A stretch of DNA of 64,000 bases from NCBI GenBank assembly GCA_029931535.1, contig JAQPZY010001692.1, forward strand, positions 2,209,001-2,273,000, read 5' to 3'. The stretch's first letter is position 1, and every line of letters begins with the position of its first letter. The position numbers and the translations under genes were made by a program. Below the pieces are notes generated by a model. The model was not told the origin of the DNA. It saw only the letters and a list, made by a program, of their open reading frames with translations, and did not search any database. Shown one piece after another: positions 1-64,000 of this stretch. This DNA comes from Margaritifera margaritifera (taxonomy: Eukaryota; Mollusca; Bivalvia; Unionida; Margaritiferidae).

Positions 1-68
1 AACGGACTAAATCGTGCCAGTTTTTGTTTGGACAAATCCAGTAAAGTTTGTAACATACCTGTTCTGCC

Positions 69-251
69 TTGCATTTTTTCCTCGGAGATGCCACCTTTTT
101 GACTGTAGTAGCAGCATCTAGAGTGGGTGAAGACGTCGACGAAGTAGAAGTTTCTTTAGAAATGGGTTTCCATTTTTCCATCAGATTGGGAAACATTGGT
201 CTTAAATCAAGTTTGGCTGACACCATGAATAACGGAGGAGAAGTGGAATGA
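69..251 (-). pseudogene. Polinton minor ORF (Ser/Thr/Ala-rich, basic tail), fragment
   Basis: On the minus strand the frame starts MVSAKLDLRPMF near 229 and runs through a Ser/Thr-rich stretch into a basic segment (VKKVASPRKK). It is clearly the same protein as the minus-strand frame at 45,638-45,411 (MMMPAKSDLRPMISS, then AKRVASPKKK). A Ser/Thr/Ala-rich centre between a short conserved start and a basic end would suit a minor virion protein, but that is inference. The plus-strand frame here is only its shadow. It appears to continue off the window edge. Confidence 0.45.
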
Positions 252-376
252 GAGACGGTCACATATCTATGTTTTCGTGTGTAAGTGCGCGTTCTAGCTG
301 CATTAGCTCTCTTTCTTGAGAGGTCGTTTTCTTTTGGATTTTCTTCTTCTTGGGTAGAGTGTGAACTTGGTGCCTC

Positions 377-720
377 TCTCTCTCTCTTCTTTTTTTTTTG
401 TTTGTCTTTTGGATTCAGGTTCATTTACTTTTTTAGTTTCAGCATCAAGCTCCCATCATAGAAGTGAACGAATAATAATAACCCCTAAAGATCTAATTCG
501 ACCTGGTTTCAAGATTTCTTTTTGGTTTATGGACTCGCTCTCTTTTTTTTTTTTTTTTTTTTTTTTAATTTTTTTTGTTTGTTTTCTTTTGGATTTAGGT
601 TCATTTACTTTTTTAGTTTCAACATCAAGCTCCCATCATAGAAGTGAACGAATAATAATAACCCCTAAAGATCCACTTCAACCTGGTTTCAAGATTTCTT
701 TTTGGTTTATGGATCAGCTA
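377..720. repeat. Tandem duplication, about 180-bp unit, two copies
   Basis: A unit starting in a pyrimidine tract and running through 'GGATTCAGGTTCATTTAC' to 'GGTTTATGGA' occurs at about 377-537 and again at about 537-720 with few changes; a poly-T run of about 26 sits at the start of the second copy. It lies in the small-ORF part of the Polinton relic. Single-copy counterparts are at 21,350-21,450 and 45,835-45,960, so the duplication is specific to this relic. Confidence 0.8.
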
Positions 721-862
721 ATTGTCTCCAAGCTACATTATGTTTTTGAAAAAAGTTTTGTTTCATGGTTAATGTTAATGAGACCTTGTAGTAACTGACG
801 TGCGGTCAAAGTAAACCATCGCAACACTTCCTTAAGACTGGTTTTTATCAAATGTGAACGCA

Positions 863-1708
863 CTAGTGCATTTGTTTTTCGTAACTGATAGCATACAGTG
901 CACGAATCAATTTGGCAGGACGATGATACTGAAAGGAAGTCATGTTGAATACTGTCATAAAGGAAAGAAGTGAATGATGTTTTCGTATTTTTTTAGACAC
1001 ACGAAATGAGAAGGCAGCGTGTAAATGATTGGACCTCTTACCTGACACCAATAGTGAAACAAATTTGTACGGAATCTCAAATAATCGGAAGTGATAGGTT
1101 CTACATCGATCATAAATACGCACGTGGCTACCGAGTTGCATCGTCATGAGCATAATTCAGCCAAGGTGTTCCTAGCTGTTTTGCCAACACTTGAACTTGA
1201 GATTTGTCTCTTGGAATTTAAAACACGACAAAATAAGCATTTAGACTGATGGTGCAATGCGCTTTACTTTGCTGTAATAAGTTTTGAGCAATTGAAATAA
1301 TACTGGCATTACGATGTTGTTCTTTTCGTGTAGACCAAAGTTTAATTTCTTCGTCTCTCCGAACATGTCATCGAAGATGACGAGAAGTATTTGACTAGAG
1401 TCAGACACGAACCCATTGTCTTCGCGAATAATTCCTTCTACAAACGAAATGGATTCTCCTTGACTTTCTTGCAGTAAGGTGTAAACTGATTGCTACTCTT
1501 TGTAACACCACAGGATACGTTGTTGAGGACGATCGAACAAAAGTGATTTGTGTTCCATCAAACATTTGACAAGCTCGGTTTTGTCTGAACTACTGGGTCC
1601 AACAATGAGCATGTTAAAGGGATGGCGAACATACTTTGCCTCCCAACTTTGACGATCTGACCTTTCGTCAATCACTTTGAGAACGGAGAAAGCAACCATA
1701 TTTTTCAA
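863..1708 (-). pseudogene. Polinton packaging ATPase (FtsK/HerA, A32-like), decayed
   Basis: Homologue of the genome-packaging ATPase of Polintons and related double-jelly-roll viruses, which pumps DNA into capsids. Minus-strand residues near 1,620-1,580 read MLIVGPSSSDKTELVKC, a Walker A loop in which the usual GKT has become DKT. It is followed by the family's HKSLLFDRPQQRILWCYKE segment. The C-terminal third (about 1,153-1,060) aligns with 44,020-44,110 and 21,860-21,740. The copy is broken between the two blocks and by the Gly-to-Asp change in the P-loop, so it is non-functional. Confidence 0.7.
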
Positions 1709-2037
1709 GTTGTGTTAGGAATATGGAGATTCCATAAACGACACCTATACATTTTATACAGAAAAACAAACATGTTTAATTTTTTTCTTCATGGTACAAC
1801 GAAAATTCACATTTTAAAAATCAAAGTTCATGTTTTTCTTTCATTCATCAGTCACACGCAATGTCCTTAGCATAATCAGCCACCTCTTGTTTTCAAGCGT
1901 CGAATCCAAGACTTTTTCAGTCACGTACATGTATTTAATCCAGTGCGTACTTAAAACCCCTCTCCATGATTTGATCATTGACATTATTATTGTGATAACC
2001 AATTAGAACTCATCATGATCTCATTATTATAAAATTT

Positions 2038-2039
<2 letters not shown>

Positions 2040-2109
<70 letters not shown>
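2040..2109. repeat. (AT)n microsatellite
   Basis: About 35 AT dinucleotides directly right of Polinton relic 1. The flanking 1,940-2,040 and 2,110-2,600 are AT-rich and show no gene. Confidence 0.95.
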
Positions 2110-2112
<3 letters not shown>

Positions 2113-2629
2113 AAAAAAATTAGGGGCATTTATCCCTTAAGCTCCTGTATTTCAGTTGTCAATATCATCATGAAACAGCGCCAGATTTCAGTTTTGGAGA
2201 AATCGTGCCTTATGTATGCATTTATTTCTCCGAGTTTTTAAATTTTATATTAAATGACGTGGAAATCAAGGATGGTCCATTATGAATATCCATATATACA
2301 CCATAACAATTTATCTTTATAGCATGCAGTTTATATTCCCAAACTCTTGTACTTGAAATAAACAAGGTCATATGGCAAACTGACATGGTAACATTTGTCT
2401 TCTTCTTGTTAGCATGTAAACATAGAACACACACAACGAGTCAAGGGGCATCGGGACTTTTTAAAAGAGGCCGTTTTCTCAAGAATAAAGAGAATTTTGC
2501 CCCAAAGGTGAGGCCGGCAATCACTCTGTTCGTTTATAATTTGATTTAAAAAATAAAAAAAATATAAAAAAACGGAGCAGCTATGATCGACCGTCTCGCC
2601 CGATTGTAACGATCAACAGGCACATATAC

Positions 2630-2885
2630 ACACAGGCCCGCCAAGAGGGGGCGGGGGGATAGGGACATTCCCCAGGGGTCTGGCGATTTCTAGGAGCCCG
2701 CCGTCAACTCAGCTATAAAAAATAAATTAATCTTTGCAGTAAATATTAACACTTGTTCTTTGCAAGAGTCTAAGTTACGGTAGATTACTACAGGATTTAT
2801 ATGCAAAACTGTACATAGGTTTTTATATACAAAGACTTAAACTAGTTTTGGGGCCCATGTCTGCTCTGCACAGGGGTCAGGAATT
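2630..2885. repeat. Possible interspersed repeat (GC-rich head)
   Basis: A GC-rich head (GGCCCGCC, GGGGCGGGGGG) and tail (GGGGCCC, CTCTGCACAGGGG) enclose AT-rich sequence. Abrupt composition changes suggest a short retroposon remnant. No coding potential or clear tRNA boxes were found, so the family is unknown. Confidence 0.2.
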
Positions 2886-3056
2886 TATGTCGGTGAGCCT
2901 GCATACACAACACACATCAACATTTCAAGTTTAAAGATAAAAGAATATATGTATATGACATTGAAAATCCAGCAACTGCACACTGGCAAAGAAGAGAAGG
3001 ATAGGCTCCAAAAGGCTCCGTCCCCTCCGGACTTGTCCCGGTATGGCCATTCGTAC

Positions 3057-3062
<6 letters not shown>

Positions 3063-3126
<64 letters not shown>
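3063..3126. repeat. (CT)n(AC)n compound microsatellite
   Basis: About 23 CT units followed by eight AC units. The open frames here on both strands (Ser-Leu, Arg-Glu, Cys-Val repeats) are produced by the repeat and are not genes. Confidence 0.95.
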
Positions 3127-3129
3127 TGA

Positions 3130-4230
3130 ATGGTCACGAACAAAAAATGTGTACTCATCGGTTTCATGAAACAGTGGAATGATAAACAGGAATGAACTAC
3201 ATAACGACGAAATATAAGCAACCAGTTGAAATAGCAGTATTTAAAAACAAACTGCTTTCAGGGTTATTTTTAAGCTAATTCAAATCTTTTGATAGATAAT
3301 GGTTTCAGTTATTTATCAACAATCTCTGACGCGAGATAGATAGAAATAAAGAAATAGTGAAAGAGGAACAAGCATGAACTACTGCAGAAAAAAATAAAAA
3401 CAAAACTTAGTTATATAAATTAAAAGCCAAAAATAACACTTCCAGTTAGGTTAAAATTGCTGATTTAATATTTAGTGGTGATAACCTGTCAATCACTATA
3501 CCTTAACACCACTCGGAATGTATGACAACGCGATTGGCAAAGTACTAAATACTATATATAGATAGCATGTTGCCTTGTAAAGTTCCTTTGGGTAACATCA
3601 GTTATGTACCAAAAATTCTGTTCTCACTTTAATAAAAAATTTTTTTTTAAAAATATTTAAAAAATGCTTTATACATGCTGCTGCATTAAAAGTAGAGCGA
3701 AATTCATAACTGTACAATATAATCCCCTTCTTTATTGCACTTTAAACTTGTTTAATGCCGATTTCAATACTTTCATAGCATTATTATTTTATATTCTGAT
3801 GTTTATCAGAGTTAACATTATGAATTCATACAAGGGTAGAATATAGTCTACAAAACCAATTACAGCAATAAATGCTATTTAAAATGATCAAGTTAAGGAA
3901 AAAATACACGGTAATCTATATTTCGAGAATCATTCCTTTTCTTTCAGACCCCGTTAGTAAAATGATACCACAGGCTGCTTTTTTTATTGTTGCTGTTGTT
4001 GTGAACAGACTTCCTTCATGCGCCTCTTCTATATTTAGCTACACTCATCCCAATATTCAAATTATGTGCTAGATGGTTAAAAAATGTATCTTCTGTCAAA
4101 AATTAAAACATATTCTCGATTGCGCCGACAGTTTTTGTGGACTTAGAAGATGCAGATATATGGAAAACTTTGAGGTTCTTGACGAACATAAGCCCATTTA
4201 GGAACAAAATTAAATGTTTATTTCAGCGTT
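3130..4230. other. Gene-less AT-rich stretch
   Basis: Short frames only, with no recognisable domain, repeat structure or RNA gene. Likely neutral intergenic or intronic DNA. Confidence 0.5.
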
Positions 4231-4234
4231 TCAT

Positions 4235-4237
<3 letters not shown>

Positions 4238-4311
<74 letters not shown>
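4238..4311. repeat. (AT)n microsatellite
   Basis: About 36 AT units. The Tyr-Ile frame over it is a repeat artefact. Confidence 0.95.
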
Positions 4312-4312
<1 letters not shown>

Positions 4313-4646
4313 CATTGGACATATAGTGTTTGTGGCATAACCATAACAACTGCTCTTACAATCACTTACATTTATTGCTAATTTCGGGCCAAAAATTGGC
4401 CATTATGCAACCTGGTCCTTTGTCGCCATGCAGTCTTTAAACATATCGGGGAAAATTCTTATTTATATCAAATTCTTCATCTATAACGCTGGTTATTTCA
4501 TAAGAATGTCTCTATTTTATGCCCAAATCATTTTATGTTTTCATTGTAGCAGAAATGTCAGTTGAGATGTAGTTAATACTTGATCGTTATAGAGATGCAA
4601 GGTACCAATATAAGCTGAGGGACTTAAATTTTCTCGTTTTTCACAT

Positions 4647-4744
4647 GGTCCACATGTGACAACCAAAACGATATTCAGGTATTATGTTGTTCATGCATAT
4701 CTTTATATTCTGTAAAAATATGAAATTGTTGTCGCATGTGGACC
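4647..4744. repeat. 17-bp inverted repeat (hairpin)
   Basis: GGTCCACATGTGACAAC (4,647-4,663) pairs with GTTGTCGCATGTGGACC (4,728-4,744) with one mismatch, which is G-U in RNA; the loop is 64 nt. The surrounding 4,340-4,915 has no gene. Confidence 0.6.
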
Positions 4745-4914
4745 ACCTGAAGTTTTTAAAAATAGCTCCAATGTTAGCACAGAATGGCTATTTTATAGCC
4801 AAATGTGACGTCTTGAGCACGTGCATATAACATCATATATAAATAATTTTTAAACATAAATCGCAATTTTAAATTTTTAAAATGCTGATTAACTTTTTCC
4901 CATACTATTCTCAG

Positions 4915-5765
4915 AGCAAGTGTGGATGCTTGGAATACCTGCCCGTGTGAGAACCTCAGTGTCTGGGACCCTGTCCTGCTATATTATCTTCATCAGTTTC
5001 CTCAGGCAGCCCATGTGAAAATGGTTCAGCTTCTTGGCATCGCGTCTGTAAACTGTCCAGGTTTTTCATACATGCAGCATGGTCTGCAACACAATGGCTT
5101 TGTAGACCTTCAGTTTTGTTTGTAGACTGATGCCTCTGCATTCCCACACGTTTACACGTAGTCTGCCAAAGGCCACACTTGCTTTACCAATTCTAGCGTT
5201 GGTTTCACCATCGACGTGGGCTGCATGTGACAGTGTGCTGCCGAGATAGGTGAACTTGTCCACTGCCACGAGGGTTTCGCCATTTACTGTAATGGTAGAC
5301 TCTACGTAAGGCTTTCCTGGTACAGGTTGGTGCATCACCTCTGTCTTCTTGATACTGATTGTGAGATCGAAGTTGTCACAAGTTGAAGAGAAATGGTCCA
5401 TACAGTGTTGCATGTCAGACTCAGCTTTGGTATTCATAGAACAGTCGGCAGCAAATAGGAGATCACAAACAGTAACTTCCTGTAACTTCGTCTTTGCCTG
5501 TAGTCTCCTCAGATTGAAGAGCTTGCCGTCAGTTTGGTATCTGATGTCAATCCCAGTGTGATAGCCACAGAAGGGATCAGTAAGCACGGCAGAGAACATC
5601 CTACTGAAGAGGATGGGGCAAACACACACCCTTGCTTGACCCCACTGATGACTGGGAATGGTTCAGATGATTCGCCGTCGTCCATGACATGAACGAGCAT
5701 GCCATCATGGAACTGCCGAACCATCACGTTGAATTTCTCTGGGCATCCACATTTTATCATGATGT
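4915..5765 (-). pseudogene. RTE-like LINE: reverse transcriptase C-terminal half
   Basis: Minus-strand RT domain of a non-LTR retroposon of the endonuclease-reverse transcriptase (CFDP2-like/RTE) type. It shows the fingers/palm segment (GCPEKFNVMVRQFHDGM), SGVKQGCV, and the catalytic block LLFAADCSMN, where the normal FADD is FAAD, so the active site is lost. It ends inside the thumb and connector (QTKLKVYKAIVL) and lacks the last 480 bases present in the copy at 17,770-19,762. It abuts, head to head, the 5' half of the same kind of element on the plus strand. Confidence 0.8.
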
Positions 5766-5789
5766 TCCAACGGACTCCATGGCTGACAT

Positions 5790-7530
5790 TTAAAAGGCTA
5801 CGTTAGCGGTCGAAAACCTAACAAGAAGATAAAGGTGACGTAACTCACCATCGGTGCATGGAACGTATGCACACTAATGGGCAGTACATCAGCAGATATA
5901 CCAGAGAGAAGAACAGCTCTAGTTGCAAGAGAACTGGCCAGATTCAACATCCAGATAGCAGCCCTAACTGAATATCGCCTAGCTGATGAAGGAAAACTCA
6001 CCGAAGTAGGAGCCAACTACACCTTCTTCTGAAGTGGCTGAAGTAAAGAAGAGCGATTTGAAGCTGGTGTTGGGTTTTCCATCAAATCACAGCTAGTTAG
6101 CAAGCTCACACATCTACCAAAGGGCGTGAATGACAGACTAATGCAAATGAGATTGCCACTGTCTGGAAAAGGACATGCAACTATAATCAGCGCCTATGCA
6201 CCCACCATGACCAACCCAGATGAGATCAAGGACAAATTTTATGAAGGCCTGGAGTCTCTTATTGCAGTAGTATCAAAGGCAGACAAGTTCATCATCCTAG
6301 ATGACTTTAATGCTACAGTTGGCATAGATCGCCAAACATGGCCAGGTGTCACTGTAAAAAAATGGATTTGGCAAATGCAACAAGAACGGACTCCTCCTAC
6401 TGAGGAAATGCGCTTAACATGACCTCCTAATCACCAACACAGTCTTCCGCTTGCCAAACCGCAACAACACGTCTTGGATGCACCCATGCTCTAAGCATTG
6501 GCATCTTACTGACTACATCATCGTCAGGAGAAGAGACATGCAGGGATGTCCGAGCGACGAAGGCTATGAAAAGTGCAGAATGCTGGACTAACCACAGGCT
6601 CATAGTCTCCAAGTTCAATATCTGGATTCAGCCTAGCAGACGACCACAAGGCAAAAAAGTGCCCAATAAGCTTAATGTTGCCATATTAAAAGAGGAGAAT
6701 GTGAAACAGGCATTTGTCGAAGAACTGTGCAGCCAACTAGATACAGTCGATATAAACTCCAAAAAATGTCAAGGAAAGCTCGGCATCCTTCAGAGACTCT
6801 GCGTACTCAACTGCATTCAAAACCTTTGGTCCCACCAGTGTAAACATCAAGACGGGTTTGATGAGAATGATGATGCCACACAGAGTCTTCTGAATAAGAA
6901 ACATCGGTTACAGAAGGCCTGTTCAGAAGACAGCACTTCATCATCTAAGAAGGCAACCTTCAACAACATCAAGAGAACTGTCCAATGCAAACTCAGAGAG
7001 TTGCAAGACTCATGACTGAGCAATAAGGCAGATGAGATTCAGTCCAATGCAGACAGGAATTACATGCAGAACTTCTATGATGCTTTGAAGACAAAATATG
7101 GGCTACAGTAATCAGGAACATCTCCAATACTGAGTGCTGACAATGCCACGCTGCTCACCGGCAAAGAAAAGATACTTCAAAGATGGACAGAACACTTTAC
7201 CAACATCCTCAATCAACGGTCATATATCGACGAGGAGGCAATTGATTGACTGCCCCAAGTGGAAATCAACGTATCTCTTGCTGATCCTCCAGAGTTCACT
7301 GAAACTGTGAAAGCAATTGATCTGCTGTCAAATGGCAAAACACCTGGAGTAGATGCTATACCAGCAGAAGTCTACAAATCCGGAGGCTCGCATATGTCAC
7401 AGAAACTGACTGAACTCCTCCAGTCAATATGGAATCTGGGAACTATACCCTAGAAGTACAAGGATGCATCCATCGTCCACTTGTACAAGCAGAAAGGCAA
7501 CAGACAATCCTGCGACAACCATCGGGGCAT
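5790..7530 (+). pseudogene. RTE-like LINE: endonuclease plus RT N-terminal part
   Basis: Plus-strand 5' half of the same LINE type. It begins with the apurinic-like endonuclease (TIGAWNVCTL, about 5,850), then IILDDFNATVG (normally LGDFNA), HWHLTDYIIVRR and CWTNHRLIVSKF, where the catalytic Asp of the TDH motif is Asn. The RT N-terminal region follows at 7,259-7,530 (GKTPGVDAIPAEVYKSGG). Several frameshifts and stops are present. The next RT segment, about 100 residues, is missing before the inverted C-terminal half at 5,765-4,915, so this is a rearranged dead copy. Confidence 0.8.
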
Positions 7531-7828
7531 TTGATTTGCAGAAGAAATGTATGATACATTCATAACCTCGCTGAGCTCTGTTATGTTTTAATTGTTTATC
7601 TCGAAACTGAATATCTTGTACACAATAAATCAAGTATTGTTCAATCCGCGAACGAAAAGTTAAATACATCTTCACATGTTTTCATACTCTCCTAGTCCCC
7701 AACAATTAAATGATGATATTTTAAAGATCGGACTATTCATTTTTAAAATTTAGAAATAACTTCCTAAATGTTCTCCACCTGCCGAACTGTTCCTGTATAA
7801 GTCACACTTAATATGATGAATACCCCTC

Positions 7829-7974
7829 TCTCAAAGAAAATCAAAGATTGTACTATAACATAGTGTAAATAATATACAAACTATAGTGTAAATAGTGAAA
7901 TGACTCTCTCAAAGAAAGTCAAAGACTGTACCATAACAGTGTAAAGATATACAAACTATAGAGTAAATAGTGAG
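7829..7974. repeat. Tandem duplication, about 72-bp unit x2
   Basis: The segment 'CTCTCTCAAAGAAA...' to '...TAAATAGTGAAATGA' (7,829-7,900) is repeated at 7,902-7,974 with scattered changes. The wider 7,560-9,170 stretch has no recognisable gene. Confidence 0.8.
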
Positions 7975-8526
7975 ATGACACATGCATATCTTCAGGTTCA
8001 GATGTTGCCCAATAGAATATTCTTCACTGCATTGACAAGTTGTGTTATACATTTATAATAAGTGATCAATCCAAAGATATCAATGCCTTGCATTAATCTA
8101 TGTGGCTGAAGTTATTAGTATACACTATATTTAAATTAGGTAATTTTATGATTAGATTCATATGATACAGTATTACTACTCTATCTACTGCAGAAGCCAA
8201 TGCACTTTGTTTCTCTTATTTGTCACATTCAAAACAGAACGAAGAAGAATGCAATCTATTAAAAAAGTCTTGTAGAAAGGAGATAACTCCTCATAGCCCT
8301 TGTTTTTGTTTTTTTAATTGCAGTATTCAAAATCATCTATTTTAAGTTCAACAAAAATAAAAAGAATATGTACCAAACACTGACAGAAAAGAATACAGAA
8401 TTAGAATTTAAAATATAGAGGCTTCTTGACCTTGTGTTCCGGAACATTTTTTCTGAAACGATTCTTGAAATTATGCAATTTTCTTAATTTAGGCTGAGTC
8501 TTTTTGCTTGATTGCAGTGTAACTTA

Positions 8527-8670
8527 ACTGGGAAAGACTATTCACATGGCTGCTGTGTTCCTCATCTGGAAAGACTATTCATTTGGTACATGATCTGCAG
8601 AAGACTATTCGCACAGCTGCCATGTACATAATTTACGTAAAGCTATTCATACTGCTGTGTATCAATTGCA
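8527..8670. repeat. Degenerate short tandem repeat, about 45 bp x3-4
   Basis: The motif 'AAGACTATTCAC...GCTGC(TG)TGT' recurs at about 8,535, 8,570, 8,610 and 8,640 with drift. No gene is visible around it. Confidence 0.45.
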
Positions 8671-9180
8671 TAAATAACTAGCCTAATCCACACTGCATAC
8701 TTATCATGTGATGGACATTTTCACACTGAAGAATCAAAGCTGTCAGAAAATCATACGTTTAAAAGTACACTATATCCTAAATTTTGCTATTGATTACCTT
8801 TAATGCCATTTTGCAAGTCACTGTAGGACAAACTGGTATAATGTTATACTTTTACTATTTCACCTGCAGCAATACAAATTTAAGAAGATCTAATACCAGT
8901 CATATTCACAACAGCTTGCAGAAAATAACCCATAATAACATGCAAAAAAGTGCTGATTTATACAGGAATTTCCAAGTCCGCCATGAACAGTGATGCGCAA
9001 TTTGAACTGATGCTATATCATTCAGAAAATTTTGAGCTCGTTGCCAATCAGGACTCGGGAAACGATTTCCGAAGTACTCGTCCTTGGGACGAGTGAGTGG
9101 CAAGAGTTACTTGTCCCTGTCCTCATTATACTCAAGACAGTACACTTCTCCATAGCACTGCTTACGCTTTTACTAAAGAA

Positions 9181-10283
9181 CCACATGTAAGCTAGATACT
9201 AAAATGGGTCAAAACCATGAAAATATTATGTTTTAATACATAACTCCTTAGATAAACATGCAACAAGAAGTAATGGATTTAATTCGAGAAATTGCAGTTG
9301 CACACATAGTCCTTGATTTCTTAGTGGTATTCACGTTTACAGTGAAACCTTCCAGTAATCTATGTGTCATGATGTTCCTTTTCACCGAGCTATCACGCAT
9401 CTTTATTAGTTATATATGGGAAAAGTTAACAGACAGAGAATATAAAAATTTTATGATTTTCGTCTGGTCAGACATTGTTACGCTTGCCCCAGATCACCAG
9501 TATTTTCAAGACTATGCAGCTTTATTAACACATTGTCACACCAAAGTTAAGATGCCAGCAGATATTTATATCAGTATGTAATTACTTTTCACGAGAAAAA
9601 TGCCAGTAAATTGCATTTTAAAGAAGAATTTCAGCCGTCTCAGTTTCCACCAACATTGGTACTAAATTATCCATTTTGGTAAAACCTCCATTCTAGAGAA
9701 CTACACACAGGCGTCATATAAAGGAAGATTGCTGATTGGCCTAAAGAATTGGAACATTTCTAGGTCATTACCCCAACTAGATTTCGACCAATCAGCTGTT
9801 GTCTCGACATTATCTGCTTTATAAATAGATTACAACAGAATGCATTGCGTAAAATTTGGTTGGAATCGGCTGAGACGCTTAAAATACTCATTTTGAATGC
9901 AAGATGGCAAAATTATTCTTGTAAAAAGTAATTACATACTTACAGAAATATCTACTGGCATCTTCCCTATGGCTTGACAATGTATTAATAAAGCTTCAGT
10001 CTTGAAAATACCGGTGACCTTGGGCAACTGTAACATTGCCTGACCAGATAAAAAATCACCAACATATGACATTCTCTGTTTCTTAACTTCTCAGAGGTCT
10101 AACTCATAAAGATGTGTGATAGCTCGTTGAATCGGAAACTTTCTTCACATCAACATTATGCCTAAATTACTGAAAAGTGTCACTGTAAATGCAAACACCA
10201 TTAAGAAAACGAGGGATAAGTGTGAAACTGCAACATAATATGTTCCAAATATTTACCGATTTTAGTATCAAGCTTACATCTGG
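9181..10283. repeat. 1.1-kb foldback (long inverted repeat) with 48-nt loop
   Basis: The sequence from 9,181 to 9,739 is repeated in inverted orientation from 10,283 back to 9,788. Landmarks matched by eye: CCACATGTAAGCTAGATAC (9,181) with its complement at 10,262-10,283; GAGCTATCACGCATC (9,394) with 10,107-10,122; AGTATTTTCAAGACT with 9,995-10,012; ATGTAATTACTTTT with 9,928-9,942; and the inner stem GCTGATTGG/CCAATCAGC (9,731-9,739, 9,788-9,796). The left arm has about 60 extra bases near 9,241-9,300. Open frames on the arms are not convincing genes. It could be a foldback transposon, a MITE pair or an inverted gene-promoter duplication. Confidence 0.85.
9715..9828. promoter_or_regulatory. 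Symmetrical CCAAT/TATA pair at foldback centre
   Basis: Outward-facing promoter-like motifs flank the loop: CCAAT (9,788-9,792) then TATAAATAG (9,820-9,828) on the plus strand, and CCAAT (9,739-9,735) then TATATG (9,720-9,715) on the minus strand. This is the layout of a bidirectional promoter, but no coding sequence was recognised in either arm, so function is only a possibility. Confidence 0.35.
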
Positions 10284-10774
10284 TATCTGTGTAAAAAAAC
10301 AAAAAAAAAATCCCCCCTCACCCGCAAAAATAACAAGTCGTTTCCTTTGCAACACATTTTAAACTGACAACAAGTAGGCAAATTATGCAAAGTTAATCTA
10401 TAATTAACGCACGCCAAATGTTAAGCGATGCTGAACCTTTAGCACCTGCCAAAGGTAGAAATACACTCAGGTTTGTTTTCAGGGTGTGAATCTGTATCTA
10501 CTAGGCCGCGGGACAAGTACATAGTAAAGTTTTACTCTGCCCAGACAATTTTTATCCGGCCAGGATGAGAGGACGACTGGTTTTCCTGAGCCCTGTTAAT
10601 GCTTTCTTCGGTTACCGAACGGATGGTCTTTGCTAAAGTGAGTACATGCCAGCCGTGCGAAGTCTTTGTAAAAGTTAGTACACGGCTGCCATACAAATAG
10701 ACACTTCCAATAGTGTATGACCTCTCTTGACAAAACGGGGAGGGGCTTAAGGGAGCGTAGAATTTTTGTGAAAA

Positions 10775-10895
10775 AAAATTTCCGGCCCTCAAATAACTTG
10801 AAAAAAATATTCTTGCTCTGTTTTATAGCAACAACCCGGCCCCCCCCCCCCCCCCCCCCCCCCCGTAATATCCATTATATTAGTTGAAAAAAAAA
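10775..10895. repeat. Direct repeat flanking C2H2 gene (left copy) with poly-C
   Basis: A segment with 'CCCTCAAATAACTTGAAAAAAA', 'CTGTTTTATAGCAA' and 'ATTATATTAGTTGAAAAAA' resembles 12,100-12,195 on the other side of the zinc-finger gene in the same orientation. It contains a 25-C homopolymer (10,840-10,864), whose length may be an assembly artefact. Confidence 0.5.
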
Positions 10896-10984
10896 ATATA
10901 TTGGGGTAAATGTTTGGTTCCTAAATGAATGAAAATAACAGACATTTATAAGGGTCAGCATGTCAGCGTTTTAGTTCATGGTCA

Positions 10985-11992
10985 TCAGATTGTAGTAGCC
11001 AATGTTTTAGCACAACCTTCATCAGTGTGTATCCTTAAGTGTTTTGTTAAACTAGACCTCTGGCTAAACACTTTTTCGCACATTTCACATTCAAATGGTT
11101 TCTCACCTGTATGCATTTTCATATGAATTACCAAAGTTGAGGCAAGAGGAAACAATTTATCACAAATTTCACATTTGTAAGGTTTGCCACCAGTATGTGT
11201 CCTTGAATGTTTTGTCATACGAGACCTCTGGCTAAACAGTTTCCCACATATTTCACATTTAAATGGCTTCTGACCTGTGTGTATTCTCATATGCATCGTT
11301 AAACTAGTGTCCATGGAAAACTGTCTACCACATATTTCACATTGGTATGGTGTGTCACCAGTATGTATCCTTGAATGCCTTGTCAAATGAGACCTTTGGC
11401 TAAACAATTTCCCACATATTTCACATTTAAATGGTTTGTGACCAGTGTGTATTCTCATATGCATCGTCAAATTAGAGTTCATGGTAAACAATCTTCCACA
11501 AATTTCACATTTGCATGGTTTGTCACCAGTATGTATTCTCGTATGTTTTGTCAAACTGGAGGTCAAATTAAACAATTTCAAACATATTTCACACTTGTAT
11601 GTTTTGTATCCAGTGTGTATCATCCTCGTATGGTATGTCAAACGGGACCTCAGGCTAAACAATTTGCCACATATTTCACATTTGTATGGTTTTTCACCAG
11701 TATGTATTGTCGTATGGCTTGTTAGATGCGACTTCTGGCTAAACAATTTTTCACATATAAATGGTTTGTCACCTGTATGTAACCTCATATGCACTGTCAA
11801 ACTCGAGTCCAAGTTAAACAATTTACCACATATTTCACATTTGTATGGTTTCTCACCAGTGTGTATTCTCATGTGTCTTTTCAGATTAGAATTACGATGA
11901 AAGGAATTATCACATACTTCACATTGGAGTGTCTCGTTACTAGTATACAATTCCATATTAAAATACATCACACACTTTTCACTGTGTTTCAC
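10985..11992 (-). CDS. C2H2 zinc-finger protein, 11 tandem fingers, intronless
   Basis: Predicted nuclear DNA-binding protein of 335 residues. After a short N-terminus (MKHSEKCVMYF) come eleven C2H2 units joined by TG(E/D)KP-type linkers, most reading CEICGKLFS...H...H. Finger 3 has lost its first Cys region (reads CEKLFSQKSHL) and is probably not zinc-binding; finger 4 has H-x4-H spacing. The contact residues alternate between QRS-type and DSS/NSN-type fingers, suggesting expansion by two-finger duplication. The frame is open from 11,992 to the stop at 10,985. There is no KRAB, SCAN or BTB domain. The target sequence cannot be read off. It is the best intact coding sequence in the window, though a missing 5' exon is possible. 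Confidence 0.8.
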   Translation of the reverse strand: MKHSEKCVMYFNMELYTSNETLQCEVCDNSFHRNSNLKRHMRIHTGEKPYKCEICGKLFNLDSSLTVHMRLHTGDKPFICEKLFSQKSHLTSHTTIHTGEKPYKCEICGKLFSLRSRLTYHTRMIHTGYKTYKCEICLKLFNLTSSLTKHTRIHTGDKPCKCEICGRLFTMNSNLTMHMRIHTGHKPFKCEICGKLFSQRSHLTRHSRIHTGDTPYQCEICGRQFSMDTSLTMHMRIHTGQKPFKCEICGKLFSQRSRMTKHSRTHTGGKPYKCEICDKLFPLASTLVIHMKMHTGEKPFECEMCEKVFSQRSSLTKHLRIHTDEGCAKTLATTI

Positions 11993-12099
11993 TGATATGC
12001 TTCACATTTTCTTTTTTGCTTCGCCACTCTTCGTTTTATGGGACGGACCATTTCATTTTTTTGCGGGGGTGTGTGGTTAATTTTATTTGAAAAACGTTT

Positions 12100-12195
12100 T
12101 TGCCCTCAAATATCTTGAAAAAAAAATTAGTTTTTCCCTGATTTATAGGAAAGAGAACCTATTATATCGAATACAGTAGTTGAAAAAATACACTA
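12100..12195. repeat. Direct repeat flanking C2H2 gene (right copy)
   Basis: Partner of the segment at 10,775-10,895 in the same orientation ('CCCTCAAATATCTTGAAAAA', 'CTGATTTATAGGAA', 'AGTTGAAAAAATA'). The pair brackets the C2H2 gene, as expected if the gene arose in a tandem array or moved with the repeat. Confidence 0.5.
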
Positions 12196-12499
12196 GCTCA
12201 AAGTAAAAGAGAATAAATATCCCGCTCGAACAATATCTCAAGATCATGCCCCCCCCCACATGAAAATGGTCTGTTCCTTGCTAATGTTTTGACTGTGACG
12301 CGTGCTTCTTATATAGACTATTACTTTTATTCCATGGTTGATCCCAAATTTCCTGTAGCGTTCTTGTAGCTCCTGGGTATATTTTTTCGACCTGGTATGT
12401 TAGTAGTAATGAAAAGTTAATCATGTTCATTCATAGATGAATAAAGAGTTGACTTATACTGTATGGTATTGTATTAAAAACATGCAACCAAATATTTTG

Positions 12500-12670
12500 G
12501 GCAATCAGGCAAGCAATAGAGGAGAAGAAGCTATTGAGCTTACATATTGTTCAGGCAATCAGGTAAGTAATAGAGGAGAAGCTATTGAGCTTACATATCG
12601 TTCACGCAATCAGACAAGCAAAAGAAGAAGTGAAGCTATTGAGCTCACATATTTTTCAGGTTATCAGACA
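12500..12670 (+). repeat. Coding-like tandem repeat, about 51-57 bp x3-4
   Basis: Units reading GNQASNRGEEAIELTY, GNQVSNRGEAIELTY, RNQTSKRRSEAIELTY and a partial GYQTRRGEMK lie inside an open frame from 12,437 to 12,925 (162 residues). Unit lengths differ by multiples of three, keeping the frame open. The downstream part of the frame has no recognisable domain. It may be a small repeat-containing gene or chance. Confidence 0.45.
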
Positions 12671-13054
12671 AGAAGAGGGGAAATGAAAAGATTTGAGATG
12701 GACAGAAACAAACAGACAGATGAGCGTAATCACAATATCCGAACCCTTGCTAAAGTATGGGGATACAAATATTTACAAACCCCTCCCTTAATACATGTAG
12801 AGATAAAGATATGTTTGAAGAGTTTAATGTTTTATGCTTTAATTCGTTGTGATATATTTGGATTTTTTAGCTTTCAGATATCACAGACATATGAAAATAG
12901 CATAAGGCTTACAATTATTGATTGAACTTACACCTCGTGAACATACACTGAAATCTCCAAATCATTTAACCTGTATCACAGGAGTTTTTTTCAGAGGCCT
13001 AATAACTGTTAGTCACTGATAACACCAACCTAATTATTTTCTCAGGACCCTAAC

Positions 13055-14616
13055 ATGTCTGAAATTGTACCTGACTGTTACATGTTTAATTTGGATGACA
13101 GTTTAAAAACTAAATTAGTTATTGTGAAGTATAACAGGAAACAATTAATGCTATTTTTTAAAAAGCCTATGCAGATCGAAGGTTTAAAAAGTGTCATAAT
13201 ATTTTATACCTTTATCATTTTGTCAACTCGATATGGAAAGAGTTTGATATTTTCACTTATGCCTTTTTATTATACATTACTTACTGGAAAATTCTGCATT
13301 TTATTTATTTTGCAGGCACTAAATGTTATCATTTACCAAGCTGTTTCAAAACTTAGTAAATCTTGCATTCAGTTTCGATCACAAACATCAGCTTCACAAT
13401 TAGATGACCATACTTTCATCATTGGACACCCAGAACACTTGTTTGGTGAGAAAATACTAGAATTTGCTTCCACTTTATGCGAGACAAAGATCTGTATTGT
13501 TGTGAATGACGCACATTGTGTTCTTTAATGGGGAGAAGAATCTCGTCCTTCATTACAAAAAATAGTTCAGAGCTGTCTAAAATAACAGTGCCATCATGGC
13601 ACTCACAGTAACAGCAAGCAAAGGTGACCAAAAGGACATAATAAAAGCACATGGCATACAAGAAACGATAATTGTAAACACATGTATTCTGTTGCCAGAT
13701 AATATAAAACTTTCAGGACGGACACTGCCGTGTTTTGGGTGGCACAAATACAGTGGAAACTACTTATGACTTCATTTTAATCCAATTATTCAAGAACTTT
13801 AAAAAGAAGTATATAGTTTACCACTTACTTTTATCTACACCAAACTAATATGGTTTCCTTGTGGTATGAAGTTGGCAATGAGAATACTTGGTCCAAAGTT
13901 TTATTGTGAAGGATACAGCAGAGTGGTGAAATTTCATTCCCCACAGCCAGAAGCTGGTAATCAGGAAGTGCTGACAGAATTACAAAAATAAGATTCTAAA
14001 ATGAAGATAGTTTTTGCAACTGTGACTCTTGGAATGGGTGCGGACATTAGGAACGTGAGAAGAATTGTATATGCAGGACCACCATCTAATTTAGAAAGTG
14101 AACATACTGTAATTATTGCAATTTTCATGCATTTAAATTATAAGTACTCCATAATCTGATAAGGGATTCTTGAAAATTAAGATTTTTCTTCTTTACATTC
14201 TTGGAGCAATTATAATCTTTCCTTCTTAATATTGAAAACTTTAGGGTTCAGAAACAACAATATAAATTGTTAACTTGTTAGAACACCTAAAGAAAACAAG
14301 ACAAATTTTACCACAAAAAAGTTACAATAAATACTGTAAACATTATTGTGCTCTAGAAAGTCATTTATTAATTCATTCTTTCAAAAATAAAAAAAGATTA
14401 AGGAAAAAAAATATTACTTGTATCAATATTATGTATGACTAGAGTTCAATTTATTTTGGTGGCTTTAATATTAAATTGATTTGGGTCAAATATGTATTCC
14501 AAAAAACATTCGGACTGATATTTCAATATCACTCACGTTATACAGGTAAAAATAGTCCATCTTTAAACTGTCAAAAGATGTTTTTGTTTGGAAAAACCTG
14601 AACAAATGAGCATGTA

Positions 14617-14669
<53 letters not shown>

Positions 14670-15190
14670 CATTCACAATATAAAATAACAGAACTCATGA
14701 ACTTGAAGAAGCAAGCATTGAATTTCAGATCATTCTTTACTGCTTGACTGACTGATAAATCTGTGATTTACAGCATATATACAGGAAGTTGGTCGAACTG
14801 GGCGAGATGAAAAAAAAAAGAAGCTGAAGCTGTTCTACATTACAACGGATATAAGAAAGCTAAAAAGATCGTTTACGAATCCATGATGAAATATGTTGAG
14901 TGTAAATAGTATTTGTCGCAGACAACAATTGTCATCTTACTTTTCCACAGAGGTCACATTCATCAGTACTACAAATGACTGTTGTGAGATTTGTGATGCT
15001 GATGAAGTGTACCCAATGAAGATTTTCAGTCATACTGAACAGTTTATGATACGTACAGCACTGAAAAATTATGCTGCTTCTGACAAGTCTGAAAAGTATC
15101 CATGTATTTGTCAGAGAACATTCATGTTAACATTGATTGTTTGTCAGACGAAGATTTGCAAGTTTACTCTGGTCTTCCCAAATGTATAGC
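13055..15190 (+). pseudogene. RecQ-family DNA helicase-like, broken, with one intron visible
   Basis: Superfamily 2 RecQ-like helicase (3'-5' DNA unwinding). Seen in order: motif I TRYGKSLIFSLMPF (about 13,225; normally TGYGKS), a motif Ib-like FIIGHPEHLFGEK, motif II as NDAHCVL followed by an in-frame TAA (normally DEAHC), then a frameshift. The second RecA-like lobe follows at 13,990-14,100 with FATVTLGMGADIRNVRRIVYAGPPSN. Motif VI (YIQEVGRTGRDE) is at 14,776-14,810 after an apparent GT-AG intron (about 14,099-14,773) that contains a (GT)n. A Cys motif CCEIC lies near 14,985, like the RecQ zinc region. The motif II change plus the stop mark a pseudogene unless the assembly is wrong. Confidence 0.7.
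14619..14668. repeat. (GT)n microsatellite
   Basis: About 25 GT units inside the apparent intron of the RecQ-like pseudogene. Confidence 0.95.
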
Positions 15191-15879
15191 TTAAAGTATT
15201 ACGACAATCATAAAGACAGTTACTGATACACATTTAAAGTAGTGTGTAATAAATAATGCCTGACCAAAGTCCAAGTCAAAATATTTAGATTATTGATGCT
15301 TTTGCTTCTTGTCATATGCAGTAAGACATAGTATTACCTCTTCTCACAATTATATAACGTATGTTTACATAGTAGTCAAAGTTACTTGATATTTTCTGCT
15401 AATTGACAAGTAATGATTTTCAAGCATTATGTATTATGTATTATTTGTCATATATTGTCACTGCTATGCATTTTTGTAATCGCCTGTATTTACAAAAAGA
15501 CGCAAAATAAAACCTTTTCTTCATTTTTTATTATTAGATAATGGAAGCATTTTTCTTGAAATGTTCAAAACAGTTTACAAATTTGAATGCGTGCACACTT
15601 TTTTCCACTGCCAACAAATTTTTCAAAGCCTTTTTTGGCTTAGTATATATAATTGTTTCGTCCTTCTAACAAAGTGAACATAATGCAAATAGACACCTGA
15701 CTATCAGTTGTATACCACTCTTTGTATAGAGTGACCATTTACAGTACAGTCACTTTTGTTACTCATTTAGGACCAGGGACCCCATGTCATAATTTATCAG
15801 CTATATTATGCATGATGTTCTCACTTACAGGCAGACCTCACTTACAAGGTGGTCTCCATACAATAGTTACCCTATGAAG

Positions 15880-16651
15880 AATTACATGTTTATTTTCATA
15901 ATCCAACTTCAGACCATGTAGACTTGGATCTGCGATTACTTTGTGACCAGAGTATATACGTCTTGTCAGTGAAGAATTTAGATTTCTGCTATTGAACTCA
16001 AATTATACACAAGGAATTACATTATTCTGTTGAAGATGTTTGCCCTAATGACAATGGTAAAGATGGTAAAAATTGGCTCTGATCCTAGAAGCAGTAACAG
16101 TGCCATAGTTATTTGAAATCATATCCATGCCTCCAACTGATTTGGATCTCTTCACAAGAGTTTCAGATTTGTCTCTATGACTAAGTCCTTTCAACATAGA
16201 TTTGACTTTTTTTTCACTATCTTTGCTCCATCTGTAGGTCTGCTGGTATATGACTATCAGTTTTGCCCCTGTTGTTTACTAAAATGAAATAGAAATTTGC
16301 ACTTGCTGTTCTTGCACTATAAGTTGAGTGTTTGGTGACACAAGAACCAAAACATTTTCAGCGCATACTCTGAACGGGAATTTTGACCTTTCAACATGAC
16401 CATCAGGTATCTCATTAATGTGAGGAATCTATACCGATTAGGTAGCTTGAAAGCATCCAACAACTCTATGAAAAATAAGCCCAAATGAACAAGACAGGCA
16501 TACATCTGGACATGATCTGTGACAGTTTTTGTTTTGACACACAGTTTGTTTCACAATCCTCTTGATATTTAGTGTTACTGATTGACCACTGGGAAGCTGA
16601 ACCTGAATGAAATTTAAAACCATCTTTCAGTAAACATAGAATTCTGACCAA
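15880..16651 (-). pseudogene. Unrecognised minus-strand coding remnant
   Basis: Consecutive minus-strand frames, split by stops and shifts, read like one decayed protein: VQLPSGQSVTLNIKRIV, then a Cys-rich piece (CQNKNCHRSCPDVCLSC), a segment with VLVLVSPNTQLIV, and a basic tail (GLSHRDKSETLVKRSKS). I do not recognise the family. The upstream 15,200-15,880 shows nothing. Confidence 0.25.
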
Positions 16652-16974
16652 AAAGACTGTGAAACAGCGTTGCCAGGTTTATTAATAAAAAACCCCCACT
16701 AATTTTACTTGTAAAAATTCAACATCAATACCGTTCTTATGCTGAGTGGTCGGAGTATAATTTATTCATGATCTGGATACATTTATCACTGTGAGGTTAA
16801 ACCTAAAATGTAGAATATATTTTATTGTAAAATAAATGATATTCTGATTTCTGTTTGTAAACACTTAACAGTCTTGTACCCTAAACATTAATAAGGTAGG
16901 GTGCAGGCTGACAATGCGAGCATTGCGTGTGTGCTTGAATACCTGTTAAGAGGGTAACGTTATAGGCGTTAGCC

Positions 16975-17200
16975 AGTGGCGTACTAAGGGTAAATGGCGC
17001 CCAGGGTGACGATGATGGCCCAAATTTTGTAAATACTATTTTTAATTTATTTACCATACAACAATCAGCCTGTCATTACTACTTATTTGCATTACATATC
17101 TGAGTTTTGATTTTTAAAAATAATTTTTTCATATTACCCTACCACCTGTAGCACACTACCGGGTGGGGGGTGGGGGGGGGGGCGGACGGGGCGGTTGCTA
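16975..17200. repeat. Possible interspersed repeat ending in G-rich tract
   Basis: It starts 'AGTGGCGTACTAAGGG...GGCGCCCAGGG', a phrase common in animal repeats, and ends in a run of about 40 mostly G bases (17,160-17,196). No frame was found. Family not assigned. Confidence 0.3.
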
Positions 17201-17384
17201 GATGATCTTATTAAGTTTCCAAGCCATTATGGCAATTTGTTTTCCCAATTTTGACTCATGTACTTAAGCAGATGCAAAGATATAGGCAATTAGGCATCAC
17301 TCATTCCACCATTGTGGCACCAACAGAAAAGGTTATGGCTTACATTCAAGCGTTTCTGTAACTTAATAAGACCAAATTCTTTGA

Positions 17385-17580
17385 AGGATAGTCATCTTAT
17401 TTGGCTAACAACATCAATAAGTAGGGCTATTTCAAATTTACTCTTTTCCCCACTTATATCCCAATCCTGTGTCAAGATCAATGATATTTAATTTTTTTTT
17501 AAATAACAAAACAACACCAATGTTTTTTGTGACATACATACCGCTGTGATATATCTGGATCATTTCTATTGCAGATTGTG
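17385..17580 (-). repeat. Inverted repeat arm, left of LINE 2
   Basis: Read on the minus strand this segment (CACAATCTGCAA..., CCAGATATATCACAG, GGATTGGGAT, AATAGCCCTACTT) matches the plus strand at 19,775-19,985. The two arms face each other across the LINE at 17,770-19,762. Over both arms the same protein-like frame appears, which only reflects the repeat. Confidence 0.8.
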
Positions 17581-17769
17581 CATTTTGTGATCTGATAGTT
17601 GCGAGCCAGTCTAACAATTTATAAATTTTTTTGACGTCTCCTATTTGGTTATGATATGCATTGACAATGAGCTGCCATTTTGCAAATAAAAATACCACTA
17701 ATAGTGTTCCCACTCAGAGATCCGTAAGATCTATATTTCTTATCAGTTTGACATGAAGTATGGAAATTC

Positions 17770-19762
17770 GACTATTTTGTTTTTGTTCGTCCTTCGAGTT
17801 CGAACATGACCATGACATCACTAATTAGTTTGATTTCTGCGAGTACGTGAGTGGCTGATCGGGCCAATTTGTGCTCTGAACTGTCTGTGGCACTCTTTAT
17901 AGGAGATGCCGCTTGGGTTTGCTTGATCAACAGAAGACGTGCTGTAGGTATAAGATTTACGCTGCTCGCGCTTCTGCACTGCCTCTGCAATTCTCCTCAG
18001 TTCAAAGTCTGTAGCTCCATTGTGTGGATGAGACCGCGCCAGGTAGAGCGATCTTGTGATAGATCTTCCCAAGACTCAGGGTCAATGTTGAAGTGTTTCA
18101 AGGATGACTTGAGGGAATCTTTCAAGCGTTTCTTCCGACCACCCCGAGATCACTTTCCCTCCTTCAGCTCGCCATAGAAGATATTTTTTTTGGTAGTCGC
18201 TCTTCTGACATTCTGGTGACGTGGCCTGCCCATCTTATCTGTGATTTAATCAGCACAGTGTGGATGCTTGAAATGCCTGCCCATGTGGGAACCTCAGTGT
18301 CTGGGACCCTGTCCTGCTATCTTATCATCATCAGTTTCCTCGGGCAGCCCATTTGAAAATGGTTCAACTTCTTGGCATGGCGTCTGTAAACTGTCCAGGT
18401 TGCGCATGCTCAGAGCAGAGTCGCCAACACAATGGCTTTTGAAAACCTTCAGCTTTGTTTGCAGATTGGTGCCTCTTTGCTCCCACAAATTTGCACTTGC
18501 TTTAGCAATTCTGACGTTGATTTCATCATCCATGTGGACTGGGCGTAGCAGTGTGCTGCCGAGATAGGTGAACATGTCCGCTGCAAGGAGGATTTGACCA
18601 TTTACTGTGATGGTAGACTCTACGTAAGGCTTACTTCGTGCAAGTTGGTGCATTACCTGTCTTCTTGATACTGATGGTGAGACCGAAATTGTCAAAAGAT
18701 GAAGAGAAATGGTCCATACTGAGTTACATGTCGGACTCAGATCTTGCATTCAGGGAACAGTCGTCAGCAAACAGGAGATCACGAACAGTCACTTCCTGTA
18801 ACTTCGTCTTCGCCTGTAGTCTCCTCAGATTGAAGAGCTTGCTGTCAGTCCGGCATATTATGTCGATCCCAGTGTCATATTCACAGAAGGCATCAGTAAG
18901 CACGGCAGAGAACATTATACTGAAGAGGGTTGGGGCCAACACACAGCCTTGCCTGACTCCATTGGCGATTGGTAATGGTTCAGATGATTCACCGTCGTCC
19001 ACGACACGAGGGAGCATGCTATCATGGAAATACCGAACCAGTTCGACGAATTTCTCTGGGGAATCTTCCAAATTCCCCCACGACTGATTGTGTCAAAGGT
19101 GTTTGTCAGGTCGGCGAATGTCGTGTACAGGTTGGAGTTCTATTCCTGGCATTTCTCCTGGAGTTGACGAGCTGCAAACACCATGTCTGTGGCCCCTCGT
19201 TATGAAACCACACTGACTCTTAGGCAGTAACTCTTGATCGATGAGATGCACAAGGCGATTCTGCAGAATTCTGGCTAAGAGTTTGACTGCTCTTGACGGC
19301 AAGGAGATACCTCAATGGTTGTCGCAGGATTGTCTGGTCTTTTTCGCTTGTACAAGTGGACGCTGGATGCATCCTTGTACTCCTGGGGTTAGTTCCTTAA
19401 GTCCACATTGACTGCAAAATTTCGGTCAGTTTGAGCATCATGTGCGAGCCTCCGGCTTTGTAGACTTCTGCTGGTATAACATCTGCTCCAGGTGCTTTGC
19501 CATTTGATAACAGGTCAATTGCCTTCTCAGTTTCAGTTAGCGTTGGATGATCAGCAAATGATATATTGATTTCCACTTGAGGCAGTCGATCAATTGCCTC
19601 CTCACTGATAGATGACTGTTGCTTGATGCTGTTGTTGAAGTGTTCTGTTCATGTTTGAAGTATATTTTCTTTGTCAGTGAGCGGTGTGGTGCTGTCAGCA
19701 CTCAGTACTGGAGATGTTTCTGATCACTGTGACCTGTAGATTGTCTTCAAAGCATCATAGAA
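17770..19762 (-). pseudogene. RTE-like LINE 2: RT to C-terminus, 5' truncated
   Basis: Minus-strand non-LTR retroposon related to the one at 4,915-7,530. It begins within the linker before RT (about 19,762), then RT motifs GKAPGADVIPAEVY, ILARILQNRLVHLIDQ, GVRQGCVLAPTLFS and LLFADDCSLN (FADD intact), the connector, and a C-terminal zinc-like region near 17,860 (CHRQFRAQIGPISHSRT). It therefore reaches the 3' end that copy 1 lacks. Stops and frameshifts make it inactive. Its endonuclease part is absent, the typical 5' truncation of LINE insertions. Confidence 0.85.
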
Positions 19763-19774
19763 TGTCTAGGCTTC

Positions 19775-19985
19775 CAAACTCACAATCTGCAAAATCGGCA
19801 AAAGAAATGGTCCAGATATATCACAGTGTTATGCATGTCACAAATAACATTTGTGATTTTTTTCAAATATCATGGATCTTGGATTGGGATGTAAGTGGGG
19901 TGGAATAAATTTGAATAGCCCTACTTTTTGATGTTGTTAGCCAAATATGATGACTATTCTTCAAAGGTTTTGGTCAACTTCATTA
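19775..19985 (+). repeat. Inverted repeat arm, right of LINE 2
   Basis: Partner of 17,385-17,580 in inverted orientation, starting about ten bases outside the 5' end of the LINE. See that entry for matched landmarks. Confidence 0.8.
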
Positions 19986-20359
19986 TTTGAAATGAAGAAT
20001 AAATTACAGTAATAATTATAGCGACAAAAGACAGAATATATTTTAATGATCAATTTGCACCTTTACACATTTATCCATGCAGGGTAAATGATGAAATCCA
20101 TAAAACATTTGTGACTGAAAAGGATGTTATTTTACATTTGTTTAAACCCCTTTTCATGTGTTTGCTCATCCTTCAAGATCACTGTCAATATCCGTTGCAC
20201 TCTTGTCAACTCATGAAAAAAGAATATACTAAGCAGAGTATTTTCTTCATCATCTCCAGAACATGTTTATCTCTTATTCTAGAAAATGGCAAGGGAACAG
20301 AAGTATGTAGTTCAATTAACAACCTTTGATTGTCACACATTTCTTTTAGTGTGTATTAG

Positions 20360-20477
<118 letters not shown>

Positions 20478-21059
20478 ATTACAATTCAAAGACTTATGCA
20501 TGTGGCAGAGTGGAGGGCACGCAGAGAGTCCAAGAGAAACCTAACTTGGGAACTTGAGCAATGTGAATGCTGAGAAGTCTCTGGTATATTCCATCTCAGT
20601 TAAAATGACCAAGTTAATTGAGACTAGGACTGCGCAACTGCGCTACATGAGACTGGTGGCTTATGTTAGAATTTAAACTGCAATTTGTTTAAATTTTTTT
20701 TTTAACCCCATCTACAGAGAGTTATTCCTATTAGTTGACCGGTTATAAATCAACAGGAATTTTATTTAACAAATATGGTGGGCAACTATTGTCTCAGCGA
20801 TAGTTATTTGTTTGGGTAAAGGGTCGTAACGTCGCCAAAAACGGGAATTTTGAAGGCCGGACGGAAAGATACCGACAGTTGAAGATACCTTGGCTTATGT
20901 TTATATTGTACACAATGACCCTTTGTTGTGAGATCAGCAAGGATAGAGAGAGAGAAAAGAGAAAGGGCGTAAAGTATTTAAATAACAGTATTACCGACAA
21001 TGAAAGAAAGAATACTTAAATGATGCACGAAAATTAGATGTAATACTTATTTACCTCAA

Positions 21060-22010
21060 TCCTTAATTCAACTATTTGTTTGACAAAATTGCAGTTACAT
21101 TATTGTCTGAAATTCTCTGTGATATATGATTTATCCACAGTCGTGATCCATCTAAATGAATAATCTACATAAAACGGTGCCTCTCTGATTTGGTGGTGGT
21201 CGTGGACTACGCCTTCGTCATCCTTTTTGCAACAGCTGTTGTGGTTCTTCTTTATATTTGCCTTCTTTGTTTTCTTGTGAGATGATTTTTTGTTTTTTGT
21301 TGTAGCAGCGACTCTCGTCTTCTTTTTTGTCTTTGTTTTGCCTTTGCTGCCGCAGTAGGATCTCATGGTAGAAACGAACAAATAATGACTCCTCTATGAA
21401 ATCCACTTCCACCTGATTTCAAGAGAATTTATTTTTTCTTCCAGGTATCGATTTCCGAATCTGCGAGTTGTGTCAATGCCACCCTATGCTTTTCTAAACA
21501 TCGTGGCGTTTTCTGAGGAATGTAATTCCTTCCTGTACTGACAAGCTGTCACAGTTTACCAACACAACACTTCTTTGAGGCTAGAGTCCAGCAAATAGGA
21601 ACGCACTAGTTCATCGTTTGTGCGACAGATATCATGCAGAATGTGAACCAATGTGGCTGGATGAGATTTGAGGGACGTCATTATGAACGACTATGACAGC
21701 AAGCAGTTAAACAGACAAAAAGATGAGGACGATATGTAAATAACGACCACGACTGAGACTCCAATTGTGAAACAAATCAGTACGAAATCTCAAATATTTA
21801 GGTATATTGGGTTTCAAATTAATCAGTAAATACCTGTGTGGTAAAAACGTGGTATCGTCATAGGCATAATTTAGCCATTGCAATTTCAATGGTTTAGCCA
21901 ACACGTGTATTTAAGATTTGTCTTATGGATTTTTGCACAACACCAAATAATGTGCAAGAAGACTGATACGCACTGCTTTGTTGGAATAAATATTGTGCGA
22001 TGTAAATTAT
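21060..22010 (-). mobile_element. Polinton relic 2 (ATPase C-terminus and small charged ORF)
   Basis: The minus-strand ATPase C-terminus at 21,904-21,707 (PHRYLLINLKPNIPKYLRFR, FHNW) is followed by a small Lys/Glu/Gln-rich ORF at 21,412-21,218. Nucleotide similarity to relic 1 is obvious (the GAACGCACTAGT and ATCATGCAGAATG regions) and continues upstream to about 22,010, where it stops abruptly. Gene order agrees with relic 1. With the PolB piece at 25,270-27,100, also minus strand, it could be one Polinton split by a 3.3-kb replacement. Confidence 0.7.
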
Positions 22011-22278
22011 ACAGACGCGCGGATTGCTCGAATTGATTCACAGTTTGCCTCACAACCAGCTGTGGTTCATCTGGGCAAAGTTGCCTCAGCGAGCCGTGGC
22101 TCATCTGGAGGAAGTGCTAGGATGCAAGTATACCTGCCTTTCTTGTACCGTTTGGTATCTTAATTCCACGGTCAAGTGCAAATTGCTTGAGTTGATTCAC
22201 AGTCGGCATGCCCGTATATAATGGAAAAAACATTGTCTAATTGCTTATTTATCAATTAACTTTTTTGTAATATCAGGA

Positions 22279-22566
22279 TCAGAGACAGCAGTCGTTTTGA
22301 TCCTTGACAAAATCGTCGGCTTTTTCCTTCCCGGACGTGTTGGCAAGTCTAATCCGTCGCTCGCGATAATACTCGGCTAAAGATCCACATGGTCGGCAAA
22401 GATGATTACGTGACTTGACTCCGATACCACATTTAAGACATAGTCGCGCACCAGAGCCAAAACGTAACGCGAGCAATTGTGATTTACAATATTCATAATG
22501 ACATGATCTGTTGCAAAGTTCACTTTTTCAAAGGCATACGCATTTACATCGATTGTGTCCCAATGC
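22279..22566 (-). pseudogene. Small Cys-rich (zinc-ribbon-like) ORF with one stop
   Basis: From an ATG at 22,566 one frame runs 96 codons to 22,279 with a single TGA at codon 14. It has many Cys: CKCVC, then CNRSC, LCLKCG and LCRPCG, followed by a basic helix-like stretch (EYYRERRIRL). Paired CxxC motifs suggest zinc binding. I do not recognise the family. Base composition is richer in G+C than the surroundings. Confidence 0.35.
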
Positions 22567-22729
22567 CATTGAAGTTTCTATATACACACGATTTATATTC
22601 TTTAGTAGAAATATTCATCTATGCTCTCAATGGTGTTTTGGTAGCGGAGGGTGAGTAAAGCATTTTACTCTGAGCCCATGTACGTTCGAAAATTTTATTT
22701 ACAATTATCCCTTATCAAACGAGGATCCT

Positions 22730-22823
22730 TTAAATATTATTTCCAAAGGTTTTTGCAGGTAAGATAGTCATAGAAAAGTCGTGGTTTACCAGACACTCGA
22801 GAATATCTTCCGTTTGTCTCGGC
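22730..22823 (-). CDS. Very small ORF (30 residues), unknown
   Basis: Starts MPRQTEDILECLVNHDFSM and ends before a TAA near 22,731. It sits between two other minus-strand ORFs of similar composition. No recognised domain; its reality depends on the cluster being real. Confidence 0.2.
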
Positions 22824-22926
22824 ATTTTCCCTCTCTCTGTACCAAAGGCATCACCCTAATTGATTTATCCATTACGGTGATCGCCAAAGGTCTTCACTGC
22901 AAATTTTCACTCTCTTCGTTGGACAT

Positions 22927-23325
22927 TTAAACGTTTTTGATGTCTTCGCTGGACGTTTCGCTGTCTACTCTGGACGGTTCGCTGTCAGCTAACGTCAGTG
23001 ACTTAAAGTTATTTTGTACAATATCATATAATGACTTTTCTGGCGTTTTATAATACTCTTCGTCAAGTTTTCGTCGCGCTTGCTCCAACACGATCCCTAA
23101 CCCAGTTATTTTATCAAGATGCTCCGGATACGTCTTTGAAAAATCATATAGCATCTTTTGGGGCCCTTCGACGAATCGATATGACGCACTGAAGCTAAAT
23201 AGCGATTTAATCTCTTTTTAATGTCACAAACACACCATTAGTCTGGTCATTTAATTCCCGCATTAACCGCAGACATGAATTCTTTCACAATATTATATGT
23301 GTCAAACTGTGCGGTTTCTAATAGC
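22927..23325 (-). pseudogene. Unknown minus-strand ORF with stops and frameshift
   Basis: From an ATG at 23,325 (MLLETAQFDTYNIVKEFM) through stops near 23,250 and a frameshift near 23,150, ending in a clear frame from 23,154 to 22,927 (75 residues, with EQARRKLDEEYYKTPEKSLYDI and an acidic Ser-rich tail). It looks like a small mostly helical protein with an acidic end. It is the most upstream of three minus-strand ORFs and follows a GC-rich region with a kappa-B-like site. Function unknown. Confidence 0.35.
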
Positions 23326-23497
23326 ATTATATAATGGCCCACTGCAATTCTCTAACAGTGAATCACTTATGTACTGTCAGCGTATATCGATCTGTTATCG
23401 CTCACAGCGCCGCAGCCCACCAACCCGAAACCCATGACGCAAACTCACGCGGGCTACAATCGCGGATGCACGCGTGTGCAAAAATTCCTCAGTGGGG

Positions 23498-23545
23498 AAA
23501 AATTATGGGGAATCCCGAAGGGATTTCGGGTTGGGAAAACCGGAA
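23498..23545. promoter_or_regulatory. Kappa-B-like site and small palindrome upstream of the 22.3-23.3 kb cluster
   Basis: GGGGAATCCC fits the Rel/NF-kappa-B consensus and is followed by GAAGGGATTTC, so AATCCC-GAA-GGGATT forms a short hairpin. It lies about 180 bases upstream of the first minus-strand ATG of the unknown cluster, in a local GC-rich patch. A regulatory role is inference only. Confidence 0.25.
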
Positions 23546-23599
23546 TTGGTCAAACAATTTCAAAGCCCCATTATCACACTAGTCCCTCTGTAAAATATT

Positions 23600-25000
23600 G
23601 CATATTTATAGGTATTTAATATCGTGGATGAACCCCCTACAGATAACCAAAATAAAGAATATAAAAAGAACAAATCTGTGCTTACAAAAAAATGTGGTCG
23701 CTTGGATGGTGGTTAAATTAATACTACTGCAAGAATTAGCACAAATCAAACACCTGCCACGATCATTCAGTTACACCGAGTGCTCAACATCAAAACAGAA
23801 CTGGCGCAGCAATCAACACCAAACAAAGTGGTTATTGAAGCACATCTGTACAGTTGCACCATCATTACGTTCCAACAATCATGGCATTTACACAGCAGCT
23901 TATGAGTGGGTAAAATTCAAATTATGTGGATAATGTCATTATTCCATTTGTGAACCAAACACGTGGCCATGATCCCCTTGCTCAGTGCAATCCGCAGACT
24001 GTGAAAACTTTGATATGTACAAAGCCATCAAAGTGCAAAGATGCTAGCTAAACTGAAAGACAATAGAATTACTCCTTTATTTGTGCAGACCTCATACACG
24101 GACAAAACTCCAACCATTGAACTTAACAGTAAACAAATACCACAAAGAAGAACTGAAATCACACTTCCACTGATATGCAAAGCTGGTCACACACGAGGGG
24201 TAAAGGATGTCACTGATGAACATCAATGCACTTTATCAGAGGACTCTCAAACATTAAAACGTAAGCCAACTCTTGCTAAATGGATAATCGCAGCTCATTG
24301 GGGAATGTCCGAGAGTTCGGATCTAAATATCAGCGGCTTTGAGAACGCTGGAGTTGTGTAATTCTGTAATTTCGGGATTATTTACCTTTTTGGGGGTCCA
24401 AAATGTGTGTGTACCAGGAGACTTGATTGACATAATGTTTATTCAGTGTTGTTTTTTTCTCCTATAATCATTAAAGTGAGAGCTTTAGTACTGTGCTGTA
24501 ATTAGTGTATATACATAGTGCTTAATTAGTACTTGTGCTTCAAGCGATAGTCTAGTATTTTACAGCTGTGTTGTTCCTTTGGATTAAAAATGTGTGGATG
24601 AAGTGAAATGTACTTTCATGAGGATTTAAATTTTAACAGTAATTTTGCTTCCTGTAATTAGAAGTATACGTGTTTGCATTTATCTACACTTTATGTAGAT
24701 TATACACTGAGATGGATCACAACTGTGGATAAATATTAATTCACTGAGAATTGCTGATAATAAATTAAGTGCAATTATTTTATACAAATATATTCTACGA
24801 CAGTCTTACCTGAATGAAGAAACTATGTAAATACGCATTAAATCTAATATTCGTATCTCATTTTGTTATTCGTTCTTTCGTTTTCAATAATGCTGGTACT
24901 TAAATACTTTACACTCTTTCTTGTCTCTATCCTTACTAGTCTCTAGGCAGTGGAACCTAGTTACCAGATACTGTATACAGACATGTGAAATGGCACAATA
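23600..25000. other. Unassigned stretch with one 106-codon plus-strand frame
   Basis: A frame at 24,041-24,361 (with ICKAGHTRGVKDVTDEHQ and ending NISGFENAGVV) and overlapping upstream frames may be a decayed transposase or gene, but no motif is decisive. The rest is AT-rich. Confidence 0.2.
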
Positions 25001-25269
25001 TACAATACTTTATAGTCCCTTTACAATTCTTTTTCTAAAAGGGTTAAAATACGACAAATACATGTAAAAATTAATGTTTTCTTACAGTAATCAAGTTTAA
25101 TTAACAAACAGCTGAGCTTTTTTGATCGCTTGGGATGTATAAATAAGAATGGGGGGGGGGACTTTCTTATCAATGACATGTGACTCATTTTCAGTGAGCC
25201 TTTAAATTCATGGTTCGGAGCAACTACGAAATTCACGAAATATGGTATCCCATGAAAAATAGTCCAACC

Positions 25270-27100
25270 ACAGTACTTGATTTGTTGTCGTTTAGATTCG
25301 TCTACGTCGTACAACAGGCTTGTGGCATGAGTACGTCCTTTAGACAAACTATCGCAGGATCCAAAATGCTCGACTGCCACCATGTCATAGTCCTCGACGA
25401 TGCGACAAAATTCTAAGTCAGTGGCTCGTACTCATGCTCCCACATCTCCACCACGCTGCATCATTGGTCTTCTAAGTTCTGACGCTGTTGGTAATTTTTT
25501 TTCATACAAATTTTCTATGGCAAATCCAGTATGCGCCTTTACAGTTCTCTGTTAGTATAACAAGGTTCATATCTGTGCGATAGACAAAAATGGCACACGA
25601 TCTACGGGTTTTCTAAATCACACCCATCAACCAAGTAAGGGCCGATCTTTTTCTCTCTGTTGTTTCTGGCATGCTGAATCCACTTGTCTTGAGTCTTGTA
25701 TAAGTAATGTAAGCAACGCGAAACCTTTGCTGAGTACCTAAGGATCACAAATTGGTATGTTTGTGGTGGTACAATAGCTCATACTTGCAGTGGTACTCGG
25801 ACATGAAATTCTGTCTGCACACCAATCCACAAAACATTGGCGATGGTTGACGCTTACTTCAAAGGATCTATGTCACTGTGTTCAATGAACTGTCAAAATG
25901 TTCCACAACAACGTTGTAGAAGGAGCATTTCTTGTTGACAATCAAAGGTATCAGAAAATAGTGAGTCTGGCATCATGTGCAGAAAGCCTTCTGCTGATCC
26001 GCTCGCATATCGTCAGGATCATAGTATCGTGCGTCGGGAAAATGGGGTAGAACTCTGTGTTGAAAAAGTGAGGAAAATATCCTTGAGCCATTGAGCCACA
26101 AACATTTTGTGTGCCTTACTTTATGACATTCCCATATGAACTGTACTGTCTGTATTTTCATGTAAATGATATTAGCTTCGCTCATGGTCAGTTGCAAGTA
26201 TTCAGTTTCCTTTTCTGCAAAATGTTTCATGAGAAACTGTCCGTCATACACAGACATATTGGGAGTATCACTGTAGTGTATTTGTGACAGTTGCCGTACT
26301 TTATTTGAATTTTCTTCGTTCCGGTCGTCTGTGGCGTTTAAGGGTACCTTTGCAAAATCGAGAAGAGTGCTGGCACCCTGAAATATCTTTTATCGTCCGC
26401 TCCAAAACACGTTTGTTTGTTTGTTTGGTGTTTTACGGCACAGCAACACAAGTAGGTTATTTAGTGCCGAGGCAATTGGAGTAAATTGCCATGCCCAAGG
26501 ACACACCACGATAGCTGACCCAGGCTGGTCCGGTGGTAGGATTCAAACCCACATCTAAAACACGTTAAGTTCCAATAGTAACATAATATATGTTCCTAAA
26601 TATACTCGTCTGCAAGCTCAATGTGCCACACAAACTTTAGGTACTTTAATGCCAATTTCTTGTGACCATATAAAATCAAAGACATAAAATCCACTTGACG
26701 TTTCCGTTTCTTGTTCATTTTGTCTTTTTGGATACTGTCAATCCTTAGGCTTATTTACTGACGTATCACTGAATGTAACACCGATGATCTAACTGGACCA
26801 CATGACAACAAATTTGACATAATTTCTGTCCTGGAGAAATGATGTTTTTTTAAAGTGGATATGACATTTTTTCTGTCCAGGAGTCTCTCTAATTGACCCA
26901 TCGCCACTTGTCTTTACAAATTTTGCAGCAGTTCGTAAATTTTTAGATTGATAATAGTGAAATGGGGGCTTTGCAATTCCGACAGTCGATATCCAGATCT
27001 TCTACATGGAGGAGTTAGATTTATTCATTTCCCTAAAGCCTAGACGAAACTTGGTTAGATAAAGGCTTGTGCTCGCCCACACGATCAGCTGAACGTGGAT
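25270..27100 (-). pseudogene. Polinton relic 3: protein-primed DNA polymerase B, N-terminal half
   Basis: Minus-strand remains of the Polinton family B polymerase. The N-terminal region near 26,700 (VFDFIWSQEIGIKVPKVCVAH) corresponds to 38,440-38,520. RYYDPDDMRADQQKAFCT (26,035-25,980) corresponds to 54,200-54,250. The segment before motif A (LLYDVDESKRQQIKY, ends about 25,285) corresponds to 40,555-40,600. Similarity stops exactly there, just before the catalytic D-SLYP motif, so the palm is missing. A SINE has inserted at 26,414-26,556. Frames shift repeatedly. Confidence 0.75.
26414..26556 (-). mobile_element. tRNA-derived SINE remnant with target-site duplication
   Basis: A 143-bp insert in the Polinton PolB relic. 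It carries the 'TTTGGTGTTTTACGGCACAG' core seen in mollusc SINEs and, on the minus strand, a box-B-like GGGTTTGAATCC. It is flanked by a perfect 10-bp duplication AAAACACGTT (26,404-26,413 and 26,557-26,566). The tRNA head is degraded. Confidence 0.65.
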
Positions 27101-27429
27101 ACAATTAATGGCAATCACCACATGCTTGTTTGAACATAAGTAGGTCCCGTCGATAATTTGAAGAAAATAAGAATAAGAAGAAAATACAAACGGACAAATA
27201 TGTCACAAAAATGAACGTGTCTAGAATATGGACTTTGTGTGTGTATGTGTGTGTGTGTTTCTTCTTCATTGGGAATCACTAGACCCGAGATTGCATCATT
27301 CAAGGTCTAACATTTACATTTTAATGTTGGTTTGTAAAAAAAAAAATGCATCATCGTCTCGATCTTTCAGACACTTGAGTGACTTTTTACTTTCAGTCAC
27401 TCAGCTGAAAGAGGGGTGGAGATGACAAT

Positions 27430-30030
27430 TTTATTAATCATAAAGAAATACAAAAATAATGGTTTCAGATATTCATCTTCCGATGTATTTAGCATGTTTA
27501 CATCAACACACATCACTAATCAAAATTCCAGCTCATGAACAGAGTAGAACTTTAAAATTGTTATGTACAACACAATACTTCTAAACAATAACTATTTACG
27601 CATTTGCAATATATTTTTAATTCATTAAACCTAAGATAATCTACACAAAAGTCACTTAAAATTAACAAAGATATAACTGTATAATAAATACAATAGCATC
27701 TTTTCAAGTGATTTTCGTTTTACATAAATATGTTCTCAAGCTGCTTTAAAATTGATTTTAATGATTTGCTGAAATAAAAAACGTAGGTTATTAATATACG
27801 AACTCGAAATACAAATATAAATATTGTCTTGTGCAGTATAATTTATTCAACTTGGTAATTTTACATTTTACAGAATAATAAGAATCATTTTTCATAAATC
27901 TATCACTGAAATTGAAACAAATTTCTTTGCCAAACATTGAATGTTTGTCGGAGGTTATCAGGTCGTCATGTCACGAAATTCGGTAGTCGGAGCGATCTTT
28001 TATCTCGCGTAAGGTCATTTGGTACGAAGACTATGTCCACATTTTTTATACAAACCCCCAAGTAATTCACAAACACTTTTCTTTTGTTTGAACTGTTGAG
28101 TCGAGTCCTTGTGTCCTCAAGTGAAAAGGGATGATTCATTGCTCCACATATTTAACCGAATTTGTGAGTCAAGCTTGTAACATCGTAAATAAACAACCAC
28201 ATTGGAAGAAATTATGTTCGAATTTTTTAACACTGCGTAAAAACACTAAATTAAGACAGAAGACTATGGGATAAGGTGGACAAATGAATATATATAGTGA
28301 GAAAAGTTTACTTGTAAAGTACACAAAACTATAAACACTACGTAAAAGTTCCGTCAGCTATTGTCATCTATTGTAATTTTTAAAGTATCATAAAACCGAT
28401 ACACGCTTGCCAATAAAACCCTGACATAACTTAGACAATCAAAACAAACACAACACATACCATCAGTGTTTTGTTAGTACATTAAAACAGTACACAACAA
28501 ATACGAACCGAAAATTTACAGAAGGGGGAAGGGGATGAGCTAAGAATTACAGAAAATAGTACCACTCGAGTGTGAAGAATTAAAAATGACATAAATTAAA
28601 AAAATATAAAAAATAGTAACACTCTCGTGTGAAGAATTAAAAGCACAAAATGAAAAACTTATTAGGTCCAATGACATTTTAAATCGACAAATATATAGCC
28701 CATATATCTGAGAAAGAAATTACTGGCGAAAAACATCGCGACCATGATCATTTAAATGGTATGCATAGAGGCCCAGCACATAATGAGTGCAATTTGATTT
28801 ATAGATATCAAATAAACATAAAATTGTTTATTCACAACTTGTATGGTTATGATATCTATGTATTCATCAAAACGCTTATATAAACAAATGTCCCATGTGA
28901 AGATGTAACGTTTATACCAAATAATGACGAGAAATATTTTTCGCACAGTAAAGATTTTCACACATTCGTTTGACAGTTTTTGGTGACGCTGCCTGAAAAC
29001 CTTATCGATGACAAATTTGTAGAAACATTTAAACGTTTTTTCAAACATATCTCCATAGTATGAAAAAAGATATGTACCAGTATGAATACATGGAGGGCAT
29101 GAAAGACTAAATTGTATGTACAAGGAAAAGGGGTCATAACGAGGAATTATATAACTCAATGTGTTCTAAACATGACAACAATTTATAAACCAACCTTCCA
29201 TCACAGTTTTCTATGACGATTATTCATAAAATTATTTTTTGGATCAAAGTTTCTTGCTTGATATACGTGATCAGTAAGCTGGGTGACAATCATGTCATCA
29301 TGCACATATTTGTTACATTGTAATAGGTGGTATTCGTGTGTAATGTCTAAAATAGTCAATTGAAATAGGAACACATGTGGAGTACCGACATAACGTGAAG
29401 TTGGAAAAATTATAGATATCATAACAAAGACGAGGCAGAAGATCTTCCAAGGGAATACAAATCTGTGTGTTCACATGAGGTCCTGCACAATATCGCACAA
29501 TTACAGGACCTGGATGTTCCACCGACTGGAACACCTGAAAATGTCAACATCACAAATAGCCAAGCCGTTAAAAAACATAGAGAGCATAAAAAAGGCTTGC
29601 CTTGCAAAAGATCGATCCATAATTGAATATACCAGTTGTGCACTGGGCTGATACTGTCGGGGCCAAATACAGAAGACTGATCTTATCTAACAAAGCACAG
29701 TGAGATTCATCAAATGACAATACAGCAAAAAAAGCAGACACTGTGACAACATTCAGAGAAAAATCTATAATTACAATTTTATCAGACGCATTCTTTTTAA
29801 TAAAGTCATTTATAACAGTATAGTTAGTGCCGATACTATCCTACATAAGCAAGCAGACAATGAATACAGATAGTAGCATTCAGGATTGACCAACACAAGT
29901 TGTTATTTCCCCAAGGATCATCAGTGAATGGAGTGATTTTCTACCAGACACTGTTGGCGTAGATGACAATGGGGGTACTAAAGAAACACCTTATGACACA
30001 CTTTAAAGGATATTAAGAAGAAACATGTAT
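27430..30030. other. Gene-poor stretch
   Basis: AT-rich sequence. A minus-strand frame of 135 codons at 29,159-28,752 (Tyr/Ile/Phe-rich) and minus-strand frames at 29,643-29,201 have no recognisable motif. A small tandem duplication ('CTCGAGTGTGAAGAATTAAAA' type) lies at about 28,560-28,650. Confidence 0.3.
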
Positions 30031-30144
30031 GTTGTTAACCAGCACCTGAATTGAATATATGTCTTCAACCTGCACAATTCTGGCTATTGGATGACAAGCC
30101 ACCAGTATCTAGTTGCGTCACTGATCAAAGACTTTTTGCAAGGA

Positions 30145-30248
<104 letters not shown>

Positions 30249-31884
30249 ATATCTAGATAATGATACGAATGTCTGAATATCAACAGATATACTTTGTGAA
30301 CAAGAAGAAGAATGAGTAAAGAAAATGCCGGTGTTGGATATTACATCGACGCTACTTGGTGACAAGAATATCAACTGTTGATGCAAAAGATTCCCTCAAA
30401 ATATAGCTCACATGTCGCGTGCATCGTTAGTGGAAATATACAACAAGCACGTTATTACATAACAGTAAAAACATCATTGCACTAAGCAGCAAAAGCCTGC
30501 AATGCTGTACACATATCATTAACCATTGTTTATTGTGAATAAACACACTTCATAGCATATTGCTTTGGTCTTGTATGAATTCCCCAGTATGGAATGCATA
30601 ATCACTGATTAGAAAAAAAAATGTCACATAATGAATTAAAATGTATTCCAGCGCATTTTTTTACTCATGCAAGCTGAATAAGACATGTAAAATTATTACT
30701 TTCTCCATTTACATGCCCATCTTCTTTATTCCATTATAAACAGTTCAAATCAAGTTGTACAAATAAGATTATTTCCATTTCAGCAACGAATTCATAACGA
30801 CATATTCGTGATGACCAGGATTATATGAACCGGTGCCCGATGATGTATGGCAGACTCGGCCTTTTCACATTAGTCTCGTTCTTTATCGTAGTATATTCTC
30901 AAATATGGGTTACATGGAGCCAAGCTCTTTAACTCAGCTTTGAGCAATATTCCGTAAAACTAAAAGCTTTCTTCATATTAATCATTTGGGATAGAATGAC
31001 TTGATGGCTAAATCAACCAAAATTGATAGTGTTTTTGCAATCCAACCATGGGCTAATGTTTTTCTTGTTATATGTATTGGTCTAGGAGACTTATTTTGAG
31101 ATAAACTGGTTCATATTGTCAAAGCGTGCACCATTTAATCTAGTTCGAAAGGTATTGCCAATTTATGTCACCTTCTTGGTTCCAAAATGCTTATTTATTC
31201 ATTTACTTGTCTTAAATTGTACATTTATTGTGACATTTAAGTGCATATACTTTATTATACTTATCAGTTATTTCAATTACAAGCAGATTAACCTACTAAG
31301 TATTTGAACTTATATGGATTATAGGCATCAATTCTTATTCTGAACACACTTTCAGTAATCCTATAGCAAGATACCATAGTAAACCCATTGGCTACTACTA
31401 TTCCCTTTTCGTATACTGCGTAAGTCGCCTCCCCTCCCAGCATCAACCCATTAACCACAACCCACCCACCCATAGCAGGTACTTTTCTATACATGATCTA
31501 ATGGAACCAGCCATTCTATAAGATAGAAATGTTTCTAATAAAAACAAACAAAACAATTACGACAGTTTATATATATATATTTTGCGTAAAATACCCCATT
31601 TAATCTAGGAAGTTTGTATGTTCTAAATATTATCTGGTAATGATAAATACATTTTACATATTTTCTCCATATACTGTCCAGAATGAAACTTGCAATGGGG
31701 AGACAACTCACTGCCAGAATAGGGATCAACCTATATGATACCAATAGCCAATACATTATTCTTCTATGTATGTCTACATGCAAACAAATGCTGCAACATT
31801 CACACATACTTTTGTTAGCAGTTACCCATTTATCTATCCATATCATTACAAACAACTGAACCATGTAGCTGCTAATAAATTCAC

Positions 31885-32200
31885 GTTTCAAAAAACAAAG
31901 TTCATATTTCATACTTTTTTCTTTCATGGTACAACAAATTTACATCTAAAAAAAAAACAAATTTCATGTTTTCTTTCGTTCATGGTACAACAAATTTACA
32001 TTTCAATAAATAAAGTTCATGGTTTCTTTCTTTCATGGTGCCACAAATTCACACTTCAAAAACCAAAGTTCACATTTTTCTTCTTTCATGGTACAACAAA
32101 TTCACATTTTCAAAAGTTCATGTTTGTTTCTTTTATGGTGCAACCAATTCACATTTCAAAAACAAAGTAAATGTTATTTCTTTCATGGTACAAACAATTC
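31885..32200. repeat. Minisatellite, about 50-60 bp x5-6, matching Polinton spacer
   Basis: Units of the type 'TTCATGGTACAACAAATTTA...CAAAGTTCATGTTTTCTTTC' are repeated with drift. A single unit is found at 1,790-1,850 in Polinton relic 1 and, inverted, at 43,290-43,385 in the large Polinton just upstream of the ATPase. The frames with repeated SFMVQ/FTFQK are products of the repeat. Confidence 0.8.
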
Positions 32201-32926
32201 TTCTACAGAGTTTCCCAAGAAAGCGAAACGAGGAAACTTCAGCTAAAAAAGCAGAAGAAACTGACGAAAAAAATTCCAGTGTAGAAATTCAAAAAAGAGA
32301 GTAAAAGAAGAAAAGTGGATGTTTGTAATGTGTTTTGAAATTTCATTGTGATTCTTATTCAAGAGAATATACCAAAAACGTACGGATCTATATGTCTTGA
32401 TTTTTTTTCTCAGTATATTAATAAGAGACTCAAACGCACTTTTATGGACAAAACATTGTTTTCTTAACAAGCACAGACAGCCCATGTACAATGCATAACC
32501 TCGATACGCGAACAGAAAATTTTACTTTCTCTCTCTGCCAATCATTCAATTGCAAAAAAAAAAAAGAAAAAAGAAACAGCAACATTATCTTCAAATTCTA
32601 ATATATCATTTCTTTCATAGGATTAGAGTCACTCTGCATTTTTCAGAGAATATTCTTTTCTCAGCAAGTACAAACAATGCACTTTAGTTTTGCTGTTTTC
32701 AGACTTGAAAAGAAAATTCTACTTTATCTCTATCAATCTTCGGTTTGGCACAAAATATATACATATATATTCTATCCAACGTTTAATGTAAAGGTAAAAA
32801 GTCACAACTTTATTATACAAAATCTTAAGTATCATTTCTTTCCTTCAGACTACAGTCACTCTACATTTTTAAGGACAACCACATTTTTTTTCTTATCAAG
32901 CACAAGCCGATGCAGTTAGTTTTGCC

Positions 32927-32928
<2 letters not shown>

Positions 32929-33018
<90 letters not shown>
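32929..33018. repeat. (AT)n microsatellite
   Basis: About 45 AT units. The flanking 32,300-32,930 and 33,020-33,290 show no gene. Confidence 0.95.
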
Positions 33019-33023
<5 letters not shown>

Positions 33024-33294
33024 ACAGAATATGTCATAACCTTACAGCAAACCCTTAGCATCATGATAAATTCCGACTTAGTTTGAAAATGTGGCAAATT
33101 GAACTCTTGCCTCTCTTCATAGGTCACATTTTATTCGGCGTATGATAAAAAAATAAAATAAAAAAAGGAAATGAACTGACATTGGGTATGGTCAGTCAAG
33201 TGTACTAAATCCAGGGCGGCAAACATAAATTCGTAACAAACTGAAGAAACAAATCTGCCTCATAAAGCATTGGTATTGCAGTGTTGGTCACTCA

Positions 33295-33775
33295 AAACGG
33301 CATGCTGGATAGTCAATGTAGGGTGTTGATAGTAAGCGTGGGGGTGATGGATAGTACATAAGAACTGGGTATTGGTCACTCCAAATGGCATGTTGGATAG
33401 TAGATAACTGGGTGTTGGACAGTATATAACTGGGTGTTGGATAGTAGTTAAACTGGGTGTTCGACAGTAGATGACTGGGTGTTGGATAGTACATCACTGT
33501 GTTGGATAGTAGATAACCAGGTGATGGATAGTAGATAACTAGGTATTGGTCACTCCAAACGGCATGTTGGATTGTAGATAACTAGGTATTAGTCACTCCA
33601 TGTGGTGCGTTGAATAGTAAATGTGGGAATAATGGATAGTATATGACTGTGTGTTATTCACTCCAAACACCGTGTTGGATAGTAAATGTGGGGATAATGA
33701 ATAGTACATGACTGGGATTTGGTCACTCCAAATGGCGTGTTGGATATTAGATAATTGTATACATGTGATTCTACC
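33295..33775. repeat. Orphan array of the Polinton terminal minisatellite
   Basis: About 480 bp of variants of 'GTTGGATAGTAGATAACTGG' and 'TGGTCACTCCAAATGGCATG'. The same phrases form a shorter array in both terminal repeats of the large Polinton (36,490-36,615 inverted; 52,555-52,710 direct). It lies 2.5 kb outside that element, so it marks a second terminus or an amplified fragment. Confidence 0.8.
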
Positions 33776-33839
33776 AACCTTATTCTTTTTTATGATATCC
33801 ACATATTTCGTAGGAATGGCTGTCACATGACTGTATCTG

Positions 33840-35031
33840 TGAATGTATTGTCAAAGAAGAATTCTGATTAAACAAATTGCAATACATTTCACATTTGTAT
33901 GGTTTCTGACCAGTATGCTTCATTATGTTTCTTGTCAAACTACCCAGTTAAATGATTTTCCACATAGTTTACCAGTGTGTATCCTCGAGTATTTTGACAA
34001 AAGGGACCTCTGCCTAAGCAATATCCCACATATTCTACATGCAATGGTCTGCTACATGTATGTATATTCATATGCATTGTCAAACTATAGTCCATGGAGA
34101 ACAATTTCCCACAATTTCCCATTGGTATTGTTTGTTATCAGTATGTATTTTCCAATGTAATTTCCCACATATTTCACCAGTGTGTATTCTTGTGTGGTCC
34201 GTCAAATGAGAGGTCTGGCTAAATGATTTTCCACATATTCCACATATGTATGGTTTCTCACCAGTACGTAGCATCATATGTCTAGTCAAATTTGAGGTCC
34301 GGTGAAAGTTTTTTCCACATGTTTTGCATGTATATGGTTTGTCCCCTTTGTGCATCATCGAGTATTTTGACAAAAAATACCTCTTGCTAAACACTTTTCC
34401 ACATATTTCATATTTAAATGGTCTGTCACCTGTATGCTTGTTCATACGCATTGTCAAACCAGAGTCCATGTTGAATAATTTCCCATATGTTTCATATTTA
34501 CGTGGTTTCTTACCATTATATGCTTTCATATGCACTGTTAAATGTGAGTGTACAGAGAACAACTGACCATATATTTCACATTTGTATGGTTTCTCACTTG
34601 TGTGTATCCGAATGTGGACTCTCATATGTGAGATCTGACTAAACGATTTTCCACATATTTCACATTTGTAGGGTTTCTCACCTGTGTGTATCCGAATGTG
34701 GACTCTCATATGTGAGGTCTGACTAAACGATTTTCCACATATTTCACATTTGTAGGGTTTTTCAATAGTATGCATTCTCATATGCGTTTTCACGGTAAAT
34801 AATTTCCCACATATTATACATTTGTGTTGTTTTTCACCAGTGTGTATCCTTGTTTGGTTCGTCAAATTAGATCTCTGGTTAAACAATTTTCCACGTGCTT
34901 CACATTTGTATGGTTTCTCACCCCCGAGTATTACCATGTGTATTTTCACATTAGAGCTAGAACTAAAGTATTATGACATAAATCACATTTGTATGTCTCG
35001 TTTCTAGTATACAGTTTCATATTATGATCCA
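33840..35031 (-). pseudogene. C2H2 zinc-finger pseudogene
   Basis: Paralogue of the gene at 10,985-11,992: the starts correspond (MDHNMKLYTRNETYKCDLC at 35,031 versus MYFNMELYTSNETLQCEVC) and so do the noncoding bases upstream. About nine to twelve finger units can be traced. Several have lost ligands (CEARG, YETYG, YEICG; final His changed to Gln, Tyr or Arg), and frames break near 34,950, 34,160 and 34,080. Two neighbouring fingers (SQTSHMRVHIRIH and SQISHMRVHIRIH, about 34,620-34,730) are near-identical, a recent 84-bp duplication. Intact DNA binding is unlikely. Confidence 0.8.
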
Positions 35032-35039
35032 TCACACGG

Positions 35040-36260
35040 TTTTACATTGTTTTTTTTTTTCGTGTACTGCCTCAGATTTTTTTTTTATTTCTTTATTTCT
35101 TCCTTTTTTTTTATTGATACTCGTCGTTTACATTTCCTATATTGGATAAGATTATCACTTTGGTTCCACGTTTGATCCCAAATTTCTTGCACGTATAGTC
35201 TCTCTCCTGTAGCGTTCTGGTCTCATTTGGGTTCTTTTGGGTTGCCCGTTATCGGATCATCGCCCCATAAAAGTATAACATAAGTGTTTTTGTCCAATCT
35301 GAGAACATCGTTATCCTCCTCGCGCTGACTGTCTGTATATGATACTACCGTTGTAAACGGGCCGCCCATTGGACTATTTCTTCAAAATGGAGGAACTCAC
35401 AGTAGACGTTTATTAATACTCATTTGTACACATGGCCTGAGATCACAATTATTTTTCCTATATTCCATTGTGTACAAATCCTAATCAATTATATCTTAAT
35501 CTAAAATATATTCAAAGATGAACTCACGGTGACGTTTTTGTCATAGGTTGACCGGTATTTTTTTTTTTTTTTTTTTTTTTTTTTAGAGAGAGAGAGAGAG
35601 ACTGGACTATAAACAAAACCACCTGCAGTGGGTCACATATTTCACTTCCGGACCAGCAACAACGCCTCATTACTCACTGTGCACTGTCGCCAAAATACAC
35701 ACAGACAACCACACCATAATGCTCATATCCTAAAGAGTAAACAATTTCATTTAAATCAATACCAAGAATGACTAAATCGAACGCTTGCATCACCACCTTA
35801 ACGAGAGAGGAATAAAATGCTCTAAAAATAGACTGGGGTACTGAACCGGAAGTAATAATTGTGACCTGAGTCTACTTCCTGCGCTCCCATGAGTGCAAGG
35901 AAAATAGCAGGTTTTAGAATACGAACAAAACATGCATCCTACTGAATAGCATCATATATCAATATGGAATACTGTTTGCTTTAGGCTACAGTTTAACTAT
36001 TTGTCTCTTTAAATGTAAAGATGGAAACATTATTTTAATAATAATAAAAAATAATAATATTGAATAAAATAAATTATACAGATAAATAAAACCTAGAGAT
36101 TTATTTACAAAATCGATTTAGTAATATTGACATAATTAAGATCCGTGGCCAATGCCTACAAACTGATATCTCTATTAACTATTACCTGTGCACGCTGACT
36201 GTCTCTAATATGTTTGACATGTGCATACAGATCTAACAACCTTGTTCTGTACACAAAGAT
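35040..36260. other. Gene-less stretch between C2H2 pseudogene and Polinton
   Basis: It holds poly-T followed by a short (GA)n at about 35,560-35,600 and otherwise AT-rich sequence. GTTTGACATGTGCAT at 36,212-36,226 recurs at 52,994-53,008 just past the other end of the Polinton. Confidence 0.5.
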
Positions 36261-36264
36261 TTTA

Positions 36265-36620
36265 AGTAGTAATGTGGGGCGATCTGGGAAGAAAAAAGGA
36301 AATGAATATCACGCCCGTAGGTTTGCACGTATGGGTCGGTCTGCGTGGACAATGGGAGTTTAACATGAGATTCCCCACTATCCTTCTAAATCTAAGAACA
36401 TATGGGTCTGTCTGGGGAAAATAGAAATTTAACATTACGTCTTCATGTTGAAAAAATGTATAAGGGCAAACGGGAAACGTAATGTAATACAGTTATCTCC
36501 TATCCAATATCTTTTGATCAACTATCCAACATTCCACACGTACTCTCCAATATCCCACATTTACTATCCAACACACAGTATGTAGTGACCTATACCCCAC
36601 AGATACTATCTAACGAAAGG
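36265..36620 (+). repeat. Polinton left terminal inverted repeat
   Basis: AGTAGTAATGTGGGG, ACGCCCGTAGGTTTGCACG, TTTAACATGAGATTCCCC, AAAAAATGTATAAGGGC and ACTATCCAACA match, in order, the reverse complement of the right end (52,945 back to 52,555). The repeat includes the short terminal minisatellite (36,490-36,615). Similarity continues inward to the histone-type stem-loop at 36,842. Confidence 0.85.
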
Positions 36621-36810
36621 GCAGGATTTAAAAGAAGGAGAATGAAATCACACACTATCACAAACAAGCAAGTGTAGGAGTGTTTATAAACACAGTATAC
36701 CCACAAACACACAATCACACAAGAGGGGTTAAAGTTTTATTTTTAAAAACATATGTTATGAATAGATATAGTTATACAGAAACATACAAACACATATTGA
36801 CAACGATTTG

Positions 36811-36857
36811 GTAGTATCTCTGTTTCTAAGTGGTTTGTGTTGCCCTGAAAAGGGTCG
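36811..36857 (-). terminator. Histone-type 3' stem-loop 1 and downstream element
   Basis: Minus strand: GACCCTTTTCAGGGCA (36,857-36,842). The four upper base pairs and the UUUC loop match the histone stem-loop; the two lowest pairs are mismatched. About 14 nt downstream comes AGAAACAGAGATACTACC, the same purine-rich element that follows the other three stem-loops. It begins 25 nt after the stop codon of the small gene at 36,882-37,112. Confidence 0.65.
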
Positions 36858-36881
36858 TAAGGGTGGGTTAACCAATGAGGG

Positions 36882-37112
36882 TTAACACAAGTGCCACCGC
36901 TTCACAGTTCTTCTCCGCAAGCTTCGCCTTACAGCCGGTCCATAGAGTAATACTCTCTTGATGCATCCTTGTCTTCCCACATAGACTCTTCTCTTCTAAA
37001 TAGCGGTGTCTGTAATGTATGTGACTACCCACGTTGCCTTGACATACATGGAGTAATCTGGATTAAACAGCACGCTAGAAATGATGGTGGAGGATTCGAC
37101 GCTTGTCCACAT
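36882..37112 (-). pseudogene. Small basic Polinton gene with histone-type 3' end
   Basis: One frame of 77 codons from ATG (37,112) to TAA (36,882), interrupted by a single TAG at codon 39. The second half is very basic (GRQGCIKRVLLYGP, then RRSLRRRTVKRWH), as in virion core or DNA-condensing proteins such as adenovirus protein X; that role is inference. A TATATATAG box (37,169-37,161) and a CCAAT box (37,196-37,192) lie upstream, and a histone-type stem-loop lies 25 nt past the stop. It reads leftwards towards the terminus. Confidence 0.5.
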
Positions 37113-37160
37113 CTTGTCGGATTGTCTTGAGCACAGGTGACACAATGGGTGAATGCACCT

Positions 37161-37262
37161 CTATATATAGTCTAGGACCAGATCGAAACTGATTGGGAAG
37201 TTCCACAAATCAGAACGCATGTAACATAATTCAGTCAGGGCGTGTTTCCTATTTTCCAATCA
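37161..37262. promoter_or_regulatory. Divergent promoter region with CCAAT boxes
   Basis: Minus strand: CCAATCAG (about 37,196) followed by TATATATAG (37,169). Plus strand: CCAATCAG at 37,257-37,264 facing the Thr/Ala-rich gene side. The arrangement recalls divergent histone gene pairs. A TTATAAGA (about 37,731) closer to the plus-strand ATG may be that gene's own TATA box. Confidence 0.4.
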
Positions 37263-37682
37263 GACTACAGCGGGTATACCCACGAGCGTTCATACGATGT
37301 ACCATTGCTGAAGAGTTTAAGTATAATACACATGGCTGAAATGAAGTCGATGTATTGGGGTGCCCGTGCAGTGAATAGTTCTTATACCCGGAGTGACAGT
37401 ATGACTACTGCTGTTGTTACGAGTATTCTTCCAGATAAAAATGATTTCAATTTGACTTTGTGCGACTTTTTTGTATCTTCGCAAGAATTTTTTCTGGTAG
37501 TACCACCTTCACTCCTTCTCTCTCTATCATTACCAGTATACAATGATTTCAGAAAAGAAAGAAAAAGAGAAGGAAGAGTTATAGAGGGATTTTTTTGCAG
37601 CGTCAGAAAGAAGACAAACCATTTGTTCAACAACAAGAACAACAAGAGGAAAAAAAGAAAGCAACAAGAAGAGAAGAGCTAA
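37242..37682 (+). CDS. Uncertain open frame, 146 codons
   Basis: Open from MFPIFQSDYSGYTHER to a Lys/Asn-rich end (NKNNKRKKRKQQ). It lies between the divergent promoter and the small Thr/Ala-rich gene. No recognisable domain; the low-complexity end could be chance. Confidence 0.2.
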   Translation: MFPIFQSDYSGYTHERSYDVPLLKSLSIIHMAEMKSMYWGARAVNSSYTRSDSMTTAVVTSILPDKNDFNLTLCDFFVSSQEFFLVVPPSLLLSLSLPVYNDFRKERKREGRVIEGFFCSVRKKTNHLFNNKNNKRKKRKQQEEKS

Positions 37683-37762
37683 ACTTTGAACAGTGAGAAG
37701 AAGGAAAAGAGTGAAAACAAAACGGTTAGTCTGTTATAAGACATCTTCGCGGAGTTAAGTAC

Positions 37763-37963
37763 TTGAAAGAAATGTATCAAACTTCTTTGGCGAAACCTAA
37801 GAGAAAGAGACCTTTACGATCCAAGACTTCATTGACAATATCAACGTTCACCACCACTGAGACAACAGCTGCGGCAGCAGTCACTACTACGACTACCACA
37901 GCAGGAGTAGGACTTACACGAGGAAAATGTTTAAGACTGTTGCAGCTGATGTTGCAAAGTTAA
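37763..37963 (+). CDS. Small Thr/Ala-rich Polinton gene with histone-type 3' end
   Basis: 66 residues: a basic start (AKPKRKRPLRSK), a Thr/Ala-rich middle and a Leu-rich end (LRLLQLMLQS). The stop at 37,961-37,963 lies 33 nt before a histone-type stem-loop, the same spacing class as the other three small genes. A TTATAAGA box lies about 30 nt upstream of the ATG. The protein resembles small basic virion or DNA-binding proteins only in composition. Intact as read. Confidence 0.45.
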   Translation: MKEMYQTSLAKPKRKRPLRSKTSLTISTFTTTETTAAAAVTTTTTTAGVGLTRGKCLRLLQLMLQS

Positions 37964-37996
37964 AAAGCTTTTGGGTTTTTTTCTTCAAAACCCAAC

Positions 37997-38046
37997 TGCC
38001 CTTTTAAGCTCCACCCAAGTCTCTCAGAAAAGAGATACTACTCAAA
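37997..38046 (+). terminator. Histone-type 3' stem-loop 2 (decayed) and downstream element
   Basis: TGCCCTTTTAAGCTCCACC matches the histone consensus 5' side, loop and CACC tail, with two changes in the 3' stem. It is followed 13 nt later by CAGAAAAGAGATACTACTC (38,025-38,043), the best histone-downstream-element-like version of the four. Confidence 0.6.
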
Positions 38047-38086
38047 TGATTGCCAAATCAAACAAAACTAAAATCCCTCCATTATA

Positions 38087-38258
38087 GTATGTATGTAAGT
38101 ATGTATGTATGTATGTATGTATGTATGTATGTATGTATGTATGTATGTATGTATGTATGTATGTATGTATGTATGTATGTATGTATGTATGTATGTATGT
38201 ATGTATGTATGTATGTATGTATGTATGTATGTATGTACGTATCTATGTATATGTATGT
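38087..38258. repeat. (TATG)n microsatellite
   Basis: About 40 tetranucleotides directly upstream of the PolB remains. The Met-Tyr-Val-Cys and Thr-Tyr-Ile-His frames are repeat products. Confidence 0.95.
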
Positions 38259-39693
38259 GCCCACTTGTAGACATCTCGTTCGAATGAATAACAAAAAGTC
38301 ACACGTTTGTCAAGGAACGAAAAGATGTTTTTGTGACCAAGTCATCGGGTTGAATCATCAGTGTTACATCCAAAGATATGACAACGAACCCGAAGCAGTT
38401 TTGAATGACGACTAAAAGAAGAAAAAGAAACGTGTGTATTTTATCTTTCTTATCATTGATTGTTAGCAAGAGACTGGAATTCACATTCCTAACTTTTGTA
38501 TAGCTTATCGCGCTTGCAACCAATGAATTCAAGAAACTTTATTTCATCACTGTCGGAATTGTAGCATGATTCCAGGGGGATGTAAAAAATAGTTCGTGGT
38601 TCTCGTACTCTTTGTGATCCCACCGACGACACTTGGCGCGAGGAGGTAAAACGTTACGGGAACTTTCAGCGATAAGCTACAAGTATTGCTCACAATTTCT
38701 CGGGATACGACGGACAAGTTCTTTTGAACTATTGCTCAGAAGAAGGAACCGAATTTCCAACAGTCACCATAAACGGAGCCAAAATCATGCATATGAAAGT
38801 GGGAAACGCACAATTTAAGGACTCAATGAGTCATATAGTTATGCCTTTGAGTAGAATGCCTAAAACGATCGCAATGATATAAATGGCTAAAAGTTATCTT
38901 CCACACTGTTCAATACCGAAGCCAATTAACACAGTGTGCTCCCACATTTGGCTGAAGTTCACTATTACGACCCCCCCCCCCCCCGCCCGATGGAATGGGA
39001 ACAGAACAACAAGAAGCTTTCTACACTTGGTACCAAACCCACTATATAGACCCTTTTGATTTTCAAGAAGAAATGTTTAAATATTGTCCATCCTATGTGG
39101 ACGTTTTACAACGTTGTTGTGGAAACTTTTGACATTTATTATGAATCACGGAGGTATCGATCCCTTGAAGGAAGCTTCTACCATTGCCAAAGAGTGTGGA
39201 TTAATCCACCAAAAGAAGTTCATCCCAGAGAACAGACTAACCATCATGCCACTTCAATCCATTCAAACTGTCAGCCGTCAATATTCAAGCAAAACTTTGC
39301 GCTGGCTACATTACTTCTTTGAAATTCAAGACAAGTGGATACAACATGATATGAATGGTGGAGAAAAGAAGATTGAATCCTTTACCGTGGATGGTTGGGA
39401 TTCAGGAAACCCAAAGATCGCATACGAATTTCTGAGATGTTTATTTCACGGATGCTCTACTTGTTTTCCTCAACGAGAACTGACAAATCCTTTCACAAAG
39501 TTCACCATGAAGAGTTGTACGACCAGAGTTACTATCGACGCCATAGTTTAGAAAGTCAAGGATACCAAATCGTAGAAATGTGGGAACACGACTACGATCG
39601 ACGTTTGAAAATCAGATCCAGAATTTAGACGCATCGTCGACGATTAGGATGGGGTGGACATCAAACATCCAAATCCACGCGATAATTTCTTCG

Positions 39694-40531
39694 TGTTTTG
39701 TATGATGCTTATAATATTTAATATTTGTTTAAACTTTAATGCTAAGTATAATGTTGACTTGTTTAGCTATTGTCCTTGAATTAGGTTGTTTCCTTACTAT
39801 TTGAGTTCAAGGACAATTTTGGTAAACAAGTTGTTGATTCAATTTGAGGTCAGGGTTGATTTTGTTTACAGATAAAACCAGAATTTCCTTAGAGTTTTGT
39901 GTTAAATGTCACGCACACCATTTAATATTCTAAAACATTCTGTCATGTGACTTGTCTTATATTTATACAGCATTTGGTAAACAAGTTTCCATTCCAATTT
40001 TAAATCTTGTATTACAAACATCTGTTTTTATGATCAGTCTTTTGGAATCATCAGATTGTTTGGAATATTCGTTGTGCTGTAATCTTGTAATCCTGTAGTG
40101 CTATAATCTCGTAATGCTGTATTGCTGCATACATAATTCGAAAGGAATTATTTATTGGAACATTAATTAGAGTTACCTAAAGTGCTTACATCAACCTTTG
40201 GATTCAAATATACGACTTTTGGATATCTGTGGACATTCTCAAAGATGATCTGGATTGCATTATTGGGGTACATCAGGACACTCCAGACTACCCATTCATT
40301 CGGAACATTCATTCACTCGGAACATTCATTCACTCAGAACATTCTATATTTAGGACTTGTGAGTAGGAGACTTAGGATTATTGGATTATTTGGATTTTAA
40401 TTCACGTTACTATAAGTGTCTTTAGAATTTTCACTTTAATTGTCTAGAAATAAATTATTTGTTGATTTTAATGACATTGTTGGTTTCATTATCTTTCTGT
40501 TACATTATTTAAAGACCATAGAGTTGTAACA
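39694..40531 (+). mobile_element. LTR-like insertion (about 840 bp) in PolB
   Basis: PolB similarity stops at about 39,693 and resumes at about 40,532. The insert starts TGTTTTGTATGATG and ends TTGTAACA, giving TG...CA ends. It has no coding capacity, carries AATAAA-like signals near its end and resembles the insert at about 56,380-57,252 in its terminal part (TTACATTA...GTAA). Best read as a solo LTR; a clear target duplication was not found. Confidence 0.5.
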
Positions 40532-41313
40532 TTGGAGGACGAACCAGTGCTACACGTTTGTTGTACGAAGTGGACGAATCTCAAGGTGAACAAATCAAAT
40601 ACATCGATGTCTGTTCCTTGTATCCTTGGGTGTGTAAATATGCTGGATTCCCCACCGGTCACCCTGAAAATTCGACAACATATCGACGTGGAACACATTC
40701 GCCAATACGAAGGTTTGATCAAATATAACGTTTTCCTACCGACGAACTTATACCATCCCGTCTTGCCTCATCATTGCACGGAAAACTGATGTTTCCATTA
40801 AACCATACGTTTGCTGAAACATGTAATCAAGAACAGCCTTGTCGCCACGGCGACCAAGAACGCACTTTGACAGGAACGTGTGTGAGTGTGAAATTGTTTC
40901 ATGTTCTCGATCACGGACATCACTTGTTAAAGTATACTAAATTTGGCACTTTATTACCATAGAACAATACCAACAGGACGACGACTCGAGTCTATGGATA
41001 TCTTCAGGCTACGTCAACGAATTTCTGAAATTGAAGCAAGAAGCTAGCGGCTATCCTTCTTGGTGTCACACTCCAGAAAACAAAGATGAATTCAAAGAAC
41101 GGTAGCGATTTGCAGAGGGATGACCTTGGAACACGTCAAGAGGAACGAAGGAAGACAATCGTTTGCTAAAGTAATGCTGAATTGTTTGTGGGAAAAAGTG
41201 GCTAAACCTCCGATATTGCCAAAGACTGATTAATTGGTATATTCAAGTCGATACTTTCAAGTCATGGACGATAAAGGAAAACTCATTAAACACAAGGAAA
41301 TCTTTGTGAATTA

Positions 41314-41524
41314 GCAAGAAGTAAGATTTGGTTATACACGGCGGCCAGTATATTTGGTGGGGGAAGAACCCGGGAATAAACACCGACCCACGGGAAGCTA
41401 CTGGCAAGCTTTCTCACATACAACCGTTGGTCGATCTGAGACTCGAACTCACGCGGATAGATGTGAGATGTGTGAGTGATCTGTAAAGGCGAAAGCCTTA
41501 GACCACTCGTTCACCCGGGGCTCA
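41314..41524 (-). mobile_element. tRNA-derived SINE in PolB
   Basis: On the minus strand the element begins GCCCCGGGTGAACGAGTGG with box A (GTGGTCTAAGGC) and box B (GAGTTCGAGTCTC, + coordinates 41,438-41,450), as in a Leu/Ser tRNA. A conserved body follows (TTGCCAGTAGCTTCCC, CCGGGTTCTTCC on the minus strand). A 7-bp duplication TGAATTA (41,307-41,313 and 41,525-41,531) flanks it, and the PolB frame resumes right after. Confidence 0.75.
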
Positions 41525-42049
41525 TGAATTACGAATAGGTCGCAGAGTTTGCACCACCCGATGAGTTTGGTAATGTCATCATTGCTGTTTACGTGACAGC
41601 CAAAGCCCATTTTCAAAATTGTATTGTCTTGGAACCTTTAGGAGATCGAGTCCTTTATTTTGACACCAATAGTTGCATGTACATCGGTCGCCCTGGAGGC
41701 TATCACCCACACATCGAAGACGAACATCCCGAATGCGCTATTTTGAGTTTTACCAGTGGTGGACCTAAAAATGACGGCTACCAGTACCGAGACAAAAAGA
41801 ACAACTTCATACCAAATGTAAAGTAAAAGGACTGACTTTACTATTGTTCCAGTCAAGTGGTAAATTTTGACGTCTTAAAAAAGCCTTAAAGTCAGGTCAA
41901 GATCAAGACTTTTGCGTTACCACGTTGGATCCTCACAAAATTGTACGCTTTTCAGATCACCAAATCGTTAGTCGACCAGACGTGAGTGCCACTTCCCGAT
42001 CACAACACGTTACTTTACGGGTACCGAGCGCCAATTAAAAAAGGAGAGA

Positions 42050-43200
42050 GTTCCAATACAGAAAGATAATTATGAGTACAAACGCTCACCGAGAATGATG
42101 CATTAGACATAGACACAGTGTGATGGACCCACCAATTCCAAGTTGTGATGTGAAACTTCACGAATGGGAGTATAAACATACAGCTTTCCTTGAACATTCT
42201 AGATTGTCTCCGTGCTGTCACTACCTTCCTTTGGTACGTCTAAAATATGATCCTCGTGGTGGATACTTTAGAAGGGAGGATTCGTAGTTTACCTTTGAAG
42301 CTGCGAGAACGCATTTGAAGAGAGTTTGCCAAGAATCAAGTGAAACGCATAGAACAATTGCATCCGAAATGGTATAGACCTTTTAATCACTGGTATATGA
42401 ATACCACGAAAAGACTGATTCGTTTAAAAATGTTCAAATGGTCAGATATTGATAAACTGCGAACACTTTATAAAGCTTGCCATGCCAGGGCTTCTGTCAT
42501 CAGTGTTACACCAAATTCCGAGGGAAGAAGTCATTGACAGCTAAAATGATCCCGTGTTGGATACTTTAGAAGAGGAGAGGATTGGTCGTTTACCTGTGCA
42601 AATGTGAAAGCGCATTTACCACTTCTTTGTACATATACAAGTACAAAGAACATTTACATCCAAAACAACATAAACTGAATAACAATTGGTATATGAATGC
42701 CGTAAAAAGATTGATCGAAGATGGCTGTAGCATAGTCGGAAAGAGAGGTTTTGTGCCAACACACGATAAGTCTCTTCTGCAAAAACGTTATAAGACTTAC
42801 CATGCCACGACTTCTGTCATCATTGGTGCACCAAATTCCGTGGGAAGAAGTCAATGACACCGTTCAAGACTTAGTGGATTACAAAGTACTTTTAAAAGAA
42901 CTGATTTAACAAAACAAAATAGTTGTTTTGAATTTTGGACGATGTGTCGTGTGTGTGTGTTAGTGACTGCATTTCTTGGATTTCGTTTACCAGCAGATTC
43001 TTTGCGGCAAATTTATGAACAGTACATGTAAAGACACGACAGCCAAAACTTTATCTGTGCACGAAAAACTCACTGCGTTAAAGTGTTGCGATTAGTGATG
43101 AATACGACTTCTGTACCCCCGTGTGAGGAAGACATTTCGCGTACCTTATCTACTCTTCATGCTTACCAAGAAATATGTAAAGCAAGTTGGATACGCCAAC
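42050..43200 (+). pseudogene. Unknown Polinton ORF region with internal duplication
   Basis: Between PolB and the ATPase. A frame near 42,120 reads SVMDPPIPSCDVKLHEWEY. Then two copies of one segment follow: 42,240-42,540 and 42,545-42,860, both running from GGATACTTTAGAAG through a (H)PK..(H)..N(H/N)WYMN block and ending TCTGTCATCA/CACCAAATTCCG. A further piece at 43,100-43,220 (CEEDISRTLSTLHAYQEICKA) is mostly helical. No family recognised. Confidence 0.4.
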
Positions 43201-43204
43201 AGAT

Positions 43205-43440
43205 TTTACGACTGGAAGGGTAAGTAACTGGAAAAGTCTTGGATTCGATTGCTCCAAAACAAGAGGTGACCGACTATGCCAAATACATTTTGTGTGACCG
43301 ATGAAATAAAGAAAAACATAAACTTTGTGTTTTTAAATGAAAATATTTTTGTTGTTGTTACACCATGACAAAATGAAAGTGTATAAAATGCAGAAAATGT
43401 CCAGTGTAGGTGACGGAATCTCAGAATTCCAAACATGAAA
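43205..43440 (-). other. Polinton spacer conserved with relic 1
   Basis: The reverse complement matches 1,740-1,940 (TTCATGGTRYAAC, AAAGTTYATGTTTTTCTT, CATCRGTCACAC, GAATCCAAGACTTTT). It is also the single-copy source of the unit amplified at 31.9-32.2 kb. Non-coding; conservation may reflect shared descent only. Confidence 0.6.
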
Positions 43441-43479
43441 GTTTTGGCTGCATCCTCCGTTCCCAAAGTAATTGACGAA

Positions 43480-44200
43480 AAGTCAGATTGTCAAAGTTAG
43501 GAGGCACTGTATCTTCGCCATCCCTTTAACACGCTCATTGCTTGACATATTAACACGCTCATTGCTTGACCTAGTGGTTCAGGCAAACCGAATTCATTAA
43601 ACATTTTATTCAACGCAAATCACTTTTGTTCGATCGTACTGCACAACGTATCGTGTTGTGTTACAAAGAGTGGCAATCATCTAATACGTGACTTAATCCA
43701 AGTCAAAGATAATGCGTTTTGTTTGTAGAAGGAATTCGTCGCGAAGACGATGGGATCGTGTTTGACTTTAGTGAAACACATCTCGTTATCTCCAATGACA
43801 CGTTACAAGAAGACAAAGAAGAAATTTGACTTAGGTTTACCTGAAAAGTAGCGTATTATAAACATTACTCAAAGTTTATTTCAACAAAGTAAAACGCATC
43901 GTACCATCAGTCTAATTGCTTATTATGTCGTGTTATTTAAAAGTCCAAGAAATAAATCTCAAGTTCAAGTATTGGCCAAACAGATATGAACGCCTTGATT
44001 GAATTATGCTTATAACGATGCCACTCAATTGCCACATGCATATTTAATCATTGATTTGAAACCTACCACTCCCGATTGTTTGAGATTTCGTACGAATTTG
44101 TTTCACGATTGGTGTCAAGAAGGAGGTCCAGTCATTTACACGTCGCCTTCCTCGTTTTCGTATGTCTAGAAAACAATTACTACAAAGACATAATTCATTT
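43480..44200 (+). pseudogene. Polinton packaging ATPase, decayed and 3'-truncated
   Basis: The plus-strand Walker A region near 43,570 retains PSGSGK with a stop directly before it, then RKSLLFDRTAQRIVLCYKEW. A C-terminal block near 44,030 reads ATQLPHAYLIIDLKP and CLRFRTNLFHDW. A 24-bp tandem duplication (CACGCTCATTGCTTGAC, 43,533-43,580) disrupts the start of the P-loop. Similarity to the copies at 863-1,708 and 21.7-22.0 kb ends at about 44,200, where an inversion begins. Confidence 0.75.
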
Positions 44201-44330
44201 CGATAGCTCGTGTAACCATTGACGTACATCTTGCAGACGTAAACTTTTGAGTGTCTTATTCATGCACAACACAAAGTTTTAATTACTCCGTAGCCAGCGG
44301 CATGAGCAGCATTGTAGTAAATCCTGGCTA
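44190..44330 (-). pseudogene. Polinton integrase N-terminal fragment (inverted)
   Basis: Minus strand from ATG at about 44,341: MDTPLARIYYNAAHAAGYG, then a TGA, then SKVYVCKMYVNGYTSYR. This is the N-terminal DNA-binding part typical of Polinton integrases. It ends at the left breakpoint of the inversion; the catalytic core lies 1.7 kb away on the other strand. Confidence 0.6.
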
Positions 44331-44771
44331 AAGGTGTATCCATATTGTTGCTACTCCTCAATAAATCACCCACTGTTCGATACTCCTCTTAGGTTGTTCG
44401 TGTGGTATTTATTTGGATTGTGATGCTTGACGTGTCTGACGAGTAATAGGAGAAGAAGTCGTCATTGGTTGTTTAGTCATTTTTTTCTAGATTTTTTATT
44501 CATTTCTGTCTTCCCTTTTTTCTTTGTTTCTTCTGCTGAAGAGGGCGTCGACATCATCTTTTTGACCCATACTTTAATGTCTTATCGTCTGGTAGTAGGG
44601 GAAGGTATCAACAAGGTTGTCACACTGGAGAGAAAAGGAGCAGACTGAGTTTAAAACGCTTCTCTTTTTTCTTTCTTTTCTTCCATCCCCGTCGCTGTGC
44701 CTGTCATTGTCTTTGCTGCTTTTTGTTTTTCTTCGCTTTTCATGACATTCTTGAAATCTCTAAGAGTAGGT

Positions 44772-44972
44772 TTAGCCGTCTCGTCTAAAGCTTTCTGATG
44801 AAACAGTTAAGTTGAAGACGTTGCAATAGTTATCCATGCCGTTGCGATTTTTCCGTTTCTGATAAATCTGTTTCCAGAAAAGTGTGTGCTTTTTTCTTCT
44901 TCTTAATCTCATCACTTCTCCTAAAAGAGGTCCAGCAATCGATCCTAACAAAGGAGCAGCCAATTTTAACAA
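44772..44972 (-). pseudogene. Small Polinton ORF with hydrophobic Gly-rich N-terminus
   Basis: 66 codons starting MLKLAAPLLGSIAGPLLGEV followed by a basic stretch (RLRRRKK). The amphipathic Ala/Gly/Leu start next to a basic segment is like the short minor capsid or membrane-active peptides of Polintons and adenoviruses; the role is inferred. More minus-strand Lys/Ser-rich coding lies at 44,650-44,450. Confidence 0.45.
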
Positions 44973-45410
44973 CGTCCTATCAGTATGGGTATAAATCCCC
45001 CTGGTTGATCGAGCACTTATTTATTTTGGCTGATTGGCATTTCATTTTTTATCATTTATCGAAGATCGTGACGACGTCGTCCTAACTGATGTGTCTGTAT
45101 CTTGATCAAAAGCGTCGTTCCTTTCAAAACATTAAAACAATATTCACACTGTATCGATGATATCTGTAGGTGCTTAATGAATGATTTGTTTTCGTATCGG
45201 GGCATTGGATTTGGTAAGTACTGACAAAACATCCGAATGTTTAGCTAAGCGAGGAAGAAGACCCTTTTTTCCTCTTATGGAAGGTCTATTTGGTGGTAAT
45301 GATAATGGGTTGAACTTTGTGACATCTTTGTTCAGGAGGAAAACCTGAAGTCAATCTTATCCAATATATCTTTTTTATAATGGAATTCATCTCCACTGAT
45401 TGTCGGGACA

Positions 45411-45638
45411 TCATATCAACTTGACTTTAGGAACTACAGGTGTTTTCATTGGCCTAAATCTTGCCTGTTCTGTCTTCCACTTTTTCTTAGGAGATGCCAC
45501 TCTTTTTGCTGCAGCAGCAACAGCTAGAGCAGTAGAAGAAGACGTCGACAGAGTAGAAGTTTCATTAGAGATGGGTTTCCTTTTTTTCATCAGACTGGAA
45601 ATCATTGGTCTTAAATCAGATTTAGCTGGCATCATCAT
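45411..45638 (-). pseudogene. Polinton minor ORF (Ser/Thr/Ala-rich, basic tail)
   Basis: 75 codons starting MMMPAKSDLRPMISSLMKKR, a Ser/Thr/Ala-rich centre, then AKRVASPKKK and MKTPVVPKVK. Homologous to the ORF at 251-69. Conservation of both ends between copies supports a real element gene, probably a minor virion or DNA-binding protein. The plus-strand frame is a shadow. Confidence 0.5.
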
Positions 45639-45974
45639 TAACCAATAAGTGAAAGGAGAGACTGTCAGCGATTGAGGCTTTCGTGAGTACTTGCGTGTTC
45701 TAGAGGCAGTACCTCTCTTTCTTGAAGGTGTTGTTTTTACTTAGGTTTTCTATTCTTGTTAGAGTGTGAACTTGCTGCACCTCTTTCCTTTTTTTGTCTG
45801 TCGTTTAGGTTTTGCTTTTTAAATTTTAGGATTAGGATCCCATCGTAGAAGCGAACGAATAATGACCCCCCCCCAAAAAAAAAAAAAAAAAGATCCACTT
45901 CCAGCTGGTTTCAGACTGGTTTGTTTTTTGGGTTGAGTATCGGTTCCTGGATCAGACAGTTGTGACAAAACTAA

Positions 45975-46888
45975 TTTATGTTTTCACGTTACACAAACAT
46001 ATTTGATGACAATTTTATAGAAGTCAAACCAGCCAATGTCTCTCATTTAGCGTCGTACAACCGAGGTTACAAATATTTGTTTTGTGTCATTGATGTGTTT
46101 TCAAAATTGGCTTGGGTGGTTCCTTTGACTTCCAAAACAAATACAGAGTTAGTGCTAGCTTTAAAACTTGTCTTGAAACAAAGTGGTTGACATATTCTGC
46201 GATGGTAAACAAAGACAACGAATTTCTTAACCAAGCCTTTCAAAAACAATTGAAGAAACGACTCATTCATTTTTTTTTCACCACTGACAATCCTGAAACG
46301 AAAGCTAGTATCGATGAACGTTTTCAAAGAACTTTGAAAAAACGTATGTGGAAATATTTTATACATCAACATACTCTCAAATACAGTGATGTGTTACCAC
46401 GTCTAGTCGAAACTTACAATCAATTGTATCATCATAGCGTCCGATGTGCTCCAGAAGAAGTGACACCTCAAAACCAAGTGATTGTATTTGATTGACTGTT
46501 TGGAACGTCGAAAGCCAGAAAAAAGAAAGAAGTGTTAAACACCGGAGATTGGGTTCGCATTGGGAAAAGAAAACAGATTTTTAACAAAGATCATTTACCC
46601 AACTGGAAGTCAGAATTGTTTCGTGTCACAGGACAAGTGCATGGACGTGATCCTCCTGTCTATAAATTGGAAGATATAAACGGAGAAGTGTTAAAAGAAA
46701 CTTTTACTTGCCAGAGTTACAACGAATGACTAAGAAAGAAGACGACGTATACGATATCGAAAGCATGCACGATCGAAGAATACGTAAAGTGGGAACAGAT
46801 CGACTCCAAAAAGTGAAAGTTCGTTGGAAAGGATATCCACCTAGTTTCAATTCCTTGGATTGCAGCTGCAGAAGTCATCAACTATAAA
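45975..46888 (+). pseudogene. Polinton integrase core, SH3-like domain and chromodomain
   Basis: Retroviral-type (rve) DDE integrase. The core starts DDNFIEVKPANVSHL with NRGYKYLFCVIDVFSKLAWVV. A frameshift follows, then KASIDERFQRTLKKRMWKYF with the catalytic Glu, ending at TGA 46,494. The SH3-like domain follows at 46,532-46,729 (GDWVRIGKRKQIFNKDH; PPVYKLEDINGEVL), then a chromodomain at 46,738-46,888 (KVRWKGYPPSFNS). The N-terminal domain is separated by the inversion. Integration into the host genome was its role; the copy is inactive. Confidence 0.85.
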
Positions 46889-47164
46889 TAGAAGTAGAAG
46901 TCACGACTATGCCGTTGAACACTACTGAATCTCCTTCTCAGTATTTATCTCCCCAAGAACTATAAAAACAACCACTGTTTGTGTGGCGTGGAGAACGCGT
47001 CCTTAAAAATCAAATTGTCTTTTTCTGCCAGATCTTTGTGGTACATTGTGTGGAAATGCGATTGGAAATTTGAGCCTGCAACAAGGAGATAAACAATTGC
47101 AACTATTTTACTCAGCTATTATATTGGCTGCTAGTATCTTCTCCCTAATCGCTTGCTGAAATAT

Positions 47165-48075
47165 ACCGGCAATCAATTTTATTTAACATTACCTAGTGAC
47201 AGTTCTATGGATGTGTTTCCCGACAACAAATTATGTTGTTTCACGGCCAAATTTACCTGAGTTCATACAATTGTATCACGAAGATTATTGGGAAGTAGCT
47301 TTGATAGAAATCATCCATCCTACTCAAGTCTGGATTGTGGCTTTAGATCAAACCACTTTTCTCGTCGAAATATTCAACGAACAAGTGCAAGAACACTTGG
47401 ACAGAAATGATTCTGTCTATTACGAATCCACACATGCATCACCAGCAAGTCCCCAATGGAATATATATTCCATGAGAATTCCTACAGGATTTTATTTCAG
47501 TGCTTGACATCTTGTCGATACGATTTCAGCTATTTCAAACGATCGTTTTGGCAAAGCACTGGATAAAACTCGCAGAAGTGTACTGATCAACTACCAATGA
47601 ATTTTTCATCGTCTCAAACTCAATTTTTCCAACTTCAAAACGCTGTCCATCCTTTTTTTCTCCCAGTTTCTTTGCTATCTTGGGTAAAAATACGAACATA
47701 ACACCTCAGTCAAATGACACCACCAACAACTTTTGATTATACAAGTATTTTCGTTACCCTATCAAATTGAAGAAAGGACTAAATTTGATGTATGTGTACT
47801 CTGATATCGTCGATTACTACACCGTAGGAAACTCTGCTGCTCTGTTGCCGAGAGTCGTTCCTTTCAAAGTGGATTCTGCCATAGCTGCTTACGATGAAGG
47901 AGGAAATTGGTATCACGTTCACCGAGAATTTGTACATCCTCATTTTTTTACTGTCAGTAAATAGTATTTTGACAGTGTCAATATTAGTATAAATGGAGAT
48001 CTTGGAGAAAATATTTTATTCTCTAAAGTAAAAGTAATTGTGAAACTACATTTTCTTAACAGATGTATCCTGTGT
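47165..48075 (+). pseudogene. Polinton minor capsid (penton) protein, decayed
   Basis: The N-terminus FYLTLPSDSSMDVFPDNK near 47,175 and the WEVALIEIIHPTQVW block (47,290) are family signatures. The second half near 47,785 reads LNLMYVYSDIVDYYTVGNSA with LLPRVVPF and ends in a jelly-roll-like stretch (VKVIVKLHFL). It would form the capsid vertices. There are stops at about 47,250 and 47,506 and shifts between the halves. Confidence 0.75.
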
Positions 48076-48460
48076 AGAGAGAAGTAGCTCTACAAGGAGG
48101 ACATGGTTTGGAAGATACGTTAAAATTGGCTCTCCGTACCCGTAGCACAAATTTTGAACCGTTAAAAGATGTAGTTTTGGTGCAAGGAAAGGAATTTCTC
48201 CAAAACGTACTCATCAACTAACAAAGTCCCAAACACACCTTGATGAAAGCAGGAAACAATGTGTTGATTCATACCACAAAAGAACTCATGGGTCGCCGAG
48301 TCACCCCTATAAAATCACTTCACACTCCTGGCGAAGGCATTAATTCCTCCCTACGCCACAGTAAGGACAAGACAGAAAGAGACGTCAAAAACCCTTCATA
48401 CCTAATAGATTCGATCAGAAAAAGAATAAGAAAAGAAGAACAGCAGTCAGGGAATTAGAC
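48063..48460 (+). pseudogene. Polinton pVI-like minor capsid protein, decayed
   Basis: Begins MYPV, stop, REVALQGGHGLEDTLKL, continues through KDVVLVQGKEFLQNVL, then a stop, then LMKAGNNVLIHTTKELMG and a basic tail (DSIRKRIRKEEQQ). Position directly upstream of the major capsid gene, a Gly-containing start and a basic end fit the pVI/PX type minor capsid protein. Assignment rests on order and general features. Confidence 0.5.
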
Positions 48461-48488
48461 GTCTTTGATTACTTAAAAAAGAAAAACG

Positions 48489-49595
48489 ATGCACCGAGAT
48501 TCTTGTGAATGTTCCAAGTCAGAACTTGATCTGTTTTCCATACCACAGACAATGATAAGGATGCAATAATCCCAATGGGTAGCGAAGTGGATTTGTCTTT
48601 GAACAACAAACTAGTCAGCAGCAGCATGGATACTTACCCTTACAGAGTGTACCTGGAAAATCTCTTGACGTACGGAAAAACCAAGAACACAAATCTGGAT
48701 GCATCAGTGGTGTAGACAACTGACACGCTGAACAAGTTCAACACAGCATTGATTGAGGATAATGATGCAGACCACACTATTTGGTTTAACGACTGACAAA
48801 AGAAAATCAAACAAGGACGTAGTTTAGAATGATGGAACGTTTACACTTGGACATGTGGTTGCAAGACAAGTATTTGTTGAAAGGGGTCGATGTTCGTCTG
48901 AGACTAAATCGAGGTAGTACTGAGTTCCATTTAATGGCTAATACTTACGAGTACAAAACGACCATCGAAGAAGCCAGACTTTGCGTGTGGAAGTCTTACC
49001 TAAAGTGGGAAACTACATCAGTCAAACTCTGAACAGAACAACAGCCAAGGATCCTCTACGACGAGCGGAAGTCAAAACCTTCACCATTACCTCTGGACTC
49101 CGATCCAAGATAGAAAATTATGTTTTCCAAGGTCAACTGCGAAAACGTTTGCCCATTGGCGTCGTCATTAATGCAACCTTCAGCGGAACTATCGATCAAA
49201 ATCCATTCGTGTTCCAACATTTGAACGTGTCCAAGATAGAAGTCATCCAAGATGGCCAGACATTGTTTACCAGACCCTTTGAACCTAACTTTACCCAGAA
49301 AAGTTGCTTGAGATCTTACTTGACTCTGTTTGAAGCCACAGGAAAATTAGGAACCAACAGTAGCTAGGGCATATCGTATGATGATTATGCAGAAGGATAT
49401 GCTTTGTGAGAATTTGATTTCACTCTAGACCAAGGCAGCGACGAGGAATATTTCCTCCCTATAAAATCAGGCCAACTCCGTGTGGAACTTCAGTTTGCAC
49501 TGACTCTGGTGAAAACAATGAACGTAATCTTGTATGCAGATTTCGATAATACTCTGGAAATCAACAGTTTGAGAGAAGTGATCCTAGACTATTAA
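48489..49595 (+). pseudogene. Polinton major capsid protein (double jelly-roll), decayed
   Basis: Starts MHRDSCECSKSELDLFSIP, the family's typical start. It then runs over shifted frames: NNKLVSSSMDTYPYRVYLEN (about 48,605), LTYGKTKN, a central LHLDMWLQDKYLLKGVDV (48,840), and a long open C-terminal half to 49,367 (VLPKVGNYISQTLN, NPFVFQHLNVSKIEVIQDG), ending ILDY at 49,595. It would build hexon-like capsomers. About 370 codons remain, with at least four breaks. It supports Polintons as capsid-forming elements, but this copy cannot make a protein. Confidence 0.85.
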
Positions 49596-49600
49596 AAAGA

Positions 49601-50110
49601 TGGAACACGATCCCATATAGATAGGCGAAGATGATGGTTTCAATCCAGAACAGCAGTTACATACCACAAGTAAATAAGAAGAGAAAGATTCATTCACGTT
49701 ATCACGATGGACAGAACAAGAAAAACACTTAGTCTCCTGTTTTGCTCGTGATTTGGCTGAAAGAATCACACTTATAACCAGAGAACATTGCTATGGTTGA
49801 CGATCATACTAGTCAAAAGCAACATGACAAATGATTGATGATGAGTCAAGAAGAAAAGTTAGAAGAGTATCTGGAAGAAGTATGGATCCTCATTTCAGAA
49901 GAGAAGATCTTCAAAGAGTAGTATAAAGACTTGAGTGACCATTCCCTGCCTCCATTGACTTCTTTGGAAACGAAACGCATCGAAGTTCTCTTGCAACAGA
50001 TTAGGGAGACTTTCCATTCATCGACTTACTTTATAGATCTTTTCATGGAAAAAGTCAAGTGTGAACTCATTACTTATCACTACATGTGAAAAGGAACACC
50101 TGGGAACTTC
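49601..50110 (+). pseudogene. Unknown Polinton ORF(s) after the capsid gene
   Basis: Fragments MEHDPI, stop, GEDDGFNPEQQLHTT, HLVSCFARDLAERI and, in another frame, SQEEKLEEYLEEVWILISEE with RIEVLLQQIRETFHSSTYF. Acidic and helical in character. I do not recognise the family. Confidence 0.35.
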
Positions 50111-50144
50111 AGTTCGTACACAGCTTTTTGAAATCCAGTGGTGT

Positions 50145-50615
50145 GGGCTAAAGATGACCTTCCTCGTCTAAAAACCTAAAGACATTCGACCATATGTCAT
50201 CAACACGGACGACCGTCATCGCCCAGGAACTTATTAGGTAGCCGTCAACTTTCCCATGGATTACCTCTTCTGAAAGACGACATCATCGACTTTATGAGAC
50301 TAAATGCTGTATCCACTCAATTCAATAATGTGAGATTACAAGGATTAAATTCGATTGTGTGAGGACAATATTGTATTTTCTTCATCAACGCAGCAGTCTT
50401 TGATTTCCATTAGAACATGTACTGACTTGTTTTGAACATGATTTCTCTAGAACCCAGGAGAAAATAGAAAGGTGGTTTTGTGAACATTATGGGTATCTAT
50501 TTTCATTAGCACAGAAACGTAGTGTAGGTCGATGGCAAAATGACACTGCACTAGATCATTGGAATTTTAGTCTTACTCCACAACGTTGTCAACTTTGTGA
50601 ATACGTTCATGTTTA
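50145..50615 (+). pseudogene. Polinton adenain-like cysteine protease, decayed
   Basis: Pieces of the adenovirus-type maturation protease: YVINTDDRHRPGTY followed by a stop where the GTHW catalytic His region should be (about 50,190-50,240), then VRLQGLNSIV, a stop, GQYCIFFINA near 50,330-50,385. The stop again replaces a residue of the Q..CG catalytic block. A C-terminal frame ends LTPQRCQLCEYVHV at 50,615. Breaks fall on both catalytic sites. Confidence 0.65.
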
Positions 50616-50899
50616 ATGTTTGGTATTTGTACTTGAAGAGGAAGAGACTAACTCTAAACATCCCTTTTCATATGGTTTTGTTGATGTTTAAGTTAGCTGG
50701 GCTTATTAAAAATGGTGATTTACAAAAAAAAGTGGTGTTGGCTCGTTTTGCTTTTGTTTATTTTTTGGAAAGAAAATAAATTTGTTTGGCATGCTTTTTC
50801 ACATTCTCTGTTGATCTTTAAATTTTTCAAAGAGGATGTCTTCTTTCACGTCCACGTACCGAATTTGAGGGGTGTTTTCCTTAAATCCGTGCTTTTAAC

Positions 50900-50957
50900 A
50901 CATAAAGCGGCGAGTTCACCAGTAGTGCTATCCATCGTTGACTTGTCAACAACCATG
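50900..50957 (+). promoter_or_regulatory. TATA-type promoter of small gene A
   Basis: ACATAAAGCGGCGAG (50,899-50,913) lies about 45 nt upstream of the ATG. The stretch is clearly paralogous to that of gene B (51,666-51,728), which keeps the better TATA. Confidence 0.5.
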
Positions 50958-51097
50958 TCTGCCATTGGTAAATTAAGTGAACCCCTGGTGCACATGCACA
51001 GGGTAAAGCACCACCTGATTCCGAGGAGCTTGGACAAGAAAAGAAACATTTTAATCAAAATGGCACAAAACCTGGTTCAAGGAGTCATACAACAACA

Positions 51098-51128
<31 letters not shown>

Positions 51129-51308
51129 AAATGAGAAAAGAAAAAGAAAGAAGACAACAACATTAGCAGATTAGCAGCGCGAAGAATAGGAATGGAAGGT
51201 GGAGACAGATGAGTCTGATCTTAGGCTCACTGTCTCTTACAAAAAGAAACGACCATGTTGTATTGTGAGATCCAACCCAGGCCTAGTCGTCCAGGATATC
51301 GCCGATAA
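50955..51308 (+). pseudogene. Small basic Polinton gene A with histone-type 3' end
   Basis: ATG at 50,955 (MSAIGKLSEPLVHMHRV), a helical/basic N-terminal part (RSLDKKRNILIKMAQNL), then a poly-A run (51,100-51,124) that shifts the frame, and a C-terminus ending RPSRPGYRR at TAA 51,306-51,308. The stop lies 29 nt before a perfect histone-type stem-loop. Gene B downstream is a paralogue: promoter, C-terminus (PVYR) and 3' region all correspond. Cys and basic residues suggest a nucleic-acid-binding protein; function unknown. Confidence 0.5.
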
Positions 51309-51337
51309 CATCAACGATCCGGAGAACAACAAACAAA

Positions 51338-51388
51338 GGCCCTTTTCAGGGCCAACCCCATCTCTTGTAAAACAGATACTACTCAATC
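51338..51388 (+). terminator. Histone-type 3' stem-loop 3 (perfect) and downstream element
   Basis: AAAGGCCCTTTTCAGGGCCAACC (stem-loop 51,338-51,353) has a 6-bp perfect stem, the UUUC loop and A-rich 5' flank of replication-dependent histone mRNAs. About 14 nt further is AAAACAGATACTACTCAAT (51,369-51,387), the purine-rich element shared by all four sites. On RNA it should bind SLBP; that is inference from the motif. Confidence 0.8.
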
Positions 51389-51665
51389 ACTGCAAATCTG
51401 TGTTTTATGTTTGTGTATGTCTTTGTCTTCCACATACAACTAAAACGTAAACCCCTTCTCCCCCCCCCCCCCTGTGATAGTATGTTTGTGGATATATGAG
51501 TACTCCTTCCCTTGTGTAGCATAAGTATCTCAGTCTCAGTGATAATTGATTTGTGTGAAAAAAGAAGGATGCTTTCTGTTAGGTCCACGTGATTTCTCGT
51601 GACATGTATTCTATTCTCTGTGTGTACTATAGTTGAGATGTTTTTCCTTCACGTCAGTTCTTAAA

Positions 51666-51728
51666 GCATATAAAGCGGTGCGTTTGCCAGTTTTGCATTC
51701 ATTGCTGACTCGTCCACGAAGAAGAATG
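51666..51728 (+). promoter_or_regulatory. Histone-like promoter of small gene B
   Basis: GCATATAAAGCGG (TATAAA at 51,669) followed about 27 nt later by TGCATTCATT (51,694-51,703), which fits the PyCATTCPu cap signal of many histone genes. The ATG is at 51,726. Confidence 0.55.
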
Positions 51729-52218
51729 GTTAGCTATCACTGCCGAGTGGGAACGTTAAGAGAAGCAATGAGTTTATTGGACAGAGTGGAGCACCTCCTG
51801 GGTCGGGTAGAAGAAATGGAGTCATACCCCAATAAGAGGCACATGAAACAACCAAGGCGTTCGTATGAGAAGTTTTGGAGGAGGAAGTGGCGAAAATAAA
51901 GAGGGAGTGAGCGGAAGAAAAAAGGGTACAGAAACAAGAGAGAAGACAATAAATTTCCAGAGACTGAATGAAAACCTGATGAGGGTGAAAGAGAGGCTGC
52001 GATACAGGGAAGAATAGCAGCAACAACAACAATAACAACAACAACAACAACCGCAAGAACTGTCCCTGATTTCTGAAGAGGAGGACTGGAAGATTGAGGT
52101 AAAGGAACTTGATTTTAGGAACAATCTTTTCGTCCGCAGAGCAACAGAGTACTTGTACCAGATGTGCCCTTGTTGCGGAGTCTGGCCAGGAATGTGCAGT
52201 TGTCCTGTATATAGGTAA
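51726..52218 (+). pseudogene. Small Polinton gene B, coiled-coil and Cys motif, histone-type 3' end
   Basis: Starts MVSYHCRVGTLREAMSLL with a heptad-like helix (DRVEHLLGRVEEME), a basic region, a stop at about 51,897, a Gln-coding CAA repeat (52,018-52,051) and a Cys-rich end (CPCCGVWPGMCSC) finishing PVYR at TAA 52,216-52,218. One frameshift and internal stops. Paralogue of gene A. The stop lies 28 nt before stem-loop 4. Possibly a zinc-binding DNA-associated protein; not recognised. Confidence 0.5.
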
Positions 52219-52246
52219 ACGTCAACGATCTAAGGCAACACACAAC

Positions 52247-52297
52247 GGGTCATTTCTGAGCCACGGGATTCACTTAGAAACAGAGCTGCTACTCAAT
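52247..52297 (+). terminator. Histone-type 3' stem-loop 4 and downstream element
   Basis: GGGTCATTTCTGAGCCAC (52,247-52,264). Compared with the histone consensus the loop-closing U-A pair has become A-U, a compensatory change that keeps the stem; one G-G mismatch is present. AGAAACAGAGCTGCTACTC (52,276-52,294) follows at the same spacing as in the other sites. Confidence 0.6.
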
Positions 52298-52554
52298 ATT
52301 TGCCAATATATGTTTGTATGCTTGTGTATGTGTATGTCTGTTAATAAAAAAACTAAAACCTAAACCATTTACCCCTCGTGTGTGATAATGTGTTTGTGGG
52401 TATAGTATGTATATAAACACTCATACCCTTTGGCGTGTGTGATAGTGTGTTTGTGTGTATGTAAGTATTGTGTGTATATAAACACTCCTACAATGTTTAT
52501 GTGTGATAGGGTGTGATTTTATTCCTCTGCTTTTACATTCTATCCTTTTCGTTA

Positions 52555-52945
52555 GATAGTAGGTGTCACTACACGCGGCTTGTTGGATTGTAAATGTGGG
52601 GTACTGGTCACTACATACTGTGTGTTGAATAGTACATGTGGGGTAATGGATAGTATGTGTTGAGTATTTGGAGGTTAGTTCACTTGGTGTTGGATAGTAG
52701 GTAACTAATTTGCATTACATTTTCCGAATGTGTCTCTATACATTTTTTGAACATAACGTAAAGTTAAATTACCATTGTCCCAGACAGATCCACCTGTCTC
52801 TAGATTTCTAGGGACAAGGGGAAATCTCATGTTAAATTGCGGAATTTTAATTTTCCAATATCCCAGATCGACTCATACCTGCAAACATACTGGCGTAATG
52901 TTAACTCCCGTTTGTCCCCAGATACCCCCCCCCCCCCTTACTACT
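52555..52945 (-). repeat. Polinton right terminal inverted repeat
   Basis: Inverted partner of 36,265-36,620 and of similar composition, including the terminal minisatellite (52,555-52,710) and a C13 run next to the tip (52,925-52,937). Ends TTACTACT at 52,945, or three bases later if the third ACT is included. Confidence 0.85.
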
Positions 52946-52949
52946 ACTG

Positions 52950-53310
52950 AATCTAAGAGCCTTGATTTGTGAATAGAGACTGCATATAGAAACGTTTGAC
53001 ATGTGCATGTAGAATTTGTCCAAAAACCTTCACCGGTAGAAAGAGAATGTATCTAAGGACCATGATACCTACATCCAGACTATATCTAAGAATCTTTAAC
53101 TGTGCATGGGAAATTAGCATTATGGATGACACCAAAACCATGTATGGAATTCGGACATGGTAGGAACAGTATAGCTATATATGGACCTTTAAAATTTGGA
53201 GACACTATAGCCACCTACGGAACTTTAACAAAGGCGAACAATATGGCTATCAATGGTAACTGAACATGATCGGACGGTATGGCTATATATGGGGATTGAA
53301 AATAGATAGG
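52950..53310. repeat. Degenerate host tandem repeats next to the Polinton
   Basis: Phrases 'CTAAGA(G/A)(C/T)CTTGAT' (52,953; 53,051; 53,091) and 'TATGGCTATATATGG' (53,170; 53,245; 53,280) recur every 40-80 bases. The 15-mer GTTTGACATGTGCAT here also lies just left of the element. Confidence 0.45.
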
Positions 53311-53317
53311 AGATTAT

Positions 53318-54800
53318 TGGAAACCGCACAGATCGTGTATGAAATTGTATCGGTACCTATGACATGGGTATGAAACTTGTTATTTTAACCGAGAATTTCA
53401 AAATCTATATACTGGGTTTTCCATGAAAGATTTGTACGAAAGAACTCCTCAAAGGGGTCGGAACTTAGGAGCCTAAGGATACCGTGTGGTGGAAATGATA
53501 GCACCCTAGAGGAAGAATCGACTTTTGTACAACAACAATAGCAATAATAACAATAAGAAAAGAGAAAAGGAAAATAGAAATGAAGCTGAAGACTGTCAAC
53601 GGTCTACATAGTGACATAGGAGAAAGAATGACTTCGGAAACCGTGTGTGTATTACATCATTGTCAGATTTATTTAGATGAGAGCGTTATATAAAGCATCT
53701 TAAACAAAGCCCAAAAAGAGAAAACCTGCACTTTAAAAAACCCCAGAGAAAACAAAACAAACACAAAAAAATCACCGTCAATTGCAGTTACAAAAACAGC
53801 AACAAGGAGCAAGACCATGTCATTTCACATTGTTCATTTGTTTTTTGATTTTGTTTCCGTTTTTATTTTTATCCTGCATCTCGTGATGTCTGGCAGCGTT
53901 TTTGTTTGAATATGTTTTGGGAAGTGGTGTCTTCTTCCGAATTCTCCTCTGCGACTCCCCATATATATTCATTTTTGTCTCGGGACTGGGACGAAGAAGA
54001 TTAGATCGTTATGGCGCGTTACGGTAACTGTCACAAATACGCTAGAGTGATAGTTCACAATATGTCTGAGTACTGGCTATGCCTCTGAATTAGGTGACCT
54101 TATCGCCTGGACCAGCCGAATTAGCTAAAGGATGTTTTTTTCTCACTTTTGCAGCACACAGCAAGATTAACACATGGTGCTCCACATTATCCTCCCTTAC
54201 GATGCTACGACCCTGACGGTATGCCAGCCGAGCTACATGAGGCTTCTACACATGGTACTGGGTTCACTATTCTGGCAAATTTGACTTTCAACAAGAAATG
54301 CTCAAATAGTACAAGTCCGTTTCTGCATTCTACAACGTATTTAAAAAAAAAAAGATTTCGACCGTGGTTTATCGATTCTTTTGAGGAAGCTTCTATCATC
54401 GCCAAGGCTTGTGAATTTAAGTACATAAAGAATTTCATGCCCGAGAATGCACTAGCTAATATATCAGCATAAATAAAAGAATATGCGAGCAGTACGTATT
54501 CGGCAAAGACTTTGCATTGGTTACATTACTTATAAATGACTCAAGACAAGTGGATGCAACATGCCAAAAATGGCAAAGAGTGTAAGATCTGTCATCACTT
54601 AGTCGATGGTTGAGAGTTGGAAACCTCATAGATCGTGTACGAATTGTATCGGTACCTATGACACGGATATGAAACTTGTTATTTTAACCGAGCAATTAAA
54701 AATCTGTATACTGGTTTTCCATGAAAGATTTGCACGAAAGAACTCCTCAAAGTGGTCGGAACTTAGAAGCCCAAGGATACAGCATGGTGGAAATTTGTGA
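53318..54800. repeat. Direct duplication, 180 bp, 1.3 kb apart
   Basis: 53,318-53,500 and 54,620-54,800 share long exact stretches (ATTGTATCGGTACCTATGAC, GAAACTTGTTATTTTAACCG, AAGAACTCCTCAAA). The first copy is isolated from the rest of PolB. Confidence 0.8.
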
Positions 54801-55012
54801 GTGCGAACACTACCAACTTCTAAAAACTGTCTCAGAATTTCGACGCGTCGTCGAAGACTACAACGTGAGGGAAACTAAACCTCTGGATCCGGAAAATAGT
54901 CTGATTGAGAACATACAAACACCACACGCCTCTTGTACAATGCAGACGAATCTAAATGAGAACAAATCAAGTATATAGACGTATCTGATAATGTTTAAAC
55001 TGTTCAATTTCA

Positions 55013-55095
55013 TACACAATAAATAAATTGAAAGCTAACCTGAAGCTTTCGTCCTTGTACTAAGGACTTCATCAGCAGAATGATTTATTCTCTAC
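55013..55095 (-). ncRNA. Hammerhead ribozyme motif (left arm, sense to the Penelope-like element)
   Basis: Minus strand: CTGATGA (55,075-55,069), stem II AGTCCTTAGTACAAGGAC and GAAA (55,050-55,047), the hammerhead core. Stem III can form as GCU...AGC, and AATAAAT/ATTTATT pair as an outer stem I. Hammerheads are known in the terminal repeats of Penelope-like elements. The cleavage triplet would be CUU or a neighbour, so activity may be weak. Confidence 0.7.
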
Positions 55096-55334
55096 TGATT
55101 GTTAACATCACCCGCGTCCCTGTTCAGCGTTGGTTTGTGAGCACGGATGTATATAGACTGTTTAACCCACTGCTCAAACCATGATTGTTCTCGATCTAAG
55201 ATATTTACTGAGTCCCAAAATACCGTATGGCCCGGGCAAACTGTGTGGATGTGTCCTGATACCTCAGACGAACTTGAACTTGGTCTTCTATGTTCGTTGA
55301 ATATCGCTTTCAATGTTCTTTCCGTTTCCCCAAT

Positions 55335-56045
55335 GTAGTTATGATGGATTCCCGACAAGCCACCCCGAAATTGTCACACTTTATGTGATAGATAGGTCCA
55401 CAAATATCTTTCTTATTGGACTTATTCTTTGTGTGAACTAGCATCTGTCTTAGGGTCCGGTATGGTTTAAAACACACATTAATTTTCTGTCGCTGAAAAA
55501 CGTGTTTCAGGCATTCGGAAGTACCTTTCATATAAGGTAGGATGATGCTACCTTTCGAGTCACTTTTTTTAGTCACTGGTCGGCTCTTCCCGGTACTGTC
55601 ACTTTGACTAGCGTTCAGCCTGTTGGTAACCTTCTTAATCGCCCAATCCGGATAATGACACCTCTTGAGGGCAGCATTGACATGATCGAGTTCTTGTTTT
55701 AAATCTGTAGGGTCAGATGAAACGACATGTAATGTTCTGACAACCCTAAGTTTCTGATCTAATGGATGGTGCGAGTCAAAATCTGCCGCATATCTGGGAC
55801 AATTTGTTAACATCGCTCACTATTCCCTCGGGTGATGTTAACAATCAGTAGAGAATAAATCATTCTGCTGATGAAGTCCTTAGTACAAGGACGAAAACTT
55901 CAGGTTAGCTTTCAATTTATTTATTGTGTATAAAATTGAACAGTTTAAACATTATCAGATATGAATTATACTACACAGTTAAGCTTCACCATGTATATAT
56001 CAGGATTCTCGATTCCCGACAAGCCACCCCGAAATTGTCACAGAA
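55335..56045. repeat. Exact 32-bp direct repeat (inside Penelope-like element and PolB flank)
   Basis: Positions 55,347-55,378 are identical to 56,011-56,042 (GATTCCCGACAAGCC... to ...GAAATTGTCACA). The right copy is where PolB is expected to resume (compare 40,640-40,680); the left copy lies in the Penelope-like reading frame at its Cys motif. Confidence 0.85.
55850..55925 (+). ncRNA. Hammerhead ribozyme motif (right inverted arm)
   Basis: Plus strand: CTGATGA (55,868-55,874), the same stem II and GAAA (55,893-55,896). Stem III is weakened by a G-to-A change after GAAA. Oriented opposite to the coding strand of the element. Confidence 0.65.
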
Positions 56046-56379
56046 CAAATTGACGTTGAGCACATTCGCAAATACGAACGACTGATCCATGAAAACTTGT
56101 TCCACTTGTAGTATACCGTGTTGCCTCATCATTACAAAAGAAAACTGATGTTTAAATTCTGTTGCACGTGTGCCGAAACCTACAATCAGCATAAATCCAA
56201 TCATGGGTACCAATTGCTAAAAGTGTACGAAATCTGGCATTTTCCACCACAGAACGTATCAACATGACTGATCGAGTCCAACCATTTTCGAGACAAGTCA
56301 ACGAGTTCCTAAACTTGAAACAAGAGGCTAGTGGCTATCCAAACGTGATATCACAAAGAAGAGAAAGTATTACGGAATT

Positions 56380-57252
56380 ATGTATCATTTCTTTAAATAA
56401 TGGTATAGTTTTATTAGTTTATGACTTGTGTATAATAGTCTAATAGGTGTTGTTTTGCAGAGTGCACATATACGATAATTTTAATGTGACTCAGTACATT
56501 GGTCTTGGGAAAATATTGTCGGTTGAAGCATGAGTCATATCACGTGATTCTAGCGCGTGCTAACATGTATTATTATTTTGACCTGCATTCAATGTTCTGA
56601 CCGAGATTTCGCAATTACAGAGAGTGATTCATTTCTGTTGACTAGAAGTAGAATAAGTTCGTAAATACCGAGTTCTTGATTTAAGACGGAATAAGGAATG
56701 GATATTATTTGTTTTAAAAGACGCAGCATAGAAACTATATGAAAGGATGTAATCGGAGCGTTCGCCATTCTTACATAGTTCGTTCAGCCTGAGAGGTCAT
56801 AAACGAGATTGGTTCATTTTGTGTGTGGTATTCTGCTTCAGAGAGATATTATTATACAGTACATTTTGGATTTAGTACTGCTACTTAAATTTTAAGAATT
56901 ATTCAGCTCCGTTGGAATTATCGGAAACATTTCTAGAACTTGTGTGATATTCCATATTCACAAGGATTATTTTGCAATTAATAATATTTGGATATAACTG
57001 ATTCTTGTTGGCACTCCAGGTTTAATTCGGAATACTCTTTATTCGGAATAGTTTGGATTAACTTCCGGATCAGAGAACTTTAGAACAATTTAGGACTTTT
57101 AAGGATATTCTATACTGTAAGTTATTTTTAATTCTTTCACTTTGATTGTTTGTTGAAATATTTTTATATTTTAGGAAATTAAATATTTGTATTTTTAATC
57201 TTGAAAGCTTGTTTGAGTCTTTTCTTTTGTTACATTACCCCTAGTCGTAAAC
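56380..57252 (+). mobile_element. LTR-like insertion (about 870 bp) in PolB relic 4
   Basis: Non-coding AT-rich insert. PolB-like sequence ends near 56,380 and resumes near 57,253. It begins TGTATCATTTC and ends TTTTGTTACATTACCCC...GTAAAC, similar in layout to the insert at 39,694-40,531. A solo LTR is likely; no clear target duplication was found. Confidence 0.4.
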
Positions 57253-57514
57253 TTCGAAGCGATGGTACCGATCCGTGGGGAGAATCGAATTGGAACACGT
57301 TGAGCCTAATGTGGGAAGGCGGGCTTTTGCCCACGTTATGTTGAATTGTTTGTGGGGGGAAACTAACCCAGTGCCGGTGTATGCCCAAGATAGAACACTT
57401 TATGCATCCAGATCAATACTTTCAGTTGTTGGACGATAAAGGAAAACTGATTAAATTACATTTAAACGCCACGAGAAACTTCATAACCTGCATGGCTACG
57501 ACGGACACCTTATT

Positions 57515-57965
57515 ATGGAGGCCATCAGAACAGCCTCGACGGAGACAATCAGCGCCATCCCAAATAATATGGAAACATATATGACTTTTTCACTGGAGCT
57601 GTTACAGTTTATCGACAGCCTCCAGTTTATGAGCAGCGGTCTCGACAAGCTGGCCGCCAAAAGGAGGCGTTTCGCGCCACAGCACAGCACACCGTCGGAA
57701 CGACTGAGTACAGTATTGACCGTCTACCCGTACCAATATGTAAGCAGCTGGGAGCGATTTTAAGAAACCAAGCTTCCGCCGATGGACGCCTTCTACAGCC
57801 AGATAAACCGTGCTTGCATAACCGAAAAAGACTATGATCATGCGCAGAGTGTGTGGAAGGCATTCGACTGCCAGAACCTTGGAGACTATCACGATCTTTA
57901 CCTAAAGACCGATGTGTTTTTGTTAGCTGACGTGTTTAATCTAGTCTATGTTCATTGTATTGCAC
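57515..57965 (+). pseudogene. Fragment of a second, different PolB lineage
   Basis: IPNNMETYMTFSLELLQFIDSLQFM, then after breaks VYPYQYVSSWERF, stop, KLPPMDAFYSQIN and CQNLGDYHDLYLKTDVFLLADVF. The YLKTDVFLLADVF exonuclease block belongs to the viral/organellar type B polymerases (DNA_pol_B_2) found in other Polinton-like elements, not to the family in the rest of the window. It is joined directly to PolB of the first family at about 57,500. Confidence 0.7.
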
Positions 57966-58142
57966 ACATATTGCTCATATGCAGCACAAGAAAACCCTTA
58001 CCTTCAAAAGCACAAAGAGTGTATGAAAGCTTTAACTTTAGAATTTTCTCCTAATCTAGTTCATGTTCATTGTATTGTACACTGACTGTCCTCAAATTGC
58101 TCAGATGCAGCAAAAGAAATCCCTTACCTTCAATAGTACAGA
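57945..58142. repeat. Tandem duplication, about 113-bp unit
   Basis: TAGTCTATGTTCATTGTATTG...CCCTTACCTTCAAAAGCAC (57,945-58,027) recurs at 58,058-58,142 with minor changes. Confidence 0.75.
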
Positions 58143-58149
58143 GCGAATA

Positions 58150-59170
58150 CTTTATATTTTCATGTTCATCAGCTATAATGTCAGGGAGACTTGAATAAAT
58201 GCAAGAAGTTATGTAAGAAGCCCCTGCTGAAATGAAAAGAACCAATTTTAGTATTAGATGGCTTGCAATGCATAATGCTGTTGCAACAGTTCGTGCCAGT
58301 TGCTGGATCAATTGTCTCTTACCTTCAAGAAGATACTGGTAATTCAAACAGTAATTGCGTAGCTGATAGCATCTTAAAATCCATACTGAGTTTCAAAGTT
58401 CCAGCTGTACCAGCGTTATTGGCAGATGCTTTGGAAATTTTGTAAATTTTATGCAAATGTCTTCTAAAAGAAGACTTGGTTTTAAGTATAGTCAGTCCTT
58501 TGGTAAAGGAAGCTATATGTAAATTAGAAGGTTTGAAGAAACAAAATGGTAGCAAGTACTCTGACTTTCTTTATAACTTGACAACATGTGGTAACACTGT
58601 ATATTAAAAGGGTGTACAGCTTCCAAATTCCCATGAAAAGAGTCGGATGAAAAGATTGAAAATAGAATATATTGACACTCTTCTCGAAAATCCGTAGGCA
58701 GGTACGAGTTCTCAAACCAACGAGGTACAAGCATTTTTAGTGATTGGACAAAAAGTAACTGTAACACTAAACAAAATGCACAAATAGAATATCATCTTGA
58801 TGTTTTACATGAGCAGTTTTCTCCCCTTGTAAATATCAATTCACTGAAGAGGGAAATGCTAGGAGTTAGGTCAATCATGTCCTGATCTTACAAGATCTAC
58901 ACATTGTAAACTGTCAGCGATTCCAGTAACATCTGTTTCATGTGAGAGATTGGAACGCGTGTTCCAGTAAGATATGTTACATGTGAGAGATTGGAATGTG
59001 TATTCCAGTACGATCTGTTACATGTGAGAGATTGGAATGTGTATTCCAGTATGACGTGACAGATTGAAAAGTGTATACCAGTAAGATCTTGTTACATGTG
59101 ACAGAGGTTCCAGTTTGCAGAATAGGATTAATGTCAAGTTTAGATGAAACTGGCCTTAGTCTGAGAAATC
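58150..59170 (+). pseudogene. hAT-like transposase-derived pseudogene
   Basis: Plus-strand pieces TNFSIRWLAMHNAVATVRAS (58,240; the RWL-H-AV block of hAT/ZNF862-like proteins), then FHTEFQSSSCTSVIG and LSAIPVTSVSCERLERVF near 58,910, the start of the hAT C-terminal dimerisation domain, followed after repeats by LQNRIMSSL near 59,115. Stops and shifts throughout. The region around the SCER motif is amplified (next entry). Confidence 0.5.
58930..59100. repeat. Tandem repeat, about 50-bp unit x4, from the hAT C-terminal motif
   Basis: Unit 'ACATGTGAGAGATTGGAA(C/T)G(C/T)GT' + 'ATTCCAGTA' starts at about 58,938, 58,979, 59,023 and 59,052. The first unit encodes the conserved SCER residues, so the coding motif itself was expanded. 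Confidence 0.75.
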
Positions 59171-59432
59171 CTTTCATTCCCTTTTGCTTGGGCAATAAGT
59201 TACTGGCACAAAGAAAAAAAAAGCCGTTTGGCTAGGTTATATCAGCCAAGTGGAAAAAAGAATAAAGTATTAACAAAGAGTGTATAATACAATCATTAAG
59301 TATGGTAGTAATTTTACGTGCACTCTTTGCATTTCTATGTGACTCCTTAAAACTGTAAGTTTAGACTCGATAGCACATATGAATAAAGGATTAATCATGT
59401 TCAAATATCTTTTTAGTTGTATTTTTTTATTC

Positions 59433-59439
<7 letters not shown>

Positions 59440-59467
<28 letters not shown>

Positions 59468-59485
59468 CATCCCCCCTCTCTCTCT
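59440..59485. repeat. (TC)n microsatellite
   Basis: Two CT-rich runs. The Arg-Glu frame on the minus strand is an artefact. Confidence 0.9.
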
Positions 59486-59790
59486 CCAAAAAATAACTTT
59501 CACATTTTTATGAATTAACACTTTTTCCAATTCATTATATGCAAACATAAATGACTGACTCTATGTAGTTCAAAATAGTTGCTAAAATATCACGCATTTT
59601 GGTCTTCCAAACTGCAATGTTAGGCTTCCAAAAATGATGCTTTGGAAGTCCTGGACTTCCTGAAATCCGAAATTAGTGGAACTCCTCTCTGTGTGTGCAC
59701 AATGAAATTACTAATGACACATATTCACTGAGTATTCATGCCGAGACAGAAAACTTCCGCAATGATATCAAGTATAACATAAAGTTTTAA

Positions 59791-60175
59791 GACACTATTG
59801 ATAATACAAAGGACACTATTGATAATACAAAGGAAACTAGTGATAATACAAAGGAAACTAGTAATAATACAAAGGACACTATTGATAATACAAAGGACAC
59901 TATTGATAATGCAAAGGACATTAGTGATGCTACAAAGGACACTATTGATAATACAAAGGAAACTAGTGATAATACAAAGGACACTATTGATAATATAAAG
60001 GAAACTAGTGATAATGCAATGGACATTAGTGATAATACAAAGGACACTATTGATAATACAAAGGAAACTAGTGATAATGCAAAGGACATTAGTGATAATA
60101 CAAAGGACACCTTTGATAATACAAAGGACACTATTAATAATACAAAGGACATTAGTGATAATGCAAAGGACAATA
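59791..60175. repeat. 21-bp coding-periodic minisatellite, about 18 copies
   Basis: Unit GACACTATTGATAATACAAAG with variants (GAAACTAGTGATAATACAAAG, GACATTAGTGATAATGCAAAG). The plus strand reads a seven-residue repeat (DTIDNTK/ETSDNTK/DISDNAK) open over all copies to a stop at about 60,196; the minus strand reads LSIVSFV repeats. Substitutions fall mainly at fixed positions, so copies belong to three or four subtypes. No start codon precedes it in the plus frame. Confidence 0.85.
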
Positions 60176-60499
60176 TAAATGTTTTACCACAAATATAATA
60201 AGACAGCACCTAAATTGTTTAAGGATGAAATGCTCTGTATGCTTTTAAGAGAGTTCAATGGATGAAAAAGTAGGATCTGCTCTTGTAGAACCGACACAAA
60301 ATGAAGAAAAGTATATGTGCAAAGGTATTAAATCTGTGTAATGAAGGAAAACGTCATATTTAACACGTACAAAAGTGCTTTGTTCAGCCAAACTGAAAAT
60401 TTTCACAGATGAATTTAATATTTAATAACATTATAATTCAGAGAGGTAACTATAAACTTGTTCTTTGGAATGCAACTAAATGCAAAGTCTGGTGAAAAT

Positions 60500-61360
60500 T
60501 TCGAGATGGCCGCTATGCAGGATGTTAGATAAGCACCATATTCATTCAGAACCAGCCACATATTCCTATAATAGTGCCTTAGTGAAAACCTCATGCCGAC
60601 GAGACCCGCCGTTCTGGGAAGGAGACATACAAAGATTTTCAGGATGGCCTTCAAGGCAGCAGCAGCCATTTTGGAGGTTAGATCAGCATAATTTTGACAT
60701 ATGAATAAATATATATTTCAAGAAGTGGGATTTTTTTCTGTTTGTTTCTAAATGTCAGTAAGACCATCCATTTATGAGAAGTAGTTGTTACACGATTTTC
60801 AAATTTTGGGAAGTCACATTACCATCACTTGGTTTTGTTTTTTTTGTTTTTTTTTGGGGGGGGGGGGGGAACCAGCTAATAAAACAAGATGTGTTGTAGC
60901 AAACATTTAATGCCGATAGGACCATCTTAGATGTGAAACAGGCACCATTTTCATTTAGGACCAACTAGACATCAACAGAAGTCTTTTCGTGAAAACCCAT
61001 ATCATTATGAACATCTGTTCAGAAGAAGTAGCTGTAACAATATTTTTAAGATGGTTTCCATTGTGGCTATATTGTTTGTCCAATGTGCAACATTTTCATC
61101 TTGGACAAACTAGACACCATAAAGAAGCCTTTTAGTGAAAACCGCATATCAATATGACCATCCATTGAAGAAGAATAACGATAAGATTTTCAAGATGTCT
61201 GCCATAGTGGCCATACTGGATGTCGGATTGGCATAATTTTCATTCTGGGACAAAAATCAGACATCATAAAGTTATTTAGTGAAAGCTCCATTATATATGA
61301 CCATCCACTCATGAGTAGTAGAGGTAACAATATTTTCAAGATGGCTATAATGACTATCAT
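60500..61360. repeat. Degenerate satellite, about 146-bp unit, about 5 copies
   Basis: The phrases 'AGTGAAAACC' (60,580; 60,990; 61,134; 61,280), 'ATGACCATCCA' and 'TTTTCAAGATGGC(C/T)' recur with spacing of about 144-146 bp in the best copies. No gene was found. A poly-T/G tract lies at 60,838-60,869. Confidence 0.7.
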
Positions 61361-61399
61361 TAAGATAGACCAATGTAATACCAGAAAATGAAAAAAAAT

Positions 61400-62130
61400 C
61401 CGTTTCTATAATTACTCTTTAATCTGCCTTAGCTAAACATTTTACCTTTTATCATCTTCTACCACTAATTCCCATTCAGTTCATTTCTGTTTTCAATTTC
61501 TTTATGGAAACCAAGTTACTAGTATTTGAACTGGTGACCTAAGATATGAATGGGCCACTGCAAATTTGCAAGTAGGTCCCCCTATCCATAACAGTGTTCC
61601 AGTCATCAATTTCTTACAGAAGTGGGAGTTGAGGGCACTTCTTACCATGAAGGCACTTATTTGTGAGACAAGGATTTTGTACCCCACTTCACATCAAACT
61701 TTTCTTCTACTGGCTCCATATGATTTACATTTCTTACAGTGAGTAAATATATGATATCCCTTGTGCTAACATCCTAGTCTGTCTCTGTCAAAGTAAAGCC
61801 ATGTGTATTGAGTCTGCCAGTCCATACCTACCCCCACTTGTGATGAGATTCACTGGGATGCTTTTCCTTGATTGTGATGGTTTGGTTTGTTTCAACAGCT
61901 GACATCCCAACTAAAACAGCTCAAGCCAATGTCGAGTCTGAAGACTGGACAAAGTCTGTTTCATCAAGTCTGTCTAAATGTCTCAATAAAGGAGCTGAAG
62001 GGAGGGGGACAGTCTTTCAGGGGCAGTGTGGAGAACTTTCCTTCTATCCATTCTATTTCTTTCTAGCTAGAACATTGTATAATCTTCTATGATACCAACA
62101 CTAGTATCCAACCAATCCATAAAAAAATAA
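61400..62130. other. No recognised gene
   Basis: A plus-strand frame of 74 codons (61,868-62,092; TADIPTKTAQANVESEDW) has no clear domain. 'GTATTTGAACTGGTGACC' (61,521) weakly resembles a reversed tRNA box B and may mark a SINE relic. Confidence 0.3.
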
Positions 62131-62142
62131 GAATGTCATCTG

Positions 62143-62863
62143 CAGGGTTCTCTGGGACGCCAAAATCTGCATAAAAATAAGCATACTTCTCATTTTTTGG
62201 ATGCATAAAAATTCCAACAACTGAGTCCTCGGTACGCTAGTTTTCTGCAGAAAATTCTGCTGTTTTTTTAAAAATCAGTTTTTACAAATCCAGTATCAAT
62301 CATGTAGTGTGTGAGCTATCAAGCAAAGTTCAAGCGATTGTACTGGGATTAGGTTAAGCCGCATAGGTTAGATCTTAGCAGACAAATAGATTAAGACACC
62401 TGTTAATTGGTTGTCGGTTCCTAATAATCAGTTTGATCAAAAGGCTAATTATACACGCATTTTGACACTTTCTTTGATAAACATTACTTAGCACAGTTTT
62501 AATTCATCATATTATAACTCCTTACGTGATGTTTGAAACACAGGCATTTTATAGTATACCGTATGTAGAAAAATAGTGCCAAGATTTTGGGACTTATTTT
62601 GTTTGTTCATGGAATTCAAACTACCATGTTAATTATAACAATTCCCAGTCCCTATACAATGCCAGGGTTCTCTGGGACGCCAAAATCCGCGTAAAGTACG
62701 CCTACTTTTTATTTTTGGACGCATGAAAATTCCAACAGCTGAGTCCTCGATATGCAATTTTTTTTTCGGGGGAGGGGTGTCGGCAAATCGTCTTTTATTT
62801 TATCAGTTTCTACAAAGCGAGTATCAATCACGTAGTGTGCGAGCTATCAAACGAAGTTCAAGC
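62143..62863. repeat. Two direct copies of a 200-220-bp dispersed repeat
   Basis: 62,143-62,337 and 62,664-62,863 share CAGGGTTCTCTGGGACGCC, GAGTCCTCG, AGTATCAATCA and GAGCTATCAA(G/A)C(A/G)AAGTTCAAGCG. No coding content. Family unknown. 62,870-63,520 shows nothing further. Confidence 0.8.
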
Positions 62864-63593
62864 GCAGAGTGCACTTTTACTTTGAACTAATTTAAGGAGT
62901 TCTCATGCATAGCTGCAAATTCGTACAATTTTTGCATGATATTCGCACTCGCGCACCCTGCAGCATCTTTGAATTTGCCGCCTGTGTTTATCCACATGGA
63001 CTAATTTTGAAATTTGCTTTTAAAATGTTTCGTTATCGCTGCCTTGTTTAGCAATGCAAGTATCAAACGAATTCAGGTAATTAATATTTACATGCATTGA
63101 CATTGGCTAAAAAGTGCTGGTGAATTACTTCATTTGCATATGTGTCTTGGCTTCAAGATTTTCAGGGCAGTTTCAACTTTCTGACTAAGAAGATGTGTGG
63201 TTTGTTGCAGAAGAACATTTTATTCTGATAAATTCTTTGAGGTAAATCTCAACGGTGGCTTATATTTGTAACGAGGGCAATTCTTCACAATTATTAATTA
63301 GGGCTTTCTCCGGTCTAAAAGTAGAACGACAGACATAGAGAAGAAAAAGAAAGATAGTTCATTTCCTTAAAGTGAAGTTACTACTTAATGAAAATAAGAA
63401 GAGACAAAGATTAATTTCCAATAGAAATTATGAGGTTTATTTAAAGTAAATTATCAGTTAAAGTAAATAATTAATTAAATAAACATTTACAATGAAGGGT
63501 CTTGTTTTGATGGAAGGAGACAAAACTTATGAAGGAAAATTATGAACATTAAAAAAAAATAATAAATGCTGGCATAAATGGGAATTACTTACC

Positions 63594-63841
63594 ATATTGG
63601 ACACCACACAGACAATTAGATCGTCTTGTTTGTAACAGCTTTCAGACAAGCAGTCTGATGTAACACCACACAACAGCGATAGTACGAACGGCAGTGACAA
63701 CAGCCAACAGTAATCCCGCCAAACCAACGCTGGACCGGTCGAAAAGAATAATAGACTTGAAATGCATACCCGCGCCGCGACCGTGGACGCGTCCGCTGGC
63801 CGGTAAAAACGGTCTGACATGTACAGCGCGTAAGTAAACAC
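63594..63841 (-). CDS. Possible first coding exon of a secreted or membrane protein
   Basis: Minus-strand frame from ATG 63,841 through a hydrophobic, signal-like segment (WLLSLPFVLSLLCGV) to a Cys-containing mature part (SDCLSESCYKQDDLIVCVVSNM), which ends exactly at a consensus splice donor GTAAGT (63,593-63,588). The upstream region is GC-rich with a G14 run (63,860-63,873), as expected near a promoter. The Cys pattern could suit an LRR N-cap or a small disulphide domain. No downstream exon was identified in the window. Confidence 0.35.
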
Positions 63842-64000
63842 TATTACTATAGAAAGAGAAGGGGGGGGGGGGGGCGGTGACTTTGAATGTCAATGTGAAT
63901 AAGTCCTAAATGAACCAGATTGTTTATAAGTTTATTCATTGATGAAAATAGAAAGTGTGACAATTGTTACACAATTTCCTATATATCTCAGATTTATGTG

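Follow-up and report, generated by a model that had tools for sequence, protein, structure and literature searches.

Why would small genes at the ends of a virus-like element finish in an RNA hairpin that in animals is otherwise the end signal of histone messages? To our knowledge, histone-type ends are normally confined to histone genes. However, in the window analysed here (the whole 64,000-nucleotide stretch of Margaritifera margaritifera DNA), a decayed Polinton has four small genes near its ends that share a 3′ module composed of a histone stem-loop (SL), ~13 nt, and a purine-rich element (HDE).

The element is bounded by a left terminal inverted repeat (TIR) at 36265..36832 (minus strand), ~70-77% identical to the right TIR at 52271..52945 (plus strand). 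Its ends are placed only approximately, and no 6-bp target-site duplication is clear by eye. Between the TIRs, on the plus strand, are a Polinton PolB piece (39303..39455; 45% to the PolB ORF of the distant Polinton contig L003), an integrase core piece (45975..46187; Pfam rve 21.4 bits, under the cut-off of 32.6) and a Polinton major capsid protein (MCP) gene (48489..49592; four aligned pieces with 70-75% amino acid identity to P0001), whose sequence places it in the Polinton family. The MCP, PolB, candidate integrase piece and TIRs, together with an adenain-like protease judged by eye, are common to this element and the mollusc Polinton/Maverick elements (MCP 'F54H12.2-like'); it differs from them in the histone-type 3′ ends of its four small terminal genes. 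The window copy of the element is dead.

Four 3′ modules in the window copy

The terminal genes, G1 to G4, are decayed to different degrees. G1 (36882..37112, minus strand), a small basic gene, has one internal stop in the window copy and, judged by eye, encodes the same protein as an open 77-aa ORF of another locus (L055; MWTSVESS...). G2 is broken, with an upstream piece at 37230-37682 and an open 3′ part with a basic stretch at 37772..37963 (plus strand). G3 (50955..51308, plus strand) has four internal stops in the assigned frame; its ORFs stay open for longer in other copies (110 aa in L027, 109 aa in L041). G4 (51726..52218, plus strand) is a paralogue of G3 with a broken frame, and a search for protein homologues of its C-terminus found none. 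An origin of G1-G4 as histone pseudogenes was considered and rejected; the open pieces of G2-G4 have no histone Pfam match.

The first-pass annotation had placed a module 25-33 nt past the stop of each gene. All four lie within 1 base of the claimed positions, the T1 SL running from 36856 to 36841 on the minus strand, and the stop-to-SL distances, with frames as assigned, are 25 (G1), 33 (G2), 29 (G3) and 28 nt (G4). After G1, the T1 SL (36841..36856, minus strand) has 4/6 pairs left and is followed by an HDE-like element at 36807..36827 (minus strand), within the left TIR. The other three modules are on the plus strand. The T2 site (37997..38012), after G2, has 3/6 pairs left, with the downstream element AGAAAAGAGATACTACTCAA at 38026..38045. 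T3, after G3, consists of the SL GGCCCTTTTCAGGGCC (51338..51353; 6/6 pairs) and a downstream element at 51367..51386. The T4 SL (52247..52262), after G4, has 5/6 pairs, and its downstream element (52276..52296) lies within the right TIR.

The module sequence was recovered at all four sites. In leave-one-out profile searches of the 64-kb window, each module was the top non-training match, with E-values of 4.8e-9 (T1), 4.3e-8 (T2), 8.1e-7 (T3) and 8.8e-9 (T4). Searching the window with the pattern GGCYCTTTTCAGRGCC, allowing up to 3 mismatches, gave 4 matches versus 0.48 expected. T3 matched with 0 mismatches, T1 with 2 and T4 with 3, while T2 has more than 3; the fourth match, at 6562, is unrelated. 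Identity among the four modules is 0.67 for the SL, 0.57 for the spacer and 0.80 for the HDE, versus 0.33 and 0.41 for the ungapped flanks.

The four claimed stem-loop sites are thus confirmed, with corrections to their pairing: T3 is the only perfect SL of the window copy, and T1, T2 and T4 are damaged. RF00032 detected T3 at 30.0 bits (E 6.4e-6), under the Rfam cut-off of 34, and gave no match to T1, T2 or T4 up to E 10. Folding was clearly better than that of shuffled sequences for T3 only (2/200, versus 13/200 for T1, 37/200 for T4 and 117/200 for T2), and T2 forms no hairpin (-0.1 kcal/mol). As claimed, T4 shows compensatory change, with two double changes relative to T3, but one pair is broken; at least two compensatory pairs would arise from five random substitutions with P = 0.008. 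The four modules do not count as independent cases, as the downstream elements of T1 and T4 fall within the TIRs and G3 and G4 are paralogues.

Further copies and a second family

The module is found in other copies of the element in the same genome, at frequencies that are biased toward intact copies because the copies were picked by T3/T2 similarity or RF00032 score: its sequence is present in 39/39 other fetched copies of the G3 (T3) end and in 9/9 of the T2 end, where six pairs are kept in 6/9. A second, T4-type module was matched in 15 of the 39 T3-copy loci. Among the 12 of these 15 in which we examined pairing (L019, L029 and L049 were left out), 2 have six pairs, 6 have five, 3 have four and 1 has three. 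Within the T3 copy set, conservation of the adjoining flanks (0.73-0.83) comes close to that of the module (0.82-0.84).

On the window's own genome, 75/75 scored RF00032 matches were over the cut-off. We fetched 30 of these, hereafter family B. No histone ORF lies within 1.5 kb of any of them, a warning that in genomes of this kind an RF00032 match is not necessarily the sign of a histone gene; histone tblastn on the 30 loci gave no match (best E 4.3), and five family B ORFs had no histone Pfam match. In 22 of the 30 loci, an ORF of at least 49 aa ends no more than 150 nt before the SL; the other 8 have none. The stop-to-SL distance among these 22 is 16-24 nt in 16, 32 nt in three, and 66, 100 and 110 nt in one each. 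All 30 loci, which were selected by RF00032, have six SL pairs. One 20-kb element, C72, has capsid inside one end and PolB inside the other (DNA_pol_B_2 in two pieces, one over the cut-off; in C169 this domain scores 25.5 bits, just under 25.8). C72 has four six-pair SLs, two at each end. The inner SLs were not part of the locus selection, and one of them includes a G-U pair. At each end, the outer module is part of an inverted 185-nt stretch, 97% identical between the two ends.

The first-pass annotation had allowed that intact relatives might lack the stem-loop, or that the genes might be host histone-locus fragments unique to the window copy. Neither is so. RF00032 matches, scoring as high as 45.8 bits and in most cases 16-24 nt past the stop, accompany open-frame genes of family B, and the module is multicopy and occurs in two families on a number of small genes unrelated to one another.

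Comparison of unrelated genes revealed modules that are 87-92% identical next to coding sequence that cannot be aligned. Between two subfamilies of a 180-aa gene, identity is 70% for coding sequence, 92% for the module, 94% for the SL and 89% for the 5′ flank, and between G1-like subfamilies conservation of the module scarcely exceeds that of the coding sequence (0.875 versus 0.839). Covariation across elements was evident for stem switches from C-G to U-A, which scored 0.157 versus 0.062 for shuffles (1/500 as high), but two of five pair measures were no better than shuffles (58/500 and 365/500 as high).

RF00032 gave no match up to E 10 in four distant Polinton contigs from bacterial MAGs (L003-L006), which say little on terminal genes because end repeats were not seen in those contigs. 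With the few search patterns used, IMG/VR yielded no relatives of the MCP piece, the MCP alignments or the L003 PolB, and SL plus HDE had zero exact matches in viral contigs. SL plus AMC matched two contigs only, with phage-like ORFs, and we took these matches as chance.

Match to the host histone genes

The ends of the host H2B, H3 and H4 genes have the same layout as the Polinton modules. Common to the modules and metazoan replication-dependent histone genes (RF00032) are a 6-bp stem, a 4-nt TTTC/TTTA loop, an A-rich 5′ flank and a short distance from the stop; common to the modules and host H2B, H3 and H4 is an HDE core, GAAAAGA, 13-15 nt past the stem. The spacing from SL end to HDE core is 14 nt in 7/9 host histone genes and 13 nt in 2/9, 14 nt in 30/30 family B loci, and, among T3 copies, 15 nt in 25/39, 14 nt in 6 and other or none in 8. 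A distal nGCC follows at 31-33 nt in host genes and 32-38 nt in family B; under the rule applied, it is missing in 12/39 T3 copies. Unlike metazoan histone genes, the Polinton genes encode no histones and belong to a transposon or virus-like element, and their processing is a prediction. Across the whole 60 nt, identity of the module to host histone ends is 0.63-0.83, hardly above random expectation (mean 0.68, 95% value 0.78).

With respect to processing factors, the host has SLBP, identified by two matches to its RNA-binding domain on C413 (64.3 and 38.8 bits) rather than from an assembled gene. No U7 was found: none of 65 scored candidates matched RF00066, with control genomes silent too, and an Sm-site pattern gave 35 matches versus 27 for the reversed control. 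The single recurrent U7 candidate turned out to belong to an interspersed repeat (4 of its 5 places read), and we disregarded its pairing with the HDE.

Proposed use of the signal

A histone-type 3′ signal on Polinton genes is supported, and its use is likely. We consider it probable that the four sites are histone-type 3′-end signals of Polinton messages, which would undergo host SLBP/HDE processing and yield mainly S-phase mRNA without poly(A). We observed the signal and its spacing, its agreement with host histone genes, its occurrence on genes unrelated to each other and at either end of a second Polinton, and the SLBP domain; cleavage, lack of a tail and expression in S phase are inferred. 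The small terminal genes would be transcribed by host RNA polymerase II, the hairpin would be bound by host SLBP, and the purine-rich HDE would recruit the host histone-processing machinery. The pre-mRNA would then be cut just past the hairpin, leaving an mRNA that lacks a poly(A) tail and would be made and kept mainly during the cell's DNA replication; the products of the terminal genes would thus be available when element DNA can be copied. Histone-type hairpin ends on many element copies suggest borrowing of the host's DNA-replication-linked mRNA pathway. On balance, we favour the view that a multicopy Polinton group, some members with open genes, adopted the histone mRNA pathway, so that small terminal-gene proteins are made in S phase from messages without poly(A), matching the copying of element DNA. 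The literature that we searched, including few subscription papers, contains no report of histone stem-loops in Polintons.

It is unlikely that the transcripts are mainly polyadenylated at a downstream AATAAA, with the hairpin contributing stability, export or a back-up. AATAAA does occur 100 nt past the SL at T1 and 81 nt past it at T4, but T2 and T3 have no AATAAA, ATTAAA, AGTAAA or TATAAA within 140 nt. Moreover, C. elegans histone genes have a hairpin, a putative HDE and AATAAA close behind, in the same order as in the Polinton, and these histone mRNAs end after the hairpin despite the AATAAA (PMC1924863).

Less probable again is capture of part of a host histone gene by a Polinton, with spread through duplication and TIR exchange but without use. 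Such a history would fit the T1 and T4 elements in or beside the TIRs, the G3/G4 paralogues and the near-identical outer modules of C72. However, where the module sits on unrelated genes or at an inner position, it retains SL, spacing and HDE, and stem changes are compensated. There is also little identity to host ends apart from SL and HDE core, which is what long upkeep, rather than recent capture, would predict. Least probable is that the repeat works as DNA, as a replication or packaging end signal that resembles a histone hairpin by chance: it does lie near both ends, and in C72 within a stretch repeated at both, but orientation in the window tracks the gene and not the element end (T1, T3 and T4 outward, T2 inward), the position is mostly 16-33 nt past stop codons, and the loop and SL-HDE spacing are as in host histone genes.

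If the Polinton messages do end by histone-type processing, the SLBP/U7 pathway would gain a third participant in the form of a virus-like element, Polintons may be S-phase-timed viruses, and there would be a testable handle on the timing of their activity. Surveys of poly(A)-selected RNA would miss the terminal-gene transcripts.

Promoter similarity between G1 and G2, and of both to G3/G4, was not above shuffles. The divergent G1/G2 promoter region (37164..37262) carries weak, short motifs: TATATATA for G1, and CCAATCAG on each strand (37196 minus, 37256 plus).

Terminal modules of the window Polinton

A decayed Polinton lies at about 36.3–52.9 kb of the window, with diverged terminal inverted repeats (TIRs; 36265–36832 and 52271–52945). 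It retains a PolB piece, an integrase piece scoring below the Pfam cut-off, and capsid gene pieces (48489–49592) with 70–75% amino-acid identity to P0001, a Polinton major capsid protein, whose relatives in Mercenaria, Ostrea and Crassostrea are annotated F54H12.2-like. Two pairs of small genes occupy its ends: G1 (-) and G2 (+) on the PolB side, G3 (+) and G4 (+) on the capsid side. All four genes are broken in this copy, and each is followed 3' by one module (T1–T4, respectively), a histone stem-loop (SL) and then a purine-rich downstream element (HDE). The divergent genes G1 and G2 have between them one CCAATCAG box per strand (37164–37262; short motifs only), a layout like that of divergent histone gene pairs. 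A 172-bp GTAT microsatellite (38087–38258) starts ~40 nt past the T2 downstream element. Further Polinton fragments, similar to the PolB region at 39–41 kb, adjoin the main element (53317–57916 and 25274–26298), and tandem repeats matching part of the Polinton TIR (33266–33786) adjoin a C2H2 zinc-finger-like ORF (34080–34970).

The likeness of the four modules is more than chance. A profile built from any three recovers the fourth in 64 kb (E 4.8e-9 to 8.1e-7), and identity among T1–T4 is 0.67 in the SL and 0.80 in the HDE, versus 0.33 and 0.41 in ungapped flanks. The sites should not be counted as four separate events, since the TIR is common to T1 and T4 and G3 is a paralogue of G4. The first-pass annotation placed a hairpin after every one of these genes. 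T3 is indeed perfect, but T1, T2 and T4 keep only four, three and five pairs, and T2 has no fold here. Against RF00032, the Rfam histone stem-loop model, T3 scores 30 bits, under the family cut-off. Where one compensatory pair change was noted for T4, its stem has two compensatory double changes and one broken pair; given five random substitutions, two or more compensations are expected with P 0.008.

Module copies across the genome

We searched the 2.45-Gb assembly containing the window (C295:2209001–2273000). The T3 query gave 888 candidates, of which 40 were scored, every one of them a match; we fetched the 39 besides the window, and in each G3- or G4-type sequence surrounds the module. Counting at the best site near the expected position, six pairs are kept in 13 of the 39, five in 17, four in six and three in three. 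A second, T4-type module was found in 15 of these loci (pairs kept, for 12 of the 15: six in two, five in six, four in three, three in one). The T2 query gave 1893 candidates, from which we scored 40 and fetched nine copies besides the window; by the same best-site count, six pairs are kept in six, five in one and four in two. Since pairs are kept in these other copies, T2 of the window was probably once a proper hairpin.

Genome-wide, at least 75 RF00032 matches were scored from 508685 candidates, all 75 exceeding the cut-off (best, 45.8 bits), and 30 loci were fetched (family B). One alternative raised at the outset, that the genes are captured fragments of a histone locus, is opposed by these loci: none of the 30 (of 75 scored) has a histone ORF within 1.5 kb of the match, and contigs listed for H4 carry none of the 75. 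In 22 family B loci the stop of an ORF of at least 49 aa lies no more than 150 nt before the hairpin, and none such is found in the other eight; the distance is 16–24 nt in 16, 32 nt in three, and 66, 100 and 110 nt once each. Thirteen hairpin-linked ORFs were written out: eight are one protein (180–240 aa), four are a G1-like protein (63–141 aa; by eye the same as window G1), and that of L063 is an 87-aa protein. Among the 45 matches beyond the 30 fetched, C716:27776 lies ~4 kb from a capsid gene.

Contig C72 presents a Polinton from both ends, with two outward-pointing RF00032 matches 20.1 kb apart. Inside one end are a capsid gene (80% identity to P0001 residues 1–438, in two open pieces) and, by eye, an adenain-type-protease-like ORF; PolB lies inside the opposite end. 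Two hairpins of six pairs, accompanied by an HDE, stand at either end, and one of the four includes a G-U pair; the inner two played no part in locus selection. The ends share two inverted stretches, 185 nt over the outer modules (97%) and 171 nt upstream of the outer genes (95%). The latter (L063, reverse, 1020–1190; L064 773–941) contains TGACGTCA-like sites, plus CATATAAAG in one copy, and by eye resembles the window G3/G4 promoters. A zinc-knuckle (CCHC) gene (Pfam) adjoins PolB in C72 (L084 2648–3196, +), and an ORF on contig C169 is similar to it by eye (L085 2146–2571, +).

Host histone genes and probable upkeep of the signal

The host genome contains an SLBP RNA-binding domain and tandem arrays with H3, H4 and H2B. 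Nine distinct host histone 3' ends carry GGCCCTTTT(C/A/T)AGGGCC followed by an HDE core, at 14 nt in seven and 13 nt in two; a distal nGCC follows at 31 or 33 nt. All 30 family B loci have the HDE at 14 nt, and nGCC is at 32–38. In T3 copies the HDE is at 15 in 25 of 39, at 14 in six, and elsewhere or absent in eight; nGCC is present in 27 of 39 by our rule. Beyond the SL and HDE core, 60-nt identity to host histone ends barely exceeds that of random sequence, an argument that a signal has been kept up and not that a histone tail was recently copied.

The comparisons that follow are limited by the choice of loci, which were picked by similarity or RF00032 score. Between two subfamilies of the 180-aa gene, proteins are ~41% identical and coding sequence 70% (18 comparisons), and identity is 92% in the module, 94% in the SL, 89% in the 5' flank and 75% in the 3' flank. 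Among unrelated genes, modules are 87–92% identical while coding sequence is unalignable. G1-like subfamilies show little contrast (module 0.875 versus coding 0.839), and in T3 copies conservation of the adjacent sequence comes close to that of the module. Across 17 distinct module rows, taken from the window, the host and family B, 94.1% of cells are paired. The covariation score of this set is 0.157 versus 0.062 shuffled (1 of 500 shuffles as high), with two of five measures not beating the shuffles. Four distinct rows show a switch from C-G to U-A, and one a switch from U-A to A-U.

Predicted 3' processing and capsid gene abundance

As described in PMC1924863 and PMC5011920, SLBP binds the hairpin of histone pre-mRNA and U7 snRNP the HDE; the RNA is cut 3' of the hairpin without an added tail, and the mRNA is kept in S phase. 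If this pathway applied to the Polinton modules, by analogy the terminal proteins would be made in replicating cells. AATAAA occurs 81 nt downstream of T4 and 100 nt downstream of T1; in C. elegans it coexists with hairpin-ended histone mRNA (PMC1924863). An interspersed repeat with the U7-like Sm string TCTTTTCCTGGAAAATTTGTCTAG (L109–L112) has no U7 match in Rfam. We found no report of Polintons with histone stem-loops in the literature searched, including passages of PMC8363768 and PMC6210712. Neither the histone 3' pathway nor the Polinton is a new kind of thing; on the evidence of these searches, it is the joining of the two that would be new.

The Polinton capsid gene is very numerous in this genome, with 13282 candidate places. 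All 96 scored are full or nearly full length, and 69 are stop-free. Many have similar scores at 87% identity and no stop, suggesting a recent burst. Polinton capsid genes also occur on four contigs filed as bacterial MAGs (L003, L004, L005 and L006; bins of symbionts of tubeworm and Bathymodiolus, Breoghania and Rickettsiaceae), which are probably animal DNA inside bacterial bins.
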